Program-made: the position numbers and the translations under genes
In this document: in pieces, positions 1 to 53,822 of the stretch
Layout: each line of letters opens with the position of its first letter
How positions within the stretch are numbered: the stretch's first letter is position 1
Origin: a virus
Direction: 5' to 3' (one strand)
Virus record (IMG/VR): IMGVR_UViG_3300007522_000026
Coordinates: 1-53,822 of that record
Length of the DNA: 53,822 nucleotides
The notes under the pieces: generated by a model
Databases searched by the model: none
What the model saw: only the letters and a program-made list of their open reading frames with translations
What the model was told of the DNA's origin: nothing

Positions 1-60
1 AAAAACCTGATGCTATTAGTGAGAGTAGCAATGACAGTACACAAACAGAAAGAGTCAATT

Positions 61-177
61 ATGACCGATACTTATCAACCTATCATAACGAACTTGTCAG
101 GTGCCGATTTGCGAGGTGCCGATTTGACGAATACTAAACTGGCAGGTGCAAACTTAAATAAAGCACTACTAACATAG
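61..177 (+). CDS. small pentapeptide-repeat protein
   Basis: This 38-residue product is almost entirely pentapeptide repeats of the A(D/N)Lxx type (NLSGADLRGADLTNTKLAGAN). Such repeats fold into a right-handed quadrilateral beta-helix, but four or so repeats make less than one full domain, so a stand-alone function is doubtful. The frame stays open back to the window edge with further ATG codons at 10 and 31, so the real start may lie upstream. The chosen ATG has only a weak AAAGAG element. It is the first of three related pentapeptide genes in this arm. Confidence 0.5.
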   Translation: MTDTYQPIITNLSGADLRGADLTNTKLAGANLNKALLT

Positions 178-215
178 ACTAGGTTATACACAACACTAAC
201 AAACAAGGAGCAAAA

Positions 216-311
216 ATGATGAGCGATGAACATGTGAACTTCACCGGCGCTGATCTCAGCGACGCTATCTTTACCGGCACGAACTTGTCCGGCGTTGCAA
301 ACGGAGTATGA
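216..311 (+). CDS. pentapeptide-repeat mini-protein
   Basis: A 31-residue product with FTGADLSDAIFTGTNLSG repeats, preceded by a good AAGGAG ribosome site 5 bases before the ATG. Its leader (AAGGAGCAAAAATGATG) is nearly identical to the one in front of the pentapeptide gene at 4096, so the two look like diverged copies. The stop overlaps the next start as ATGA, which suggests translational coupling. It is short for a pentapeptide protein and may be a remnant. Confidence 0.5.
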   Translation: MMSDEHVNFTGADLSDAIFTGTNLSGVANGV

Positions 312-592
312 AAGCTATGACAACAATTATCAACGATCCTTTTGTGGGATTCGGATTTACTAATAATCCTAATCAATTAATTATGGATATTCAAGGTGAC
401 ACAGGTGGTCATGTTGAGGTAAGACTTAGCAGTCTTAAAGATATTCAAGATATTATAGTTTCTTTAGATTTTTGCTTAGGCATCCTAAGCGATCTACATG
501 ATGGCGTAGATTTCGATGAAGCAACAAACGCATTCAGTATCAAGCAGGATGTTGTTGAGCCACCATTAATTATCGACTTTCTAGAGGAGTAA
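308..592 (+). CDS. hypothetical protein
   Basis: A 94-residue acidic protein that I do not recognise. It is coupled to the preceding mini-gene by an ATGA overlap. A second ATG three codons in (M4) is an alternative start. No transmembrane segment, zinc motif or signal peptide is visible. It lies just upstream of the rIIA-like gene. Confidence 0.65.
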   Translation: MKAMTTIINDPFVGFGFTNNPNQLIMDIQGDTGGHVEVRLSSLKDIQDIIVSLDFCLGILSDLHDGVDFDEATNAFSIKQDVVEPPLIIDFLEE

Positions 593-593
593 G

Positions 594-647
594 ATGTGGA
601 CACGCATCATCATCACAGAGTTAGAAACACATACATTCAACCTGTAA
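594..647 (+). CDS. possible 17-residue leader peptide
   Basis: A very short frame (MWTRIIITELETHTFNL) that follows the preceding stop by one base. It has an excellent ribosome site, GAGGAG, five bases before ATG. It lies 40 bases upstream of the rIIA-like gene, so it could be a leader or coupling peptide. Only the ribosome site and spacing support it; it may equally be chance. Confidence 0.25.
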   Translation: MWTRIIITELETHTFNL

Positions 648-687
648 TTTATATCCAAAGAATAATTATGTAACAAGGAGAATTTTA

Positions 688-2646
688 ATGATCCCGACAA
701 GTAAACCAAAAATCACATCCAACATAGACCAGCTAGAATCACAAGAGTTTAGTATGCTAGTAGGAGAAAAAGCATTCTCCATCCTAGTAGACAGCCTCTA
801 CACTGATAAGGTATTAGCAGCGGTACGAGAACTATGTACTAACGCTGTGGATGCACATCAGGTTGCAGGTAAGCAATCGGAGCCATTTAAGGTTACACTG
901 CCAACCTACTTAGACAACACGTTCTCGGTTCGTGACTATGGTTGTTCTATGGATCATTATACAATCATGAACTTATACAGCAAACTGTTCTGGTCGCCTA
1001 AAGACACAACTAATACACAAGTTGGTTATCTTGGGCTAGGTTCTAAAGCGCCGCTAGCTTACACTGATTCGTTCAGTGTGATCGCTTACCTTAGTGGGAT
1101 TAGGCGAGACTATCTTGTGGGTCTAAACCATGAGCGTATCCCAACTATTACTAAGGTAAATGAGGTGTCTACTTCTGAGCTTGATGGCTTAGAAGTATCA
1201 TTTCCTGTCAAGATGGGTGACTCGGACCTATTTGAGAGAGCAGCCGAGAAAGTGTTTCTTGGTATGGATGTTAAACCAGTATGCAATATTAAAATTTACT
1301 TGCCTGAGCCTAAACTAGAATTTGAGAACTGGAAAATTTACACAGGGGCTCATGGTAATAAGTTCTTCATCAAGCAGGGCTGCGTTCTGTACCCATTCAA
1401 CTTCACCAGTCGCCTCCTCAAGCATTACTCTAGCAATTCGATGGTTATTGAAGTTCCCATCGGCTCGGTTGAGGTTGCAACCTCACGAGAGGCATTATCT
1501 CTAGACGACCGGACTAGAACTTTCATCGAACAATTGACTAAAGAATTAAACTGCTCGGTAGAAAGATACCTTAACGAACAGCTTGCCGCTCAAAAGAATA
1601 CGATTGACGCAGCTATCTTCCTTTACGGTAAGATTCAACCAATATTCGACGAAACTTACACTAAGAATCTTGAGCTCAACTACAAGGGTAAGAAACTCGA
1701 AAGATACATCAAGTTCGATCTAACTATTCCAGTAGAATACTTGAGCAATGGTAAGAGTTGGTTAACCAAGACAACAGTTGCTATAGATGTAAATAATCTT
1801 TCTACGGCCAAGTTTGTGATTCAGAAAGCAGGACAGAAGGTATATCGACGCAAGGCTCGCATCAAGGCATACATGAAAGACCAGCATGGTCCTCAAGGTG
1901 CTCAAATATACTTCTTAGATGGACCTTCCAATAAGGATATTTCCCGTCTACTTAGGTTCTATATTCTACCTAAGAACATTATCCCTATCGAAAAGATCCC
2001 CGATATTGAGACTACAAGTAGCGGCAAAAAGTTAGTAGCTAAAACTGGTCCCTACATTTACATTAAGGATGGACACCAACTTGTTGACAATATGGAAAAT
2101 GAATTTGCGTGGGTTGATATTAACAGAAAGAATGGTGACTTCATTATTGATTATAGCAAGAACAGAATTACTTCATCAAAGGATTGGGGGGCATATACTT
2201 ACAAAGAATTTAACGAGCTGCTACATTATTTTGACATTACTGATAAGCCGATCTATCATCTTACTCCTAGTATGCAGAAAAAGTTTAAGGTTGATGATAG
2301 CAACAAGATTGACACAATCATTAAAGATTGGTTTGATGAGAACAGCCTAAACCTTAAAACTGCATACTTCCTTCATCATTTTGTGTGTGAGCCTATGTTC
2401 CAAAACATTATTGAGGAGAAAATTGCCCCTAAAGGTTATCGTGATTGGGCAGGTAATAAGTCTCTAAGATATATTTGCAGGGCAATCAAAAAGTTTAATG
2501 CTTCACAGGAATCAAAATGGCAGGTTGAGCTTGATAAAGAAATGGAGCTACTCAATAATAAGTATCCAATGATAGGACATTCATCACCTACGACAGAGCA
2601 AAAAATAAATTATGTTAAAATGATGGATGGTCAACAAAATGTATGA
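688..2646 (+). CDS. rIIA: rIIA-like GHKL ATPase-domain protein
   Basis: This 652-residue protein resembles T4 rIIA-type proteins. The N-terminal half shows a GHKL ATP-binding fold: an N-box (RELCTNAVDAH, residues 47-57), a DYGCSM G1-type motif around residue 83, and a GLGSKAP lid-like motif further on. In T4, rIIA and rIIB affect exclusion by lysogens and associate with the membrane; the biochemical role is unsettled and is not inferred here. The start has a clear AAGGAG ribosome site. The rIIB-like gene follows after one small frame, matching the usual rII order. Confidence 0.85.
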   Translation: MIPTSKPKITSNIDQLESQEFSMLVGEKAFSILVDSLYTDKVLAAVRELCTNAVDAHQVAGKQSEPFKVTLPTYLDNTFSVRDYGCSMDHYTIMNLYSKLFWSPKDTTNTQVGYLGLGSKAPLAYTDSFSVIAYLSGIRRDYLVGLNHERIPTITKVNEVSTSELDGLEVSFPVKMGDSDLFERAAEKVFLGMDVKPVCNIKIYLPEPKLEFENWKIYTGAHGNKFFIKQGCVLYPFNFTSRLLKHYSSNSMVIEVPIGSVEVATSREALSLDDRTRTFIEQLTKELNCSVERYLNEQLAAQKNTIDAAIFLYGKIQPIFDETYTKNLELNYKGKKLERYIKFDLTIPVEYLSNGKSWLTKTTVAIDVNNLSTAKFVIQKAGQKVYRRKARIKAYMKDQHGPQGAQIYFLDGPSNKDISRLLRFYILPKNIIPIEKIPDIETTSSGKKLVAKTGPYIYIKDGHQLVDNMENEFAWVDINRKNGDFIIDYSKNRITSSKDWGAYTYKEFNELLHYFDITDKPIYHLTPSMQKKFKVDDSNKIDTIIKDWFDENSLNLKTAYFLHHFVCEPMFQNIIEEKIAPKGYRDWAGNKSLRYICRAIKKFNASQESKWQVELDKEMELLNNKYPMIGHSSPTTEQKINYVKMMDGQQNV

Positions 2647-2776
2647 TATACTATCCGACGATAAATGGGATCAAGATATGTTAGAAGATGAAAGTCAAGA
2701 GCAACTGGCTTATGAAGAGCTGGACCGTAAAGTAATCACAGATAAAAACAACAATACAACAGAAAGCATCAAATAA
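2639..2776 (+). CDS. small acidic protein between rIIA and rIIB
   Basis: A 45-residue acidic product rich in Asp, Glu and Gln. It starts 8 bases inside the end of the rIIA-like gene, and its stop abuts the rIIB ATG (TAAATG). This overlap geometry is the same as between undoubted genes in this arm, which argues that it is translated. No family is recognised. Confidence 0.55.
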   Translation: MYDILSDDKWDQDMLEDESQEQLAYEELDRKVITDKNNNTTESIK

Positions 2777-3892
2777 ATGAGCTATCCAATTATCCTTTCA
2801 GAAAACACGCTATCAGTAGTTATCGACAATAAAGTATATCAAGCAGATCGCAGCCACCCCGCATGGGAGGAAATTAAAGCTGCAATCAACGATGACTCAA
2901 CAACAAACGATGAGCTTATCGGCCTCATGTCCCCAGGAGAATATATCCGAAGCACCTTACAGGATTCTTCGACAACTTACATCGACATTCGTGGAGGTAT
3001 ACTATACTATGGTGATGAGCCAGTGCATTCTACACTTGGACTCAAGGTAATCGACATGATCCGAGAAGGATTCGAGATTGACCCGTGGGTCAGGTTTGCG
3101 GAAAATGTTTATGCTAATCCGTTCAAGCAATCACGAGACGAATTGTATACTTTCCTTGAGAAAGCCAACCTACCAATCACCGAAGATGGTTGCTTTATCG
3201 CATACAAGAAGGTCAACTCAGACTACAGGGATGTGTTCAGTAACAAGTTTGACAACTCTATTGGTCTAGTGCTAGAGATGCCACGAGAACTTGTAGACGA
3301 TGATCGCAATAGGACCTGTTCTTATGGTTTCCACTTCTGTTCAGAGAGTTATCTGAAAAACTTCGGTGGTAGTCATGTGATGCTCGTCAAAATCAATCCA
3401 CGAGATGTTGTATCTATTCCTAACGATTATGACTTCGCTAAGGGTCGCACCTGTAAGTATGAGGTCATCGGAGAGATTGAAGAGAATGTCATTGCAGACT
3501 ATACTTGGGATGCAGTGTATATGGACGTTGATGATTCTGAAGAATGGTTGGAAGATAATTCCGGCTGGGCTGTGGAATTATTATTTGATTATGAAGATGC
3601 ACTACAAGATATAGTAGAGCAGGTGCAGGGCGAAAAGAATCTCAACAATGAGAAAAATAAGAAAGGTAATTCAGACAATATGCTAACAAAACTAAAGAAG
3701 AGCGTTACAAGGGGTTCTAAGAAGAGCGTTACAATTAGCACAGAACGTCTAGGGACATTGTCACGAAAGCAATTCAAGGCAGCGGTGCGAGAGCATGGTA
3801 CAATGGCAAACTGGGCGAGAGAGCTTGGTGTGCCATCTTCCACTGTTCGTAACTGGCGAGCTGACCTCTGGGCAAGTGTTCCGGAAATCTGA
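2777..3892 (+). CDS. rIIB: rIIB-like protein with C-terminal helix-turn-helix
   Basis: A 371-residue rIIB-type protein. The central part contains the conserved stretch ITEDGCFIAYKKV (about residues 135-147) and a GFHFCSESYL segment, both seen in phage rIIB homologues. A Lys/Ser-rich linker leads to a C-terminal domain that reads as a DNA-binding helix-turn-helix (MANWARELGVPSSTVRNWR). The start directly follows the small upstream gene. It probably acts with the rIIA-like protein. Confidence 0.85.
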   Translation: MSYPIILSENTLSVVIDNKVYQADRSHPAWEEIKAAINDDSTTNDELIGLMSPGEYIRSTLQDSSTTYIDIRGGILYYGDEPVHSTLGLKVIDMIREGFEIDPWVRFAENVYANPFKQSRDELYTFLEKANLPITEDGCFIAYKKVNSDYRDVFSNKFDNSIGLVLEMPRELVDDDRNRTCSYGFHFCSESYLKNFGGSHVMLVKINPRDVVSIPNDYDFAKGRTCKYEVIGEIEENVIADYTWDAVYMDVDDSEEWLEDNSGWAVELLFDYEDALQDIVEQVQGEKNLNNEKNKKGNSDNMLTKLKKSVTRGSKKSVTISTERLGTLSRKQFKAAVREHGTMANWARELGVPSSTVRNWRADLWASVPEI

Positions 3893-3909
3893 TAGCTAGG
3901 TAGTGACAG

Positions 3910-3944
3910 GTTCAGGTGGGGGGGGTGGCAACCCTCACCTGAAC
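3910..3944 (+). terminator. stable hairpin after rIIB
   Basis: A 9-bp perfect stem (GTTCAGGTG/CACCTGAAC) encloses a G-run and a smaller GGGT-ggca-ACCC hairpin. It sits 18 bases after the rIIB stop. No U-tract follows, so it may be an RNA-stability or attenuating structure rather than a true intrinsic terminator. Confidence 0.5.
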
Positions 3945-4095
3945 TATAACATGGATAAAGAGGATCGTGACTGTGTTCAACCCCGCTAAGCGTGACCGTG
4001 AGAAGGGCTTTGATGAGCGTGGCCTCACCGGCAACGAGGACCTGGAATATCAACGCACGATGCGACAAACACCAACCAACACCCAAGGGAGCAAA

Positions 4096-4341
4096 ATGAT
4101 GGATGAACCACAAAATTTTAGGGGGCAGGATCTACGCTGGCGGGATTTCAGCGGGCAGGATTTGCGCCACGCTGATCTCCGCGACGCGAATCTGCACGGC
4201 GCGAATCTCACCGGCGCTGACCTGCGCTGCGCGAACATCACCGAAGCGCACCTGCGTTGGGCGAGCCTGACCCGCGCGAACCTGACAGGAGCTGATCTCA
4301 CCGGGGTCATCGGATACCAACCACCAAAGGAGCAAAAATGA
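4096..4341 (+). CDS. pentapeptide-repeat protein
   Basis: An 81-residue protein with about twelve consecutive pentapeptides (for example HADLRDANLHGANLTGADLR), enough for roughly three beta-helix coils. The ATG at 4096 is chosen for its AGGGAG ribosome site. An in-frame GTG at 3967 would add 43 residues that do not look like repeats. Its base composition is far more GC-rich than its neighbours, suggesting recent acquisition. Pentapeptide proteins of the Qnr/MfpA type mimic DNA and protect gyrase, but at this length that role is only a possibility. Confidence 0.7.
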   Translation: MMDEPQNFRGQDLRWRDFSGQDLRHADLRDANLHGANLTGADLRCANITEAHLRWASLTRANLTGADLTGVIGYQPPKEQK

Positions 4342-4367
4342 CTACCGACAAGGAGCAAAAATAAGCT

Positions 4368-4427
4368 ATGAAGCAAAAAAGGCACGGAGAGAACGTAGAA
4401 CATTCAGAGTTAGATAACCGAAAGTGA
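4368..4427 (+). CDS. tiny basic ORF
   Basis: Nineteen residues, Lys/Arg-rich at the start, ending in a GTGA overlap with the following frame. The stretch just upstream (4338-4364) is an even shorter frame of eight codons that repeats the AAGGAGCAAAAAT leader seen before the pentapeptide genes. Coding status is uncertain. Confidence 0.25.
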   Translation: MKQKRHGENVEHSELDNRK

Positions 4428-4567
4428 AAGATGCTTTACAGAGTAAGATTGATGAGTTTCTCACACAGATCATGCACCAAACAATCATTGATACATCTAC
4501 AGTGATTAACTTCGCTTTAGATTTGCGAATAATCTTAGATCAAGATGAGAACTTAGTTACACAATAA
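4424..4567 (+). CDS. small hypothetical protein, GTG start
   Basis: A 47-residue product predicted to be largely helical. It starts at GTG in a 4-base overlap with the previous tiny frame, and its TAA directly abuts the next ATG. The tight packing supports translation. No recognisable domain. Confidence 0.45.
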   Translation: MKDALQSKIDEFLTQIMHQTIIDTSTVINFALDLRIILDQDENLVTQ

Positions 4568-4972
4568 ATGGCAGCTAAGAAGAAAGAAGTGATCAAACCT
4601 AAAAAAGTTTTCTTGCATGAGCCTAATAAAGAATGCCCGTACAAGATAATAGAATGTGGGATTAATCTTCTCTGTCTTATATGTGTTTATGATGTTCTTG
4701 TTAAACGCAAAGAATGGAATGCTGCTGATGAAATATATATTATTTGGCAATCTCTATTTGATAAACACAAAATTGAAAGAGCAGGCAACAATACCAAAAG
4801 ACTTCTTGTGGAAAGATTAAAATATTCAGCAGAAGAAAGCATCTTGCCAAGTAAGGGTCAATTCGTCATTATAAAGATGCTTGCAGAAAAGAATGGCATT
4901 GATATGCCGATTGTGCATACTAAATTAGAAGCGATTGAAATTATAAATCAACTCAAACAAGGGAATAAATAA
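4568..4972 (+). CDS. hypothetical protein
   Basis: A 134-residue protein with a Lys-rich N terminus (MAAKKKEVIKPKK) and a Cys-containing hydrophobic segment around residues 28-42 (CGINLLCLICVYDVL). That segment could be a buried helix or a short membrane segment. I do not recognise the family. It directly abuts the genes on both sides. Confidence 0.65.
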   Translation: MAAKKKEVIKPKKVFLHEPNKECPYKIIECGINLLCLICVYDVLVKRKEWNAADEIYIIWQSLFDKHKIERAGNNTKRLLVERLKYSAEESILPSKGQFVIIKMLAEKNGIDMPIVHTKLEAIEIINQLKQGNK

Positions 4973-5344
4973 ATGTCAGCAGATTTGAAATACGAAGATA
5001 TGCTTAATTCGCAAGATGTTATAGATCGCATGGAAGAACTTCTTGAGGAGATTAACGAACTTTACGAGAACGGCGAAGAGGCTAACCCTGAAGTTCTTAA
5101 AGAGATGAGTGAGCTTGAGGGATTCGCAGAGTGTGCGAGTGAGGTAGATGATTGGGAGAGAGACGCTTACTTCATTCGTGATAGTTTCTTTACTGATTAC
5201 ACTAGAGAACTTGCTGAGGATTGTTACGATATTCCATCAGAGTGGCCATTCCGGTGCATCGACTGGGGTCAGGCTAGTAAGGAATTAAAATGTGATTATT
5301 CAGCATATGAATTTGGTGGCGTAACTTACTGGATTGCAGCTTAA
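4973..5344 (+). CDS. strongly acidic protein, possible DNA mimic
   Basis: A 123-residue protein with about 34 Asp/Glu against 9 Lys/Arg by my count. The first half is a Glu-rich helical stretch. The C-terminal part (WPFRCIDWGQASKEL, then YSAYEFGGVTYW) looks like a compact conserved phage domain whose family I cannot name. Extreme acidity in a small early phage protein is shared with antirestriction DNA mimics such as ArdA and Ocr, so that role is a possibility only. Its ATG follows the previous TAA directly. Confidence 0.65.
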   Translation: MSADLKYEDMLNSQDVIDRMEELLEEINELYENGEEANPEVLKEMSELEGFAECASEVDDWERDAYFIRDSFFTDYTRELAEDCYDIPSEWPFRCIDWGQASKELKCDYSAYEFGGVTYWIAA

Positions 5345-5350
5345 GTAATT

Positions 5351-5482
5351 ATGGAAATCTTAATACTTGTAACTTTATTTTACTATATTATAAAAGCAAT
5401 TGATAATGTTTACTTACGTTTAGAGCAGAACAAAAGAGATGCTATTCTGGCTAATGCCAGATATGAGATGGAGAATAAATGA
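5351..5482 (+). CDS. small single-pass membrane protein
   Basis: A 43-residue product that begins with a hydrophobic helix (MEILILVTLFYYIIKAI) followed by a charged helical tail. It is probably an inner-membrane micropeptide with the C terminus in the cytoplasm. It overlaps the next gene as ATGA. Function unknown. Confidence 0.5.
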   Translation: MEILILVTLFYYIIKAIDNVYLRLEQNKRDAILANARYEMENK

Positions 5483-6420
5483 CAACTTTTAGTACTTATG
5501 TTGATAAAATAAATGCTATGGATACGCCAATACTTGGTATGCTAGCTTGGTATACTGTACCAACATCAGCAGAAATTAAGCATAAACAATTCATACATCT
5601 TATTGACCAGTATAAAGCCCCTATTGACAGGATCAATATTCCTTCAGCAAATAACGTGTTCAGGAGAGCATGTAGTATTGCAACAATGAAGAAAAAAACT
5701 GGGCCTACAGATGATTCATCATGCAATTACACGATGCGTGACGCTGGTAATGAGCCAAGCTTTATCTTCAAGTGTCTAGTTGAGGAAACGGTGGATAGTA
5801 AGAATCATATTCTTGACCATAGAACCATAGCTGATGTGTCACTCGCAAAGGATACTGCTAAGATGAACTTCGAGTGTAAGATTAGTGATGATGATTTTGC
5901 TTGGGATTCATATAGTGAAGTTAAAGATACGCTTGAAAGCTTCATTAAAAGTAAAAGTTTAATCATGCATGACCTAGTAATTAGGGAGGCTGCTCGTAGA
6001 GCTGTAGAGTATAATCTTCTAGGTGTTAGAGTGCGTCAAGGTGGTGGCGTTTATTTTGTTGCTTTAGACAGGTGTAGGGAACTTGAGTCGATTAGCAATG
6101 TTATCAATTCGATTGGTGCCGCATCATTTGATATACTACCATTAGTTGATGACGATAAGCAGAGAGATATGTTAAGAGTATCCTTTGAGAGCGAGTCAGT
6201 TGGTGAGACTCAAGTACTTATCTCTGAGGCCCGTGAGCTACTCAAGTCTGATAAGATAACGGCCAAGAAGTTTATAGAGATGCAAACCAGATATGCTAAC
6301 CTGAAAGGTAAGATGGCAACGTATTCAGATATTCTTAATGATAATTTAGATAATTCTAAGGAAGCACTGAATATTGCAAGTTCACAGATCAACGCTCTGC
6401 TAGATAGGATGGAAGATTAA
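5479..6420 (+). CDS. phage protein of unknown function, helical C terminus
   Basis: A 313-residue protein without a domain I can name securely. Proteins of this size and position, next to a RuvB-like ATPase, recur in actinophages under DUF labels (DUF6744 is a candidate I cannot verify). The C-terminal 90 residues are helical and likely coiled-coil. A VRQGGGVYFVA segment in the middle suggests a beta-sheet core. It opens the run of overlapping genes that includes RuvB-like, Ku and ligase, so a part in DNA-end metabolism is plausible from context only. Confidence 0.7.
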   Translation: MTTFSTYVDKINAMDTPILGMLAWYTVPTSAEIKHKQFIHLIDQYKAPIDRINIPSANNVFRRACSIATMKKKTGPTDDSSCNYTMRDAGNEPSFIFKCLVEETVDSKNHILDHRTIADVSLAKDTAKMNFECKISDDDFAWDSYSEVKDTLESFIKSKSLIMHDLVIREAARRAVEYNLLGVRVRQGGGVYFVALDRCRELESISNVINSIGAASFDILPLVDDDKQRDMLRVSFESESVGETQVLISEARELLKSDKITAKKFIEMQTRYANLKGKMATYSDILNDNLDNSKEALNIASSQINALLDRMED

Positions 6421-6421
6421 A

Positions 6422-6622
6422 TTGTCCAAAACTTTACACCGATGTAAATCAATTAAGGAATCAGATGAAGGGATCAGGATACAATGTGACCTGTGCAAAT
6501 GGGAGTCAGTTGCTACAGACATTAAATTTGTTCAAGATTTAGTTGACACACACTATCTGAGTATGAAACAATGGCCCTTTGTAGATTATATTCCACCCGA
6601 AGGATGGCCCGAACAACTATGA
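6422..6622 (+). CDS. small zinc-finger-like protein
   Basis: A 66-residue protein starting at TTG one base after the previous stop, with a GGAAG element upstream. CDLCKWES followed by a downstream His (DTHYLSMKQW) suggests a C2H2-like zinc site. It overlaps the RuvB-like gene as ATGA, so the two are probably made together. Confidence 0.6.
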   Translation: MSKTLHRCKSIKESDEGIRIQCDLCKWESVATDIKFVQDLVDTHYLSMKQWPFVDYIPPEGWPEQL

Positions 6623-7527
6623 GTACACTAGTAAACCCAGAAGATAGAAGTCTTAAGCCTCGTTCATGGGATGAGATGATTGGGCAAGATAAACTAAAAT
6701 CAAAGTTACAATTGATTAGTAATCATGCAGCAGTAAACAACGAAAGGTTAGAACCAACTTTGCTGATTGGCCCACCAGGAACAGGAAAATCATCTTTAGC
6801 TGCTCTGGTAGCTCAAGAAGCTGGTCTTAACTTCTTGGATCTTATGATTACGCCAGACTTTAAGATGGCTACAATCAATCGTGTTCTCATGGAGCATCAG
6901 GGATTGTTGTTCTTAGATGAGATTCAGAATATGCAAAAGAAAAGCCAGTATTATATCTATAATGTTCTTCAAGAGAATGAGATACGGCTTGACAACGGTA
7001 AGTGTATTCCTATTGAGAATCAAATCTCTATTGTTGCAGCAACTACCGATCCGCAGAAACTTAATGATGCTTTAGTAACTAGGTTTGACAAGCTACGATT
7101 CGGTGACTACAGTGAAGAAGAGCTTTCAAGGATTGTTGCTATGTTGGCTACACGACTTAAGCTGAAGCACACTAAAGGCCAGTGCGAGGCACTTGGAAGA
7201 GCATCAGCAGGTTCTCCTAGACAGGCCAGACAGCTTGTTAAGATGGCTAATAGATTAGGCAGTATGAGTACTGAAGATATCTTAGATATGTGTGAGATTA
7301 CAGCAGATGGATTAACGGAAGATCATATGGCATACTTGGAATCACTATACAAATTAGGAGGCACTTCGGGAGTTGAGAATCTTTCCAATCATTCATTACG
7401 ATCAAAGGATGAAATATTGAGTATTGAGAAGCTATTAGTTAAACGTGAGTTTGTTGAAATTGCTAAAAAGGGTAGAACACTAATGATGCCAGGTTTGAAG
7501 GCACTCAAGAATGAAAGAAGAATATAA
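6619..7527 (+). CDS. RuvB-like AAA+ ATPase
   Basis: A 302-residue AAA+ protein close to RuvB, the Holliday-junction branch-migration motor. Visible features are Walker A GPPGTGKS (residues 51-58), Walker B LLFLDEI (96-102), sensor 1 IVAATTDP (138-145), an arginine finger in LVTRF (R155), sensor 2 GSPR (198-201), and a C-terminal winged-helix region ending near MMPGLKAL. The N terminus (RPRSWDEMIGQDKLK-like) matches the RuvB entry motif. Cellular RuvB is about 335-345 residues. No RuvA or RuvC is visible in the window. ATG at 6619 is chosen because it overlaps the previous stop; a longer start would lie within the upstream gene. Confidence 0.85.
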   Translation: MSTLVNPEDRSLKPRSWDEMIGQDKLKSKLQLISNHAAVNNERLEPTLLIGPPGTGKSSLAALVAQEAGLNFLDLMITPDFKMATINRVLMEHQGLLFLDEIQNMQKKSQYYIYNVLQENEIRLDNGKCIPIENQISIVAATTDPQKLNDALVTRFDKLRFGDYSEEELSRIVAMLATRLKLKHTKGQCEALGRASAGSPRQARQLVKMANRLGSMSTEDILDMCEITADGLTEDHMAYLESLYKLGGTSGVENLSNHSLRSKDEILSIEKLLVKREFVEIAKKGRTLMMPGLKALKNERRI

Positions 7528-7529
7528 TT

Positions 7530-8339
7530 ATGAGCAACCGAATGACAGTGCGAGCACAATCGTCAGATTTCACAATCCGTTTAGGATCAGCCACTACTAA
7601 TGGTCGTTTGATTCCTATCCGCAAATCAAGAGTTGAGCTATACGGTCCAGAAGCAAAGCTTTGCACACCAACACTCGGCCCAGTCGCTCAAGTGTATCGT
7701 GATAACGACGGTAACATCTGGAACAAAGAGGATCTTGAGCGTGGCTTTCAGCAGAAAGATGGTAGCTTTATTCCCATTAATGCTGATGAGCTTGCTCAGG
7801 CTAAAGAATCTCCTTTGCCTAAGAATGTTCTTAACCTGACAGCGCATCCTATTGAGGATGTTGAGCGTTGGCTGTTCCCTTCGGACAATAATGCCTATGT
7901 GTTTGACACTATGAAGAAAGAGAAGAAGGGTACACCCGTTAAGGAAGATCCTGTAAATGTGCAGTGGCATGACTTTATTCTGACTATCCTCACCGATGGT
8001 AATGTTGCTCTTATAGGTCAGTGCAACTTTCAAGGCAACGAGGGATTGTTTAGATTGCTTAACTATCAAGGTAACCTCGCAATCCAGCGGCAGCTTTATC
8101 CTGCTGAGTTAAATCAGTATGATGCCCGTACTCCTAGCCTTTCTGCTGCTGTTAAAAAGAAGGCTTTGTCTGTGGCTAAGAACATCACTCAAGAATTTGA
8201 TCCAGAGTCTTACCGTAATACCGCAGCAGAACGTATTGCCGCAGTTGAGTCTGGTGAATTCGGCACGGTTTCTTCACCTATTGACGATGATAGCATTGAG
8301 TTAGATATGCTTTCAGCTCTAGATAGCTTTGTTGCCTGA
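7530..8339 (+). CDS. ku: Ku-like DNA end-binding protein
   Basis: A 269-residue protein, close to bacterial Ku in length (M. tuberculosis Ku is 273). The features align in order: an N-terminal beta-strand IRLGSATTNGRLIPI; KEDLERGFQQKDGSFIPI (residues 66-83), matching the 'DLVKGYE..DG.YV' segment; the core TDGNVALIGQCNFQGNEGL (155-173), matching Ku's 'tgkvAigrfvlRgre'; and NLAIQRQLYPAEL (182-194), matching its 'l.lhtLryadEl'. The C-terminal segment (VAKNITQEFDPESYRN, 215-230) matches 'idsmt.eFdPekYkD'. Bacterial Ku rings bind double-strand ends and recruit ligase. Mycobacteriophages Omega and Corndog carry Ku homologues, so there is precedent. It lies three bases after the RuvB-like gene and upstream of a ligase gene. 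Confidence 0.82.
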   Translation: MSNRMTVRAQSSDFTIRLGSATTNGRLIPIRKSRVELYGPEAKLCTPTLGPVAQVYRDNDGNIWNKEDLERGFQQKDGSFIPINADELAQAKESPLPKNVLNLTAHPIEDVERWLFPSDNNAYVFDTMKKEKKGTPVKEDPVNVQWHDFILTILTDGNVALIGQCNFQGNEGLFRLLNYQGNLAIQRQLYPAELNQYDARTPSLSAAVKKKALSVAKNITQEFDPESYRNTAAERIAAVESGEFGTVSSPIDDDSIELDMLSALDSFVA

Positions 8340-8530
8340 TGATTGACCACGAGAAAATCATCCGAGAGCAAGCGTTAGAACAAGCTATGATTGAGGAGGT
8401 TGAGAAACGTCAACGGGATAATGATTCCGTTGATCTTCTAGACCAAGATATAGTATTTGATAATTATGATGGCCTTATGCAATATGAATTAGGAGAAAGT
8501 TTCTCCATCGGTGCAACTAAGTTAGGTTAA
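8339..8530 (+). CDS. small acidic hypothetical protein
   Basis: A 63-residue, charged, mostly helical product that overlaps the Ku stop as TGATG. It could be a Ku-associated small protein, but nothing in the sequence shows this. Confidence 0.55.
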   Translation: MIDHEKIIREQALEQAMIEEVEKRQRDNDSVDLLDQDIVFDNYDGLMQYELGESFSIGATKLG

Positions 8531-8534
8531 CAAT

Positions 8535-8807
8535 ATGAACCACAAAGTAGATATGAATCATAATATTACTGGTAATGATATTACCATACATGCACTAAAT
8601 GTTGATTGGGGGCAGATGGCTAGATCTAAATTGATTCTTCTAGACTTTCTAGATAGCGAAACTCCTAAAGAATTTGCTAATGTTTCTAATAGCAATGATG
8701 GGCGAGACTTAATGGATGGTTTAGTAAACCTTATCGACTGCCTACAAGACCAAGCGGCAGATCAGATTGGTGAAGAAATTATCTTTGGAGGATTTAATTG
8801 TGAGTAA
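8535..8807 (+). CDS. hypothetical protein
   Basis: A 90-residue acidic protein with no recognised family. A second ATG (M7) is an alternative start. Its last codons overlap the GTG start of the next gene by 8 bases. Confidence 0.55.
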   Translation: MNHKVDMNHNITGNDITIHALNVDWGQMARSKLILLDFLDSETPKEFANVSNSNDGRDLMDGLVNLIDCLQDQAADQIGEEIIFGGFNCE

Positions 8808-9150
8808 TTATCCAGATGGTATGAGAGAGTCAGATATCCCAGGATGGTGGGATACAGAAAGCGTTAAAGTTTGTGTCTCAGAAAAACAAGTACATGTTGT
8901 TCCTCTTTCATTGTTTGATTCATTGCAGGAACTATTAATGGAAGTATCAGCAATGAAAGATGCAGAATTTCCTGAAATAAGACCATACCTTAAAGATTTG
9001 TTCAATAGACTTCGAAGCTTATTATCAGAAATTACAATTGGAGGTGAGACTTTGGAATGTGCATTCGATGATGAGGTCATTGTCGATTCGGACGGCTGGG
9101 ATTGCCCGGTATGCGAAACACATTACGACCATCCAGAGTATGAGGGATAA
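8800..9150 (+). CDS. hypothetical protein with C-terminal zinc-knuckle
   Basis: A 116-residue protein. GTG at 8800 is preferred because GGAGG lies eight bases upstream. The C terminus (CPVCETHYDH) is a compact Cys/His cluster likely to bind zinc; the central part is helical. Family unknown. It sits between Ku and ligase. Confidence 0.6.
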   Translation: MSNYPDGMRESDIPGWWDTESVKVCVSEKQVHVVPLSLFDSLQELLMEVSAMKDAEFPEIRPYLKDLFNRLRSLLSEITIGGETLECAFDDEVIVDSDGWDCPVCETHYDHPEYEG

Positions 9151-9341
9151 TGGCAGTTAGAGTAAAATTTTCTGAGCGAGCTTTATTTCCTCTACTAGTT
9201 TCCGCTATCTCACGAACACATGATACAATTGATATGGAAAAACTTTGTGAGCGTATGCAAATGGAAGAGAAAGAAGTAGAAATTATTTTCCATAGGGCTA
9301 ATCTCATCTGGTCAAAATTTAAAGGAGACGAAGATGGATGA
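9150..9341 (+). CDS. small hypothetical protein
   Basis: A 63-residue basic and helical product that overlaps the previous stop by one base (TAATG). The layout (MEKLCERMQMEEKEVEIIFHRA) could be a small helix-turn-helix, but this is weak. Confidence 0.55.
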   Translation: MAVRVKFSERALFPLLVSAISRTHDTIDMEKLCERMQMEEKEVEIIFHRANLIWSKFKGDEDG

Positions 9342-9615
9342 TCCAATGAAAGCATTACATGGCTTAGAAGCAGCCGTTAGCAGGATTTCTAAGCCTTTGG
9401 GGGTTGTCTTAACTAGCTTCCAAGTTACGTTAACAGACAAGAATGTTGATGACATTATCACTTTGGAGTTTGAGGTAGTAAAACCTGAAACTGTTGTTTG
9501 TGAAGAAACTATTGAGCAGAAGAAATATGATATGATGTTTGAAGACATTACAGATACTATTAACCTTTGCCAACCGTCAACTGAGAATATTAAACTTGAG
9601 GAATGGGATGACTAG
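9334..9615 (+). CDS. hypothetical protein
   Basis: A 93-residue acidic protein that overlaps the previous gene by 8 bases (GGAGACG ribosome site within it) and overlaps the ligase GTG start by one base. A likely beta-rich core (VVLTSFQVTLTDKNVDDIITLEFEV is the suggestive stretch; only part is conserved-looking). No family recognised. Confidence 0.55.
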   Translation: MDDPMKALHGLEAAVSRISKPLGVVLTSFQVTLTDKNVDDIITLEFEVVKPETVVCEETIEQKKYDMMFEDITDTINLCQPSTENIKLEEWDD

Positions 9616-10388
9616 TGCAAGCACAATTGCCTAAAGATTGTTCAGATCCAAACATATACTTAGACTCACCCGAATGGGGTATAAGTCAGAAGATTGATGG
9701 TCAAAGAATGGTTTTATCAATTGATTCCGGCAAGGTAACGGGTTATAACCGTAATGGTGTTCAGAGAGATATACCGGTAACTATAAGTAATTACCTTAAG
9801 GATATGCCAATATCCTTAACACTTGATGGCGAGTTGCTTGACAATAAGTATCATATGTTTGATATCATATCTGCTACGATCTGCTCATGGCAATTAGAAA
9901 GGCGCTATCAGCTTGTTTGTGATCTTGCTAAAAGGATGGATTCCAATATTATAAGAAAGGTTAGTATTCATACGCTTAACAAGCGAGAGATATTTGATGA
10001 CCTGTTGCACTCTAAAGCTGAAGGCGTTGTGTTTAAGAAGCTTTCAGCGCCTTACAAGCCAGGCAGAAACAGTAACTTTGTAAAATACAAATTTCTTAAC
10101 GAGGTCGATTGTTATGTAACAGAGCTTGGTTGTGAAAGTAAATCTAATATGGTATTGTCTATGTGGAAAGATAATGAGTTTATCGAAGTTGGTAAGTGTT
10201 CAGCGTTGACAGCAGATGGACCATCTGTTAAAGTGGGGGATGTTGTAACAGTAACATGTCTATATGCAACAGATTCAGATAGGCTATATCATACAGTTAT
10301 GCCACGAATAAGGACAGACAAAGAACCACAAGATTGTGTTATAGGTCAGTTAGAATTATGCCGTACAAACAAAGAGGTTAGGGTTTAA
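9615..10388 (+). CDS. ATP-dependent DNA ligase
   Basis: A 257-residue ligase of the minimal type. The adenylation motif I is KIDGQR (the Lys is the AMP acceptor). LDGEL (motif III), EGVVFKK (motif IV) and NFVKYKF (motif V) follow in the right order, and the last 80 residues fit a small OB-fold. There is no N-terminal DNA-binding domain and no polymerase or nuclease domain of the LigD kind. GTG start in a TAGTG overlap. In this operon the natural partner is the Ku-like protein, giving a two-component end-joining set; it could also seal nicks in replication. Confidence 0.87.
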   Translation: MQAQLPKDCSDPNIYLDSPEWGISQKIDGQRMVLSIDSGKVTGYNRNGVQRDIPVTISNYLKDMPISLTLDGELLDNKYHMFDIISATICSWQLERRYQLVCDLAKRMDSNIIRKVSIHTLNKREIFDDLLHSKAEGVVFKKLSAPYKPGRNSNFVKYKFLNEVDCYVTELGCESKSNMVLSMWKDNEFIEVGKCSALTADGPSVKVGDVVTVTCLYATDSDRLYHTVMPRIRTDKEPQDCVIGQLELCRTNKEVRV

Positions 10389-11578
10389 TGTTAAACGAAA
10401 AATTTCTTAACACAGAACAGTCAATGAAACGTTTCCTATTTGAAAGAGATGATGAGATCCACACATCTATTCTTGCTTTAATTGGCAAGATGCACCATCT
10501 CCAATACGGTGAGCCAGGAGTGGCTAAGAGTTTACTTGTAGATAGCCTATGTGATCATATTAGCGACTTTGGACCGAATGATAAGTTTTCCTACCTGCTT
10601 ACTAAGTTCACGGCAGCGGAAGAAGTTCTAGGTTTCCTAGACTTCTTCGGTCTAACAAAGGATGGTGTGTACCGTAAAGTTACTGACAGGAGATTGCCAA
10701 CAGCTAAGATTGCGTTCCTTGATGAGCTATGTAGATCATCTTCAGCTTTGATTAACTCACTGCTCAGAATTATGAATGAACGTCAGTTCGACAGCGGCGA
10801 AGGGGTTATTAAAGTACCTCTTATCTCTATGTTCACTGCAACAAATAGCCTGCCAGATTCCGCTGACCTAGAAGCTTTAGCTGACCGCTTCCACTTCTGG
10901 CATGAGGTTAAAAGAATTCAAGACCCATCTAACAAAGCAGAACTACTCAGAACACATAACCTTCACGAGTCAGAAGAAATTACTGACACGATCACACTTG
11001 GAGATATTGAAGAAGCGCATCATGAGATCGACTCAGTAGCTATCAGCAACGATCTTATTGAAGGTCTTCTAGACATCCTCGATAAGCTTAATCAGCTAGA
11101 GATTAATGTTAGCGATAGACGTGCAAGGCAAGCTGTCAAAGTTGTTCAGGCAGAGGCATGGTTACAGGGCAGGCAAGAAGCTAAGCTGATTGATTTACTA
11201 CCATTGCAGCATGTGTTCTGGAAGAACCCTGATGATATTGATAAAGTTTATGATGCTGTGTCTAACATTGCTTCGCCGATTGATAAAGAGATTCGTGCTA
11301 TTCGTGCCTCCATCAATGAGATGATGCATAACTTTAACAAGACCATGAAAGACACTCAGGAAGAAGTTGTTATTACTTCTCTTGGAACAGAATGTGTGCG
11401 TAAGCTTAGGTCTGCACAGAAAACTATTAACGATCTAGGTAAGCGTGCCAAGAAAGAAGGCTTGGATATGACTAAGGTTCATGAGCTGAGAGCTTTCACT
11501 GAGCAACAATTTCATATCATTAAGACTCAAGCATTTAGCTTGGAAGAAATTAAAGATGATAATGTTTATGACAACTAA
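10388..11578 (+). CDS. MoxR/RavA-type AAA+ ATPase
   Basis: A 396-residue AAA+ protein. Walker A is GEPGVAKS (residues 41-48), the Ala variant typical of MoxR proteins. Walker B is IAFLDEL (108-114), followed by SALINSLLRIMNER, the MoxR 'sNaLL.iLNEr' region, then sensor 1 FTATNSLP and an arginine finger in ALADRFHFW. A helical C-terminal extension follows. MoxR ATPases act with a VWA protein as a chaperone-like pair (RavA-ViaA, NorQ-NorD), and here a VWA gene follows 28 bases later. The ATG overlaps the ligase stop by one base. Confidence 0.85.
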   Translation: MLNEKFLNTEQSMKRFLFERDDEIHTSILALIGKMHHLQYGEPGVAKSLLVDSLCDHISDFGPNDKFSYLLTKFTAAEEVLGFLDFFGLTKDGVYRKVTDRRLPTAKIAFLDELCRSSSALINSLLRIMNERQFDSGEGVIKVPLISMFTATNSLPDSADLEALADRFHFWHEVKRIQDPSNKAELLRTHNLHESEEITDTITLGDIEEAHHEIDSVAISNDLIEGLLDILDKLNQLEINVSDRRARQAVKVVQAEAWLQGRQEAKLIDLLPLQHVFWKNPDDIDKVYDAVSNIASPIDKEIRAIRASINEMMHNFNKTMKDTQEEVVITSLGTECVRKLRSAQKTINDLGKRAKKEGLDMTKVHELRAFTEQQFHIIKTQAFSLEEIKDDNVYDN

Positions 11579-11606
11579 TAATTGTCACTAATGATAAAGG
11601 AAATTA

Positions 11607-13097
11607 ATGTCTGACCACAAAGATCATTATACTATCCAAGCAGACCAATGGGACTTCAGGGCATCTGAGCGTTCATTCAAAAATAATAGAGAGCTGGCTG
11701 TAGCACAGAAACGTATTGCCAAGAAAGAAACTGGTGCAGAGATTTTCAGAGATTTGTTCCATGCTCTTATTAAAGCTGTGCCGCTACTCAAGAAAGAAGA
11801 AGAGGTTAACGCAAAGTACTCTATCAACTATAAGGTTATGAATGAGATGCTTAACATGGAAGAGTTCCAGACGATGCGTAAAATGTCTGCTGGTGATTCT
11901 GTAGGAACGTCCATAGCTTGTGTTCATCTGGAACCTAAACTTGATATACTTTTTGATAAGTTGAAAAAGCTACAAGATGCTGCTAACCAACTTTCAGATA
12001 AGCAGGAACAGCTTCAGGATGCTCAAGATAAAAAGACTTCTGATGAACTCATAGAAGACATGATGAAAGAAGTTAATGAACTTGAGCGCTCTCTGAGCGA
12101 TGACCTTAATGAGGCTGGCTCAGAGGTTCGTGATGTCATGCAGGAGTCCATGAAGGAGCTAGGTGAACAGGCTGAAGGTGAACAGTTTGCTGAGGGATGG
12201 GGTTTAGGCTCCGGAGAGTTAGCTAGAATGAGTCACATAGAAAGGGTTAGTTTAGCTAAACGACTTTCAACACCAGAGTTTAAACGCATGGCAGAAGTAG
12301 TTGGTAGATTCCAAAACATGGCAACTTCAAATGTCGAAGAAGTTAATGTCAATGCTTACGATGAAATCTATGATATTGAAATGGGTAACGACTGGTCTAG
12401 GTTATTAGGTTCAGAAATGGTTGCGTTCGGTGAGGATATATTATTCTATGAGCAGGCCAAAAAGTATCTTGAGCGCAGCCTAGCCCAGTACGCTATTCGT
12501 GGTATCGAAACAAAAACTAAAGGTAGTATAATCTACTGTTGTGATGGTTCACCTTCAATGAGTGGTGACCGTGAGATATGGGCTAAAGCAATTGGACTAG
12601 CTTTACTTAAAGTTGCTGAAGTACAGAAACGAAAGTTTGTGGCTATACACTTCGGTGGTCCCGGACAGTACCTTCGCATGGAATATGATACTTCAGGATC
12701 ACAAATTGCTGTAACTGTAACAAGGAATAAGAACCATAAGTTCATGTACCGTAAAGAAGGCTTTGAGGCGATCATGGAATTTGCTGAGTTAGGTTATCAA
12801 GGTGGCGGAACAAGCTATGTTGATCCTCTTGAGGAAGCAATTAGCATAATCGAAGAAGAAGCTGGCGATGGTGCGGTAACATCTGATATAATCTTTGCTA
12901 CGGATGATGAGTGCATGGTTCCTAGCTCTTGGGAAAAACGTTTTCTAGCTAGTAAAGAAGAGCTAGGTTTCAAGATGTATTCTTTTGTTATCGGTTCAGC
13001 TAGAGTCAATACTATGAATCGTATATCGGATATTGTTCTTTCACCTAAATCATTATTGGATGGAACAGACTTAGAGAAAATATTTAAAGAACTATAA
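11607..13097 (+). CDS. VWA-domain protein, partner of the MoxR-like ATPase
   Basis: A 496-residue protein. The N-terminal 250 residues are helical, including a coiled-coil-like Gln/Lys/Asp/Glu stretch (about 115-190). The C-terminal VWA domain has an intact MIDAS: DGSPS (D313, S315, S317), T402 in GGGTSYVDP and D433 in ATDDE. This layout, helical front and MIDAS at the end, is that of ViaA/CoxE-type partners of MoxR ATPases. Ribosome site AAAGGAA. Substrate unknown. Confidence 0.83.
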   Translation: MSDHKDHYTIQADQWDFRASERSFKNNRELAVAQKRIAKKETGAEIFRDLFHALIKAVPLLKKEEEVNAKYSINYKVMNEMLNMEEFQTMRKMSAGDSVGTSIACVHLEPKLDILFDKLKKLQDAANQLSDKQEQLQDAQDKKTSDELIEDMMKEVNELERSLSDDLNEAGSEVRDVMQESMKELGEQAEGEQFAEGWGLGSGELARMSHIERVSLAKRLSTPEFKRMAEVVGRFQNMATSNVEEVNVNAYDEIYDIEMGNDWSRLLGSEMVAFGEDILFYEQAKKYLERSLAQYAIRGIETKTKGSIIYCCDGSPSMSGDREIWAKAIGLALLKVAEVQKRKFVAIHFGGPGQYLRMEYDTSGSQIAVTVTRNKNHKFMYRKEGFEAIMEFAELGYQGGGTSYVDPLEEAISIIEEEAGDGAVTSDIIFATDDECMVPSSWEKRFLASKEELGFKMYSFVIGSARVNTMNRISDIVLSPKSLLDGTDLEKIFKEL

Positions 13098-13115
13098 ACT
13101 ACTGAACGGATATTA

Positions 13116-13883
13116 GTGTTGTATAAATTACAATTTTTGAAAGATACATCCACCGCCATAATACCACCAGAGTATGACAATAATTCTACTGTTGTTGTCT
13201 ACAGGGAGGGTTATAAGCTACCTAAACTTAACAATGTAGAATATATTGAGTTTGAAAAATATAGGTACAAGTATTATGATATGCATCATAGTACTATTAT
13301 CATTGTTGGTATCAATAAGATTATAACTCCAAGTACTAGAACAAATATTATATTTGAGTACATACAAGAAAATTCTAATAGCATAGAAAAGATTATTATA
13401 GACACTGCACCATTCGTAGGTGAGCCTTGGAGATTCTGGTGGGCATTTTCTATTACTAATAATAACCCTTGGCTCTGGCCTCATTCTTATACGGTAGAAA
13501 CTGAATGGAAGCATTGGTTTCTTAGGGAAGAAGATGATTGCCAGTTATCTGCTAAAAAAATTAAAGGAACTTTCGATGGTGTATATTCTGATTTAGATAA
13601 AATAGAATCTACTTTTTCATTCAGGTCACCATCAGATGATGAAATTGCTTTATATGATGCAGTTAAAGAAACTGCATTTCAAACTAATGCAACACCTAAG
13701 ACTATTATAAATTATATGATTAAAAATCTTGCCAATAGTACCACTATGAATAAAGTATCATTTGATGATTTTTATTCCAATAAAGACTTTGTTTGGCCTG
13801 AGTTTGGTGTATACAAATTTATTGCTGAAGAGAATATTAGACGTATGGATTTCTATAATACTCTAATAGGTAAAGGAGTTTAA
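13116..13883 (+). CDS. hypothetical protein upstream of the PAPS-reductase-like gene
   Basis: A 255-residue protein of unrecognised family, GTG start, AT-rich and aromatic-rich. An N-terminal alpha/beta region (STIIIVGINKI, EKIIIDTAPFVG) could be a Rossmann-like half-domain, then Trp-rich GEPWRFWWAF. It ends two bases before the PAPS-reductase-like gene, so it probably belongs to that cassette. Confidence 0.65.
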   Translation: MLYKLQFLKDTSTAIIPPEYDNNSTVVVYREGYKLPKLNNVEYIEFEKYRYKYYDMHHSTIIIVGINKIITPSTRTNIIFEYIQENSNSIEKIIIDTAPFVGEPWRFWWAFSITNNNPWLWPHSYTVETEWKHWFLREEDDCQLSAKKIKGTFDGVYSDLDKIESTFSFRSPSDDEIALYDAVKETAFQTNATPKTIINYMIKNLANSTTMNKVSFDDFYSNKDFVWPEFGVYKFIAEENIRRMDFYNTLIGKGV

Positions 13884-13885
13884 AT

Positions 13886-14962
13886 ATGGCTAAAAGAATT
13901 TATGAAAATAATACAGTATTAGAAGCAGCTAGAGAAAGAATGTCTTTCATATTTGATGAGTTTGAACGTGTACAAGTTTCAGTATCAGGTGGTAAAGATA
14001 GTACTGTACTGTACCATCTGGCCCTACAGGAAGCCATCCTTAGAGGTAGAAAGCTAGAGGTATTCTGGTTAGATCAAGAGGCAGAATATACAGCCTCAGT
14101 GGATACTGTGAAGCTACAGATGCAACATGAGAACGTAATACCACTGTGGTATCAGGTTCCGGTCTACATGACTAACGCAACAAGCTATTCAAACTACTTC
14201 CTATACGCTTGGGGTAAGGGCGAGCAATGGATGCGTGAGAAAGACCCTATGGCTATTCAAAGCATAGAAGAAGATTATCCTGAAAGATTCTACGAGTTCT
14301 TCCCCTATCTAGAAGAGCAAAATAAAGATGCAGCTTTCCTTGTTGGACTAAGGGCAGAAGAAGGTATCATGAGATACCGAGCCGTTACTAAGAACCCTGG
14401 GTATAAAAATACATACTGGGCAACCACAACCAATGGCGCACACAAGTTCTATCCAATCTATGACTGGGGTTGGAATGATGTGTGGAAATTTGTTTGGGAT
14501 TATAATATTACTTATAACAATATTTATGATAAGATGTTCTGGTCCAACTACAGCATGTATAGTATGCGTGTATCAAACCTTGTTCATGAAAAAAGCTATA
14601 AGTGTCTCATAGATTTACCAAAGTTTGAACCAGAAACATACGATGCATTATGTAAACGGATAGGCGGTATCTCAACTGCTTCAAGGTATGCGAGTGAGAA
14701 GTTAATATTTAGTAATAAGACTTTGCCTTCACATTATGAGAACTGGGAAGAGTTTAGAAACTTCTTGTTTGATAATATCCAAGAAGAAGATCATAAAATA
14801 ATATTTGAGAAGAGATTCTCATCTCAACCTAACGATGAAGAAACATATAAAAAACAGGTAGGACAGTTACTGCTCAATGATTGGGAGAATTCAAAACCAA
14901 TCGCAGCTATAGACATGGAAAGAAAGGAAGAGTTTAAATCAAGATGGATGACAATCTTATAA
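13886..14962 (+). CDS. PAPS-reductase-like PP-loop ATPase (IbrA-like)
   Basis: A 358-residue PP-loop protein. VSVSGGKDST (residues 31-40) is the pyrophosphate-binding loop. LEVFWLDQEAEY and GLRAEEGIMRYR match the phosphoadenosine-phosphosulfate reductase superfamily region that contacts the adenylate. The C-terminal half is unlike true CysH and resembles the IbrA/DUF3440-type branch. Assimilatory sulfate reduction is unlikely: the partner is a ParB-like gene, the two overlap by 19 bases, and the CysH active-site C-terminal ECG(I/L)H is not seen. The likely role is nucleotide-dependent regulation or modification. Confidence 0.78.
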   Translation: MAKRIYENNTVLEAARERMSFIFDEFERVQVSVSGGKDSTVLYHLALQEAILRGRKLEVFWLDQEAEYTASVDTVKLQMQHENVIPLWYQVPVYMTNATSYSNYFLYAWGKGEQWMREKDPMAIQSIEEDYPERFYEFFPYLEEQNKDAAFLVGLRAEEGIMRYRAVTKNPGYKNTYWATTTNGAHKFYPIYDWGWNDVWKFVWDYNITYNNIYDKMFWSNYSMYSMRVSNLVHEKSYKCLIDLPKFEPETYDALCKRIGGISTASRYASEKLIFSNKTLPSHYENWEEFRNFLFDNIQEEDHKIIFEKRFSSQPNDEETYKKQVGQLLLNDWENSKPIAAIDMERKEEFKSRWMTIL

Positions 14963-15447
14963 AGTTTATTTTACCTAAAGAGGTAGGCATTACCGAACTA
15001 CAAGCAAACGATTATAACCCTAATCGTATGCCATCAGATGAGATGAGCCTATTAAGAAACTGTATTGATAGATTTGGTTTCTTGTTCCCAATTGTTACTA
15101 CTTGGGATGAAGAACTTATGAAGTATAGGATTATTGATGGCTACCATCGTTATGAAACTCTTATTAGAATGGGTTCGCAGAAAGCTCTAATTGTTGATCT
15201 AGAAATATCATATCATGATGCCGTACAGCTTACTGTTCTCATGAATAGAATCAAGGGCCTACATCAGGTTGAAAAGATGAGTGATCTAATCGTGAAGCTT
15301 TCTGATCTTGGTTTAGAAGATGATGAGATTTCACAGAATCTTGGCATGGAAGAAGAGGAACTTATTAGACTTAAGCAGCAGCTTGGTATCTCTCATGTAT
15401 TCAAGGATAGAGAATATTCTAACTCTTGGAGTGCAGAAATAAGATAA
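14944..15447 (+). CDS. ParB-like nuclease-domain protein (IbrB-like)
   Basis: A 167-residue ParB/Srx-fold protein. Visible are LQANDYNPNRMP (about residues 19-30), the ParB box-like YRIIDGYHRYE (61-71), and a second helical domain (SDLGLEDDEISQNLGMEEEEL) shaped like the ParB helix-turn-helix. IbrB-type ParB proteins pair with IbrA-type PP-loop proteins. The start lies 19 bases inside the upstream gene, supporting co-translation. The frame ends in TAA but stays open beyond it into the gene at 15562. Confidence 0.8.
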   Translation: MDDNLIKFILPKEVGITELQANDYNPNRMPSDEMSLLRNCIDRFGFLFPIVTTWDEELMKYRIIDGYHRYETLIRMGSQKALIVDLEISYHDAVQLTVLMNRIKGLHQVEKMSDLIVKLSDLGLEDDEISQNLGMEEEELIRLKQQLGISHVFKDREYSNSWSAEIR

Positions 15448-15569
15448 TGGACTTACCCCTGCGAGCTGGACGCTCAACAGACGTTTCTACCGTTAGTTCG
15501 CCAAGTTCAATTCTTGGGCGGGGGACTGCAACAACAACAACAACAAATGGAGATAATAAGTATGTATAA
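15447..15569 (+). CDS. possible small ORF overlapping ParB stop
   Basis: A 40-residue Ser/Thr-rich frame that begins in a TAATG overlap with the ParB-like gene and ends just inside the next gene. It contains a run of ACA codons from a CAA/ACA microsatellite (about 15527-15546). The DNA here is GC-richer than its surroundings. Weakly supported. Confidence 0.25.
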   Translation: MDLPLRAGRSTDVSTVSSPSSILGRGTATTTTTNGDNKYV

Positions 15570-15738
15570 TGTAGTATTTGATGCTGACGAAGATGTTGCG
15601 GAACAACTAATCAGAAAGCCAGGTAATAAATATTATTTGGAATGCATTCAGTCTGATGCAGTGTACACTGGTAGCACAAAAGAATCTAGTGATGGTTCTG
15701 TAGTGTTTAAGATCCGTATGGGGGTTGATAATGCATAA
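15562..15738 (+). CDS. small hypothetical protein
   Basis: A 58-residue acidic protein, start chosen at MYNVVFDADED because GGAG lies 10-12 bases upstream. An in-frame GTG/ATG further up would add a poly-Gln tract. It probably folds as a small beta domain. Function unknown. Confidence 0.5.
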   Translation: MYNVVFDADEDVAEQLIRKPGNKYYLECIQSDAVYTGSTKESSDGSVVFKIRMGVDNA

Positions 15739-16168
15739 TAAAGAAAATTACGTTATTCCAGAAGATGCTGGAGAGTATTATGATGGCCTAAAAACAATCC
15801 TATCTAAGTTTAATGATAGTTATGTTGGCTATATCTCTTGCGATAAAGGTTGGTATCCTCTAATCATAAGTTGCGATGAGGAACTTTCAGCCGTGTGCCC
15901 CGATTACAATATCCTTCAGATTAAAGAAAAGTTTGGGGGCCTTAGATACTATATTTACGCACCTGAAGAATGTGATAATGATCGTGTCAAAATGAATAAT
16001 ATTATTAAATCCTATGAGAAACTTTCAGCTAAAACATGTGAAATTACTGGTGAGCCGGGTGTCCTTATGGGCGAAACTAGTAGTCCATTTGCTTGGGTTA
16101 AGACTTTAGATCCATCTAAGGAGATTAAAGGCTACGAAAATTGGGTGAAATATCTTCATTATCATTGA
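15731..16168 (+). CDS. conserved phage protein of unknown function
   Basis: A 145-residue protein. The segment LQIKEKFGGLRYYIY (about residues 71-85) recurs in a widespread phage and bacterial hypothetical family. A C-terminal CEITGEPG motif suggests a metal- or nucleotide-binding turn. ATG at 15731 is chosen because GGGGG precedes it by six bases. It is the last gene of the plus-strand arm. Confidence 0.65.
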   Translation: MHNKENYVIPEDAGEYYDGLKTILSKFNDSYVGYISCDKGWYPLIISCDEELSAVCPDYNILQIKEKFGGLRYYIYAPEECDNDRVKMNNIIKSYEKLSAKTCEITGEPGVLMGETSSPFAWVKTLDPSKEIKGYENWVKYLHYH

Positions 16169-16239
16169 ACTGAAGCAGTCCTACTGTTCGTGCTGTTATT
16201 AAATCCCCGAAAAGTTAAACTAATGTAAATGTGGTTTGT

Positions 16240-16285
16240 AATAAAAATAGGCCGTAGCCCTCATGGGTTACGGCCTATTTTTATT
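16240..16285. terminator. bidirectional intrinsic terminator
   Basis: A 21-bp inverted repeat (AATAAAAATAGGCCGTAGCCC ... GGGTTACGGCCTATTTTTATT in outline) with one G-T mismatch and a 4-base loop. The stem ends in A-runs on one side and T-runs on the other, so it ends transcripts from both directions. It lies exactly where the plus-strand and minus-strand arms converge. Confidence 0.92.
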
Positions 16286-16297
16286 ACCATTTTTGGT

Positions 16298-16552
16298 CTA
16301 CAACGCACCTCGCACCACAAGCGCCAGCACAGCAGCCAGCACACTTGTCAGCACAAGCCCCACAAGGCCTGTAGTCAGCTTTTCTAGTGGCTTGAGCCTC
16401 AGGTCTGTATGCTCACGGAAAGCAATAAAAACTGCCTGCTCAACGTACTTCTCAAACCTTCTTTCAGTTTCATCAATATCTTTACGAATTTCATCCACAG
16501 CTGCCTGAAGAAGTGCCCGCTGAATCTTATCATTTAATTCTTCTGAAGCCAT
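16298..16552 (-). CDS. holin-like protein (XhlA-type layout)
   Basis: An 84-residue protein with a charged, coiled-coil-like N-terminal two-thirds and one C-terminal membrane helix (LVGLVLTSVLAAVLALVV, about residues 63-80). This is the layout of XhlA-type hemolysin/holin accessory proteins. Ribosome site GGAG four bases before ATG, directly after the upstream gene's stop. Lysis function is inferred; the amidase endolysin lies far away at 51.6 kb. Confidence 0.55.
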   Translation of the reverse strand: MASEELNDKIQRALLQAAVDEIRKDIDETERRFEKYVEQAVFIAFREHTDLRLKPLEKLTTGLVGLVLTSVLAAVLALVVRGAL

Positions 16553-16553
16553 A

Positions 16554-17138
16554 TTACTCCGATCTAATTCTGAAGCTGGTAGTTATCCAAGTTCTACTTT
16601 CGCCTTTACTCCCATCTGATTTGATTGGGGTTTCAAAGCCTGTGAGATGCCAAATTGATGTTTCTATGCCTTCCAGTTTAAAAATTCTTACTTGTTCCAC
16701 AATTTCATTAGGCACAGAGACTCGGTAGGTTTGATTAACACAACCAGGGCCTCTAATGCCCGTATTCGTACCAGTTTTTATTTCTGAGCCGGGCGGCTCA
16801 TCTGTAACCCAAATCACCGTTCCCTCTACATTCACACGCCCATCGGCACATTTTATACCATTTATTACAAGAGTATCATTTACACCTATTGTTGGATATG
16901 ATATACCGTCTATAATTTCTTGTTTATTTATAACTACCTGCAAGGGGTATTCGCCAAGTGGATTCCACTTAAATAGATAAATAAACGATTGTAAAAGTGT
17001 AATAACTAATATAGTCATTGCTATAGTAATGACTATTATACCAAAACGACCAATAGCTTTACGGAGTCTAATATCAGGAGAGGCCGAAACTTCTGCAAGA
17101 ATTTTATCAGATACACTCCCATGCTTATAAGAATCCAT
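16554..17138 (-). CDS. bitopic membrane protein
   Basis: A 194-residue protein: a short cytoplasmic N terminus, one membrane helix (about residues 32-55, FGIIVITIAMTILVITLLQS), then a beta-rich outer domain with two Cys (KCADG and PGCVNQT) that could form a disulfide. It is next to the holin-like gene, so a role in lysis control or the cell envelope is possible. Its start is closely preceded by a 7-codon frame ending in TAATG. Confidence 0.65.
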   Translation of the reverse strand: MDSYKHGSVSDKILAEVSASPDIRLRKAIGRFGIIVITIAMTILVITLLQSFIYLFKWNPLGEYPLQVVINKQEIIDGISYPTIGVNDTLVINGIKCADGRVNVEGTVIWVTDEPPGSEIKTGTNTGIRGPGCVNQTYRVSVPNEIVEQVRIFKLEGIETSIWHLTGFETPIKSDGSKGESRTWITTSFRIRSE

Positions 17139-17182
17139 TATGTTTTATCTTTTGTTCGCATATTCCGCCTTTGTATAAAGTA

Positions 17183-17191
17183 TGATATAAT
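17183..17191 (+). promoter_or_regulatory. extended -10 promoter for the tRNA gene
   Basis: TGATATAAT is a TGn-extended -10 box located 29 bases before the tRNA-Tyr gene; no good -35 box is seen at 17 bases. It lies in the divergent gap between the tRNA and the membrane protein gene. Confidence 0.55.
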
Positions 17192-17220
17192 AGATATCGA
17201 CAATACAATTAATATTTATA

Positions 17221-17303
17221 GGAAGCGTGAGAGAGTGGACAATTCTAGCAGGCTGTAAACCTGCCGCCCTTAGGCTACGCAAGTTCGAATCTTGCCGCTT
17301 CCA
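17221..17303 (+). tRNA. tRNA-Tyr (GTA anticodon)
   Basis: An 83-base class II tRNA. Acceptor stem GGAAGCG/CGCTTCC, anticodon stem GCAGG/CCTGC around loop CTGTAAA (anticodon GTA), long variable arm CGCCCTTAGGCTAC, T stem GCAAG/CTTGC with loop TTCGAAT, discriminator A. CCA is not encoded (the DNA reads ACCC). Confidence 0.95.
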
Positions 17304-17325
17304 CCCAATTAACTAGGAGAAAATA

Positions 17326-17481
17326 ATGCAAATGACCGTATGTGAATCCTGTGGCGTTGGACCAGAAGATGAATGTAATGATGAATGTAATATAGTAGAA
17401 AAAATGACAGAATCTACTGAACAAAGAAATGTTCTGCTTACCGAAGTCCTAAGAGACTACTATCATAGTAGGTGGATTTGA
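17326..17481 (+). CDS. small Cys-rich protein
   Basis: A 51-residue protein with CESCG, then CNDEC, a likely zinc site of four Cys. Ribosome site AGGAG six to seven bases before ATG. It is the only protein gene on the plus strand in this middle region and seems to be co-transcribed with the tRNA. Function unknown. Confidence 0.55.
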   Translation: MQMTVCESCGVGPEDECNDECNIVEKMTESTEQRNVLLTEVLRDYYHSRWI

Positions 17482-17821
17482 CCACCTACCTCTATCGTGT
17501 TTCATCGGCCGGAAGGTCACTCTCGCCTTGGCTGGGGCAAAACCTTGGTGAGCCTGCGTCGAGCGAGGCTTAGCCGCAACGTACCCAGCGGTGGTGACCC
17601 GCATACCATCGAAGATCCCTAGCGTGATGGTCGGGTCACCATGCCGCACCTACCCCGCCCACCGTGCGCTTCTCGCATCCATTGATGGAGCAGATGGGGC
17701 TTGCGTGACGGCGTCTGCCTCGGTTCACGTCACCCGTCAGGCGGACCCGTTCGTAGTGCATGTTGCACATCCCCTTGGCCTTGGCATTGCGGGTGCAGTG
17801 GGGTGCGGAGCATGTCGCCAT
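17449..17821 (-). pseudogene. decayed HNH-type zinc-finger gene
   Basis: From ATG at 17821 the protein reads MATCSAPHCTRNAKAKGMCN, then MHYERVRLTGD and ICSINGCEKRTVGG: a complete first CxxxxC...CxxHY knuckle and the beginning of a second one. The frame then ends at 17636. In the +1 frame the sequence resumes as VRHGDPTITLG, the tail that normally closes such knuckles in actinobacterial and phage HNH endonucleases, and stays open to 17449. The missing stretch (CxxHY of the second knuckle) plus the frame change point to an internal deletion. GC-rich, like the Rpf gene next to it. It could still make a truncated 61-residue protein. Confidence 0.6.
17468..17489. terminator. hairpin between convergent genes
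   Basis: An 8-bp perfect stem GTAGGTGG/CCACCTAC with a 6-base loop that contains the stop of the small Cys-rich gene. It marks the sudden change from AT-rich to GC-rich DNA. There is no clear U-tract, so termination is only likely. Confidence 0.45.
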
Positions 17822-17841
17822 ACTCCGCACCCCACCAGACG

Positions 17842-18252
17842 CTAGCAGCCGGTACCGTTCCACGCAGAAGCCCATCCGGCGTTCACGGTGTAGACCGCTA
17901 CAGCGTCTTGGATGTGTGGTGGCGCTGATCGGGCGGTCGGATAGCCGCCGTGCCCGGCCCTAGCGCTCATCGTGGCCCACGTACCACGGAGGTACTGATA
18001 CGCACCCGAAGCGGTGCTGGCAGGGTTCTTTGCTTGGTAGTCGCCGCCTGATTCGTGGGCTCGTACGCACGCTAGGAATCCGCCGGGAGGGGTATGTTCC
18101 TGTCTCGGGGGACTAAGATGAGCGTTTACCGCAGCCTGCTCAGTTGGATTAAGCGTATTATAAATCGCTACTTCTTCGGGGCTACACGCTGCCAGACCTA
18201 AGCCTGCAATGATAGCAAGTGATGTAATTGAAACTTTCTGTTTTATATTCAT
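17842..18252 (-). CDS. Rpf-like transglycosylase lipoprotein
   Basis: A 136-residue secreted lipoprotein. The signal peptide ends in a lipobox LAAC (Cys 23). The C-terminal 75 residues are a resuscitation-promoting-factor/transglycosylase-like domain: CVRAHESGGDYQ holds the catalytic Glu (E67), followed by GAYQYLRGTWATM and the PPHIQDAVAVYTVNAGW segment. Rpf domains cleave peptidoglycan and are mainly actinobacterial. ATG at 18252 is chosen because AAAGG precedes it; the longer frame upstream lacks a site. GC-rich body but AT-rich signal-peptide region. It could help DNA entry, lysis or exclusion of other phages, or be a cargo gene. Confidence 0.8.
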   Translation of the reverse strand: MNIKQKVSITSLAIIAGLGLAACSPEEVAIYNTLNPTEQAAVNAHLSPPRQEHTPPGGFLACVRAHESGGDYQAKNPASTASGAYQYLRGTWATMSARAGHGGYPTARSAPPHIQDAVAVYTVNAGWASAWNGTGC

Positions 18253-18280
18253 ATTTAACCTTTGTTCGTTGAATAGGACA

Positions 18281-18300
18281 GCCGCAGAATAAGCTGCGGC
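18281..18300 (-). promoter_or_regulatory. hairpin in the Rpf leader
   Basis: GCCGCAG/CTGCGGC, a 7-bp perfect stem with a 6-base loop in the roughly 95-base untranslated leader of the Rpf gene. No U-run follows. It may stabilise the leader or attenuate read-through from recA. Confidence 0.45.
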
Positions 18301-18351
18301 TACCTTACCGGTTCTCACGGTTAGGATTATGGCGTATAAACCATTACCTAT

Positions 18352-18380
18352 ATATTACGACATGGTTACGATTATGTCAA
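18352..18380 (-). promoter_or_regulatory. consensus sigma70-type promoter for the Rpf gene
   Basis: On the minus strand TTGACA (18380-18375), 17 bases, TAATAT (18357-18352): an almost perfect housekeeping promoter. The -35 box overlaps the end of recA, so the Rpf gene has its own strong transcript. The 13-base string ATGTCGTAATATA within it recurs in the promoter at 38.63 kb. Confidence 0.8.
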
Positions 18381-19361
18381 GACCTTTTTAGTAAGTTCTT
18401 TTGCGTAGTCCGGATTAGCATCAAGATAAGCAAGTACCTTAGGCTTACCATGACCTATCTTTTCCCCAGTAGATACATCAGAATACCAGCCGCTACTACC
18501 CTTATCAAGGTAGCCAAGTTTAACAGCAGCATCCACAATACTAGACTCATTACTCACACCAGAATCATAATATAAATCAAAATTACATTTCTGAAACGGC
18601 GGAGAAAACCTAGATTTAGGATTCTTAACCTGAACAGACTGACCAATAACTTCCTCACCCTGCTTCAACTGGCCAGTCCTAGATACCTCTAAACGTGTAG
18701 AAGAATAGAAAGGCAAAGCCTTACCGCCAGGAGTATAAGTTGTTGGACCCATACCATAACCACCGATCATTTCCCTGATCTGATTAACAAAGAAGATAAT
18801 AGTTTGAGATTGGCGATCAACCATAAACTGGTTAACCTTCTTCAAACCAGAAGACATCAGCCTAGCAAGTTGAGCAACATGAGCATCACCATAGTCACCA
18901 TTTATCTCAGCCCTAGTAACCATAGCGGCAGTAGAGTCAATAACGATAAGTGAAACATCATCTGCTTCTAAACACTTCTCAATAAGAGATAGAGTTTCCT
19001 CAGCAGAACCCGGCTGTGGAATCCACAGCTTCTTAAGATTAACACCAGAGTTCTCTGCCTTCTTAGGGTCGAAAGCGTTCTCAAGGTCAATATAAACAAC
19101 CTCACCAAACTGCTGTGCCTGACCCGCAAGCATTGTGGCTATACAAGACTTGGCACCACCGGGCTTGCCAAATGTTTCAACGATAGTGCCACGAGGTATA
19201 CCACCGTTTAGCATAATATCCAAAGATAGGATACCTGTAGGTATACGGCTAACACCCATAAGTTCATCTTCTGAAAGTGTTGCCATCAAACCTGGGCTGT
19301 CTTTGTTAATAGTTTTAACTACTTCACTTAGACTTTTTTTGCTTGTACTTTTCGCTACCAC
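18372..19361 (-). CDS. recA: RecA recombinase
   Basis: A 329-residue RecA. RIPTGILSLDIMLNGGIPRG leads into the P-loop GKPGGAKS (residues 65-72), then VYIDLENAFDP, VSLIVIDSTAAMV (Walker B), FVNQIREM and GGKALPFYSSTRLEV, all in RecA order. The P-loop carries Ala where RecA has Gly (normally GxxxxGKT). GTG at 19361 is chosen because AGAGGAG lies five bases upstream; an ATG 14 codons further up lacks a site. The C-terminal domain is shorter than in cellular RecA. Last gene of the replication operon. Confidence 0.92.
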   Translation of the reverse strand: MVAKSTSKKSLSEVVKTINKDSPGLMATLSEDELMGVSRIPTGILSLDIMLNGGIPRGTIVETFGKPGGAKSCIATMLAGQAQQFGEVVYIDLENAFDPKKAENSGVNLKKLWIPQPGSAEETLSLIEKCLEADDVSLIVIDSTAAMVTRAEINGDYGDAHVAQLARLMSSGLKKVNQFMVDRQSQTIIFFVNQIREMIGGYGMGPTTYTPGGKALPFYSSTRLEVSRTGQLKQGEEVIGQSVQVKNPKSRFSPPFQKCNFDLYYDSGVSNESSIVDAAVKLGYLDKGSSGWYSDVSTGEKIGHGKPKVLAYLDANPDYAKELTKKVLT

Positions 19362-19470
19362 GGAACTCCTCTTCTGGATGGATGTACTCTTTTTCGTATG
19401 CATCTTGCATACGTTGTTTGTTCTTGCGAGCCGCTTTACGCTGACTACTCCAAGGATTATTAGAACCCAT
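19324..19470 (-). CDS. small basic protein between dnaE and recA
   Basis: A 48-residue Lys/Arg/Gln-rich protein (begins MGSNNPWSSQRKAARKNK). Its ATG overlaps the dnaE stop as TAATG, and its end overlaps the recA start region by 38 bases. The recA ribosome site lies inside it, so its translation may be coupled to recA. No homology recognised. Confidence 0.6.
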   Translation of the reverse strand: MGSNNPWSSQRKAARKNKQRMQDAYEKEYIHPEEEFRGSEKYKQKKSK

Positions 19471-22400
19471 TATATGATATTGCCTTTCTTGTCATTAAAT
19501 TCAATGAATAAAGATTTGATAGAACTTTTTAAAGTATCAGTAGATTCAATACTGTACACATTACCTAAATCTATTGTAGCAGATCTTGATATGTAACATG
19601 AAACTGGCATAGAACCATAATTAGTTAAGAATACGCCTTTAAGTTTAGACATAAAGGTTGGATCACTACTAAACTTTAATGGCAGATACACACCAAATGT
19701 TTTACTGTTATCTATTTGTACTACATTAGAATCGACAGTTTCTAGAGAAGCTAGAGTGTAATGCCTTTCTTCTCTATAGTCGATCCCTGGCCTGATCCAC
19801 ATGTGTGTAACATCACCGGCTTTCAAAGTATTTACTTTCTTCCAATTTCTTGGGAAAGCAACTACTTCCATAGAACCAGTCTGGTCCTCCACCTGAATAA
19901 TGGCCATAGATTCATGTTTCTTAGTGAACTTAACTTCGATGCTGCTAATGATACAAAGAACTTTGATACCTTTCTCCTGTCCCATTGTGGGAAGATCGGA
20001 AAGGGTATGTTTAGCCATCTTGCTTGTATAGTCAGAAAGAGGATGGCCCGAAACATACATACCAATGTATTCTTTTTCTTTAGCAAGCATTTCATGTAAG
20101 CCAAATTCTTGTTCAGGTATTTTAATATCAACTAACTCTGTGTTATCAAATAAAGAATTCTGATTAATATTATTTTTTATGTTATCGTTACGAGTACTCT
20201 TCAAAAGATCTACTGATACAGAATGAATACCCAACCTTGTACCATACGCATCCAGAGCACCGCTAAGGGCAAGGGATTGCATAGCAGTGGTACTTGGGTT
20301 AATTCGCCTAGAGAAGTCATATAAGGTCTTGTACGGCCTCTCAGAGCATATCATCTCAGATAGATCAATACCAATGTTTCTAACATTTCTCAAACCAATA
20401 CGGATACCATCATCAGTAACAGAGAAATCTGAATTAGAAGTATTAACATCAGGAGGATGAACATTCAAACCCATCCTACGGGCCTCATACAAATAAAGGG
20501 CAACCTTATCCAACTCACCCATAACAGAAGAACATAGACAAGCCATAAACTCACGAGGATAATGCATCTTAAGATATGCAGTCCAAAAAGTTATATGGGC
20601 ATAAGGCATAGAATGCAAAGAAGAGAAACCATACAAACTAAAACCATCAATCTTATCAAAAAGATCTTCGCTGAAATCAGGATCATAGCCCTTGCCAACA
20701 CAACCATTAACGAACTTGCCACGCTCATCAGTCATAGCTTTAGTTTCTTTGCGACCAATAATCTTTCTAAGATTATCAGCCTCAGCCATAGAATAACCAG
20801 CGAACACCTGAGAAATCTTCATCAACTGTTCCTGATATAAAGGAATCTGATATGTTTCAGCAAGGATATCACGAGCATCCTCATGGAAAGGAACAGCAGC
20901 CTGCCTACCATTCTTCCTATCTGCATAATCATTATGCCAATTCTGTGCCATAGGACCTGGCCTATATAATGCTAGAACAGCAGAAATGTCACGAATGTTA
21001 GTGGGACGAAGATTACGAAGAAGATCTCGCATACCGCTAGATTCAATCTGGAAACATCCGACCGTCTCACCAAGCTTAAGCATCTCATAAGTGGCAATGT
21101 CATCAATCGGAATATCCTCAAGGGTAATCCCAACTATCTTAATGCAATCAGCAAGAACATCTAAAGTCTTAAGACCCAAAAAATCCATCTTCAACAAGCC
21201 AACATCTTCAACAGCTTTCTTATCCCACTGGGTAAGAATAGAACCATCCTTACGAGTCTCCAACGGAACAAGCTCAATCAAAGGTCTATCACCAATAACA
21301 ACACCAGCAGCATGAATACCAGACTGGCGAATCAAGCCCTCAAGACCTAAAGCAACATCAATAACTTCTTTAACTTCAGAGTCACTAATGTACATATCTC
21401 TCAAAGTTTGAGCGTTATGATAACCAGCCTCGAACTTGGGATCTTTTTCAAGGCAAGCCCAAAGCGGGATGTCAACACCAGAAATAGCCTTAGGCATAGC
21501 CTCAGATATTTTGCCACCCAAAGAGAATGGAAGATCAAGGATTCTTACAGTATCACGAATAGCAGTACGACCCTTCATCGTACCAAAAGTAGCAATCTGA
21601 GCAACATAATCCGAACCATACTTAGAACTTGTATAATTAATAATTGTTTCCCTGTGCCTTTGCTCCCAGTCCAAATCAACATCAGGCATAGTGATACGGC
21701 TAGGGTTCAAGAAACGCTCAAAGATAAGACCATATTCCAAAGGTTCAACATGAGTAATTCTTAAACAATAACTTACTATAGAACCGCAAGCAGAGCCACG
21801 GCCAGGGCCAGAAAGAATACCTTCACTCTGAGCAAACAACATTATATCCCACAGGATTAAGAAATAAGAGCTAACACCCATAGAGTTAATAACCGAAAGC
21901 TCATACTCTAACCTGTCAATAATTTCCTGATTTAACTCACCATAACGTGCCTTAGCACCATCGTAAGTAAGATGTCTAAGATAAGATACATCGCCATCAA
22001 AACCCTCCGGAACATCAAACACAGGAAGATGCTGGGTCTTAAAGTCAATATCAACACAAGCACGTTCAGCTATAAGCAAAGTATTATCACAAGCCTCGTC
22101 AGCCCAATCGCCAAGCGAACGCATATACTCAGAAGGCTTCAAATAGTACTCGTGATTATGAAACTTGAAACGCTTAGGATCAGAAAGCTTCGCCCCAGTC
22201 TGACAGCATAATAACACCTCATGGCTAGAACAATCTTCCTTATGGGTATAATGCGTATCCTGAGTTAGAACAGTAGGCGCACCAATCTCTCTAGCAATCT
22301 GCAGAAGAAGAGGATTGGTTCTACGTTGCTCAGGGAGATCATGATCCATTAGTTCAATAAAGAAATTATCTTTACCAACAATATCTTGAAACCTTGCAGC

Positions 22401-22907
22401 ATTAGTTTTAGCCGCAAGATAATTGTTATGCAGCAAAGGCTGCAGCACAGGACCACCAAGACAACCAGAAGCAACAATGATGCCCTCAGAGTGTGACTCT
22501 AGAAAAGACCAGTCGGTTCTAGGTTTCCTATACAAACCATTTATATAAGCATCACTAGAAATCTTTAGAAGGTTATGATAACCCTCATTGTTCTCAGCGA
22601 ATACCGAAAGATGATAATAGCTTTTATTAGAACCATCAATATCACCATTACTATCAGACTGCTTAACACCAGTTCTCTCAAGACGGTCATCAGCAAAGTA
22701 TGCTTCCATGCCAAGAATAGGCTTAACATCCCGCTTCTTACATTCCTTATAAAAATCTATAATACCAGAAACAGTACCATGATCAGATATACCAATACCT
22801 GGCATACCGAGTTCTTTGGCACGAGAAACAAGACCACTAATCTTAGATGCACCATCCAACTTAGAATATGCTGTGTGCGTATGTAAAGATACGAATTGTT
22901 TACTCAC
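19470..22907 (-). CDS. dnaE: DNA polymerase III alpha subunit
   Basis: An 1145-residue C-family replicase. N-terminal PHP domain with intact metal-site signatures (HTHTAYS, H9/H11; SDHGT, D42/H43), suggesting active PHP proofreading. Polymerase core: GPGRGSACGSIVSYCL, then PDVDLDWEQRH with two catalytic Asp, and LKMDFLGLKTLDVL with the third. Further on a helix-hairpin-helix region and an OB-fold (VLCIISSIEVKFT ... MEVVAFPRNWKKV). Close to bacterial DnaE in length (about 1160). GTG start overlapping the upstream gene by 8 bases. It is the phage's own replicase. Confidence 0.95.
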   Translation of the reverse strand: MSKQFVSLHTHTAYSKLDGASKISGLVSRAKELGMPGIGISDHGTVSGIIDFYKECKKRDVKPILGMEAYFADDRLERTGVKQSDSNGDIDGSNKSYYHLSVFAENNEGYHNLLKISSDAYINGLYRKPRTDWSFLESHSEGIIVASGCLGGPVLQPLLHNNYLAAKTNAARFQDIVGKDNFFIELMDHDLPEQRRTNPLLLQIAREIGAPTVLTQDTHYTHKEDCSSHEVLLCCQTGAKLSDPKRFKFHNHEYYLKPSEYMRSLGDWADEACDNTLLIAERACVDIDFKTQHLPVFDVPEGFDGDVSYLRHLTYDGAKARYGELNQEIIDRLEYELSVINSMGVSSYFLILWDIMLFAQSEGILSGPGRGSACGSIVSYCLRITHVEPLEYGLIFERFLNPSRITMPDVDLDWEQRHRETIINYTSSKYGSDYVAQIATFGTMKGRTAIRDTVRILDLPFSLGGKISEAMPKAISGVDIPLWACLEKDPKFEAGYHNAQTLRDMYISDSEVKEVIDVALGLEGLIRQSGIHAAGVVIGDRPLIELVPLETRKDGSILTQWDKKAVEDVGLLKMDFLGLKTLDVLADCIKIVGITLEDIPIDDIATYEMLKLGETVGCFQIESSGMRDLLRNLRPTNIRDISAVLALYRPGPMAQNWHNDYADRKNGRQAAVPFHEDARDILAETYQIPLYQEQLMKISQVFAGYSMAEADNLRKIIGRKETKAMTDERGKFVNGCVGKGYDPDFSEDLFDKIDGFSLYGFSSLHSMPYAHITFWTAYLKMHYPREFMACLCSSVMGELDKVALYLYEARRMGLNVHPPDVNTSNSDFSVTDDGIRIGLRNVRNIGIDLSEMICSERPYKTLYDFSRRINPSTTAMQSLALSGALDAYGTRLGIHSVSVDLLKSTRNDNIKNNINQNSLFDNTELVDIKIPEQEFGLHEMLAKEKEYIGMYVSGHPLSDYTSKMAKHTLSDLPTMGQEKGIKVLCIISSIEVKFTKKHESMAIIQVEDQTGSMEVVAFPRNWKKVNTLKAGDVTHMWIRPGIDYREERHYTLASLETVDSNVVQIDNSKTFGVYLPLKFSSDPTFMSKLKGVFLTNYGSMPVSCYISRSATIDLGNVYSIESTDTLKSSIKSLFIEFNDKKGNII

Positions 22908-23259
22908 TTAATGGCTTTTCATTAACCACATCGTAATGAGGGCGATTATCATTACCAATATCCCTAATCTGAAAAGAAAGCAAACATAGGCAATGCCATG
23001 CAGCGTGACTCCAATGTGATAAACCTGACTCAGGATCAATATCCTCACCAGCCCAAGCAAGATTAGCATGTCTTTGCATGGCGTCATAAGCCAAAGAGTA
23101 ATCAAAGCCTCTGAGATAGTTATATCTAGCATATTTATCCAAACCATAACCAGCGACCTCACCTAAAGCCAACATAGCTAGAGGATCAAGAGCAGAAATC
23201 TGAGATGGTTTATTACACTTTGCGCCACCCGTATTGGGATCAACATGTCTAACTTCCAT
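22900..23259 (-). CDS. dATP/dGTP diphosphohydrolase-like protein
   Basis: A 119-residue protein that resembles the phage dGTP_diPhyd_N/MazZ-type family: ISALDPLAMLALGEVAGYG, then KYARYNYLRGFDYSLAYDAMQRHANLA in outline and GLSHWSHAAWHCLCLL. These enzymes hydrolyse dGTP or dATP to the monophosphate. In Z-genome phages the partner is PurZ, which is not seen here, so a role in the nucleotide pool is more likely. It lies directly upstream of dnaE and overlaps it. Confidence 0.72.
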   Translation of the reverse strand: MEVRHVDPNTGGAKCNKPSQISALDPLAMLALGEVAGYGLDKYARYNYLRGFDYSLAYDAMQRHANLAWAGEDIDPESGLSHWSHAAWHCLCLLSFQIRDIGNDNRPHYDVVNEKPLSE

Positions 23260-23725
23260 TATTTATTCTTTCTTCTAATTGATATAAGTTTATTGTACTA
23301 TTATTTTGATAAGTTAACCAAACCAAAGCAAGACAAAGTGGTTGAAACCTTTTCTTATCACCATGAACTATTCCCAAATGGCAAGGCTCATTGCAAAGAG
23401 TTATAAGATTATGTGGCTGAGAACACCACTTAAAGTATCTTGCTTCACTCTTATAGTATATATGATGCACAACAAGATTGCTAGTACCACCACATAATCT
23501 ACAACATTTATCTCTAAATAAAACCTTATCATAATTTATCTGACATACAGATGCGAAGTTTTCCCGCCCAACTGATCTGACTGTAGTCTTTTTAATAGTC
23601 TTTGATCTCTTATAAATTTGCTGATTGTAGCAGTCATAAGAACAGAAACTAGACAACCCAATAAAAAACATATCATCTTTAGGAACATATTTCTCACAAT
23701 TCTTACAACGTAAAGATTTAGACAT
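23249..23725 (-). CDS. HNH endonuclease
   Basis: A 158-residue protein with two N-terminal zinc-type elements (CKNCEKYVP; CSYDCYNQQ) and an HNH core: CRLCGGTSNLVVHHIYYKS then NLITLCNEPCHLGIVHG. The ββα-metal motif looks complete. It lies inside the replication operon and overlaps the next gene by 11 bases. Could be a free-standing homing endonuclease or an enzyme of phage DNA processing. Confidence 0.82.
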   Translation of the reverse strand: MSKSLRCKNCEKYVPKDDMFFIGLSSFCSYDCYNQQIYKRSKTIKKTTVRSVGRENFASVCQINYDKVLFRDKCCRLCGGTSNLVVHHIYYKSEARYFKWCSQPHNLITLCNEPCHLGIVHGDKKRFQPLCLALVWLTYQNNSTINLYQLEERINNGS

Positions 23726-23731
23726 TAAACA

Positions 23732-23974
23732 TTACTGTTCGGGATTACGAAGCTGAAGTAGGCCGTCATCCACAAGCCACTTAAGATCGTTTTGAATCCT
23801 CTCATAAACGATTTCTCGCTCTTCAGTATTAGCATTGAGAAGCATAGCCTTCTCAATGGCAACAGAATCCGATTGCTCACGGGACTCAACATACTTTAAT
23901 ACAAAACCTTCATCTAGAAAAGTTACCTCATGAACAAATATTGGTCCAGAATGGGCTTCTTCAATTAAACTCAT
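23732..23974 (-). CDS. hypothetical protein
   Basis: An 80-residue acidic protein with a helical C-terminal half (YERIQNDLKWLVDDGLLQLR) that resembles a small winged-helix but is not secure. It overlaps the upstream gene by 4 bases and lies inside the replication operon. Confidence 0.6.
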   Translation of the reverse strand: MSLIEEAHSGPIFVHEVTFLDEGFVLKYVESREQSDSVAIEKAMLLNANTEEREIVYERIQNDLKWLVDDGLLQLRNPEQ

Positions 23975-24357
23975 AACTCCAATGCCCCCTTTAAGTCGAA
24001 TCCAAATTCTTGATCTTCTTCAGGATAAATATAAGAAACCTCAACTAAGCCATCGTTAATACCATTTACTTTCTTATCCAAATTATCATACATAAGTTTA
24101 GCCTTATCAATATCAATATGTTCAACATCTTCAACAATGAAAGTATTAACACGCTTCAACTCACCGCTTTTAACGATATGCGAAAACTTTGGAACATCAA
24201 TTCGATAATGAACAAGAGCAACACCGATATCACCGCTAGAACGTGCAGCAGCAGTATCGTTATCCTCAATCCACTTGCCCCTGAATGAACCCTCATATAC
24301 CTTAACGGGCGTACCATCCTGATACTCTACACCATCTTTACTTAGCTCTTTAGCCAT
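23971..24357 (-). CDS. hypothetical protein
   Basis: A 128-residue beta-rich acidic protein of unknown family. It follows the primase-helicase gene after 4 bases. Its position suggests a replication accessory. Confidence 0.6.
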   Translation of the reverse strand: MAKELSKDGVEYQDGTPVKVYEGSFRGKWIEDNDTAAARSSGDIGVALVHYRIDVPKFSHIVKSGELKRVNTFIVEDVEHIDIDKAKLMYDNLDKKVNGINDGLVEVSYIYPEEDQEFGFDLKGALEL

Positions 24358-24361
24358 CTAA

Positions 24362-26233
24362 CTATCCTTCCCAATCTAAAGCCATGTTACCTGTCTTATG
24401 TCTAACTACAGCAGCCTTCCAATCATCACCAGCAGAAGCATAAAGCCTCTCCTGAAGTGCCCTCTCATAAAGAGGATCACTAAATGGTATCATAGCTAGA
24501 GTTAAAGGAGCAAACTGATATTTAATAAGCTGCCCCACGCCACCGTTACGAGATTTAATAATTCTAGACAACACCTCACCCTTACCTTGCTCATCCTCAC
24601 CAGTTATGGCCTGATCTGGGGCCCAAAGAGATATCATCATATCGGTAGTTTCTTCAACAGTACCAGCGCCACGGCCCTGATCTGCCTGAAGTTCCTTACC
24701 AAACTCACCGGAACGATTGCCCTGATGTGGCGCATAGATCACTGTCTGAGTATCTTTAGCTATACCTTTAATGCCCATAATGGCATTAGTCATTCTATCA
24801 TACTCAGAAGCGCCCTGACACCCCTTGGCATAATAACCCAAATAATCTATAGCAATAAGATCGGGCATACCACCAGACTCATAAGCGAACTGATAAATAG
24901 AATCCAGCAACTCTACCTCGCTAATCTTATTCTTATCAACAAGATAAAAACTATCTTTCCAATAGTTTACAGTGTCAACAACAGAAGCGCCAGGATTATA
25001 GAAGTTATTTATACGATGCGCCCTTTCAAACCACTCATTACGAGTCTGTTCCAAAGACATATACAAGATTTTGATATCAGGTTTAAGCATCTTCATTCTC
25101 TGAAAATAGTTTATACTCATAATAGTTTTTCCACTATTTGTTCTAGCAATCATAGTAATAACTTGGCCGGGTAAAGCACCGTGTGTCATCACCCTATCAA
25201 TCTCATCAATGTTAAATCTTAAACCCGTAAGCTTGTTGTTACCTTCAATTTCAACCCAACGATCATAAGCCTCATTTACAGAAACTAGCAGACCGCCCTT
25301 AGCTTTACTAAATAGATAATCAAAATCTTCACGATTCTTACCATGCTTAACAACCCAATCGTTTACATCGCTACCCTTTTTTGGTAGCTCAACGATGCGT
25401 GAACGTGGACCAATGTTTGTGGCAAGCTTCTCAGCACCAGCCTTTCCTGGTTTATCATTATCAAACAGTATGTATACACGTTTAGCTTCTTCAATGTAAT
25501 CCGACCAAGCATCTTTCCATGTTTGAACCCCGGGTACACCTACAGCAGCAAAGCCAAGTTGATGCATTGTTAGGCAATCAATTTCTCCTTCAACAATGTG
25601 AACTGTATCTTCACCAATAATAGAATCAATACCGTACAAACCCACAGGCACCCCCATCATGCCACGCATCTTACCATTAATCTTCTTGCCACGAAGTTGC
25701 ATTGGCCTCCCATAGTCTAGATATGGGAAAATGATCTCATCTTTAAAATAGTCTGAACTAAATCTGTCCACTAGGCCAGATTCTTTAATCTGCTCTGGCG
25801 AGAAAGTTGCTAGAAGATGATTTGATAGTGTACCATCAGCCCAACCAAGACGAGCCTTTATGATTGTCTTATCGTTTAGGCCACGATCCTCTGTAAGGTA
25901 CCTGTAGACCTCAGGATTGTCCAATAGGCGCTCCGCATAGTATCGGGTAGCAACCTCATAAATAGGATTGTATTGTATGCCTAGCTCTGAAGCATCAAGA
26001 TGTATAGGCTGATCACCAAAATGCGCTCTGAGGTTATTAAAGTTACCCTTAGCGTTGCAAACAAAACATAGATAAACGCCATATTTATCATCTGAAGGAT
26101 CAACATTAATATAAAGCCTACCAGGTTTATCATTAGACTCACCGTGAACCGGGCAAGGTGCGTGAATATTATTTGCTCCAGCAGGCTTCACCCAAAGCCC
26201 TTTAGATTCAAGATACTCTTGAATGTCTAACAA
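24362..26233 (-). CDS. bifunctional DNA primase-helicase
   Basis: A 623-residue T7 gp4-type protein. An N-terminal zinc-binding domain (C27, H30, C56, C59: CPVH ... CFVC) is followed by a TOPRIM domain (VHIVEGEIDCLTM with catalytic Glu; YILFDNDKPGKAG) and a DnaB/RecA-like helicase (Walker A ARTNSGKT, Walker B DLIAIDYLGYY, then IYAPHQGNRSGEFGK). TTG start with AAGGAG four bases upstream. It makes primers and unwinds DNA for the phage DnaE. Confidence 0.92.
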   Translation of the reverse strand: MLDIQEYLESKGLWVKPAGANNIHAPCPVHGESNDKPGRLYINVDPSDDKYGVYLCFVCNAKGNFNNLRAHFGDQPIHLDASELGIQYNPIYEVATRYYAERLLDNPEVYRYLTEDRGLNDKTIIKARLGWADGTLSNHLLATFSPEQIKESGLVDRFSSDYFKDEIIFPYLDYGRPMQLRGKKINGKMRGMMGVPVGLYGIDSIIGEDTVHIVEGEIDCLTMHQLGFAAVGVPGVQTWKDAWSDYIEEAKRVYILFDNDKPGKAGAEKLATNIGPRSRIVELPKKGSDVNDWVVKHGKNREDFDYLFSKAKGGLLVSVNEAYDRWVEIEGNNKLTGLRFNIDEIDRVMTHGALPGQVITMIARTNSGKTIMSINYFQRMKMLKPDIKILYMSLEQTRNEWFERAHRINNFYNPGASVVDTVNYWKDSFYLVDKNKISEVELLDSIYQFAYESGGMPDLIAIDYLGYYAKGCQGASEYDRMTNAIMGIKGIAKDTQTVIYAPHQGNRSGEFGKELQADQGRGAGTVEETTDMMISLWAPDQAITGEDEQGKGEVLSRIIKSRNGGVGQLIKYQFAPLTLAMIPFSDPLYERALQERLYASAGDDWKAAVVRHKTGNMALDWEG

Positions 26234-26350
26234 TTTGCTCCTTAATGTATGTTATCTAGCTGCTCTACCTTATACTGCCTAAGGTACTCTCAAAGAGTGT
26301 GATACTTTTTCACCATAGAGCATTTAACCAAATTAATAACTAATTACCTA

Positions 26351-26830
26351 TCAGAAAACCTCCTGCGCTGAACCAGTCGGAGGCACCGAACTGCGCATAA
26401 TATCCTCAACAGAATTCATTACTTCTTGCTTTTTCTTAGAGAAATAGGTTCCCACGCGAATGCGGCAATCTAGTCCAACAAGATCATTAGGATCAAATTG
26501 CCAACCATCGGGAAGGGCATCGACACCAATAATTTCCTGAATCCACTGACGCAGACGGCAACGATCAGATCCATCCAGAACAGCCTCAGTATCAGCCCAA
26601 AGCCAACGGTTCGCATACTCACCATCTCTAACCCTAAATCCAAAGGCAACTTCCTGATCAGAAGTCTTCCAAGGTGTGACTTCATGATTTACTTCTCTAA
26701 TCTCGCAACGAACAACCTCAACTTCCAAAGTAGTATTCTCTGGAATATGCGGCCACTTACGCTCACTCTGAGCTGCCTTCCCTACAGGAGCCGAAGCTGT
26801 CTTATCAGCATTAAATGTCAGTATAGTCAT
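26351..26830 (-). CDS. DUF669-like protein, probable ssDNA-binding protein
   Basis: A 159-residue protein with beta-strand pattern and the segment EVAFGFRVRDGEYANRWLWAD, typical of the DUF669-type proteins found beside Sak4/Erf-type recombination genes. These are thought to act as single-strand DNA-binding proteins. Good AAAGGA ribosome site partly formed by the neighbouring TTTG repeat. Between this gene and the primase start (26234-26350) I see no gene and only a weak 5-bp hairpin. Confidence 0.6.
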   Translation of the reverse strand: MTILTFNADKTASAPVGKAAQSERKWPHIPENTTLEVEVVRCEIREVNHEVTPWKTSDQEVAFGFRVRDGEYANRWLWADTEAVLDGSDRCRLRQWIQEIIGVDALPDGWQFDPNDLVGLDCRIRVGTYFSKKKQEVMNSVEDIMRSSVPPTGSAQEVF

Positions 26831-26836
26831 AGTTTG

Positions 26837-27829
26837 TTATATCCTTTGTTTGTTTGTTTGTTTGTTTGCTTTTCTTAACTTAAGAAGTTTCTGTATATCA
26901 TCATTACTTGACATACCAGGTAAGCTTTCATCTTTCACTAAAAGTGTTTTTGACTCCTGCGCTGCCTCCTCTTCCACCGCATCAACTTGTAAACTAATAT
27001 CAACAACAAAAGAATCAGCAATATCTTTACATCCCTGCTCCCTCAAGTATAGCATTCTTGGGAAGTCATCGCTAAAGTTTAGATCAAAGATAGCTGGAAG
27101 CGTATTAGTATGATCGTGAACCCACTCAGCTGTACTAGTAGAAGAAGTAACCATATAACGCTTATCAGTCCAACAAGAAACTGAAGCAAGTAGCTTATCT
27201 TCTGATGGGGCTCTATCCTTATCCGCCCAAGGCTCATGGCTCTCGGAAAGAACAACATCTAAAGGAAGATTGGCAGAACCATTTGAACGAATCCAGAATG
27301 ACCCGTCCACATGAGAATGGATTTGCTCAGCGAATCCACCTTGGATATTAGGCTTAATCGTAACATGGTCATCAAATCCACCCGTCTCCTTCAAATGAGT
27401 AATATAAATTATATGCATAGGCAACTCATTTAAACCCCTAAAAACTGCATCCATTCTTTGAGCAATCCAATTCCAATCATCAGCCCGAATATCAGTACGC
27501 CGCTCCTTAGCAAGCTTACCCTGAAGCATCCTACGTTGAAGTTCATCAACAGTATCAACGACAAGAGTTTGGACAGGACCATTAAGAACTTTATGGTCAC
27601 CAAGAAGAATATTCTTTAATTCAAATAATTGATCTTCAGTTTGAATGTCAATATACCTGATACCTCCATGTAAAGACAGAGTAGCCATACCCGGACCAGC
27701 AGAAACCCACAAAGGATTTTTAGCGGTAAGAGCAAACCTAGTTTTACCAACACCCGAAGACCCACCAACAAGAATACGAGCATACTTTGGATACTCGTCA
27801 ACCCCCGATGAATGCATTTGCAAAGTCAT
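26837..27829 (-). CDS. Sak4-like RecA-fold ATPase
   Basis: A 330-residue ATPase. Walker A GGSSGVGKT (residues 22-30), Walker B VQTLVVDTVDEL, and IIYITHLKE at the sensor position match the phage Sak4/AAA_24 family of single-strand annealing and recombination ATPases. The last residues (KANKQTNKQ) are encoded by a TTTG/CAAA microsatellite. With the nuclease upstream and the DUF669-like protein downstream it forms a recombination set. Confidence 0.83.
   Translation of the reverse strand: MTLQMHSSGVDEYPKYARILVGGSSGVGKTRFALTAKNPLWVSAGPGMATLSLHGGIRYIDIQTEDQLFELKNILLGDHKVLNGPVQTLVVDTVDELQRRMLQGKLAKERRTDIRADDWNWIAQRMDAVFRGLNELPMHIIYITHLKETGGFDDHVTIKPNIQGGFAEQIHSHVDGSFWIRSNGSANLPLDVVLSESHEPWADKDRAPSEDKLLASVSCWTDKRYMVTSSTSTAEWVHDHTNTLPAIFDLNFSDDFPRMLYLREQGCKDIADSFVVDISLQVDAVEEEAAQESKTLLVKDESLPGMSSNDDIQKLLKLRKANKQTNKQRI
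26845..26868. repeat. TTTG tetranucleotide repeat, six copies
   Basis: Six perfect TTTG units in the last codons of the Sak4-like gene, immediately before the next gene's ribosome site. A change in copy number would alter the C terminus and the spacing to the following start. Confidence 0.9.
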
Positions 27830-27870
27830 ATAAGCCTTTCTGTTTTGGAATCAATATATTATACCACACA

Positions 27871-29718
27871 TCAGTACACTTTATCTATAGGATCAAAATA
27901 AACTGGACAAATTTCCTGATAAGAACACCAAGAGCAACTATCCCCACTAATGTTAGGAACAAAAACTTCCAAATCAACAGCCCTAGAAATCTGCTCCATA
28001 GACCTATAAAGCCTACCATAATCCAAATCATTATGAGGTGGAATAACAACATCCTGATTCTTCTTAAGATCATACCAAATGGTCTTTCTGGGAATATCCT
28101 TAAACTTCTCCCAAAGCTCCTTACCATTAACCATACCAGGATAATAATCTTCCTGCCCGGGATACCCACACCAGAATTCTTCCTGATAAGAAGCATACTC
28201 GTAAGCCGTATTGCCCGTGAAGTAAACATGTCCATGTCTACGCGCATACCAAGTCTGATTTACTGTACTAGGGCACCATACGATGCCAGTGTAGGAGATT
28301 CTGCTCCTGACAGATTTCTTGGGAATGAAATAATTCTCCTTAGGTTTCAAGGCTAATTCCCAAAATATCCTGCCATCATACCGCCCACCAGAGATATTCC
28401 TTTCCCTTAGAGACGTTCGTATACCCAAAAGACTACAAACCATCTGGAACAAATCAAGTCTACATTTTTCTGATTGTGCAATGGTCTGATTGTCAGTTCC
28501 ACCACCTGAGCCGTCAGCCATAAGTGAAATCTCGTAGAACAACCTTAACTGAGACTCAGTTAAGGTGTTGATAAAATCAGTAGAAACTACTTTCAAAGCA
28601 ACATTGCTGAAATGTGTTAGCACCTCCATAGAGGCTACACGGTTAAGATAAAATCTAGTCACATCCGAGTCGAAAGACTCTCGCCATGCACCATCAGGAA
28701 GAGACCCTGGGGAGTCGCATGATCCACCATTTTTAAGAGAGCTTCTACTTGGTCCGTAGATTGCTTGCAAAGTGGATCGAATTCTCTCCTCATATACAGG
28801 ATTCACCAGAGGCGACTGTGCTAGCGATATAGAGTCACCTGCAACATTGTGGCCCTCAGTCCAAAACCAAGCCACCAACTCTACCATTGCATCTGTGTAC
28901 AATGGAATCGCAGGTAGGTTGGTGACTGTTGCGGCACAAGTGATTTGGTCTGAAGAAGTTAACTCCTCTGAGGTTCTCACCCGCTGTTCCCGTCTACAAT
29001 TTCCTGTTGTCGTAATTAGATGGTTAACAGGCCATCTATGTTCCGCTGTAGTGAGCGAAGAGTGAGCTTTGCCCTCTAACGATACCAAATCTTGATCTGT
29101 TGCATTAAATCTATGCACACTCAGCGCTGGCTGCCACTCTGCGGTCTGAGTGGCCTGATTAAAGGTAAGGACCTCTTCTCCCGGTTGTAGCTGATCATGA
29201 AATATCCATCCTCTCCTGGAGAGTATTTCAGTTTCTTCGTCTGCACAAAACTGGACATCCAATCTAAGATTATCGTTAGTGGGCCTACTTCCAGTTTTCC
29301 AGTCAATAATATCCAAAGAACTAACATCCTTAGGGAAGCTCAAAGCGTCAACAATGCCGCTCAATTGATGCTCACCAATGTCAATCATAAACTTATGCTC
29401 AGAAGCAATAATGTTATTTTCTGTCCAACGATCCTTATAAGCAAAGTCTGTGAGCATGTTTTGCCCCCGATCCTTGTACTGCGTGTAGCTTGAACGCTTA
29501 TTCCAATAGTCCGGCTCACTAGCATTCATATCATAATTAAACTGCTTTAAAGCATCCTCAAGGGTACCACCGTTACCCATTAGCTCTAAAGCAGAATGGA
29601 TGATTGATCCGAACCATGCAGCAGATCCAGTCTGTTGTGGTATCTTATCTATATAATTAAACTTAGATTGAAGACTACACTTGTACCAAGATTTTAGTTG
29701 TGACGCACTGAACTTAAT
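27871..29718 (-). CDS. Cas4/RecB-type nuclease precursor with intein
   Basis: A 615-residue precursor. N-extein: FSASQLKSWYKCSLQSKFNY, then GSAAWFGSIIHSALE (start of the PD-(D/E)XK fold), GIVDAL and DIIDWKTGSRP (catalytic D-x-K). C-extein: TAYEYASYQEEFWCGYPG and a final CSWCSYQEICP Cys cluster that, with C in WYKC, could hold an iron-sulfur cluster. An intein (28210-29247) splits the nuclease core after DVQF. No ATG, GTG or TTG lies in frame before M47, which would cut off the conserved N terminus. ATT at 29718 overlaps the XRE stop and has AGGAG six bases upstream, so I choose it. Mature nuclease about 269 residues. Confidence 0.85.
   Translation of the reverse strand: MKFSASQLKSWYKCSLQSKFNYIDKIPQQTGSAAWFGSIIHSALELMGNGGTLEDALKQFNYDMNASEPDYWNKRSSYTQYKDRGQNMLTDFAYKDRWTENNIIASEHKFMIDIGEHQLSGIVDALSFPKDVSSLDIIDWKTGSRPTNDNLRLDVQFCADEETEILSRRGWIFHDQLQPGEEVLTFNQATQTAEWQPALSVHRFNATDQDLVSLEGKAHSSLTTAEHRWPVNHLITTTGNCRREQRVRTSEELTSSDQITCAATVTNLPAIPLYTDAMVELVAWFWTEGHNVAGDSISLAQSPLVNPVYEERIRSTLQAIYGPSRSSLKNGGSCDSPGSLPDGAWRESFDSDVTRFYLNRVASMEVLTHFSNVALKVVSTDFINTLTESQLRLFYEISLMADGSGGGTDNQTIAQSEKCRLDLFQMVCSLLGIRTSLRERNISGGRYDGRIFWELALKPKENYFIPKKSVRSRISYTGIVWCPSTVNQTWYARRHGHVYFTGNTAYEYASYQEEFWCGYPGQEDYYPGMVNGKELWEKFKDIPRKTIWYDLKKNQDVVIPPHNDLDYGRLYRSMEQISRAVDLEVFVPNISGDSCSWCSYQEICPVYFDPIDKVY
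28210..29247 (-). mobile_element. intein with LAGLIDADG-type endonuclease
   Basis: A 346-residue in-frame insertion. Block A starts with Cys1 (CADEETEILSRRGW), block B is SSLTTAEHRW (TxxH), and block F/G ends in HVYFTGN before Thr+1. Two LAGLIDADG-like motifs (MVELVAWFWTEGH and LFYEISLMADGSG) lie between them, so it is a full-size intein with a homing domain. The penultimate residue is Gly, not the usual His. The exteins rejoin as DVQF-TAYEYASYQ, giving a normal nuclease core. Confidence 0.88.
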
Positions 29719-29947
29719 TGTTTTCTCCTAACAATTTGAGTAATAAAATAATTTCCTTATCCGAAGCCCCTAAAGCATTAACAATCTTATAGAAAGCCTC
29801 AGCAGAAGGAGCAAGAGTACCACCCTCAACTTTAGACACATAAGACTCTGATAAGTTAACAGACATAGATAAAGACCTAGCAGAAATATTTTTGTTATCC
29901 CTAAGTAGTTTTAACCCATATCTGAAAGCTTCATCTTTTTTCTTCAT
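29714..29947 (-). CDS. XRE-family helix-turn-helix regulator
   Basis: A 77-residue Cro/CI-type DNA-binding protein: ISARSLSMSVNLSESYVSKVEGG is the helix-turn-helix (about residues 21-43). No other domain. It lies second in the replication operon, whose promoter carries a 14-bp dyad; autoregulation is a natural guess. Its stop overlaps the ATT start of the nuclease gene. Confidence 0.82.
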   Translation of the reverse strand: MKKKDEAFRYGLKLLRDNKNISARSLSMSVNLSESYVSKVEGGTLAPSAEAFYKIVNALGASDKEIILLLKLLGENN

Positions 29948-30386
29948 TAAATATCAACTCTCTGCTGCACCCAAAACAACTCCATGTTGTACCCTCATAA
30001 AAGCCACCATGTTCCGAAAGGTGTGCGCATTCCAAAGAAAAATCAAACTCTTGTGGCATAGGTATCAGAGCAGCAAGACTGACACCGTAACGGTCATCAA
30101 AGAAACTTATCTTATCTTTCTGAATCCACCCAGCGAGCATATCATCAACTACAACAATTTGTATTTCTGCTTTGGGTTCTTTAGTAAAGTATGCCCAACC
30201 GCTTCTGAAGTTAGAAACCTGCAACTCTGCATCCCTATTTTTTATGTCATTAAAAATGTATGTTCCCGTAATAAGGTTACGTACTGTTGTTTCTAATTTG
30301 TATAAGTCACATATGTTTATGATCCAATCAATTTCTTTTGCGTTTGTTTGTTTGAGTCTTTGGTTCAAACTGTTTTTTAAATCCAT
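29931..30386 (-). CDS. hypothetical protein, leaderless first gene of replication operon
   Basis: A 151-residue protein of unknown family. The C terminus has a Cys/His cluster (CAHLSEHGG, then CFGC) that could bind zinc. The ATG begins seven bases after a TATAAT box, so its mRNA is probably leaderless; no ribosome site is possible. It overlaps the XRE gene by 17 bases. Confidence 0.65.
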   Translation of the reverse strand: MDLKNSLNQRLKQTNAKEIDWIINICDLYKLETTVRNLITGTYIFNDIKNRDAELQVSNFRSGWAYFTKEPKAEIQIVVVDDMLAGWIQKDKISFFDDRYGVSLAALIPMPQEFDFSLECAHLSEHGGFYEGTTWSCFGCSRELIFNEEKR

Positions 30387-30392
30387 ATATAT

Positions 30393-30412
30393 ATTATAAC
30401 ATACTTGTATGT
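30393..30412 (-). promoter_or_regulatory. leaderless promoter with 14-bp dyad
   Basis: Minus strand: TATAAT (30398-30393) with an extended TG at the upstream edge. The inverted repeat ACATAC-TT-GTATGT (30399-30412, plus-strand reading) abuts the -10 box. The ATG at 30386 falls where transcription should begin. The dyad is well placed as an operator, perhaps for the XRE protein of the same operon. No good -35 box. Confidence 0.65.
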
Positions 30413-30437
30413 CAGATACTCCATCGGCTAGGTTTGT

Positions 30438-32831
30438 TCATGTAGGCCCACCGACGGACCAACCGATACCAAGCGGGATTGCGCCAACATTCCAACCGCC
30501 AGCAACGAAGTCAAGGATTTGCTTAACAGTGGTAATAATATAAGTATAATTAGCAGGAGGATATGGTGAGGCTCTATACCCAGATGGACTAACTTCATAT
30601 ATTGAATTGCCAAGTTCTGGAAAATCCTCAAAGCCATAAAAAATCTTTCCTAAAAGATTACCTCTAACAATTGCATGGCCAGCAATCTCCTCTACGTCTT
30701 CTCCAATAGCATTTGTTTGACGCGACCACTGATAAAAAAGATCACCGTACGAATAACTATTTGCGAATGTACCAGCTTTTCTAGGAGTCCAAGTAAGATA
30801 TGCTACTCCACTACCATTAGGTGCAATAGCATTGTTCGTAACAAAGAAAATGCTGTTATAGGTATTTTGGGCAGCAAGAACATTTGCACTTAATGATCCA
30901 CTGTAAACATTAGGTTTACTGATTGCTGTTGCAGTAGCACCTCCGATATTTGTAAATCTGTATTCAAGTTGAACAGGGACACCATCGCTAACGCCTATTA
31001 TCGCTCCGGTGAAGTTGCCTTGTTCGTTGAGAACGGCCACGTTATTTGCGGCTTGCGTAATTGCAACCGGAACACCCTGCTCGTCAGTAAGTTGTCCTGT
31101 TGTAGTTCTTATAAGAATTGGTCTGGTAAGTTCGCATGAAGCCCCAACTGTTACCCAGTGCGAATAATGGTTAAGGCTGCCACCGCCAGAAGGTCTTAAG
31201 AAATCCGACCCTGCTGAATAAATAAAACTCCTACCACCGCTAGTAAAACTAGCAAGATTTCCGCGTCTACCGCCAAAATCATATCCATTCCTAGAGTCGA
31301 TACCTGTATAAAGCTCTATATCTGTATATGGCGGCAAGTACGAAAAATAGATACCACCCGGTTTACCAACTCGTTCGTAATGAAAGTGATTTTGAAGTTG
31401 ACCTGAAGAGTCAATACTAGAGTACAGCTGCGATGGCCCCGCTATACCATCTATACCCGGGTCTTGAGCAAAGGTCGTGGTGGTGTATGCAGTCCTCTTA
31501 TGCCAACTCATCTGAGGTATAACTGACTTATGGTGCCCTTCGAGTTTCAAATTGTTCTTATCAGGATCTACACTGCGTAACCCGGATGACTCAAGCGAGC
31601 GGCCCTCTTGGTCAAATAGAAATTCAATATGGCTCTCATCATAGAAAGGGACCTCGGTGACTACAATCCCATCACGCTCAATTCTAGGATTGCTGACATT
31701 TGGAGCAGGCAGAATAACATCGCCGTCAAATGGGGTAAACCAGCGCAGCGATGGATATGCAGCTTGGGTCCCTAGGTACCCTCCCCCGGTGACCTGTCCG
31801 GTAGCTTGAACATATACATAAGCTTGGAGCACTGCACTCGAATTCTCTGATGATAGGCGACCGGTTCCGGCTAAATCATAATCAACAAAGGTTGAGCCAA
31901 TACCAATACTTAACCAAAAATAAGTGCTAACTACCACATCATTTTCATCATAGCCAAATGCTGTATGTGAATAATCTGGGCGAGCATCTGCATTCGGCCA
32001 TATTTCAGAATCAAGAGCGAGCCAAGCTACATCGTCAGCACTACTATTCTCAACCGCATAGAGTAGATCCCCCCACGGAGCAAAAGAAAATTCTGCAGTT
32101 CCAGTTAGATTACCCACGGAATCGAATATTGAATCAGCTTGGAAGGCGGTCATTGTAATCCAAGCAGGATAAGCACCATCTACCGGGTCGTAAAACACGT
32201 CGTTCCAAGAATCACGCAACACTATTTCCTCATTATTGTAAAGAGGGGTTAAATTTGGGCGAAATCTATTAAAGTGAGCAAAAAGTTCCACACAAGGGGT
32301 TTTAGCAGTTCCCCAATCCGTAGATTCTGGATTAGATCTCCAAAGATCATGGAATGTCTCAGCTGTTTGATAATCATTTAAAGATTCTGCCGGGTAATAA
32401 CGGAAAGTTCTAAAAGTCGACTGTCCCGGGGCTAGCGTAACAGAGCCACCTAATGCGTGCCACCATGCGTGAGGTGTTCCAGAATAGTAAATTCTAAAGC
32501 TGTCATTATTTTCAATGGGCCATGAATCTGTAGCGTGCCATTTATACTCTGGCCCAGTGATAACTGTCTCATTCGTAAAGTTATAAAACTGAAGCGTAAA
32601 CTCAATGGGACCGTTGTCACCAAAGAAGGCTCTCCCAAAGCTCACCCTCTGGTACTGCCTATTACTGACCATTGTTAATTCTTGCGAGTTACGCCAATCT
32701 TCAGATGTAGGATTCTCAATGAATCCATCCCAATAACCTGCGGGTACATGATAAAGACCAAAGCGCTTATACCATCCTAAATACGCTCCTGATCCGTAAT
32801 GACTGCCCGTAACAGTATTGTCAATAGTCAT
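30438..32831 (-). CDS. large tail-fibre/minor tail protein
   Basis: A 797-residue beta-rich protein with many Trp, Tyr, Gly and Asn residues, typical of phage receptor-binding or minor tail proteins. The C-terminal third contains an Ig-like stretch (VQLEYRFTNIGGATATAI ... VAYLTWTPRKAGTF). No enzymatic motif is recognised. It overlaps the upstream gene as ATGA and is the last gene of the tail operon. Confidence 0.6.
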   Translation of the reverse strand: MTIDNTVTGSHYGSGAYLGWYKRFGLYHVPAGYWDGFIENPTSEDWRNSQELTMVSNRQYQRVSFGRAFFGDNGPIEFTLQFYNFTNETVITGPEYKWHATDSWPIENNDSFRIYYSGTPHAWWHALGGSVTLAPGQSTFRTFRYYPAESLNDYQTAETFHDLWRSNPESTDWGTAKTPCVELFAHFNRFRPNLTPLYNNEEIVLRDSWNDVFYDPVDGAYPAWITMTAFQADSIFDSVGNLTGTAEFSFAPWGDLLYAVENSSADDVAWLALDSEIWPNADARPDYSHTAFGYDENDVVVSTYFWLSIGIGSTFVDYDLAGTGRLSSENSSAVLQAYVYVQATGQVTGGGYLGTQAAYPSLRWFTPFDGDVILPAPNVSNPRIERDGIVVTEVPFYDESHIEFLFDQEGRSLESSGLRSVDPDKNNLKLEGHHKSVIPQMSWHKRTAYTTTTFAQDPGIDGIAGPSQLYSSIDSSGQLQNHFHYERVGKPGGIYFSYLPPYTDIELYTGIDSRNGYDFGGRRGNLASFTSGGRSFIYSAGSDFLRPSGGGSLNHYSHWVTVGASCELTRPILIRTTTGQLTDEQGVPVAITQAANNVAVLNEQGNFTGAIIGVSDGVPVQLEYRFTNIGGATATAISKPNVYSGSLSANVLAAQNTYNSIFFVTNNAIAPNGSGVAYLTWTPRKAGTFANSYSYGDLFYQWSRQTNAIGEDVEEIAGHAIVRGNLLGKIFYGFEDFPELGNSIYEVSPSGYRASPYPPANYTYIITTVKQILDFVAGGWNVGAIPLGIGWSVGGPT

Positions 32832-33238
32832 GAAACTTTCTCACCATACATTTGTAAAACAACATTCTCATGACCCGTAGCAAGAAAAGAAACAACAAAT
32901 ATTCTCTCATAAGGTGCGATAACCTTTGAAGCCATACTGTTATCAATATTAAAAATAACTTTGGTTTTATTAGCAGGCATCCGAATAAGAGCCAACAACT
33001 CATCGTCCTGATACTCTGCTCTCTTAATCACACCAAACGTACAAGTATCATCACCAATAGTTGATGCAGTAACATAACCCTTAGTTAATCTAATCTTTTG
33101 TGGCGGTGAATAGAAACCTGAAATACTAACTTCTATAGGGCCCGAATAAGAAAAAGGTGGTACAGTAACGTTAGTTATTCTCTGAGTAGAGCTTACAGAC
33201 TCTTCATTATATGTAGTATAAAACTTTGTTTTAGCCAT
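32828..33238 (-). CDS. probable minor tail protein
   Basis: A 136-residue beta-sandwich-like protein without recognised domain. It starts one base after the previous gene and overlaps the next by four. Position in the tail operon is the main evidence. Confidence 0.55.
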   Translation of the reverse strand: MAKTKFYTTYNEESVSSTQRITNVTVPPFSYSGPIEVSISGFYSPPQKIRLTKGYVTASTIGDDTCTFGVIKRAEYQDDELLALIRMPANKTKVIFNIDNSMASKVIAPYERIFVVSFLATGHENVVLQMYGEKVS

Positions 33239-33239
33239 A

Positions 33240-33629
33240 TCAAACCGGATTCGAGAAAGCTAAACCAGTAGCTTTCCAATGCACAATAAACTTGTGGAAA
33301 CTAGGGCCAGTAGAAACTATAGTTATGTTAGCGCCAGTATAATTTCTTTTGAAAGGAGGTACGTCCTCAACAATCCACTTATGAACATAAGCGTTAATAA
33401 TTGGTCTTTCCCCAACTATAATAGAATCATTAGTTTTTAACTCGTAACCAAAAGTCATCCCCGGGACAGTACTAAACTTTACAGGAAAGTATATATCTTT
33501 ACTAGCCTCGCCAGTATTATTTACAGTAAATTTACCAGATACATCACCCTGATTATGTGCCATACTTTCCAAATTTATTGCTCTCTGATTATCATTCCTA
33601 TAATTTCTTCTAAATAATTCTTTATCCAT
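33240..33629 (-). CDS. probable minor tail protein
   Basis: A 129-residue beta-rich protein (GKFTVNNTGEASKDIYFP suggests an Ig-like sandwich). It follows the tail-tip gene after 10 bases with a GGA-type site. Assigned from context. Confidence 0.55.
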   Translation of the reverse strand: MDKELFRRNYRNDNQRAINLESMAHNQGDVSGKFTVNNTGEASKDIYFPVKFSTVPGMTFGYELKTNDSIIVGERPIINAYVHKWIVEDVPPFKRNYTGANITIVSTGPSFHKFIVHWKATGLAFSNPV

Positions 33630-33639
33630 TGCAATCCTT

Positions 33640-36600
33640 TCAAATAGCTACAATAATAAGTGTATCAGAAACAGAAGTTTGATCAATATTACCACCACTT
33701 AAAGTTACCTTGAGTGCACCGCTACCAGTAGAACTAGCAATACCTTTAATTTTAAAAGTGTAATTCTTAATTGAATTATTGACACCAATGTTTGGTATAG
33801 AAATATATTCATTCACAGGAGCAATTTCAGAGTTGAATATTAGACTGCTACCATCATAGATTTCAATATAAACATAAGATCCAAGAGGAGCAGTTAAAGT
33901 ATTAGTAGTCAATTTGCAATTACCCACTAAAGAGTAAAGCTGTAGAGTCCCATTAAATATCCAACTAGCAGCATTCAGAGCATTAGGTGAAATAAACTCT
34001 TCATTAGAAGGCCAGAATACTATACTGCCACTAGAGACTGAATTAAATAGTATCTCAGGAGAACCAGCAGTACCGCCATCTAAAGAAACAATCAGGGGTG
34101 CTGTATTAATCTCATCAATAGCAGCAAGGTGAGTGCCCCAAGTCGAATCACTATAATCACCATGTAAAGCGATACCATCATAGCCATCAGAATTAGTAAT
34201 AAAGTAATTTAAAGAAGTAATATCTGTGACATCACAACTTGGACCGTAAACCATAATATTATCATTCCAAGCTTTAATAGCAGCATAAACAATATTATAG
34301 AAATTCACATAGTCATCAATCGTATCAAAGTCATAAAGGTTCTTCCAAACTATAACACGATCAGGGTAATAAACAGCATCACCAATACCAGTAACTGGAT
34401 CAATATCACTAGGAGGGAAAATTGTTTGATCAGATAGAATAGCAACGTATGCATCAGCCAACTCACTATACTTAATCGGGTCAGGTGATTCATTACCACC
34501 ACCAACCTGATAGTATGTCGGACAATAACCAAGAGTCATCGTAATGCTCTTGCTGGCCAAACTAGCTAAAGCAAAAGCTGAAGCTAATGAAGTTGCACCG
34601 CCCAAAGCCCATCCTATACCATTACCGTACAGCATAAGATTAACATGTAAAGTATTATCTATATCACCAGTACCAGCAGCACCCAAAGTTTTTGGCTCTA
34701 TACCAAATATAGAAGACCTAGGAAGAGTTTCCGATATTGAATCAAACTCTCCTCTCATAATAGCAAATCTTTCCGTAGAACCTGCCGCAGCAGTAGCAAG
34801 ACCCCTAGACGTTACAGACTGCCATGAATCAACTCTTTCGGATATCGTTACATAAGGATAAGGTGAATTAATTTGTGGGCTATTAGAAATAACCCAATTG
34901 CTTGCATCGCCCAACCAATGTGTTGTCAAATCGTAAGTCCATTCACCGCTATCAAGATTCATTTTAGAATCAACTGCCGTAACCCTATGAATATAAGTTT
35001 CATTAGTATTGCGTTCAATAATTCTAATCTGGTCATCAATAGTTATACAAGGGTTGGCTACACAACTAACTGAACCATTACGCTGTGCAAACCAGGCATG
35101 AATACCGATTAGCTCAGCCATGAGTTGTGCTTCTTCATTATTTTGGAAAAGAGCGGAAACCCACATGGCAGGTTTTTCTATACCTCTAAGTTTCTTTATA
35201 CCAGGCGAAACATATTCATTAGCAACAGGAGGTATGTGTCTAACGTAACCAGTACGAGAAGCATCCTTGGGGTCAGGTAAATCTGTTCCTATAATAATTT
35301 CTGTTCTATCATCGCTACCAGATAGTGTTGCATTATAGCTAAACATGTCAACTGATTCATGTATAACGGGAATAAAAGGTGTAGGTAAAATACTAGTATT
35401 AATAGTTGTTTTAGTATCCCAAACTTTATTAAACCCAGTACCCAAAACTGGATAATAGATAGCTAGATTTCTATCATTTTGTAAACGCAACTGTGAACCA
35501 GGGTACATATAGGTACCAGAGTTCCAAATAGCAACCTTTGAAGCCCAAAGGCCTTTATAGATCACAAGGTTACCATCTGCTTGCATAACAGCATAAGCGC
35601 CAGAATTTCCCCATGTACCAGAATTCCAAATGGGACCAGAAGCAGCAGGAAAATATCTGCCCCAAGTTGTAGCCCCAGCATACATAACAAGGTTACCATC
35701 TGCTTGCATAACTAAGGTTGTGCCATTACAAGATATTTGACTACCCACACGAGTGCCAGCGCCAGATACAACACTTTGTGAAAGATACTGCCCACTAGTA
35801 AGAACTGCGCTAGCAGGTGGCGATCCAATACTAGGTGAGTAATCTTCAGCTACTCTAGTATAGCCACCACTATCATCATATGAAACATAAATAGGTAGAC
35901 CATTCTCATCGAAGTTACCAGCCTGCCACCAGTTAGGGCTAGCAAATTTAAATAATCCTTCTTCAGTAACATAAGCGTTATAACCAACTACTGTAGCAAG
36001 TTCTTTAATAACATCTATAATAGTTTTTTTATCAAACTTTTCACCGGATACTATAGAATCAGTTCTGATAGCAGTACCTTCAAGCATACCATAAACTTCA
36101 GGATCATCAGAACCATTAATACTGGGATTATATAAAGTAAAACCAGACCAAAGAAGCACATCTTTAACAATTTCAGTCCAGTCACCATTGAAATTACCAT
36201 CATGCCAACGGTAACCTGTTTTCCCAGTCCAACCGGGTGAACCCCAAGATTCAGCATTATACTCAAGAACATTACCATTAGCTATAAGAACCCAAAAGCC
36301 TGTACCATCAGGGTCTGGTGCAATGTCCCATACTAGTTGACGGAATAAATAGGTATCTCTAGTTTCTTCAACAACATAACCCTCTTGAGGTTTAAGGTAA
36401 ACATCCTGATTAACGTTTACAGGGCCTTGACCCACAGCATCACCAAAGGAAGCAATATTACCTGTAGGAAAAGTTATCCAATAGCCTTTACCGGTTTTTG
36501 TGCATCGAATAGACCTAGTGTATTCAGTCTTGCTCATATGGAACTGACTTGCCATACCAGCATTATATGTTCTGTTTACTAAACCACCATAATTTTTTGC

Positions 36601-38592
36601 TGCACCATAAGCAAATACTTCACCGGATGAAGTAACTGCCCAGAAACCATGCGCACTAGGATGTGCTTGTACTGAGCCACCATGCATATAATAATAATTT
36701 TGTGGTGGTGTTTGGCTAGCGATAATCCAGTTTCTTGTTGCTGTTTCCGGTAAATCTGTTCTTGTTTTCAATCCGCCACCAGGCCACCTGTCCATACCAT
36801 AAGCTGCATCACCAAAAGCATAAATAGTACCATCACCATAAATAACATAATAGCCTTGACCAGTATGTGTTGCTGAAATAGTCTTAGCAAAATTAGCATT
36901 AATTTCAAATAAACGATTACTACGAACAGGCCAACGGATAACGTGTTGAGTTTCGCCACCAGCACCACCTTCATACAAGCTCGCTGAGCCATAAGCCCAA
37001 ACATGCCCCATCCAATCAAGAACCCAATAACCCTTACCGTCTGGATGAGCCGTTATACTTGCAGCCTGATTTCTACCATAAGGCCACGGAGAATGCTGTC
37101 CGATGCTATCAAACAAACTAGGGCTTTCTAACGGTACTGAACCAAACGCTGTGGAATCATAATAAGAAGCGTCACCAAAACCATATACGTTACCAAAAGT
37201 ATCAAGAACCCAATAACCCCTAACAGGATGAGGCGCAATAGAATGAGTCAAAGGCAGGTCATCAAAGTTATCAATAGAATATTCACTAACAGAAGCGCCA
37301 ACACGATAAGCAACAATATCTCGTATACCAGCACGATACTGATTGCCATAAACTCCCTGAATACCAGAATAGTAGAGTCTAGTAAAGTAAACTCTGATAA
37401 TTAAAGCTCCAGGATTACCAGCAGCACCATACTCGCGAGGTAATTGTATTTCCATAGCAGAAATATCTACCTCACGACCATCTGGAATAGCTTGAGGAAT
37501 ATTAACTTTACTCACATAATGTATACCACCAGAATTTGGAATAGTCTCAGTGCCTTGATAGACACCATTTTCAGCCACTGCAATATAACACTCATAACCA
37601 CCAGCCCAAGGAGTTAAATTAATAGAAGATACACCTCCAGCGTTATTAGCTGGAACAGTAAACTGAAACCAAACTGTACCAGAGTTAGTTGAAGCATAAG
37701 CTTCAGATAAAGAGAACGTAGAAGGGTTACCATCATTAGAATAAGAGTTGCCATGCGCACTTCTTGTACTGTCAGAATCACCAGAAGAAGTTGAAGTAAC
37801 AAGCCTTACCTCTCCCTTGCTGGCAGGAGAAACCCCTGTACCTCCAGCCTTAGGACCCCAAATGGAATCAAAAGCACTCTTACCGGCAGGATAATACTCT
37901 AACGGGTAAAGGCCACCGGGAATAACTGGTGGGAAAACAATTTGATCTAAAAGGATTCTGCCAATATCTCTACAAGTTAAAGTTAACTTACCATCAGAAC
38001 CAGATTGAATGCTATCAATCAACCACAAGCCAGTGATAACAACATTTTCGTTATCAAGATTATCATCAATAGAAGTATAGTTATCCTCAGTGGGATTACC
38101 ACCATAACCCTGATATGTTCTAATCAAAGCATGAGGGATTAAAACATTACTCCAAGAGAAAGATCCATTCCATTCACCATTTTTTTTGAAAGCACCTTGG
38201 CCCGGAGTTTGACTCCATAAGTCCAAATCGCCCTCACCACGTTTAGGCCAAAAATATCCTGGGTAACCAAGTTGACCGTCAAGTTGTTGTTGTGTAGTAT
38301 TTCCCTCATGCCACATGTTATACATAGATATATTACATGTAGCCAAATCTTGCCCCAAGCTACGATTAATATCAATAGAACTAATATTTGGCACCTCATA
38401 CTGATCACTAGAACCATTGGTCGTTTCAAAATATCTGTAAGGACCTCTAATAGAACTGCCATACGAAGGAGTGGTTTGCCTTAAGCTCCATAATGGCTCA
38501 ACAGTAACACGACCATTAATAGCATCTTGACCAATGAAAGATCCAATTTGAGCCTTATCAAAAAAGGAAGTATTAAATTTCAACTTTTTCAC
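33640..38592 (-). CDS. multidomain tail-tip protein with propeller repeats and lectin domain
   Basis: A 1650-residue protein. Residues 60-220 and 800-1230 read as a tail hub/tip (Tal-type) backbone. Residues 450-785 insert six repeats of the form hPdGkGYWVLd..G.v.aFGdA..Y (for example HPVRGYWVLDTFGNVYGFGD), a propeller-like array common in actinobacterial surface proteins. Residues 930-1065 insert a bulb-type mannose-lectin domain with three QxDxNLVxY-type sites (MQADGNLVMY, MQADGNLVIY, LQNDRNLAIY). Residues about 1290-1560 look like a degenerate TIM-barrel glycosidase (VIVWKNLYDFDTIDDYVNFY, then VYGPS). A beta-sandwich ends the protein. Likely the host-recognition tip. GTG start with GGAAG; an AAAGGAG site fits the upstream ATG of a 9-codon frame. 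Confidence 0.8.
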   Translation of the reverse strand: MKKLKFNTSFFDKAQIGSFIGQDAINGRVTVEPLWSLRQTTPSYGSSIRGPYRYFETTNGSSDQYEVPNISSIDINRSLGQDLATCNISMYNMWHEGNTTQQQLDGQLGYPGYFWPKRGEGDLDLWSQTPGQGAFKKNGEWNGSFSWSNVLIPHALIRTYQGYGGNPTEDNYTSIDDNLDNENVVITGLWLIDSIQSGSDGKLTLTCRDIGRILLDQIVFPPVIPGGLYPLEYYPAGKSAFDSIWGPKAGGTGVSPASKGEVRLVTSTSSGDSDSTRSAHGNSYSNDGNPSTFSLSEAYASTNSGTVWFQFTVPANNAGGVSSINLTPWAGGYECYIAVAENGVYQGTETIPNSGGIHYVSKVNIPQAIPDGREVDISAMEIQLPREYGAAGNPGALIIRVYFTRLYYSGIQGVYGNQYRAGIRDIVAYRVGASVSEYSIDNFDDLPLTHSIAPHPVRGYWVLDTFGNVYGFGDASYYDSTAFGSVPLESPSLFDSIGQHSPWPYGRNQAASITAHPDGKGYWVLDWMGHVWAYGSASLYEGGAGGETQHVIRWPVRSNRLFEINANFAKTISATHTGQGYYVIYGDGTIYAFGDAAYGMDRWPGGGLKTRTDLPETATRNWIIASQTPPQNYYYMHGGSVQAHPSAHGFWAVTSSGEVFAYGAAKNYGGLVNRTYNAGMASQFHMSKTEYTRSIRCTKTGKGYWITFPTGNIASFGDAVGQGPVNVNQDVYLKPQEGYVVEETRDTYLFRQLVWDIAPDPDGTGFWVLIANGNVLEYNAESWGSPGWTGKTGYRWHDGNFNGDWTEIVKDVLLWSGFTLYNPSINGSDDPEVYGMLEGTAIRTDSIVSGEKFDKKTIIDVIKELATVVGYNAYVTEEGLFKFASPNWWQAGNFDENGLPIYVSYDDSGGYTRVAEDYSPSIGSPPASAVLTSGQYLSQSVVSGAGTRVGSQISCNGTTLVMQADGNLVMYAGATTWGRYFPAASGPIWNSGTWGNSGAYAVMQADGNLVIYKGLWASKVAIWNSGTYMYPGSQLRLQNDRNLAIYYPVLGTGFNKVWDTKTTINTSILPTPFIPVIHESVDMFSYNATLSGSDDRTEIIIGTDLPDPKDASRTGYVRHIPPVANEYVSPGIKKLRGIEKPAMWVSALFQNNEEAQLMAELIGIHAWFAQRNGSVSCVANPCITIDDQIRIIERNTNETYIHRVTAVDSKMNLDSGEWTYDLTTHWLGDASNWVISNSPQINSPYPYVTISERVDSWQSVTSRGLATAAAGSTERFAIMRGEFDSISETLPRSSIFGIEPKTLGAAGTGDIDNTLHVNLMLYGNGIGWALGGATSLASAFALASLASKSITMTLGYCPTYYQVGGGNESPDPIKYSELADAYVAILSDQTIFPPSDIDPVTGIGDAVYYPDRVIVWKNLYDFDTIDDYVNFYNIVYAAIKAWNDNIMVYGPSCDVTDITSLNYFITNSDGYDGIALHGDYSDSTWGTHLAAIDEINTAPLIVSLDGGTAGSPEILFNSVSSGSIVFWPSNEEFISPNALNAASWIFNGTLQLYSLVGNCKLTTNTLTAPLGSYVYIEIYDGSSLIFNSEIAPVNEYISIPNIGVNNSIKNYTFKIKGIASSTGSGALKVTLSGGNIDQTSVSDTLIIVAI

Positions 38593-38624
38593 CTTCCATT
38601 GTAATCTCCTTTATCCTTAACTAT

Positions 38625-38653
38625 ATTGTATATTACGACATCATTAAAGTCAA
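38625..38653 (-). promoter_or_regulatory. promoter for the tail-tip gene
   Basis: Minus strand TTGACT (38653-38648), 17 bases, TACAAT (38630-38625), about 33 bases before the GTG start. It contains the same 13-base string ATGTCGTAATATA (38641-38629) as the Rpf promoter. Confidence 0.65.
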
Positions 38654-38661
38654 ATAACAAG

Positions 38662-39435
38662 CTATCCTGCATTTGATTGAATAATTATAAGATCCGCTAT
38701 CAAACTAGCTCTAGTATCAGAATCAAACTCGCCTGTAATAGTTAGACTAGATATATCCTGATATTCCGAAACAGCATCATTGGTTGCAATGTCATATTTC
38801 CCATCTAATGTAAGTTTTGCACCAATAATAAGATTTAAAGATCTTTGTAAAATGATAGTATACCAAGAATATTCGCTTGAATCATTCAGATCAGGTAAAA
38901 CTCTCACACTTGGCAAAAGTTCGCTTGCCTGATATTTCCTTAATACTCCAACAGAAGCCGAACTCCCCACATTTGTTAAAGTATTGCCCCAATCTAATGA
39001 TTTAGCTTCAGCCTGATATTCCATATGCCAAGGAAACTCTACTGAACGAGTTCTTTTAGGTGAAAATGATGTTAGGTAAACCCAATTTTTTTGACCCAAA
39101 TCATCTACTATCAAAATTTGTTTACTTTCATTGCACCATAATACCATAATATTATATTGTGATTCCGTAAGAATTGTCCCAGAGAATGACATTGATTGAA
39201 CTTCTGGTCTACCCTCATACTGAACAATTTTACCTGTAGCGGTCGGTTTAGAAGTAATCTTTTTTTGTATAGATGGCATAGAAGCATCAATAGGATTAAT
39301 AGCCATCTCATATATTTGTGAAAGTGAATAATCAATAAACTGCCAAGGAACTCTTATGGCAGCAATTTCTGTTGGTACAGTTATTCCTTCACCAAATAGT
39401 TCTTCACCAAATAAGAATTGACCAAATTTAGCCAT
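38662..39435 (-). CDS. Dit-like tail protein with peptidoglycan-binding domain
   Basis: A 257-residue protein. The first 165 residues resemble a distal-tail component (QSMSFSGTILTESQYN ... RTRSVEFPWHMEYQAEA). The last 80 residues match a PG_binding_1-type helical domain (LQRSLNLIIGAKLTLDGKYD ... LTITGEFDSDTRASL). It starts directly after the collagen-like gene. The 40.66 kb gene is a shorter paralogue without the cell-wall-binding part. Confidence 0.65.
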   Translation of the reverse strand: MAKFGQFLFGEELFGEGITVPTEIAAIRVPWQFIDYSLSQIYEMAINPIDASMPSIQKKITSKPTATGKIVQYEGRPEVQSMSFSGTILTESQYNIMVLWCNESKQILIVDDLGQKNWVYLTSFSPKRTRSVEFPWHMEYQAEAKSLDWGNTLTNVGSSASVGVLRKYQASELLPSVRVLPDLNDSSEYSWYTIILQRSLNLIIGAKLTLDGKYDIATNDAVSEYQDISSLTITGEFDSDTRASLIADLIIIQSNAG

Positions 39436-40647
39436 TTAGACAATAATCCATTCATATGGTGATGGTGTAGCAGCACCATCAGAAACAGAAATAAGTAGAA
39501 GTTTTAGAACATCATACTGTGATGATAAAGTTTGATTTGAGTATGAACCATTAATTGTTTGAGTAGCATTCGGTGTAATAGTAACAGCGTTAGCACTAGC
39601 ATCAGTTTTTATATATGTTATAACTCTACCAATGTAAGAAGTGCCAAGCGAACTAATGTCTGGTAAAGTTCTGGTAATTACACCAGAACTTGCGTCACAT
39701 ACAGTATAACCTAAAAGGTTACCAAAATTTGATACTGCTATATCTGTATCTGTATCTGAAACATTTGAAATATATGTTGACATTGAATTAGAGTTACGGA
39801 AATAATCCACACCACCCAAAATAGTCCAACCATTAGTAGCACCTTGATATACCATACCGTAGCCTGCGCCGAAATCTCCAGATGGTAACAAGAGATAATT
39901 GTTCAATACAGCAATTGAACTAGTGCCATATACTTGTACAGTATCCCTTACCCATACTCCAGCTGTTAAAGTGTATGTTCCAATATTTTCTGGAACAGGA
40001 GCATAACTTCCATCAGTATAGATAGCACAAAGAAGTGTTTCGCCGTTAAACGCAGAGTTAGATTTTAATATACCATTCGGAGTAACATACAAATAATATT
40101 CATTACCGAACGTAAGGCCCATAAAAGCCGCTATAAGAGCCGTACCAGGGCCAATAAACCCAATATGGTCAACAGCAATACCAGGGTTCGTAGATGGCCC
40201 TGTAGAGCCAGCAGGGCCAGTGGAGCCAGCAGGGCCAGTAGGGCCAGCACCAGTAGGGCCAGTTGGTCCCGTAGAGCCAGCACCTGGACCAATTGAACCC
40301 TGCACACCGGCAGAACCAGTAGGACCAGCAGGACCAGTAGCGCCAAGAGCACCCTGAGGGCCAGTAGCACCAGAAGCAGTAATTATAACATTCAAAACTC
40401 CGGTAGAGTCATTATAAGTAATAGTAGCACCAGTAGTAGTACCGCCAGAAAACATTAAACCCACAGTATCTTGAATAATCTCAGTAACAGAACTAGTAGT
40501 AACAAGAGCAGCAGAACTTGTTATACCATGAATGTTAAGAGATTTTGCCTCATGAGCCTGAACAGCAGTAATAATATCATTAGTGATAGATGCAATAACA
40601 GAATCAACGTTATCAGTATACGGGAAACCCGTAGGTGGCCATGCCAT
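39436..40647 (-). CDS. collagen-like tail-fibre protein
   Basis: A 403-residue protein: an N-terminal anchoring region (1-90), a Gly-X-Y collagen-like stretch (about 93-156; [19 protein letters not shown]), then a globular C-terminal domain with beta-strand pattern. Collagen stretches trimerise phage fibres. It lies between the two Dit-like paralogues. Confidence 0.75.
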
Positions 40648-40659
40648 TGTTAAACTCCT

Positions 40660-41073
40660 TTAAACCTCTGCCAGTATAAGACCGGCAATTTTGTACGAAT
40701 GCTTCCAAGGAAAATTTCTACTTCTCACACGACTAGTAGAAAAAGTTTCTATATAAATTAAAAATGTTCTAAACAAATCATCAGTCATCTCAATAGGATA
40801 AGGCAAAGATGACCACCTCTCCATATCTTTATACTGCTCTTTACTATAAATCAAACCCGAATAATCAAACTTCATTTGCTCATTAGGTTGAGCAAAAATT
40901 ACGTTACTACCAATATGGACTATACCTGATGTATCGACATAGTTAGAAACCGAAGCAGAATAACCCATAGTCTTATTTATGGCATTACTACCATTATCAG
41001 AATTAGGATTAACAGGAAAAATATATGTCTCACCCTCTATACTATCATAAAAACTCCATGCCTTACGAGCCAT
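40660..41073 (-). CDS. short Dit-like tail protein
   Basis: A 137-residue protein that parallels the tail protein at 38.66 kb: SKEQYKDMERW with TESQYNIMVLW, and SRVRSRNFPWKHSYKIAG with RTRSVEFPWHMEYQAE. It follows the tape measure, the usual place for a distal-tail protein. ATG at 41073 is chosen over an adjacent TTG because GAGGAGG precedes it by five bases. Confidence 0.65.
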   Translation of the reverse strand: MARKAWSFYDSIEGETYIFPVNPNSDNGSNAINKTMGYSASVSNYVDTSGIVHIGSNVIFAQPNEQMKFDYSGLIYSKEQYKDMERWSSLPYPIEMTDDLFRTFLIYIETFSTSRVRSRNFPWKHSYKIAGLILAEV

Positions 41074-41083
41074 CAATACCTCC

Positions 41084-44000
41084 TCAGTACCTGCGTGGGC
41101 CCGACCCAGAACGTCCAGTGCCTAAAGCTTGAGAAAGAACCTCAACCACTTCAGACTCTCCCATACCATTATTAACATAAATTTTAATATCTTGTGTTCT
41201 ATTATCCTGATAACCAATACCAGCCCTACCAGCAGCATCCCTAGTCTGAGAAACCTGGTCAAGCCTACGAACCTCATAAAGAGTAGGCAAAGCAAGACTT
41301 GTAGGAAGATTCTGCTGAAGATCTGAACCAATATCATTTTTCAACTGTTTAATAGTTAACTCAAGATCCTTAAACTGTTTAGTCCCAGGAATAAGAGTAG
41401 TTTTCAAACCCTCAAGATAATTAGCATACTGGCTCTTTGTGATCTGACCCATATCAAGCAAGAATTTGTAATCATCCATCTTATCACTAAAGACAGCATC
41501 ACGAGCAGCTTTATCAGCACTAATAGTAGCAGCCCTCGCCTGATTAATTGCAGCAACACCAGCACCAGCAGCAATAGTGTCAGCAAGCTGTTGCCTAGTA
41601 GACTGTGCCGCAACCTGTGCCGCACCAACCTCATCACCCATAGCAGTAAGTTCAGCTTGACGTAAATCAAACTGACTAATACGAGCAGCATTCATAGCGT
41701 CAGTAAGTTCTTTCTGAATCTCTATAACTCTCCTTGCGGCATCAGCCTGTGCAGCAATACCACGAGCTTCAGTAGCCTGCTGTTTGGCCAATACAAGACT
41801 AATATTTGCTTGAGCTATGGGATCATTCTTTGCGATAATGGCAGAGAAAAGCGCAAACTGTGCCTCGCGTTGAATATTATTTGCATCCTCAAGAGCTTTT
41901 TGAGCAGATATAAGACTTGATTGAGCAGCAGCAAGTTCGCTAACATTAGTAGCATTAGCCACAGCTTCTTGAGCTGCTATAACATTAGTTTCTGCTGAAG
42001 CAACAATATCACCATTAAAGGTTTGCATGGCAGCAAATAGTCCAAACTGCGCTTGACGTTCAGCTTGCAAATTCTTTATAGCTTCCTTTTTTGTTGCCTC
42101 ATCAGCAGCGATTGTTGCCGCATTAGCAGCGTCTTTAGCATCTTTAGCAAAAGTATCCAAACCTAAAGCCTGGAAAATTGTTTCTATAACTAAAGTAATA
42201 TTTGCTAAAGCAGCTTCTTCAGCTGGAGTTCTAACACTAGCACTGGGGGCAGGCCCCGCAGTAACAGTTTTGGCCGGTTTAGCAGACCTTCTGTTCGTAG
42301 GTCTAGGGTCAGGAAGCCCCAAAGCAGCAGCATCTTTTGAAGTAATGGCTTGTTTAGATTCATAATCAACTACCTTACCTGGAGTGGAAAACATGCCAGA
42401 AGTCCGACCCGTTTGCATGGACTGCTTGCTTATTATTTCCCACTTTCTTGATTTTGCATTATACCTATAAAGAACACCATTAATCATCCTCTCAAGACCA
42501 TTCTTAGGGTCTTTCAAATTACCAGGAGTAGGAATGTCAGGTGCAGCAATAAAATCTACTGGGTTCAGCGAAGGAGCAAGATCGGCTGGATCTGTGCCAG
42601 CCGGAGCCAAAGTAGATAATCTTGCCTTCTCAATAGCAAGTACATTCATTTTTTCAATCAGCTGATCCCTACCCTGTTTGACGGTTATCTGACCGCTGTC
42701 AATCTGATTAAGAATTGACTCAAGGAACATATCAGCAGTTTCACCACTAATAGCCAAGAACGCTAAATTGAATGCCTCATAGCTTCCAGTTAGCTGCTGA
42801 AGCGAAGACTTCAACAAACCAAGCTGAGCAGACACAGGTATATCAATCCTAGAATTAGCAATATCAACAGCTTGTTGAGCAGTATAAGCATTCTTAATTC
42901 TAGTATCCATAATAGATTTTTGAATATCAACATACTCCAAAGCCAACTCACCCGCAAGATCAGCAGAAATGTTATCAGTACCAAGACCAGAAACAATAGA
43001 TTTAAGAATCTGCTGTTGCCTTTTAATATCATTATTGCCACTAAAGCTTTGACTTCTCTTCGCAATAGAAATCTGAGAACTGACAGTTTTGCTAACTTCT
43101 TCTGAAACAGTTTTTTGAGCTTCTCTTAATGTGGCTAAGAATTTATCGTCAACAGAGCCACCCTTTTTAACAACATCTTTAAAGTTTTCTATTTGAATTA
43201 AATAACCTTTAATAAATTGATTTCTAGAAATTCCACCAGAATCCAATAAGCTTTTAAGTTCCGTCAATGTAGCATCTGCCTTAACACTAGCAGCTTTACC
43301 AAATATCTTTTGATATTCAACTTCAATTAATTGATTAATATCCCCTTGACTTGCGCCTCCAGCTTGCCGACTTTCAAAGTTTTTTATAATATTATTAGCT
43401 AACTGTATCGTACCTTTATCATCAACTCGGTCTCCCTTTTTACCATCCTTACCAATTAACAAACCTGTATCAGCAATTGATGTTACTTGTTGTATAAAAT
43501 CTTGACGATCTTGTAAAGCTAGCTTTACAATCTGACCAGTAAGTTCCGATGGGTCATTCAATCCAAGAAAATCTGCAAGTTTTTTAAGATATGCTTTTTC
43601 TTCTTTGTCAAAGCTCGTACTAATAGTATTGCGATTCAGAATTTTAGTGTCGCCAGATTTTTCAAAATCTTTTACGCCATCATTATTTCTGTTTCCAGAA
43701 ACTGCAATAAGTTCTTTAATTTTAAATTCAAAATCACCAGTTGGTTTCCCAAGCTCAGGTTTAAATGTATTTATATTATAAGCAAGATTTCCACTTTTTA
43801 ATAATTTAATTGCTAAAGCCTTTTGAGGACTAACTGATAATTCATTAATTTGATCTTGGATTAACTGTGCTTCACTAGATGGAGCATCGCCGAAAATACC
43901 TTTAGCACCAGAAACCAGTTGAGATACAATACCTTCTTTACTTTTTGCTTTTCTCTTTAGTTCTTTTAATACATCAATTCTAGTTTCTTTTGCCGCAGCA

Positions 44001-47000
44001 AGTTCGACAGGGTTACCCTTAAAACTTTCTAATATTTTTTTAGTAGCCTCTTGTTCTATTTTAGCAATTTCTTTGGCTTCTTCGGCAAGAGAGTCAGCTT
44101 TTTTGGATAGACCATACCATACTGAAGCAAAAATAGCTGCTACCGCAACACCAGCACCGATACCGACACTACCGCCGCCAATCAGACGCAAGAACCCCGA
44201 ACCCACAGCAGCCCCCCTGCTCGCTGCCGTCGGAGCAGCTAATGTTGCAGTTGCAGCCCCCTTAACTTGAGCTGCACCAGAAAGATTTAGTGCTTCAGTA
44301 TAAGCTACTTCCGCAGCAATCTTAGCCTCTGTTGAAGCCACAACACGCGCATTTGCTTGTATTACTAAAGTATCATTTGCCGCACCAGACGCTTCAGCTA
44401 CCTGCGCTGCTTGTAAAGCTGCAAGATGTTCTACTTCAGCTAAAGCTAATGCTTGTTTAGCAGCTAAAACTGGAGCTGAAGCCGCTGCCCCAGTCACACG
44501 AGTAGCGGTAAGTTGACCCTCTGCAAGAGTTAGGTTTTGTGTAGCTAAACGGTGTGCTTCTTTAGCAGCAGTTGCTTCAACCTCAATCGCAGCCAACGCC
44601 TGACCCGTAATACCCAGCTCAAACGTGGCAGCCATCAAGGCTTGATTCGCAAGAGTTAATCTTTCAGTGGCCGCAGCTTCTGCATTTTTTGCGGCTGTTA
44701 ATCCTGCGCTTGCTCCACCACCCGCAAGACCCCTACCAGCACCACCCGTAAGACCTCTTATAGAAGTCAAAGAACCAGGCAAAAACTTTTTACCCAAACC
44801 ACCAATACCTTTAACTATAAGAGCAAAAGTCAACATAATTCCAGGAAAACCCTGCAATACTTTATTAATACTACCCACTATTTTTAGCGCACCACTCAAA
44901 GAAAAAACCAACCCTTTTGCAGCACCAATCGCAGCCTGCAAACCCGCAGTAAGACCAGAATCAAGAAATTCCATAGCCAAAACATGCATCTGCTGAACCA
45001 AAGCTTTAACTGAAATTGTAAGTGAACTTAGTATCTTCTGATATCTTGTCTCTAGAGAACCAGAAGAGTCTTCAGCCGCTTGAGTAAGCCTTTCCAAAAC
45101 CTCATTATTTGCCAAAGCAGGAATAAGGGCCTGAGCTTCACGCTTACCACCCAAAAGACTAACAACAAATTGTTTAGATTTAGCATTAAGATTTTCGTAC
45201 TCTTTAGCAATAGTAGTTAAAGTTCCCTGTATATCAGAATTATTAACAGCATTAATAAACTCAGGTGTTCTCAAAGCATCAGAAGCAACCGCTAACTCTA
45301 ATAGCTTATCTTTATTCTCTGAAATAGCAGGAATAATTCTACCAAAGTTTTCCGCCAAAGCAGCACCACTCTTACCAGAACGCTGCTGAGCCGTAGCGGC
45401 CAAAGCAGAGAACTCCTCCAAACTAAATCCGGCCTCTTTAGCAACAGGCGCAATATCGCCAATGAAAGCAATAGTCTCACGACCCAACACGCCAGAAGAT
45501 CTTTCCAAAGCAACCGCAACGTTACCAATATCTTCAAATGTTCTACCAAAAGAAAGACTAGCAGCGGTAAGGCCATCAGTAATTTCCTTAGGAGCTAACT
45601 CTGTAGCAATAGCAATTTTGGTAGCAGACTCAACCTGGCTTTTAACAAGCTCCAATCCGCTCTTATTACCAATAGTTTCAGAAGCAAAAGCACCAATAAG
45701 TTGCTGAGTTAGACTAGCAACAATATCCAACTGTAAACCAGTCTCTTTGGAAATGTTTATAATTTCACTTTTAATCTCAGCAAAAGCGGTTTTAGAATCA
45801 GAACCATACTTTGACCAATTAGTAGCATCAACTTGTTCTTGAATCTTATTTAACTCAACCTTAAACTGCTCAGCCTCCACAACAGACTTACTGATCCCAG
45901 AAGCAGCACCGAATAGAGCCATAGAAGGTATAGCATACTTAAGTGAAGTCAAAGCACCAGAACCAAAGAATTTAGAAGCACTCTGATCTTTTTGAGAATT
46001 CAAGCCAAATTTACTAGTAAATCTACCAAACACACCAAGTGGTTTCGTATTGGTATTGGAATCTTCTGCCTTTGCTTGCTTTCTAGAAGCTTTCCTTACA
46101 TCAGAAGCCTCCTGCTTCAGTCGCTGCTCTTGCTGTCCGCGCGGACTCTGAGCATATGATACTTCATCACGAGCTTTTTCCAAAGAAGTCTTAGGCGGGA
46201 TCTTTTCTGCTTTAGCTGCTGCTTTATCTGCTGCTTTATTTGCTCTATCTTGTTCTTGCTCTATTTTTTGTTGACTTGAAATTCTACCTTTTGCATTATT
46301 GATTTGATCATCAAGTACTTGTGCTCCCTTTTTCTTACCAAGTATTATAGCATTTAATTTTCCTTCTTCTAATGTCTTAACCAATGATTCGTTTTTAGCA
46401 ATTATCTCTTTTTCACTAATACCTTCTAATTTGTCAGTTGCTCTTTTGGCTCTTGCGTTAGCATTACGGTAATTCTTATTTACGCTTTCAATATTAGCAT
46501 CTTTAGGAACAGTCCCAGCCAGCTTTGCTTTTTCAAGTCTACTAAGTTGCCCTGTTGCAAAATCAGTCTTTGCTCTTTGTTTTACAGCAGCTTGTCCTTC
46601 TGGAGATTTAGCAATCGCATCTCTGCTTTGAGCTGCGTTCAAATCTCTAGCTGGCGCTTCCGCAACTCTTGCTGCCGCAGTTTGCCTAGACTTTAAAGCT
46701 CTAATTTGATCACCAGCAGCAGCTTCCAGCCTTTTATCACCCAATATTTTTGCATTTGCTTTAATAATTTCATACTCTTGCAATAACTGTTTTTCTGCAG
46801 CTACCAACTGCTCCCCACTAAGAGTAGCTAATCCTTGTTCTAATTGTTGCGCCTTATCTTGCGCTGCAACAATATTTGGTCCAACAGATTGAATTGGAAT
46901 ACCAGCGGCAACAGCTCTTTGTTCTTGACTTCCTTGTTTTTTAATATCCTGAGTGCCTACAAATCTCGCATCTCTAACAACTCCAAGAGCAAGATTTGCC

Positions 47001-47773
47001 GCATATCGTTCTTTTAGACTTTTTATTTCTACATCTAATTTTTGTATTTCCTCACTAGTAGCTAAAGTTTGTTCTACTTCTAAAAGAGATTTTCTTCTAA
47101 GTATAAGTTCTTTTTCAAGAACTCTTTCTGTTTCTTGAATCTTTTTAATACCACCGCCAGCGCTAATAGCGCCAGTAGCGCCCGAACTAGCCAATGGTGG
47201 TTCAGGCGCAGGCTTAGGTCTATTACTTATTAATATATCATCCCTAGTTCCAGTAGATCTAAGTATAGGTGCTGCTTTTTTTTGAAATAAAGCAGGAATT
47301 TTACTTGGCTCCACACCTTCAGTAGAAACGCTACGCAAGGTTTGTGCAAACGTATCATCATAAAGTTTTTGTTCACGTGGACTAAGATTACCGACTCTAC
47401 CAATTCTTTTAGCAACTGCAGTCTTTGATCCAGTTTTTAAAGCATCCAAATCAGATTTTAATACTTTACCTTCTTTACTGGTAGAAACTCTATCAGTTGT
47501 TCTACCAGAAGCTAGCTGTCTATTTAATTTAATTCCTTTTTCAGTTAAAGCATTTAATGTTGCTTGTTTTTCAATCTCAGCATCTTTTGCACTTTTTGTT
47601 AATGATGTTTTTTCTTTTGTATCAAGTAATTTCTTTTGAGCAGTTGCTGGCAAAGAAACTTGTTTTTTGCTAGCCTTAGGAACGTTAAATTTATTAGTTA
47701 ATTTTTCAATCTCTAAAAGCTTTTGTTTGATATCAGATATATCAAGACCAACTTTTATAATTGGATTAGCCAT
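41084..47773 (-). CDS. tail tape measure protein
   Basis: A 2229-residue protein, the longest in the window. Its first 600 residues are Lys/Glu/Ala/Gln-rich coiled coil. A TP901-type tape measure core follows (ELAPKEITDGLTAASLSFGR ... IGDIAPVAKEAGFSLEEFSA), then hydrophobic segments (FPGIMLTFALIVKGIGGLG; GIGAGVAVAAIFASVWYG) and another long Ala/Gln-rich coil. At about 1.5 Å per residue the tail would be some 330 nm if no part is cleaved. RBS AGGGGG four bases before ATG. Confidence 0.93.
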   Translation of the reverse strand: MANPIIKVGLDISDIKQKLLEIEKLTNKFNVPKASKKQVSLPATAQKKLLDTKEKTSLTKSAKDAEIEKQATLNALTEKGIKLNRQLASGRTTDRVSTSKEGKVLKSDLDALKTGSKTAVAKRIGRVGNLSPREQKLYDDTFAQTLRSVSTEGVEPSKIPALFQKKAAPILRSTGTRDDILISNRPKPAPEPPLASSGATGAISAGGGIKKIQETERVLEKELILRRKSLLEVEQTLATSEEIQKLDVEIKSLKERYAANLALGVVRDARFVGTQDIKKQGSQEQRAVAAGIPIQSVGPNIVAAQDKAQQLEQGLATLSGEQLVAAEKQLLQEYEIIKANAKILGDKRLEAAAGDQIRALKSRQTAAARVAEAPARDLNAAQSRDAIAKSPEGQAAVKQRAKTDFATGQLSRLEKAKLAGTVPKDANIESVNKNYRNANARAKRATDKLEGISEKEIIAKNESLVKTLEEGKLNAIILGKKKGAQVLDDQINNAKGRISSQQKIEQEQDRANKAADKAAAKAEKIPPKTSLEKARDEVSYAQSPRGQQEQRLKQEASDVRKASRKQAKAEDSNTNTKPLGVFGRFTSKFGLNSQKDQSASKFFGSGALTSLKYAIPSMALFGAASGISKSVVEAEQFKVELNKIQEQVDATNWSKYGSDSKTAFAEIKSEIINISKETGLQLDIVASLTQQLIGAFASETIGNKSGLELVKSQVESATKIAIATELAPKEITDGLTAASLSFGRTFEDIGNVAVALERSSGVLGRETIAFIGDIAPVAKEAGFSLEEFSALAATAQQRSGKSGAALAENFGRIIPAISENKDKLLELAVASDALRTPEFINAVNNSDIQGTLTTIAKEYENLNAKSKQFVVSLLGGKREAQALIPALANNEVLERLTQAAEDSSGSLETRYQKILSSLTISVKALVQQMHVLAMEFLDSGLTAGLQAAIGAAKGLVFSLSGALKIVGSINKVLQGFPGIMLTFALIVKGIGGLGKKFLPGSLTSIRGLTGGAGRGLAGGGASAGLTAAKNAEAAATERLTLANQALMAATFELGITGQALAAIEVEATAAKEAHRLATQNLTLAEGQLTATRVTGAAASAPVLAAKQALALAEVEHLAALQAAQVAEASGAANDTLVIQANARVVASTEAKIAAEVAYTEALNLSGAAQVKGAATATLAAPTAASRGAAVGSGFLRLIGGGSVGIGAGVAVAAIFASVWYGLSKKADSLAEEAKEIAKIEQEATKKILESFKGNPVELAAAKETRIDVLKELKRKAKSKEGIVSQLVSGAKGIFGDAPSSEAQLIQDQINELSVSPQKALAIKLLKSGNLAYNINTFKPELGKPTGDFEFKIKELIAVSGNRNNDGVKDFEKSGDTKILNRNTISTSFDKEEKAYLKKLADFLGLNDPSELTGQIVKLALQDRQDFIQQVTSIADTGLLIGKDGKKGDRVDDKGTIQLANNIIKNFESRQAGGASQGDINQLIEVEYQKIFGKAASVKADATLTELKSLLDSGGISRNQFIKGYLIQIENFKDVVKKGGSVDDKFLATLREAQKTVSEEVSKTVSSQISIAKRSQSFSGNNDIKRQQQILKSIVSGLGTDNISADLAGELALEYVDIQKSIMDTRIKNAYTAQQAVDIANSRIDIPVSAQLGLLKSSLQQLTGSYEAFNLAFLAISGETADMFLESILNQIDSGQITVKQGRDQLIEKMNVLAIEKARLSTLAPAGTDPADLAPSLNPVDFIAAPDIPTPGNLKDPKNGLERMINGVLYRYNAKSRKWEIISKQSMQTGRTSGMFSTPGKVVDYESKQAITSKDAAALGLPDPRPTNRRSAKPAKTVTAGPAPSASVRTPAEEAALANITLVIETIFQALGLDTFAKDAKDAANAATIAADEATKKEAIKNLQAERQAQFGLFAAMQTFNGDIVASAETNVIAAQEAVANATNVSELAAAQSSLISAQKALEDANNIQREAQFALFSAIIAKNDPIAQANISLVLAKQQATEARGIAAQADAARRVIEIQKELTDAMNAARISQFDLRQAELTAMGDEVGAAQVAAQSTRQQLADTIAAGAGVAAINQARAATISADKAARDAVFSDKMDDYKFLLDMGQITKSQYANYLEGLKTTLIPGTKQFKDLELTIKQLKNDIGSDLQQNLPTSLALPTLYEVRRLDQVSQTRDAAGRAGIGYQDNRTQDIKIYVNNGMGESEVVEVLSQALGTGRSGSGPRRY

Positions 47774-47825
47774 TAAACCCCCTAATGTAAGCTCCTAAAT
47801 ACAAACTCCTAATAAACATATCGTC

Positions 47826-48158
47826 CTAATCGCCAGCAAAGCTTTCAAACAATTCATTTTCTTCAAAAACCGCACCAGGTTCATCCGAAGAAACACCATA
47901 CTTATCATCACGAACCTTACTAACATTCTTAAACCATTTTGTTAACTCCCAATCAAGATGCCACATCCACTGAGGCGGCATCTCATCAGAAGCAAGATTT
48001 TCACGCCAAGAACAAATAGAAATAGCATGATTAATAGCTACGGCAAGATCAGCAGGAGCAGTTTCAATATTAGTACCAGCAGGCCATATTGAATTACCAT
48101 CACCAAGGGCTTTAGCAGTTTCAATAGCATTCAAAAAATGAATGCCACCTGCTAGTCT
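47826..48158 (-). CDS. tail assembly chaperone, frameshifted T part
   Basis: The -1 frame entered at the slippery site near 48158. It adds 110 residues (RLAGGIHFLNAIETAKALG ...) to the upstream chaperone. The only start of its own is a TTG at 48134 without a ribosome site, so it is probably made only as the 379-residue fusion. Trp-rich helical segment WMWHLDWELTKWF. Position before the tape measure fits the T part of G/GT. Confidence 0.78.
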   Translation of the reverse strand, partial: RLAGGIHFLNAIETAKALGDGNSIWPAGTNIETAPADLAVAINHAISICSWRENLASDEMPPQWMWHLDWELTKWFKNVSKVRDDKYGVSSDEPGAVFEENELFESFAGD

Positions 48159-48964
48159 TTTCCCTCAATTGAGCTAACTGAAACTGTGAGGAAAGTCTCT
48201 TTAAGGTCATCTAAAATATTATTATCAAGATGATAAAGATCATCACGGCTATCAAAATATCTTTCAGAATGATCACTTGGATCTTTCATAGAAAAATATA
48301 CTTGCCAGTCACGAAATTCATTAACAAAAGCCATATTGCTTTCTGATTCAATCAGCTTCTTGAGAACTTTATTTAAAATTTCTTCATCAGGATCATCATG
48401 AAATGACTCAATAAGATTAACCTTTTCAGCTTCTATCTCTTTATCTACCTGATCCATAAACTTCTTCAAAGCTTCAAAAACACGTTTTGCTTCAGGGTCT
48501 TCAGAATCCTCAATAAACTTATCATATAAAGAACTTTCCCAAGCGGATTCTAAAGAATTTAAATAATCATCATTTGACCATTCTTTTTCATCAGATAATC
48601 TTTCCCTTGCAGAAGTTCTAAACTCATCAAGTTCTGATTCAATCAGAAAAAGAATATAATCATTACGTTCAATAATTCCATAGTCTACAAGTTTAAATCT
48701 ATACTCATCCCAATCCGCATGATCCATAGGCCGTCTAGCAATGGCCTGCAGCGCTCCCCTAGAACGAGAAGCCTTGTTAGCGCATTCCCTTTCTTCTAAC
48801 TGAGAGAGCTTAGAAACCCAAATTGGAATATCAACCATTTCAATAGTATTGTCTTCAAGTTGCACCGGACCTCTAAACGAATGCAATGAACCAATTTGAT
48901 AAAGATCCCTCAGTTGCCTTTTCTTTGGAACAACAATTTCATTAGCTACTTCAATATCTGTCAT
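48152..48964 (-). CDS. tail assembly chaperone (G-type)
   Basis: A 270-residue acidic, helical protein between the major tail protein and tape measure, the place of gpG-type chaperones. Its sequence ends IEGKD with the codons GAG-GGA-AAA-GAC-TAG, which form the slippery site. It has its own promoter at 49.0 kb and an AAGGAG site six bases before ATG. Confidence 0.75.
   Translation of the reverse strand: MTDIEVANEIVVPKKRQLRDLYQIGSLHSFRGPVQLEDNTIEMVDIPIWVSKLSQLEERECANKASRSRGALQAIARRPMDHADWDEYRFKLVDYGIIERNDYILFLIESELDEFRTSARERLSDEKEWSNDDYLNSLESAWESSLYDKFIEDSEDPEAKRVFEALKKFMDQVDKEIEAEKVNLIESFHDDPDEEILNKVLKKLIESESNMAFVNEFRDWQVYFSMKDPSDHSERYFDSRDDLYHLDNNILDDLKETFLTVSVSSIEGKD
48158..48164 (-). promoter_or_regulatory. 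programmed -1 ribosomal frameshift site
   Basis: GGGAAAA heptamer read as G-GGA-AAA in the zero frame, two codons before the stop of the chaperone gene. A -1 slip continues into 110 open codons. This is the standard layout for phage tail chaperones. Confidence 0.82.
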
Positions 48965-48994
48965 ATTACTCCTTCATCTAAAGAACTATATCCT

Positions 48995-49023
48995 ATTATA
49001 ACACAGATTTGTCTAACCTACAA
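48995..49023 (-). promoter_or_regulatory. promoter for chaperone/tape measure genes
   Basis: Minus strand TTGTAG (49023-49018), 17 bases, TATAAT (49000-48995) with a TG-extended -10 box. It lies directly after the terminator of the major tail protein gene, so it restarts transcription for the chaperones and tape measure. Confidence 0.68.
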
Positions 49024-49033
49024 ATCCAAACAC

Positions 49034-49069
49034 ATGTGGGGTCCTAGAATAAATCCCAGGACCCCACAT
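49034..49069. terminator. strong hairpin after the major tail protein gene
   Basis: A 12-bp perfect stem (ATGTGGGGTCCT/AGGACCCCACAT) with a 12-base loop, 27 bases after the stop of the major tail protein gene. On the minus strand it is followed by GTGTTTGGATTTG, a weak U-rich tail. It would let the tail tube protein be made in larger amounts than the genes after it. Confidence 0.75.
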
Positions 49070-49095
49070 ATATTCAATACTTTAAATAACTAGAT

Positions 49096-50349
49096 TCAGA
49101 CTCTAGAGCCATTATAAACATAGAGAACACCACTATCTGAAGTAAATTTAGCAGAAGTTTCAAGCTTAGTCTGAACCTGACCACTATAACCTGGCACCAT
49201 GAAACGTGCGTCAGGGACATAGAAGGTCTTAAGACGGGTACCAGTATCAGGATGACTGATTCTGACCTCCATAGGAACAGGAACAGTAATATTTGGACCG
49301 ATTACCTCACTACTATCAACACCAGTAAACTGTGCAATCTTAGCAAACAGATCAGCAGGGTCAAAAGGCTTAAGTCCAACGGAACCAGAAACCTCAGGAA
49401 CATCATAATCGTATGCTACTGAACGCTCGTTACCAAGCTCCATGTCCTTTTCAAGAGAAGCAGTCCAACCGATATCAACTGACTGAACAGAAGTAAGGCG
49501 TGAGAATACTGGAGTTGCAGAAACTGAACCAATGTAAATATCAATATCCTTGGAACGAATAGCAGCAGGCTTAACACTATTGCTAACATGAACAGGCTGA
49601 CCACTAGGGTTATTGCCGGTCTGACTGTACGAAGTGGTAGTAGCAGAACCATATGTCACATGAACCGTGTCATAGGTTGCGGACTCATCAGCCGCAAGGG
49701 TGAAGGTTGTGGTGGTATTAACATAACCAGAATCGCCAGAGCTATCAAAGAATAGACGCTTATATGCTCCAGTAACAGAATCCTTCAAGCAGACGCTAAG
49801 AACATAAACCATGTCACCTGACTGATCATAAAGCGTAGCAGTATTAGTAATCGTATAGGGGCCCACACCAGTGTTATTAAACTCTTGAACGTAAGGCTGA
49901 CCGGGCGTATAGAAGATTGAGTCACCAGCGAAAGAAAAAGTCTGACTAGCGTTAGATCCAACACCAAACTTATATGATGCGCTTGACATCGTGAGATAAG
50001 GAATAACTACACCCTTGACAATATTAAACTGTCCACGGCGTGACTTCCAAGGTGAAATAATATCAATCGGAACTGCGTTAGCAAAGTCAATAACATTAGT
50101 ACCAACTGTGCTAGAGAACGAGGTAGGATTTTTACCAATTACAACTGCCTCAAATTCACAGCTCGTATCAAATGATTCAAGATCGAAAGTGATCTCAGGG
50201 ATATCACGGATAGTAGCCACAGACTGGTAGTTACCAAGTTCGTAGATTTTTTCTTCTGGCATATTTAGGTCGCCGGGACCAGCAGACTGAATTCTATCCA
50301 GCACATACTTTCCTGCCTGTGTGACGATTTGACCGCCTCTAATGCTCAT
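49096..50349 (-). CDS. major tail protein
   Basis: A 417-residue beta-rich protein located before the chaperone pair and flanked by its own terminator, as expected for the tail tube subunit. N-terminal half: IPEITFDLESFDTSCEFEAV (tube-fold strands). C-terminal part: SVQSVDIGWTASLEKDMELGN and SGQVQTKLETSAKFT. ATG at 50349 is chosen because GAGGAGG lies eight bases upstream; the longer frame starts inside that site. Confidence 0.82.
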   Translation of the reverse strand: MSIRGGQIVTQAGKYVLDRIQSAGPGDLNMPEEKIYELGNYQSVATIRDIPEITFDLESFDTSCEFEAVVIGKNPTSFSSTVGTNVIDFANAVPIDIISPWKSRRGQFNIVKGVVIPYLTMSSASYKFGVGSNASQTFSFAGDSIFYTPGQPYVQEFNNTGVGPYTITNTATLYDQSGDMVYVLSVCLKDSVTGAYKRLFFDSSGDSGYVNTTTTFTLAADESATYDTVHVTYGSATTTSYSQTGNNPSGQPVHVSNSVKPAAIRSKDIDIYIGSVSATPVFSRLTSVQSVDIGWTASLEKDMELGNERSVAYDYDVPEVSGSVGLKPFDPADLFAKIAQFTGVDSSEVIGPNITVPVPMEVRISHPDTGTRLKTFYVPDARFMVPGYSGQVQTKLETSAKFTSDSGVLYVYNGSRV

Positions 50350-50364
50350 TATAAGGACCTCCTC

Positions 50365-50465
50365 TACCACGGAAATGTGGTAATGTTAAGTTTATTCGGA
50401 TAAGCTAATATAACCTTTTTCCGTGATATCTATAGTTTAATATATACATTAAAGAACAAGTTCTT
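50365..50465 (-). promoter_or_regulatory. leader of the major tail protein gene: hairpin and dyad
   Basis: The gap 50350-50504 holds a 6-bp hairpin (TACCAC/GTGGTA, 50365-50382) just before the ribosome site and a 6-2-6 dyad AAGAAC-AA-GTTCTT (50452-50465). The dyad has the same geometry as the one at 30.4 kb but other bases. No convincing -35/-10 pair; TATATT near 50410 is a weak candidate. Confidence 0.4.
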
Positions 50466-50504
50466 CCTAATACATATTATCGGATATAATCATGAAATAT
50501 TTAA

Positions 50505-51392
50505 TTATATACTTTTTATAGCTTTATTTTCCATCGAACTAATCAATTTAGCTAATTGTTTAGGATAGTTTATATTAATATAAGCTGATCCTGCATCAAG
50601 ATATCTTTTCCCCTGTATACCAAACTTTGAACGACGACTTCTGAAGAATGGAGCTTTTGTGCCTTTTTGACTTTTTATAATCATACTACTACCAACATAC
50701 AAATAGCCTACGCCAGAACCCCTAGAAGGTACTAATGTCTTTCCAGGTGTTGATCCTGCTCGCGTACTAGACCAAATACCCAATCCACTGCCTGGAACAC
50801 TAAAGGCTTTAGAAGGCTTAAAACCTATTAATTCTGCACCAGGAAACTGAGTGCCTCCGCCAAGTACTGAAGGAAACTTCATGTTTGGAGTCTTAGGTTT
50901 TTCTGAACCACCTGGAGCGGCACCAAAGTTAAGCCTATACCATTGCGGTGCATGGGAATCTAAAACAATTTTATCAGCAAAGAGTATATATTTATTATCA
51001 AAAGTAACAAATTTAGGATCATTAAAAGCTCTTTCCATAGCACCATCAGAATATCTTTTAAGTGTACCAGTATCATTCCAACGATATGATGGAGTAGAAC
51101 CAATTCCAGAAGCTGCATAAGCTTGGATTACTGCACTTCTAGCACCTTCAGCAATATCTTTATTCATCTCCTTAAATGAAGACCCATTAATGTCTTTGCC
51201 AAATAATCTAGCATATTTTCTAAGAATCTTTGCAACTTCACTATTAGCAGTTTTAGCTAAATCTCTAGTTATTTGTCCACCGTCAATAACTGATCCAACT
51301 ATATATTCACTTCCTCCAGCAGCAATACGATTTTCCAGTGCTTGAGAAATAAACTGGCCGGTAAGCGTATCTCGTCTAATAATCTGAGCCAT
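50505..51392 (-). CDS. probable head-tail or tail completion protein
   Basis: A 295-residue basic protein with no secure family. The C-terminal part is Gly/Ser/Lys/Arg-rich (APFFRSRRSKFGIQGKRYLD). Between head genes (expected beyond the window) and the major tail protein, this position often holds a completion protein. AGGGGGT site before ATG. Confidence 0.5.
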   Translation of the reverse strand: MAQIIRRDTLTGQFISQALENRIAAGGSEYIVGSVIDGGQITRDLAKTANSEVAKILRKYARLFGKDINGSSFKEMNKDIAEGARSAVIQAYAASGIGSTPSYRWNDTGTLKRYSDGAMERAFNDPKFVTFDNKYILFADKIVLDSHAPQWYRLNFGAAPGGSEKPKTPNMKFPSVLGGGTQFPGAELIGFKPSKAFSVPGSGLGIWSSTRAGSTPGKTLVPSRGSGVGYLYVGSSMIIKSQKGTKAPFFRSRRSKFGIQGKRYLDAGSAYININYPKQLAKLISSMENKAIKSI

Positions 51393-51393
51393 A

Positions 51394-51630
51394 TTAACCC
51401 CCGTTCATTATCTCGTCTAACTTATCCAAAAAGTCATCGTTAATAACAATATTGTCACCAATAAGATCAAAAGCCAAATCACATAAATCATTAATATTAT
51501 CTAAAATAACTTTTCTAAGCTCAAAAGAAACATCTTGAGGTAAATATGTATCACATTGTTTTTCTTTATGTGAAAGTATTGTTGCTATAGCCCTATCTCT
51601 CCTTCTGCCAAAAAAATCCCTATCATTCAT
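51394..51630 (-). CDS. small hypothetical protein
   Basis: A 78-residue acidic, helical protein after a basic start (MNDRDFFGRRRDRAI). It ends one base before the next gene. Its ribosome site is AAGGAT. Likely part of the head-tail joining set by position only. Confidence 0.55.
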   Translation of the reverse strand: MNDRDFFGRRRDRAIATILSHKEKQCDTYLPQDVSFELRKVILDNINDLCDLAFDLIGDNIVINDDFLDKLDEIMNGG

Positions 51631-51639
51631 AATTATCCT

Positions 51640-52503
51640 TTATCTTGTAAGCCAAAACCATGTTACTGGGCCAATGATACCATCTACCTTCATCTGCGAA
51701 TCGTTAAGTTTAAAAAACCTCTTAACATTACGTTGGAAGATGCGGGTTGCGGCCACAGATGCGGGACCGAAGTTTCCATCAACAGCAAGATCAGGTCCGT
51801 CAAGTTTATTATTCAATAATGCTTGCGCCCATTTTGCTGCATCACCCTTCGATCCTTCTTTAACAATTTGAGCCGATGCTGCCTTAATGCCTGCTGCAAT
51901 AGCTGAAAGATCAACAGAATCAGGTTGTGCTGGTTGTGGAATAATCGGAGCTACTTGACCTTCATGCCATTGGCGGCAAAACTCTGCTGTAAGAATTCTC
52001 ATGTCTGCACCAGAAACTGTGTGCATATCAATTTTGCGTGATGTATATTCTTTATGCATACAGCATTCAGGTACTCTACTAGCGTCATAACCGATAAGTG
52101 CTGCTGTTGCTTTAGCAATTACAAACAGCTGATCTAATCGCCACGGTTCGGTGGAATTGTAACCAGTGTTCTCTATTTCAATGCCATACATTGTACTATT
52201 ACCACGATTTGTAACCCCACGCCATGCTCCTGTACCAGCATGATTTGCTTTACCAGAAGCGATCACAATACAAATATTTGAACGTGTCATAAGAACATTA
52301 CATAATGGTCCAGCAAGATCAATACGACCGTCAGTTACAGTACCAAGAGAAGGCGCATCCCTGCCAAGACCTGAAGCAGTATGATGCCACATAACACCAT
52401 TAGGTGTAAAGCCATCTGATTTACCACGAGTCTGCCATCCTGGTTGCTCTTTAACAACAAGACCAGCTTCTCTTAATCTATCTGCAATTCCTAAGTCTCT
52501 CAT
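51640..52503 (-). CDS. N-acetylmuramoyl-L-alanine amidase (endolysin)
   Basis: A 287-residue lysin. The N-terminal amidase_2 domain has MWHHTASG (zinc-binding His near residue 41), NHAGTGAWRG, YGIEIENTGY (conserved Glu) and CMHKEYTSRKIDMH (second His and Asp). A Pro/Gln linker leads to a PG_binding_1-type domain (GDAAKWAQALLNNKLDG ... VDGIIGPVTWFWL). It cuts the amide bond between MurNAc and the stem peptide. GGGAG lies seven bases before ATG. Confidence 0.92.
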   Translation of the reverse strand: MRDLGIADRLREAGLVVKEQPGWQTRGKSDGFTPNGVMWHHTASGLGRDAPSLGTVTDGRIDLAGPLCNVLMTRSNICIVIASGKANHAGTGAWRGVTNRGNSTMYGIEIENTGYNSTEPWRLDQLFVIAKATAALIGYDASRVPECCMHKEYTSRKIDMHTVSGADMRILTAEFCRQWHEGQVAPIIPQPAQPDSVDLSAIAAGIKAASAQIVKEGSKGDAAKWAQALLNNKLDGPDLAVDGNFGPASVAATRIFQRNVKRFFKLNDSQMKVDGIIGPVTWFWLTR

Positions 52504-52505
52504 GA

Positions 52506-52592
52506 TTATTCTCCCTGTAATTGTTCAAGAGCAGCATCTAAGCCCCCTGTTATAGTTAATTTTAATTGATCAATTGTTAAAGCTTAATTCAT
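52506..52592 (-). pseudogene. small gene remnant upstream of the endolysin
   Basis: From ATG at 52592 the frame reads M-N-stop, then ALTIDQLKLTITGGLDAALE to a stop at 52508-52506, 2 bases before the endolysin gene. The later part reads like real coding sequence but has no usable start. Either a premature TAA at codon 3 or chance. Confidence 0.3.
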
Positions 52593-52654
52593 TCTAGAGC
52601 TATCATCATTACGTTCCATATTATTTCATCGAACTGGAGAAATTCGTTTGGCAT

Positions 52655-52936
52655 CTAGCCGACAGACCAGGCTTGCGCCTCAGCCACAAGATGCGCTTCT
52701 TCCTGATGTACGGCGTTCGCAGCGTCGGCAAGGGTAAGCACACCTTCAACAGCTAAAAGTGTGGCGAGCGCGCCGGTCGTGTCGAGCGGGGGGTAAGCAA
52801 AAACGGGGAGCGTGATTGGTTCCGCAGCGATCTCAACACCCTGAGAGTCATAGGTGACGCGCATCCCTGTGCCGTCGAGGTTGTCTACAACCCGCTCGCG
52901 GAGAACACCATCCGTGTAAGTTTGCTGGTTCATCAT
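52655..52936 (-). CDS. small protein coupled to the collagen-like fibre
   Basis: A 93-residue protein in GC-rich DNA that overlaps the fibre stop as ATGA. Sequence [19 protein letters not shown] and the Ala/Leu-rich C terminus suggest a short beta hairpin plus helix. Such coupled small genes often encode fibre chaperones or tail accessory proteins. Between its end and 52506 there is only a 21-codon frame. Confidence 0.55.
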
Positions 52937-53822
52937 GTTGCCCTCAAAAATATTATCGGCGGTTGTGTTGCGTTTACCGTGCCGGGTGATGCGGTGCCCG
53001 GCAAAACCCCGGTCACCGAGTTTTGAAATTTGCCTCCTGTGGCGATGTTCGCAGCGTCAGGCACGCCGATGGTTGGGGCGAAGCAGGTGAACGTGGGTGA
53101 GCCTGAAGTGATTTGCGCTACAGCTGCAAGCCACCAGATGCCAGCTGTTAGCTGCTGGGAGATTGTCACGGCTTTAAACGCTGCGGCGGTGCTTAGATCA
53201 ACGGTCCCCGCGTCCAGCAGAAGCGTTGCTGGCAAGTCGCTGGAGTTTGTGTATATTCCGAGCCGGACGACAGAGCTTGCGCCTGCGGATGTTGCAGCGT
53301 GGTTGATTGAGATGCGGTCAAAAGTTGTTGTGCGTGATACAAGGAACGGAACAAAAATCAGTCGATTATTTGTGACCGTTGATGCGCCACCACCGGCTGT
53401 GGCTGTGGCTGTGTATTGGCTGGAAACATGCAGTGCGGGCGAAGCGCCTGTAGCACCTGTAGTTCCTGTAGCACCTGTAGCACCAACACCTGTAGCACCT
53501 GTAGTTCCTGTAGCACCTGTAGCACCAACACCTGTAGCACCTGTAGTTCCTGTAGCGCCTGTAGCACCTGTAGTTCCTGTAGCACCAACACCTGTAGCAC
53601 CTGTAGTTCCTGTAGCACCTGTAGCACCAACACCTGTAGCACCTGTAGTTCCTGTAACACCTGTAGTTCCTGTAGCACCTGTAGCACCAACACCTGTAGC
53701 ACCTGTAGTTCCTGTAGCACCTGTAGCACCAACACCTGTAGCACCTGTAGTTCCTGTAGCACCTGTAGCACCAACACCTGTAGCACCTGTAGTTCCTGTA
53801 ACACCTGTAGTTCCTGTAGCAC
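52933..53822 (-). CDS. collagen-like tail fibre, C-terminal part (5' end outside window)
   Basis: The minus-strand frame that ends at 52933 stays open for 295 codons to the window edge. Its first 120 visible residues are Gly-X-Y-type repeats (GAT, GTT) interrupted at fixed points by Gly-Val. A globular C-terminal domain of about 175 residues follows ([19 protein letters not shown] ... [15 protein letters not shown] ... [11 protein letters not shown]-like strands). This is the layout of trimeric phage fibres, with the C-terminal domain binding the receptor. GC-rich, unlike most of the genome. Confidence 0.78.
53449..53822. repeat. 42-bp tandem repeat array coding for collagen-like repeats
   Basis: Near-identical units with outline GTAGCACCTGTAGTTCCTGT + AGCACCTGTAGCACCAACACCT, some with a shorter variant carrying GTAACACCT. 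On the minus strand each unit codes for [14 protein letters not shown]. The array continues beyond the window. Confidence 0.88.

Follow-up and report, generated by a model that had tools for sequence, protein, structure and literature searches.

Can a virus carry a DNA end-joining system of its own, with both a protein that recognizes the ends and a ligase that seals them? Ku proteins are known from mycobacteriophages, in which joining has been proposed to proceed through the host LigD (PMC4351075, PMC7719229). In open-access full texts, phage Ku is described together with host LigD and Mu Gam together with a host ligase, and phages with Ku have been counted; neither a phage Ku-ligase pair nor viral WGR ligases turned up in these open-access texts, an absence that is no proof for the literature at large. 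A preliminary description of an IMG/VR virus record (IMGVR_UViG_3300007522_000026) had proposed a set of this kind, made up of Ku and a small ATP-dependent ligase. We evaluated the proposal on the whole 53.8-kb record (positions 1 to 53,822), referred to here as the window.

The Ku and ligase genes share one gene cluster

The window record is a fragment, because its right end sits inside a collagen-like repeat. This 9/42/102-base repeat (53443 to 53822) is cut by the contig end, which is therefore most likely an assembly break and not a genome end. The window encodes rIIA-like (688 to 2646, plus strand; phrog_612, E = 3.3e-101) and rIIB-like (2777 to 3892, plus strand; phrog_609, E = 1.2e-68) proteins, a DnaE-type polymerase, a primase-helicase, UvsX, and an endolysin. 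The window proteins scanned included no recognizable terminase, portal, or capsid protein, and pattern scans based on the ligase, on MoxR, or on the polymerase alone found no close relatives of the virus. A pentapeptide-repeat protein (3967 to 4341; PF00805, E = 4.6e-18) is encoded just downstream of rIIB. Next to the DnaE-type polymerase gene is a sequence for the N-terminal domain of a dATP/dGTP diphosphohydrolase (22900 to 23259, minus strand; PF18909, E = 6e-25). Enzymes of this kind are found in phages whose adenine is modified; the window open reading frames (ORFs) that were scanned included no PurZ.

Both genes of interest belong to a single, nearly gap-free plus-strand cluster that extends from position 5479 to roughly 15450, in which neighboring genes are no more than 28 bases apart and several start and stop codons overlap by 1 base. 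Near its head is a DUF6744 protein (5479 to 6420; PF20529, E = 1.5e-25), and directly upstream of Ku is a RuvB/clamp-loader-like AAA+ ATPase (6571 to 7527; PF05496, E = 4.2e-18; phrog_168, E = 6.1e-19). The coordinates first given for the two genes were right: 7530 to 8339 encodes the 269-residue Ku homolog, and 9615 to 10388, with a GTG start, encodes the 257-residue ligase. Exactly five small ORFs separate them, as had been described. The first four, of 63 (8339 to 8530, overlapping the Ku stop by 1 base), 90 (8535 to 8807), 127 (8767 to 9150, a later true start being possible), and 63 (9150 to 9341) residues, have no family match; the fifth, of 93 residues (9334 to 9615), overlaps the ligase start by 1 base and has no WGR match. 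The ligase stop in turn overlaps by 1 base a MoxR/RavA-like AAA+ ATPase gene (10388 to 11578; PF20030, E = 1.5e-39), which is followed by the gene for its vWA/ViaA-like partner (11607 to 13097; phrog_24053, E = 2.3e-45; NF008230, E = 2e-12) and by a PAPS-reductase-like gene that overlaps a ParB-like gene (13886 to 15447). All of these lie on the plus strand, as does a predicted, strong terminator-like hairpin with a 20-pair stem downstream of the cluster (16241 to 16284).

Moorella phage MTATph1 (13364 to 17555 of its record) encodes DUF6744, a MoxR ATPase, and a vWA protein ordered as at window positions 5479 to 6420 and 10388 to 13097, with 23 to 33% identity, and has no Ku, RuvB-like, or ligase genes between them. 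An assignment of Ku to a MoxR system was dropped on the strength of this Ku-less arrangement. DUF6744, MoxR, and vWA appear instead to be a conserved module in their own right, with Ku and ligase placed within it.

A highly diverged Ku of bacterial type

A Pfam search with the 269-residue protein gave no match, PF02735 included; tblastn against 50,697 phage records returned nothing even at an E value of ≤10, and pattern scans for relatives in IMG/VR and GTDB genomes found none. Its sole NCBIfam match was TIGR02772, Ku_bact (E = 2.7e-7), at 30 bits, which is below the equivalog cutoff of 150 bits. PHROGs gave a subthreshold colinear match to "Ku-like DNA end binding" (E = 0.21), and the only PDB sequence matches, both weak (E = 0.6), were two bacterial Ku sequences. 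A profile of 13 phage and plasmid Ku sequences, the window Ku excluded, matched the protein with an E value of 4.8e-7 at 21.0 bits; this is well above chance, because the highest score among 2,000 shuffles of this protein was 10.1 bits and that among the other window proteins was 4.8 bits. With hhalign, the same profile aligned to residues 50 to 236 (93.8%, E = 1.7e-7). The protein is also colinear with the Ku of mycobacteriophage Firecracker over residues 69 to 268 (21% identity over 200 residues). Two segments had been quoted as Ku-like in the preliminary description, and both do align with the profile: the core segment NVALIGQCNFQGNEG with "kvaiaklvlkgrerl" and QEFDPESYRN with "adfdpkeyeDry". 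Distant homology to bacterial Ku is thus clear from these comparisons, at scores below the curated cutoff, and the protein is, as judged from its sequence, a highly diverged Ku of bacterial type, with a core at about residues 50 to 240 and a minimal C-terminal region.

Structure prediction pointed toward Ku at low confidence. AlphaFold from the single sequence was uninformative (pLDDT 34), and a model guided by 26 aligned viral Ku proteins was of low confidence (pLDDT 53, TM 0.2). Ku structures nevertheless filled the whole top of the Foldseek list for the latter model, with the Bacillus subtilis Ku core first (probability 0.99), followed by bacterial and then human structures. This model is not independent support, because the input alignment itself consists of Ku proteins. 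An alternative explanation would be that the protein is not Ku and that the match reflects chance or merely a shared beta-barrel, which would be compatible with the missing Pfam match, the lack of close relatives, the subthreshold NCBIfam score, and the single-sequence model. We regard it as very improbable in view of a colinear match of about 200 residues that scores far above 2,000 shuffles, of Ku as the sole NCBIfam family and sole PDB match, and of a C-terminal motif that is in place. Because divergence is so extreme (tree branch length, 9.9), whether the protein has retained Ku function is uncertain.

Bacterial Ku proteins combine a conserved minimal C-terminal helix with a variable basic tail. 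Recruitment of LigD has been reported for the helix, probably through its packing onto the ligase domain (PMC13201618), and the minimal C terminus of Mycobacterium tuberculosis Ku is enough to stimulate ligation (PMC9638933). The window Ku ends in ELDMLSALDSFVA, which lies where the helix is expected and fits the consensus VvDLMaALxxSv. Against a C-terminal helix profile built from 33 other Ku proteins, ELDMLSALDSFV (residues 257 to 268; plus strand, 8298 to 8333) ranked 11th of the 16,124 12-mers in window proteins. The minimal helix is thus present, and the lysine-rich basic extended tail is absent from the protein.

A stand-alone ligase of a WGR family

The product of 9615 to 10388 is, by its sequence, a minimal ATP-dependent DNA ligase with a complete core, consisting of a nucleotidyltransferase domain and a short OB domain. 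It matches PF01068 above the cutoff (E = 4.6e-10; 39.9 bits, cutoff 26.2) and phrog_114 (E = 1.2e-20). Motifs I (KIDGQR), III (LDGEL), IV (EGVVFKK), and V (VKYKF), on which its initial identification rested, are all present, together with IIIa (FDI) and VI (RIRTD). Its best NCBIfam model is NHEJ_ligase_lig, TIGR02779 (E = 4.5e-18), although under the cutoff: the LigD models TIGR02776 and TIGR02779 give 47.9 and 65.5 bits versus cutoffs of 373.2 and 227.75. The ligase and the other window proteins scanned showed no POL or PE domain.

In the ligase tree, however, the protein falls in a different, viral/plasmid clade (support, 100/96) whose members have a short OB domain and mostly an N-terminal WGR domain. 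The WGR domain binds DNA and is familiar from PARP proteins. The WGR ligases of Tunturiibacter phage Tunturi_5 and of plasmid pJCM12272 (Mycolicibacterium alvei) share with the window ligase this clade, the motif spacing, the short OB domain, and 25 to 34% identity; unlike them, the window ligase adjoins Ku and lacks WGR, which is absent from all window ORFs scanned.

In light of these features, the pair would be a variant of bacterial nonhomologous end joining (NHEJ) that is viral and in which a stand-alone ligase replaces LigD. It shares with the bacterial system (Ku plus LigD) the Ku core, the minimal C-terminal helix, and an ATP-dependent ligase that, among NCBIfam models, matches the NHEJ ligase domain best; it differs in that the ligase stands alone, at 257 residues with a short OB domain and without POL/PE, and in that Ku and ligase alike are viral and strongly diverged. 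Mycobacteriophage Ku proteins (Omega, Corndog, and Firecracker; phrog_4873) are likewise phage encoded, with genome-end joining proposed, but are only about 21% identical to the window Ku. The expectation that Ku mycobacteriophages lack a ligase of their own held in the three tested, as Firecracker, Baka, and Lucky2013 have no PF01068 ligase. Mu Gam is a phage DNA-end-binding protein described as a Ku homolog, and we liken it to the window Ku by description only; unlike the latter, it is reported to work with the Escherichia coli ligase, as stated in PMC8136500 citing Bhattacharyya 2018.

The mycobacteriophage precedent (PMC4351075, PMC7719229) raises the possibility that the window Ku, too, uses host LigD and that the phage ligase is unrelated to Ku. 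The three phages without a PF01068 ligase are consistent with such a mode, but in the window a ligase is encoded five small genes downstream of Ku, and those phages lack one. Bacterial Ku-ligase pairs, moreover, show cognate specificity (PMC1378119, PMC13201618). We therefore consider use of host LigD improbable.

Ku-ligase linkage recurs in other viral contigs

Seven other viral contigs were found to carry Ku together with a small ligase, which belongs to the window family in four of them and is a different small ligase in three. A Ku-based search of IMG/VR yielded 65 loci, with a PF01068 ligase anywhere on the contig in 4 of the 47 records tested; a search from the window-type ligase yielded 44 loci, 3 of which had Ku. 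Many of the contigs in this sample are fragments, detection methods were not alike across collections, and the viral status of IMG/VR contigs rests mainly on the collection itself. In all eight contigs, the window included, Ku and ligase lie on the same strand less than 5 kb apart. The product of the chances of this under random placement is 10^-9.8, a figure that is overstated because phage DNA-metabolism genes cluster in general. By comparison, among the 50,697 phage records, Ku was detectable by tblastn in 82, of which 81 were mycobacteriophages. The MT838252 "phage" record, which has Ku, was not counted as a phage, its ORFs resembling a piece of an actinobacterial chromosome.

The largest case is a contig of about 300 kb (L111; 299,875 bases) in which rIIA, rIIB, Ku, small genes, and ligase are ordered as in the window (tblastn of window rIIA, 34% identity, E = 1e-38; of rIIB, 43%, E = 1e-58) and whose Ku scores over the Pfam cutoff. 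Contig L081, found through its Ku, has a ligase of the window family, and L141, which has a WGR-family ligase, encodes the Ku that, of those compared by BLASTP, is nearest to the window Ku. Individual loci showed further peculiarities. The L111 ligase (9845 to 10738) has KRNGKR as motif I, with Asn for the Asp of KxDGxR, and a protein encoded close to Ku and ligase (11445 to 12470) combines an HNH with an RNA ligase domain in one chain. The frame of the WGR-type ligase of L141 (2323 to 3447) is apparently broken past motif III, through sequence error or gene decay. In prophage-like L073 (2060 to 3636), genes for a 271-residue Ku and a 254-residue ligase overlap by 4 bases beside presumed lysis genes. 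In L082 (6163 to 12238), a different pair of MoxR (CbbQ/NorQ type) and vWA (CoxE-like) genes lies directly upstream of Ku and ligase, the second case, besides the window, of MoxR-vWA adjoining Ku-ligase.

The Ku-ligase set thus recurs in viruses, because the pair is linked in seven other viral contigs, and some viruses probably carry their own end-joining kit, because unrelated viruses, one of about 300 kb, hold the same pair. The uniqueness implied by the preliminary description does not stand. Its notion of a set gained comparative support from the shared cluster, the seven linked contigs, the gene order of the 300-kb contig, and the retained helix.

Ku and ligase could also be neighbors rather than partners, with the ligase sealing Okazaki nicks for the viral replisome and Ku capping ends against host nucleases. 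This is the main rival reading. A DnaE-type polymerase, a primase-helicase, UvsX, and a RuvB/clamp-loader-like ATPase are all encoded by the virus itself; the ligase family is mostly found without Ku, including in Micrococcus phage Kurnik, Tunturi_5, phiLM21, Jenst, and three plasmids, all with window-family ligases; and end protection against host nucleases has been proposed for Mu Gam (PMC1378119). Tight linkage of Ku and small ligase across unrelated viral contigs and the ligase-recruiting helix retained in the window Ku weigh on the other side, and we hold separate roles to be rather unlikely.

Pairing with Ku and absence of WGR

In the Ku tree, ligase-linked Ku proteins were clustered (3 changes versus 7.4 in shuffles), and those of L081, L141, and L111, all with window-family ligases, group together (84/87); the window branch is too long for placement. 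A single clade of Ku-linked ligases was rejected, as these are scattered through the ligase clade; pairing has therefore been gained or lost repeatedly. Three WGR-family ligases, those of the window, L081, and L111, lie beside Ku and lack WGR. WGR was missing from 3 of 5 Ku-linked ligases versus 3 of 31 others (P = 0.024), a small comparison found after looking, and the apparent excess among Ku-linked ligases is suggestive.

A proposed model for virus-borne end joining

We favor, with moderate confidence, the model that the cluster encodes a two-protein end-joining system in which Ku recruits the stand-alone ligase. Ku would bind double-stranded DNA ends and bring them together, its core and short C-terminal helix would recruit the ligase, and the ligase would seal the synapsed nicks with ATP. 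End recognition is assigned to Ku because the ligase belongs to a WGR family and has no WGR domain. A physical partnership of the two proteins is likely on these comparative grounds, and we also infer joining activity and a use in break repair or genome-end joining, the substrate most likely being the virus's own broken or linear DNA. Counting against the model, ligases of this family probably also work without Ku, because 41 of the 44 contigs, many of them fragments, show none.

In M. tuberculosis, the LigD ligase domain alone seals nicks only, and Ku also uses the POL domain (PMC9638933). The lack of POL and PE among the window proteins scanned counts against the two-protein model, as does the Ku frame of L111 (6763 to 7557), which stops just before the minimal C-terminal helix through true truncation or sequence error.

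A broader hypothesis, which we advance tentatively as possible but doubtful, is that of a viral NHEJ lineage in which Ku replaced WGR as the end recognizer, giving autonomous, host-independent joining in several unrelated large viruses. The window pair would provide a minimal ATP-driven system in which to study end joining, and it would allow a natural comparison of WGR with Ku as modules for end recognition on one ligase fold. If the recurrent viral Ku-ligase module is real, some viruses would join DNA ends alone, even in hosts that lack NHEJ, which would matter for genome circularization, for how viruses survive restriction or CRISPR cleavage, and for illegitimate recombination.

Follow-up and report, generated by a model that had tools for sequence, protein, structure and literature searches.

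Tail hubs are usually viewed as a conserved core, with host range credited to the fibers. The window analyzed here, a stretch of viral DNA of 53,822 nucleotides, contains a long gene that raises the question of whether a hub may itself carry the modules that grip a host cell. An earlier note on this DNA had placed a tail tip with three inserted sugar- or surface-binding modules at 33915–37245, which corresponds to residues 450–1559 of a 1650-residue protein. We consider it probable that this protein is a tail hub (gp27/Tal/megatron-type) bearing exchangeable modules for surface adhesion, from a long-tailed phage that is probably lytic. The module anatomy of the hub is well supported. From sequence and fold comparison, the lectin and the propeller are identified firmly and the barrel moderately.

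The Hub Scaffold

The modular tail hub (P0001; 1650 amino acids) is encoded at 33640–38592 on the minus strand, as are all of its parts described below, begins with GTG, and is recognized by its relatives and its hub fold. The open reading frame is a single frame without internal stops. An alignment-based search reached six hub relatives, and later more; 11 were compared. Scans of IMG/VR for close relatives with the single hub protein or with the propeller alone found none.

The scaffold comprises three backbone pieces, conserved and in register across all 11 relatives: an N-terminal part of residues 1–222 (37927–38592), kept in 11 of 11 with E values of 1e-25 to 1e-82, a middle part of residues 796–914 (35851–36207), and a C-terminal part of residues 1071–1285 (34738–35382). 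The last of these ends at a GEF junction, which is also the end point of the L004 hub (L004 and L005 are the same protein). Between the first two lies a β domain at residues 235–430 (37303–37890), with strands at pLDDT 70–84 and a putative jelly-roll-like fold. It is found in the 747-residue hub L008 and was undetected in hubs L048, L049, and L053. The earlier note did not mention this domain, nor the C-terminal β sandwich and the peptidoglycan-binding domain of a neighboring protein described below.

The AlphaFold2 (AF2) model of residues 31–1230 has a mean pLDDT of 51, falling to about 25 in the lectin part. In fold searches its hub part matches the PVC and AlgoCIS spike hubs (9qgm, 7aef) at E of about 1e-5, and it also resembles many viral gpD, gpP, and XkdQ-type proteins. 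The hub sequence matched none of the PHROG hub families, and Pfam and NCBIfam searches with the whole 1650-residue protein recovered the lectin alone. The gene sits after the tape measure and Dit-like genes, and L009, L003, and L004 keep the order tape measure, small tail proteins, hub, small protein. By fold and gene order, the protein has the scaffold of a tail hub of the gp27 type, and by analogy with that family it would be trimeric.

The Six-Bladed Propeller

The first insert, residues 440–795 (36208–37275), consists of six GYW..G.V..FGDA repeats that begin at residues 459, 521, 580, 649, 703, and 765. The six GYWVLD/FGDA repeats counted in the earlier note are therefore real: in 5,000 shuffles of the hub protein, the repeat pattern was never matched more than twice. 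With a repeat-unit profile derived from 205 units, six copies are detected in the window hub; the other repeat-bearing phage hubs have 6 or 12, except for L007, in which five profile copies are joined by a divergent sixth visible by eye. The bacterial proteins scanned have mostly six copies; in a few the count is one off because of truncation or weak, spurious matches. Because 6 or 12 is what closure demands, copies in sixes point to a closed six-bladed propeller.

Structural comparison leads to the same fold. A profile from the hub alignment matches the HERC2 and RCC1 propellers (1.7e-5), and nearly all top PDB matches found by Foldseek for the AF2 model of residues 31–1230 are propellers (8e-7 and up), with the blade strands reaching pLDDT 75–85 within a whole model of low confidence. 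Against Pfam, no model exceeds its cut-off for the window propeller (RCC1_2, E 0.14). A closed six-bladed β propeller of RCC1/WD40-like type is thus well supported.

Bacterial carriers of the repeat (L010–L045) are mostly Acidimicrobiia and other Actinomycetota. In most of the six scanned for domains, a subtilase domain or domains of Ig-like, TIG, or PKD type are present. Carrier L010 attains the RCC1_2 cut-off, and most others scanned fit no Pfam repeat model. No propeller relative was found in plasmids. Among the phage hubs, the propeller is missing from L008 and L052, whereas in L048, L049, and L053 it replaces the jelly-roll-like domain and is doubled in two of the three.

These distributions bear on a reading in which propeller and barrel serve chiefly a structural or protective purpose, as spacers or for stability, and host recognition falls to the 797-residue or collagen-like tail proteins. 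Of the inserts in the clade, the propeller is the one most stably kept; it contains no known sugar site, and further candidate receptor binders adjoin the hub. However, absence, doubling, and relocation in relatives are variation typical of adhesins, not of core parts, and bacterial proteins that bear Ig-like domains or a protease domain contain the propeller as well; we regard a mainly structural role as rather unlikely.

The B-Lectin Module

The second insert, residues about 925–1070 (35383–35820), belongs firmly to the B-lectin (bulb-type mannose lectin) family, as identified by phmmer, by profile, and by three sugar motifs. Sites I (QADGNLVMY, residues 963–971; 35680–35706) and II (QADGNLVIY, residues 1004–1012; 35557–35583) match QxDxNxVxY exactly, and in site III (QNDRNLAIY, residues 1038–1046; 35455–35481) Ala replaces Val. 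The bulb-type lectin with three binding sites proposed from the first reading is borne out by both the family matches and the motifs, with this one substitution in the third. At least one such motif arises in 0.08% of 5,000 shuffles.

In a phmmer search of the PDB every match is a lectin, with SCAfet at 9e-8 and 4oit at 1e-6. The lectin part scores 5e-17 against the putidacin family, below a cut-off that is set for the whole bacteriocin, and Pfam PF01453 gives E 0.012, also under its cut-off. A profile of the window, L004, and L006 lectins reaches pyocin L2 at 7e-21. The L004 and L006 lectins each keep one of three sites intact.

No other relative has a lectin at the loop used in the window, after residue 914. 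The L004, L005, and L006 lectins occupy a different hub loop, after the residue matching about 824. Transposition of one lectin between the two loops is disfavored: the window lectin is closer to that of L064, from a viral contig (1e-20), than to that of L004 (2e-12), and no lectin is present in L009 or L003, the hubs that cluster with the window in the backbone tree. Two acquisitions are thus likelier, and from these sequence relationships the lectin was probably gained twice in the hub lineage. An imperfect 20-nt direct repeat flanks the lectin (35377–35396 and 35815–35834); it is weak, with 11 of 400 random segment pairs equaling it.

B-lectins occur at 125 viral loci (L064–L141). Four of the proteins were checked: two are minor tail proteins of gpL-like type, and one is gpJ-like.

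The GH39-like Barrel and the C-Terminal Domain

The third module, residues about 1286–1536 (33985–34737), is a (β/α) barrel, moderately identified as GH39-like by a fold match and a weak sequence match. It was modeled with a mean pLDDT of 52, and below 50 in its first half. The six best PDB matches of this model in Foldseek are all GH39 (2.4e-6 to 8.1e-5). Pfam GH39 matches the barrel with E=0.24, which is not significant. A two-barrel profile, made from the window and from the gene that follows the L004 hub, ranks the GH39 xylosidase 1px8 best of 177,635 PDB sequences, likewise without significance (E=0.26). The profile aligns to 1px8 in register at the WNE motif, and this alignment puts WKN of the window (residues 1416–1418; 34339–34347), within VWKNLY at residues 1415–1420, at the acid/base position. 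Of the GH39-type barrel with VWKNLY in place of WNE that had been proposed, the motif stands; the fold match comes from a poor model, and the sequence match is weak.

The earlier note had suggested a barrel recycled for binding, a view against which intact catalytic acids would speak. The acid/base Glu of GH39 is missing from both barrels, with WKN in the window and WND in L004. The presumed nucleophile stretch, PLIVSLDGG, is also without Glu and differs in the L004 barrel; its placement on strand 7 is uncertain, given a weak model and two sequences. A few residues in two sequences thus suggest that catalysis may have been lost. Sugar binding by the barrel, as against its being a remnant, is a guess. 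No relatives of the two-barrel pair were found in viral contigs, and separate searches of phages with the window barrel region and with the L004 barrel gene returned none.

Alternatively, the barrel could be catalytically active as a hydrolase through other residues, and the tip would then both cut and bind. In L003 this slot is occupied by a GDSL hydrolase showing the expected GDS, GAND, and DxxH motifs, and it can therefore house an enzyme, and the L004 barrel retains an Asp at the acid/base place. Against this stand WKN in the window versus WNE in 1px8 and the lack of Glu in the poorly placed and variable nucleophile stretch. An active enzyme in the window is, in our assessment, improbable.

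The barrel is placed between the hub and a C-terminal β sandwich (residues 1537–1650; 33643–33984; pLDDT 72–83). L009 and L003 share this last domain, and the gene that follows the L004 hub matches it weakly.

Relatives as a Natural Dissection

The compared hubs show the scaffold with its sites empty or differently filled. The L008 hub has neither propeller, lectin, nor barrel. L009, the closest relative (49% in the best segment), has the propeller, but its lectin and barrel sites are empty, and the hub backbone passes directly into the shared C-terminal sandwich. In L003 (6001–10701) the barrel slot holds a GDSL esterase (5.7e-17) with the motifs GDS, GAND, and DQIH. The gene after the L004 hub encodes a barrel and the window-type C-terminal domain (5e-7 for both, 9e-4 for the domain alone). 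The GX15bay hub has an additional propeller at its C terminus. In the backbone tree the window, L009, and L003 are grouped (0.99/100), and L004 and L006 form the next clade.

Comparison with relatives thus confirms that the propeller and lectin interrupt the hub backbone, and both were recovered; failure to find a propeller or lectin fold, the outcome that would have counted against the first reading, was not encountered. As read from these alignments, modules are gained or lost at defined hub sites that are empty or otherwise filled in relatives. Binding-type modules inserted in a tip scaffold yet absent from relatives are what distinguishes an evolved Dit/Tal-type protein, and this is the pattern found here.

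It is scarcely credible that the multi-module reading frame is a chimeric assembly or an annotation artifact: the exact module set is unique to this record and the closest relative lacks lectin and barrel, but the frame is single and stop-free, GC stays at 0.32–0.42 with no jump at the modules, the flanking genes are co-linear with relatives, and every module type is seen in independent relatives.

The L009 contig (RXKC01000023.1) lies in a Saccharibacteria metagenome-assembled genome, with phage genes around the hub; a binning error is possible. A Saccharibacteria host derived from it was not accepted, the hub being present in one of 295 genomes of the order. The other nine genomes of the order with a match have the propeller alone.

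A Model for the Tail Tip

In the reading that we favor, that of a hub loaded with adhesion modules, the conserved three-piece backbone carries the propeller after the jelly-roll-like domain, the lectin in a loop, and the barrel before the sandwich. The hub trimer would close the tail tube, with the modules pointing outward. The lectin is predicted to bind mannose-type or similar host-surface glycans and, in a trimer, could offer up to nine sugar sites per tip. The propeller would recognize a glycan or protein of the cell surface; the barrel may act as a catalytically dead carbohydrate binder. Many weak glycan contacts would then keep the tip attached to the cell up to the opening of the tube. 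We infer multivalent sugar-reading by the tip, as the first reading had suggested, with recognizable sugar sites in the lectin alone.

It is also quite possible, though we advance it tentatively, that the hub is a platform with at least three sites filled independently, and that the six-bladed repeats represent an undescribed surface-recognition class of phages and Actinomycetota. The interchangeable fillings would then be the propeller, a B-lectin in either of two loops, a GH39-like pseudo-enzyme, a GDSL esterase, or nothing. The tip resembles a test bed for new host-cell grips, and with relatives whose modules are missing, swapped, or relocated one can ask directly which host each module determines. 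The repeat family itself is a testable, nameless propeller domain of phages and bacterial proteins.

Comparison with Known Tail-Tip Proteins

Inserted binding modules at the tail tip are of a known kind; a hub with several cassette sites and this module set is new, and the literature searched held no description of the combination. Evolved Dit and Tal proteins of Gram-positive siphophages have carbohydrate-binding modules inserted in tail-tip scaffolds (PMC7291167), among them the Dit of J-1 (PMC6115969). They likewise place modules in loops of the tip scaffold that vary among close relatives, but in the window it is the hub that serves as scaffold, and what it carries is a six-bladed propeller, a B-lectin, and a GH39-like barrel. 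The megatron of roseophage R4C has a mannanase-like peripheral domain with a carbohydrate-binding domain inserted in it (PMC10276861), and the hub and megatron of R4C and RcGTA are similar to the window protein in that a tail-tip protein bears a glycosidase-like domain. In contrast, no sequence relation to them was found, and the sections of that report drawn on here describe neither a propeller nor a B-lectin (PMC10276861).

Phage adhesin propellers are known with five to seven blades, examples being phi11 gp45 (five blades), PRD1 P2, and phiKZ gp131C (PMC6115969). All share with the window a propeller at the attachment structure; those are separate receptor-binding or peripheral proteins, whereas here a six-bladed RCC1-like unit, shared with Actinomycetota proteins, is inserted in the hub. 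The window lectin shares its sequence family and the three QxDxNxVxY sites with the monocot lectins, pyocins L1 and L2, and putidacin L1, but is a single B-lectin domain within a tail hub, with Ala for Val in site III. The GH39 β-xylosidases 1px8 and 2bfg are the best fold match to the barrel, and in both cases barrel is followed by β sandwich; the window barrel differs in lacking the acid/base Glu, and the sequence similarity is not significant. The GX15bay hub (QBQ74878; Caudovirales), annotated as "glycoside hydrolase family 25", is homologous, with a propeller at the same site, but has neither lectin nor GH39-like barrel and ends in its second propeller. For mycobacteriophage Douge, glycan binding has been measured for many virion domains (PMC13033339).

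Neighboring Genes

The protein encoded at 38662–39435 (minus strand), termed Dit-like from its position, contains a PG_binding_1 domain at its residues 197–245 (Pfam, 2.4e-5), in line with a cell-wall target. Its L009 homolog is 149 residues long and has no PG_binding_1. A 2229-residue protein at 41084–47773 (minus strand) is the probable tape measure, judged by position and length; its homologs precede the hub in relatives.

The small tail proteins encoded at 38662–39435 and 40660–41076 look paralogous, both matching the same relatives' proteins, and flank the gene for a collagen-like tail protein (39436–40647) with G-X-Y repeats, whose length varies between relatives. Adjacent RIIA and RIIB homologs at 688–3892 suggest a lytic phage. 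Elsewhere, the window encodes a PAPS reductase-like auxiliary gene (13886–14962), a single tRNA gene, for tRNA-Tyr (17221–17305), and an endolysin with an amidase_2 and a peptidoglycan-binding domain (51640–52503).
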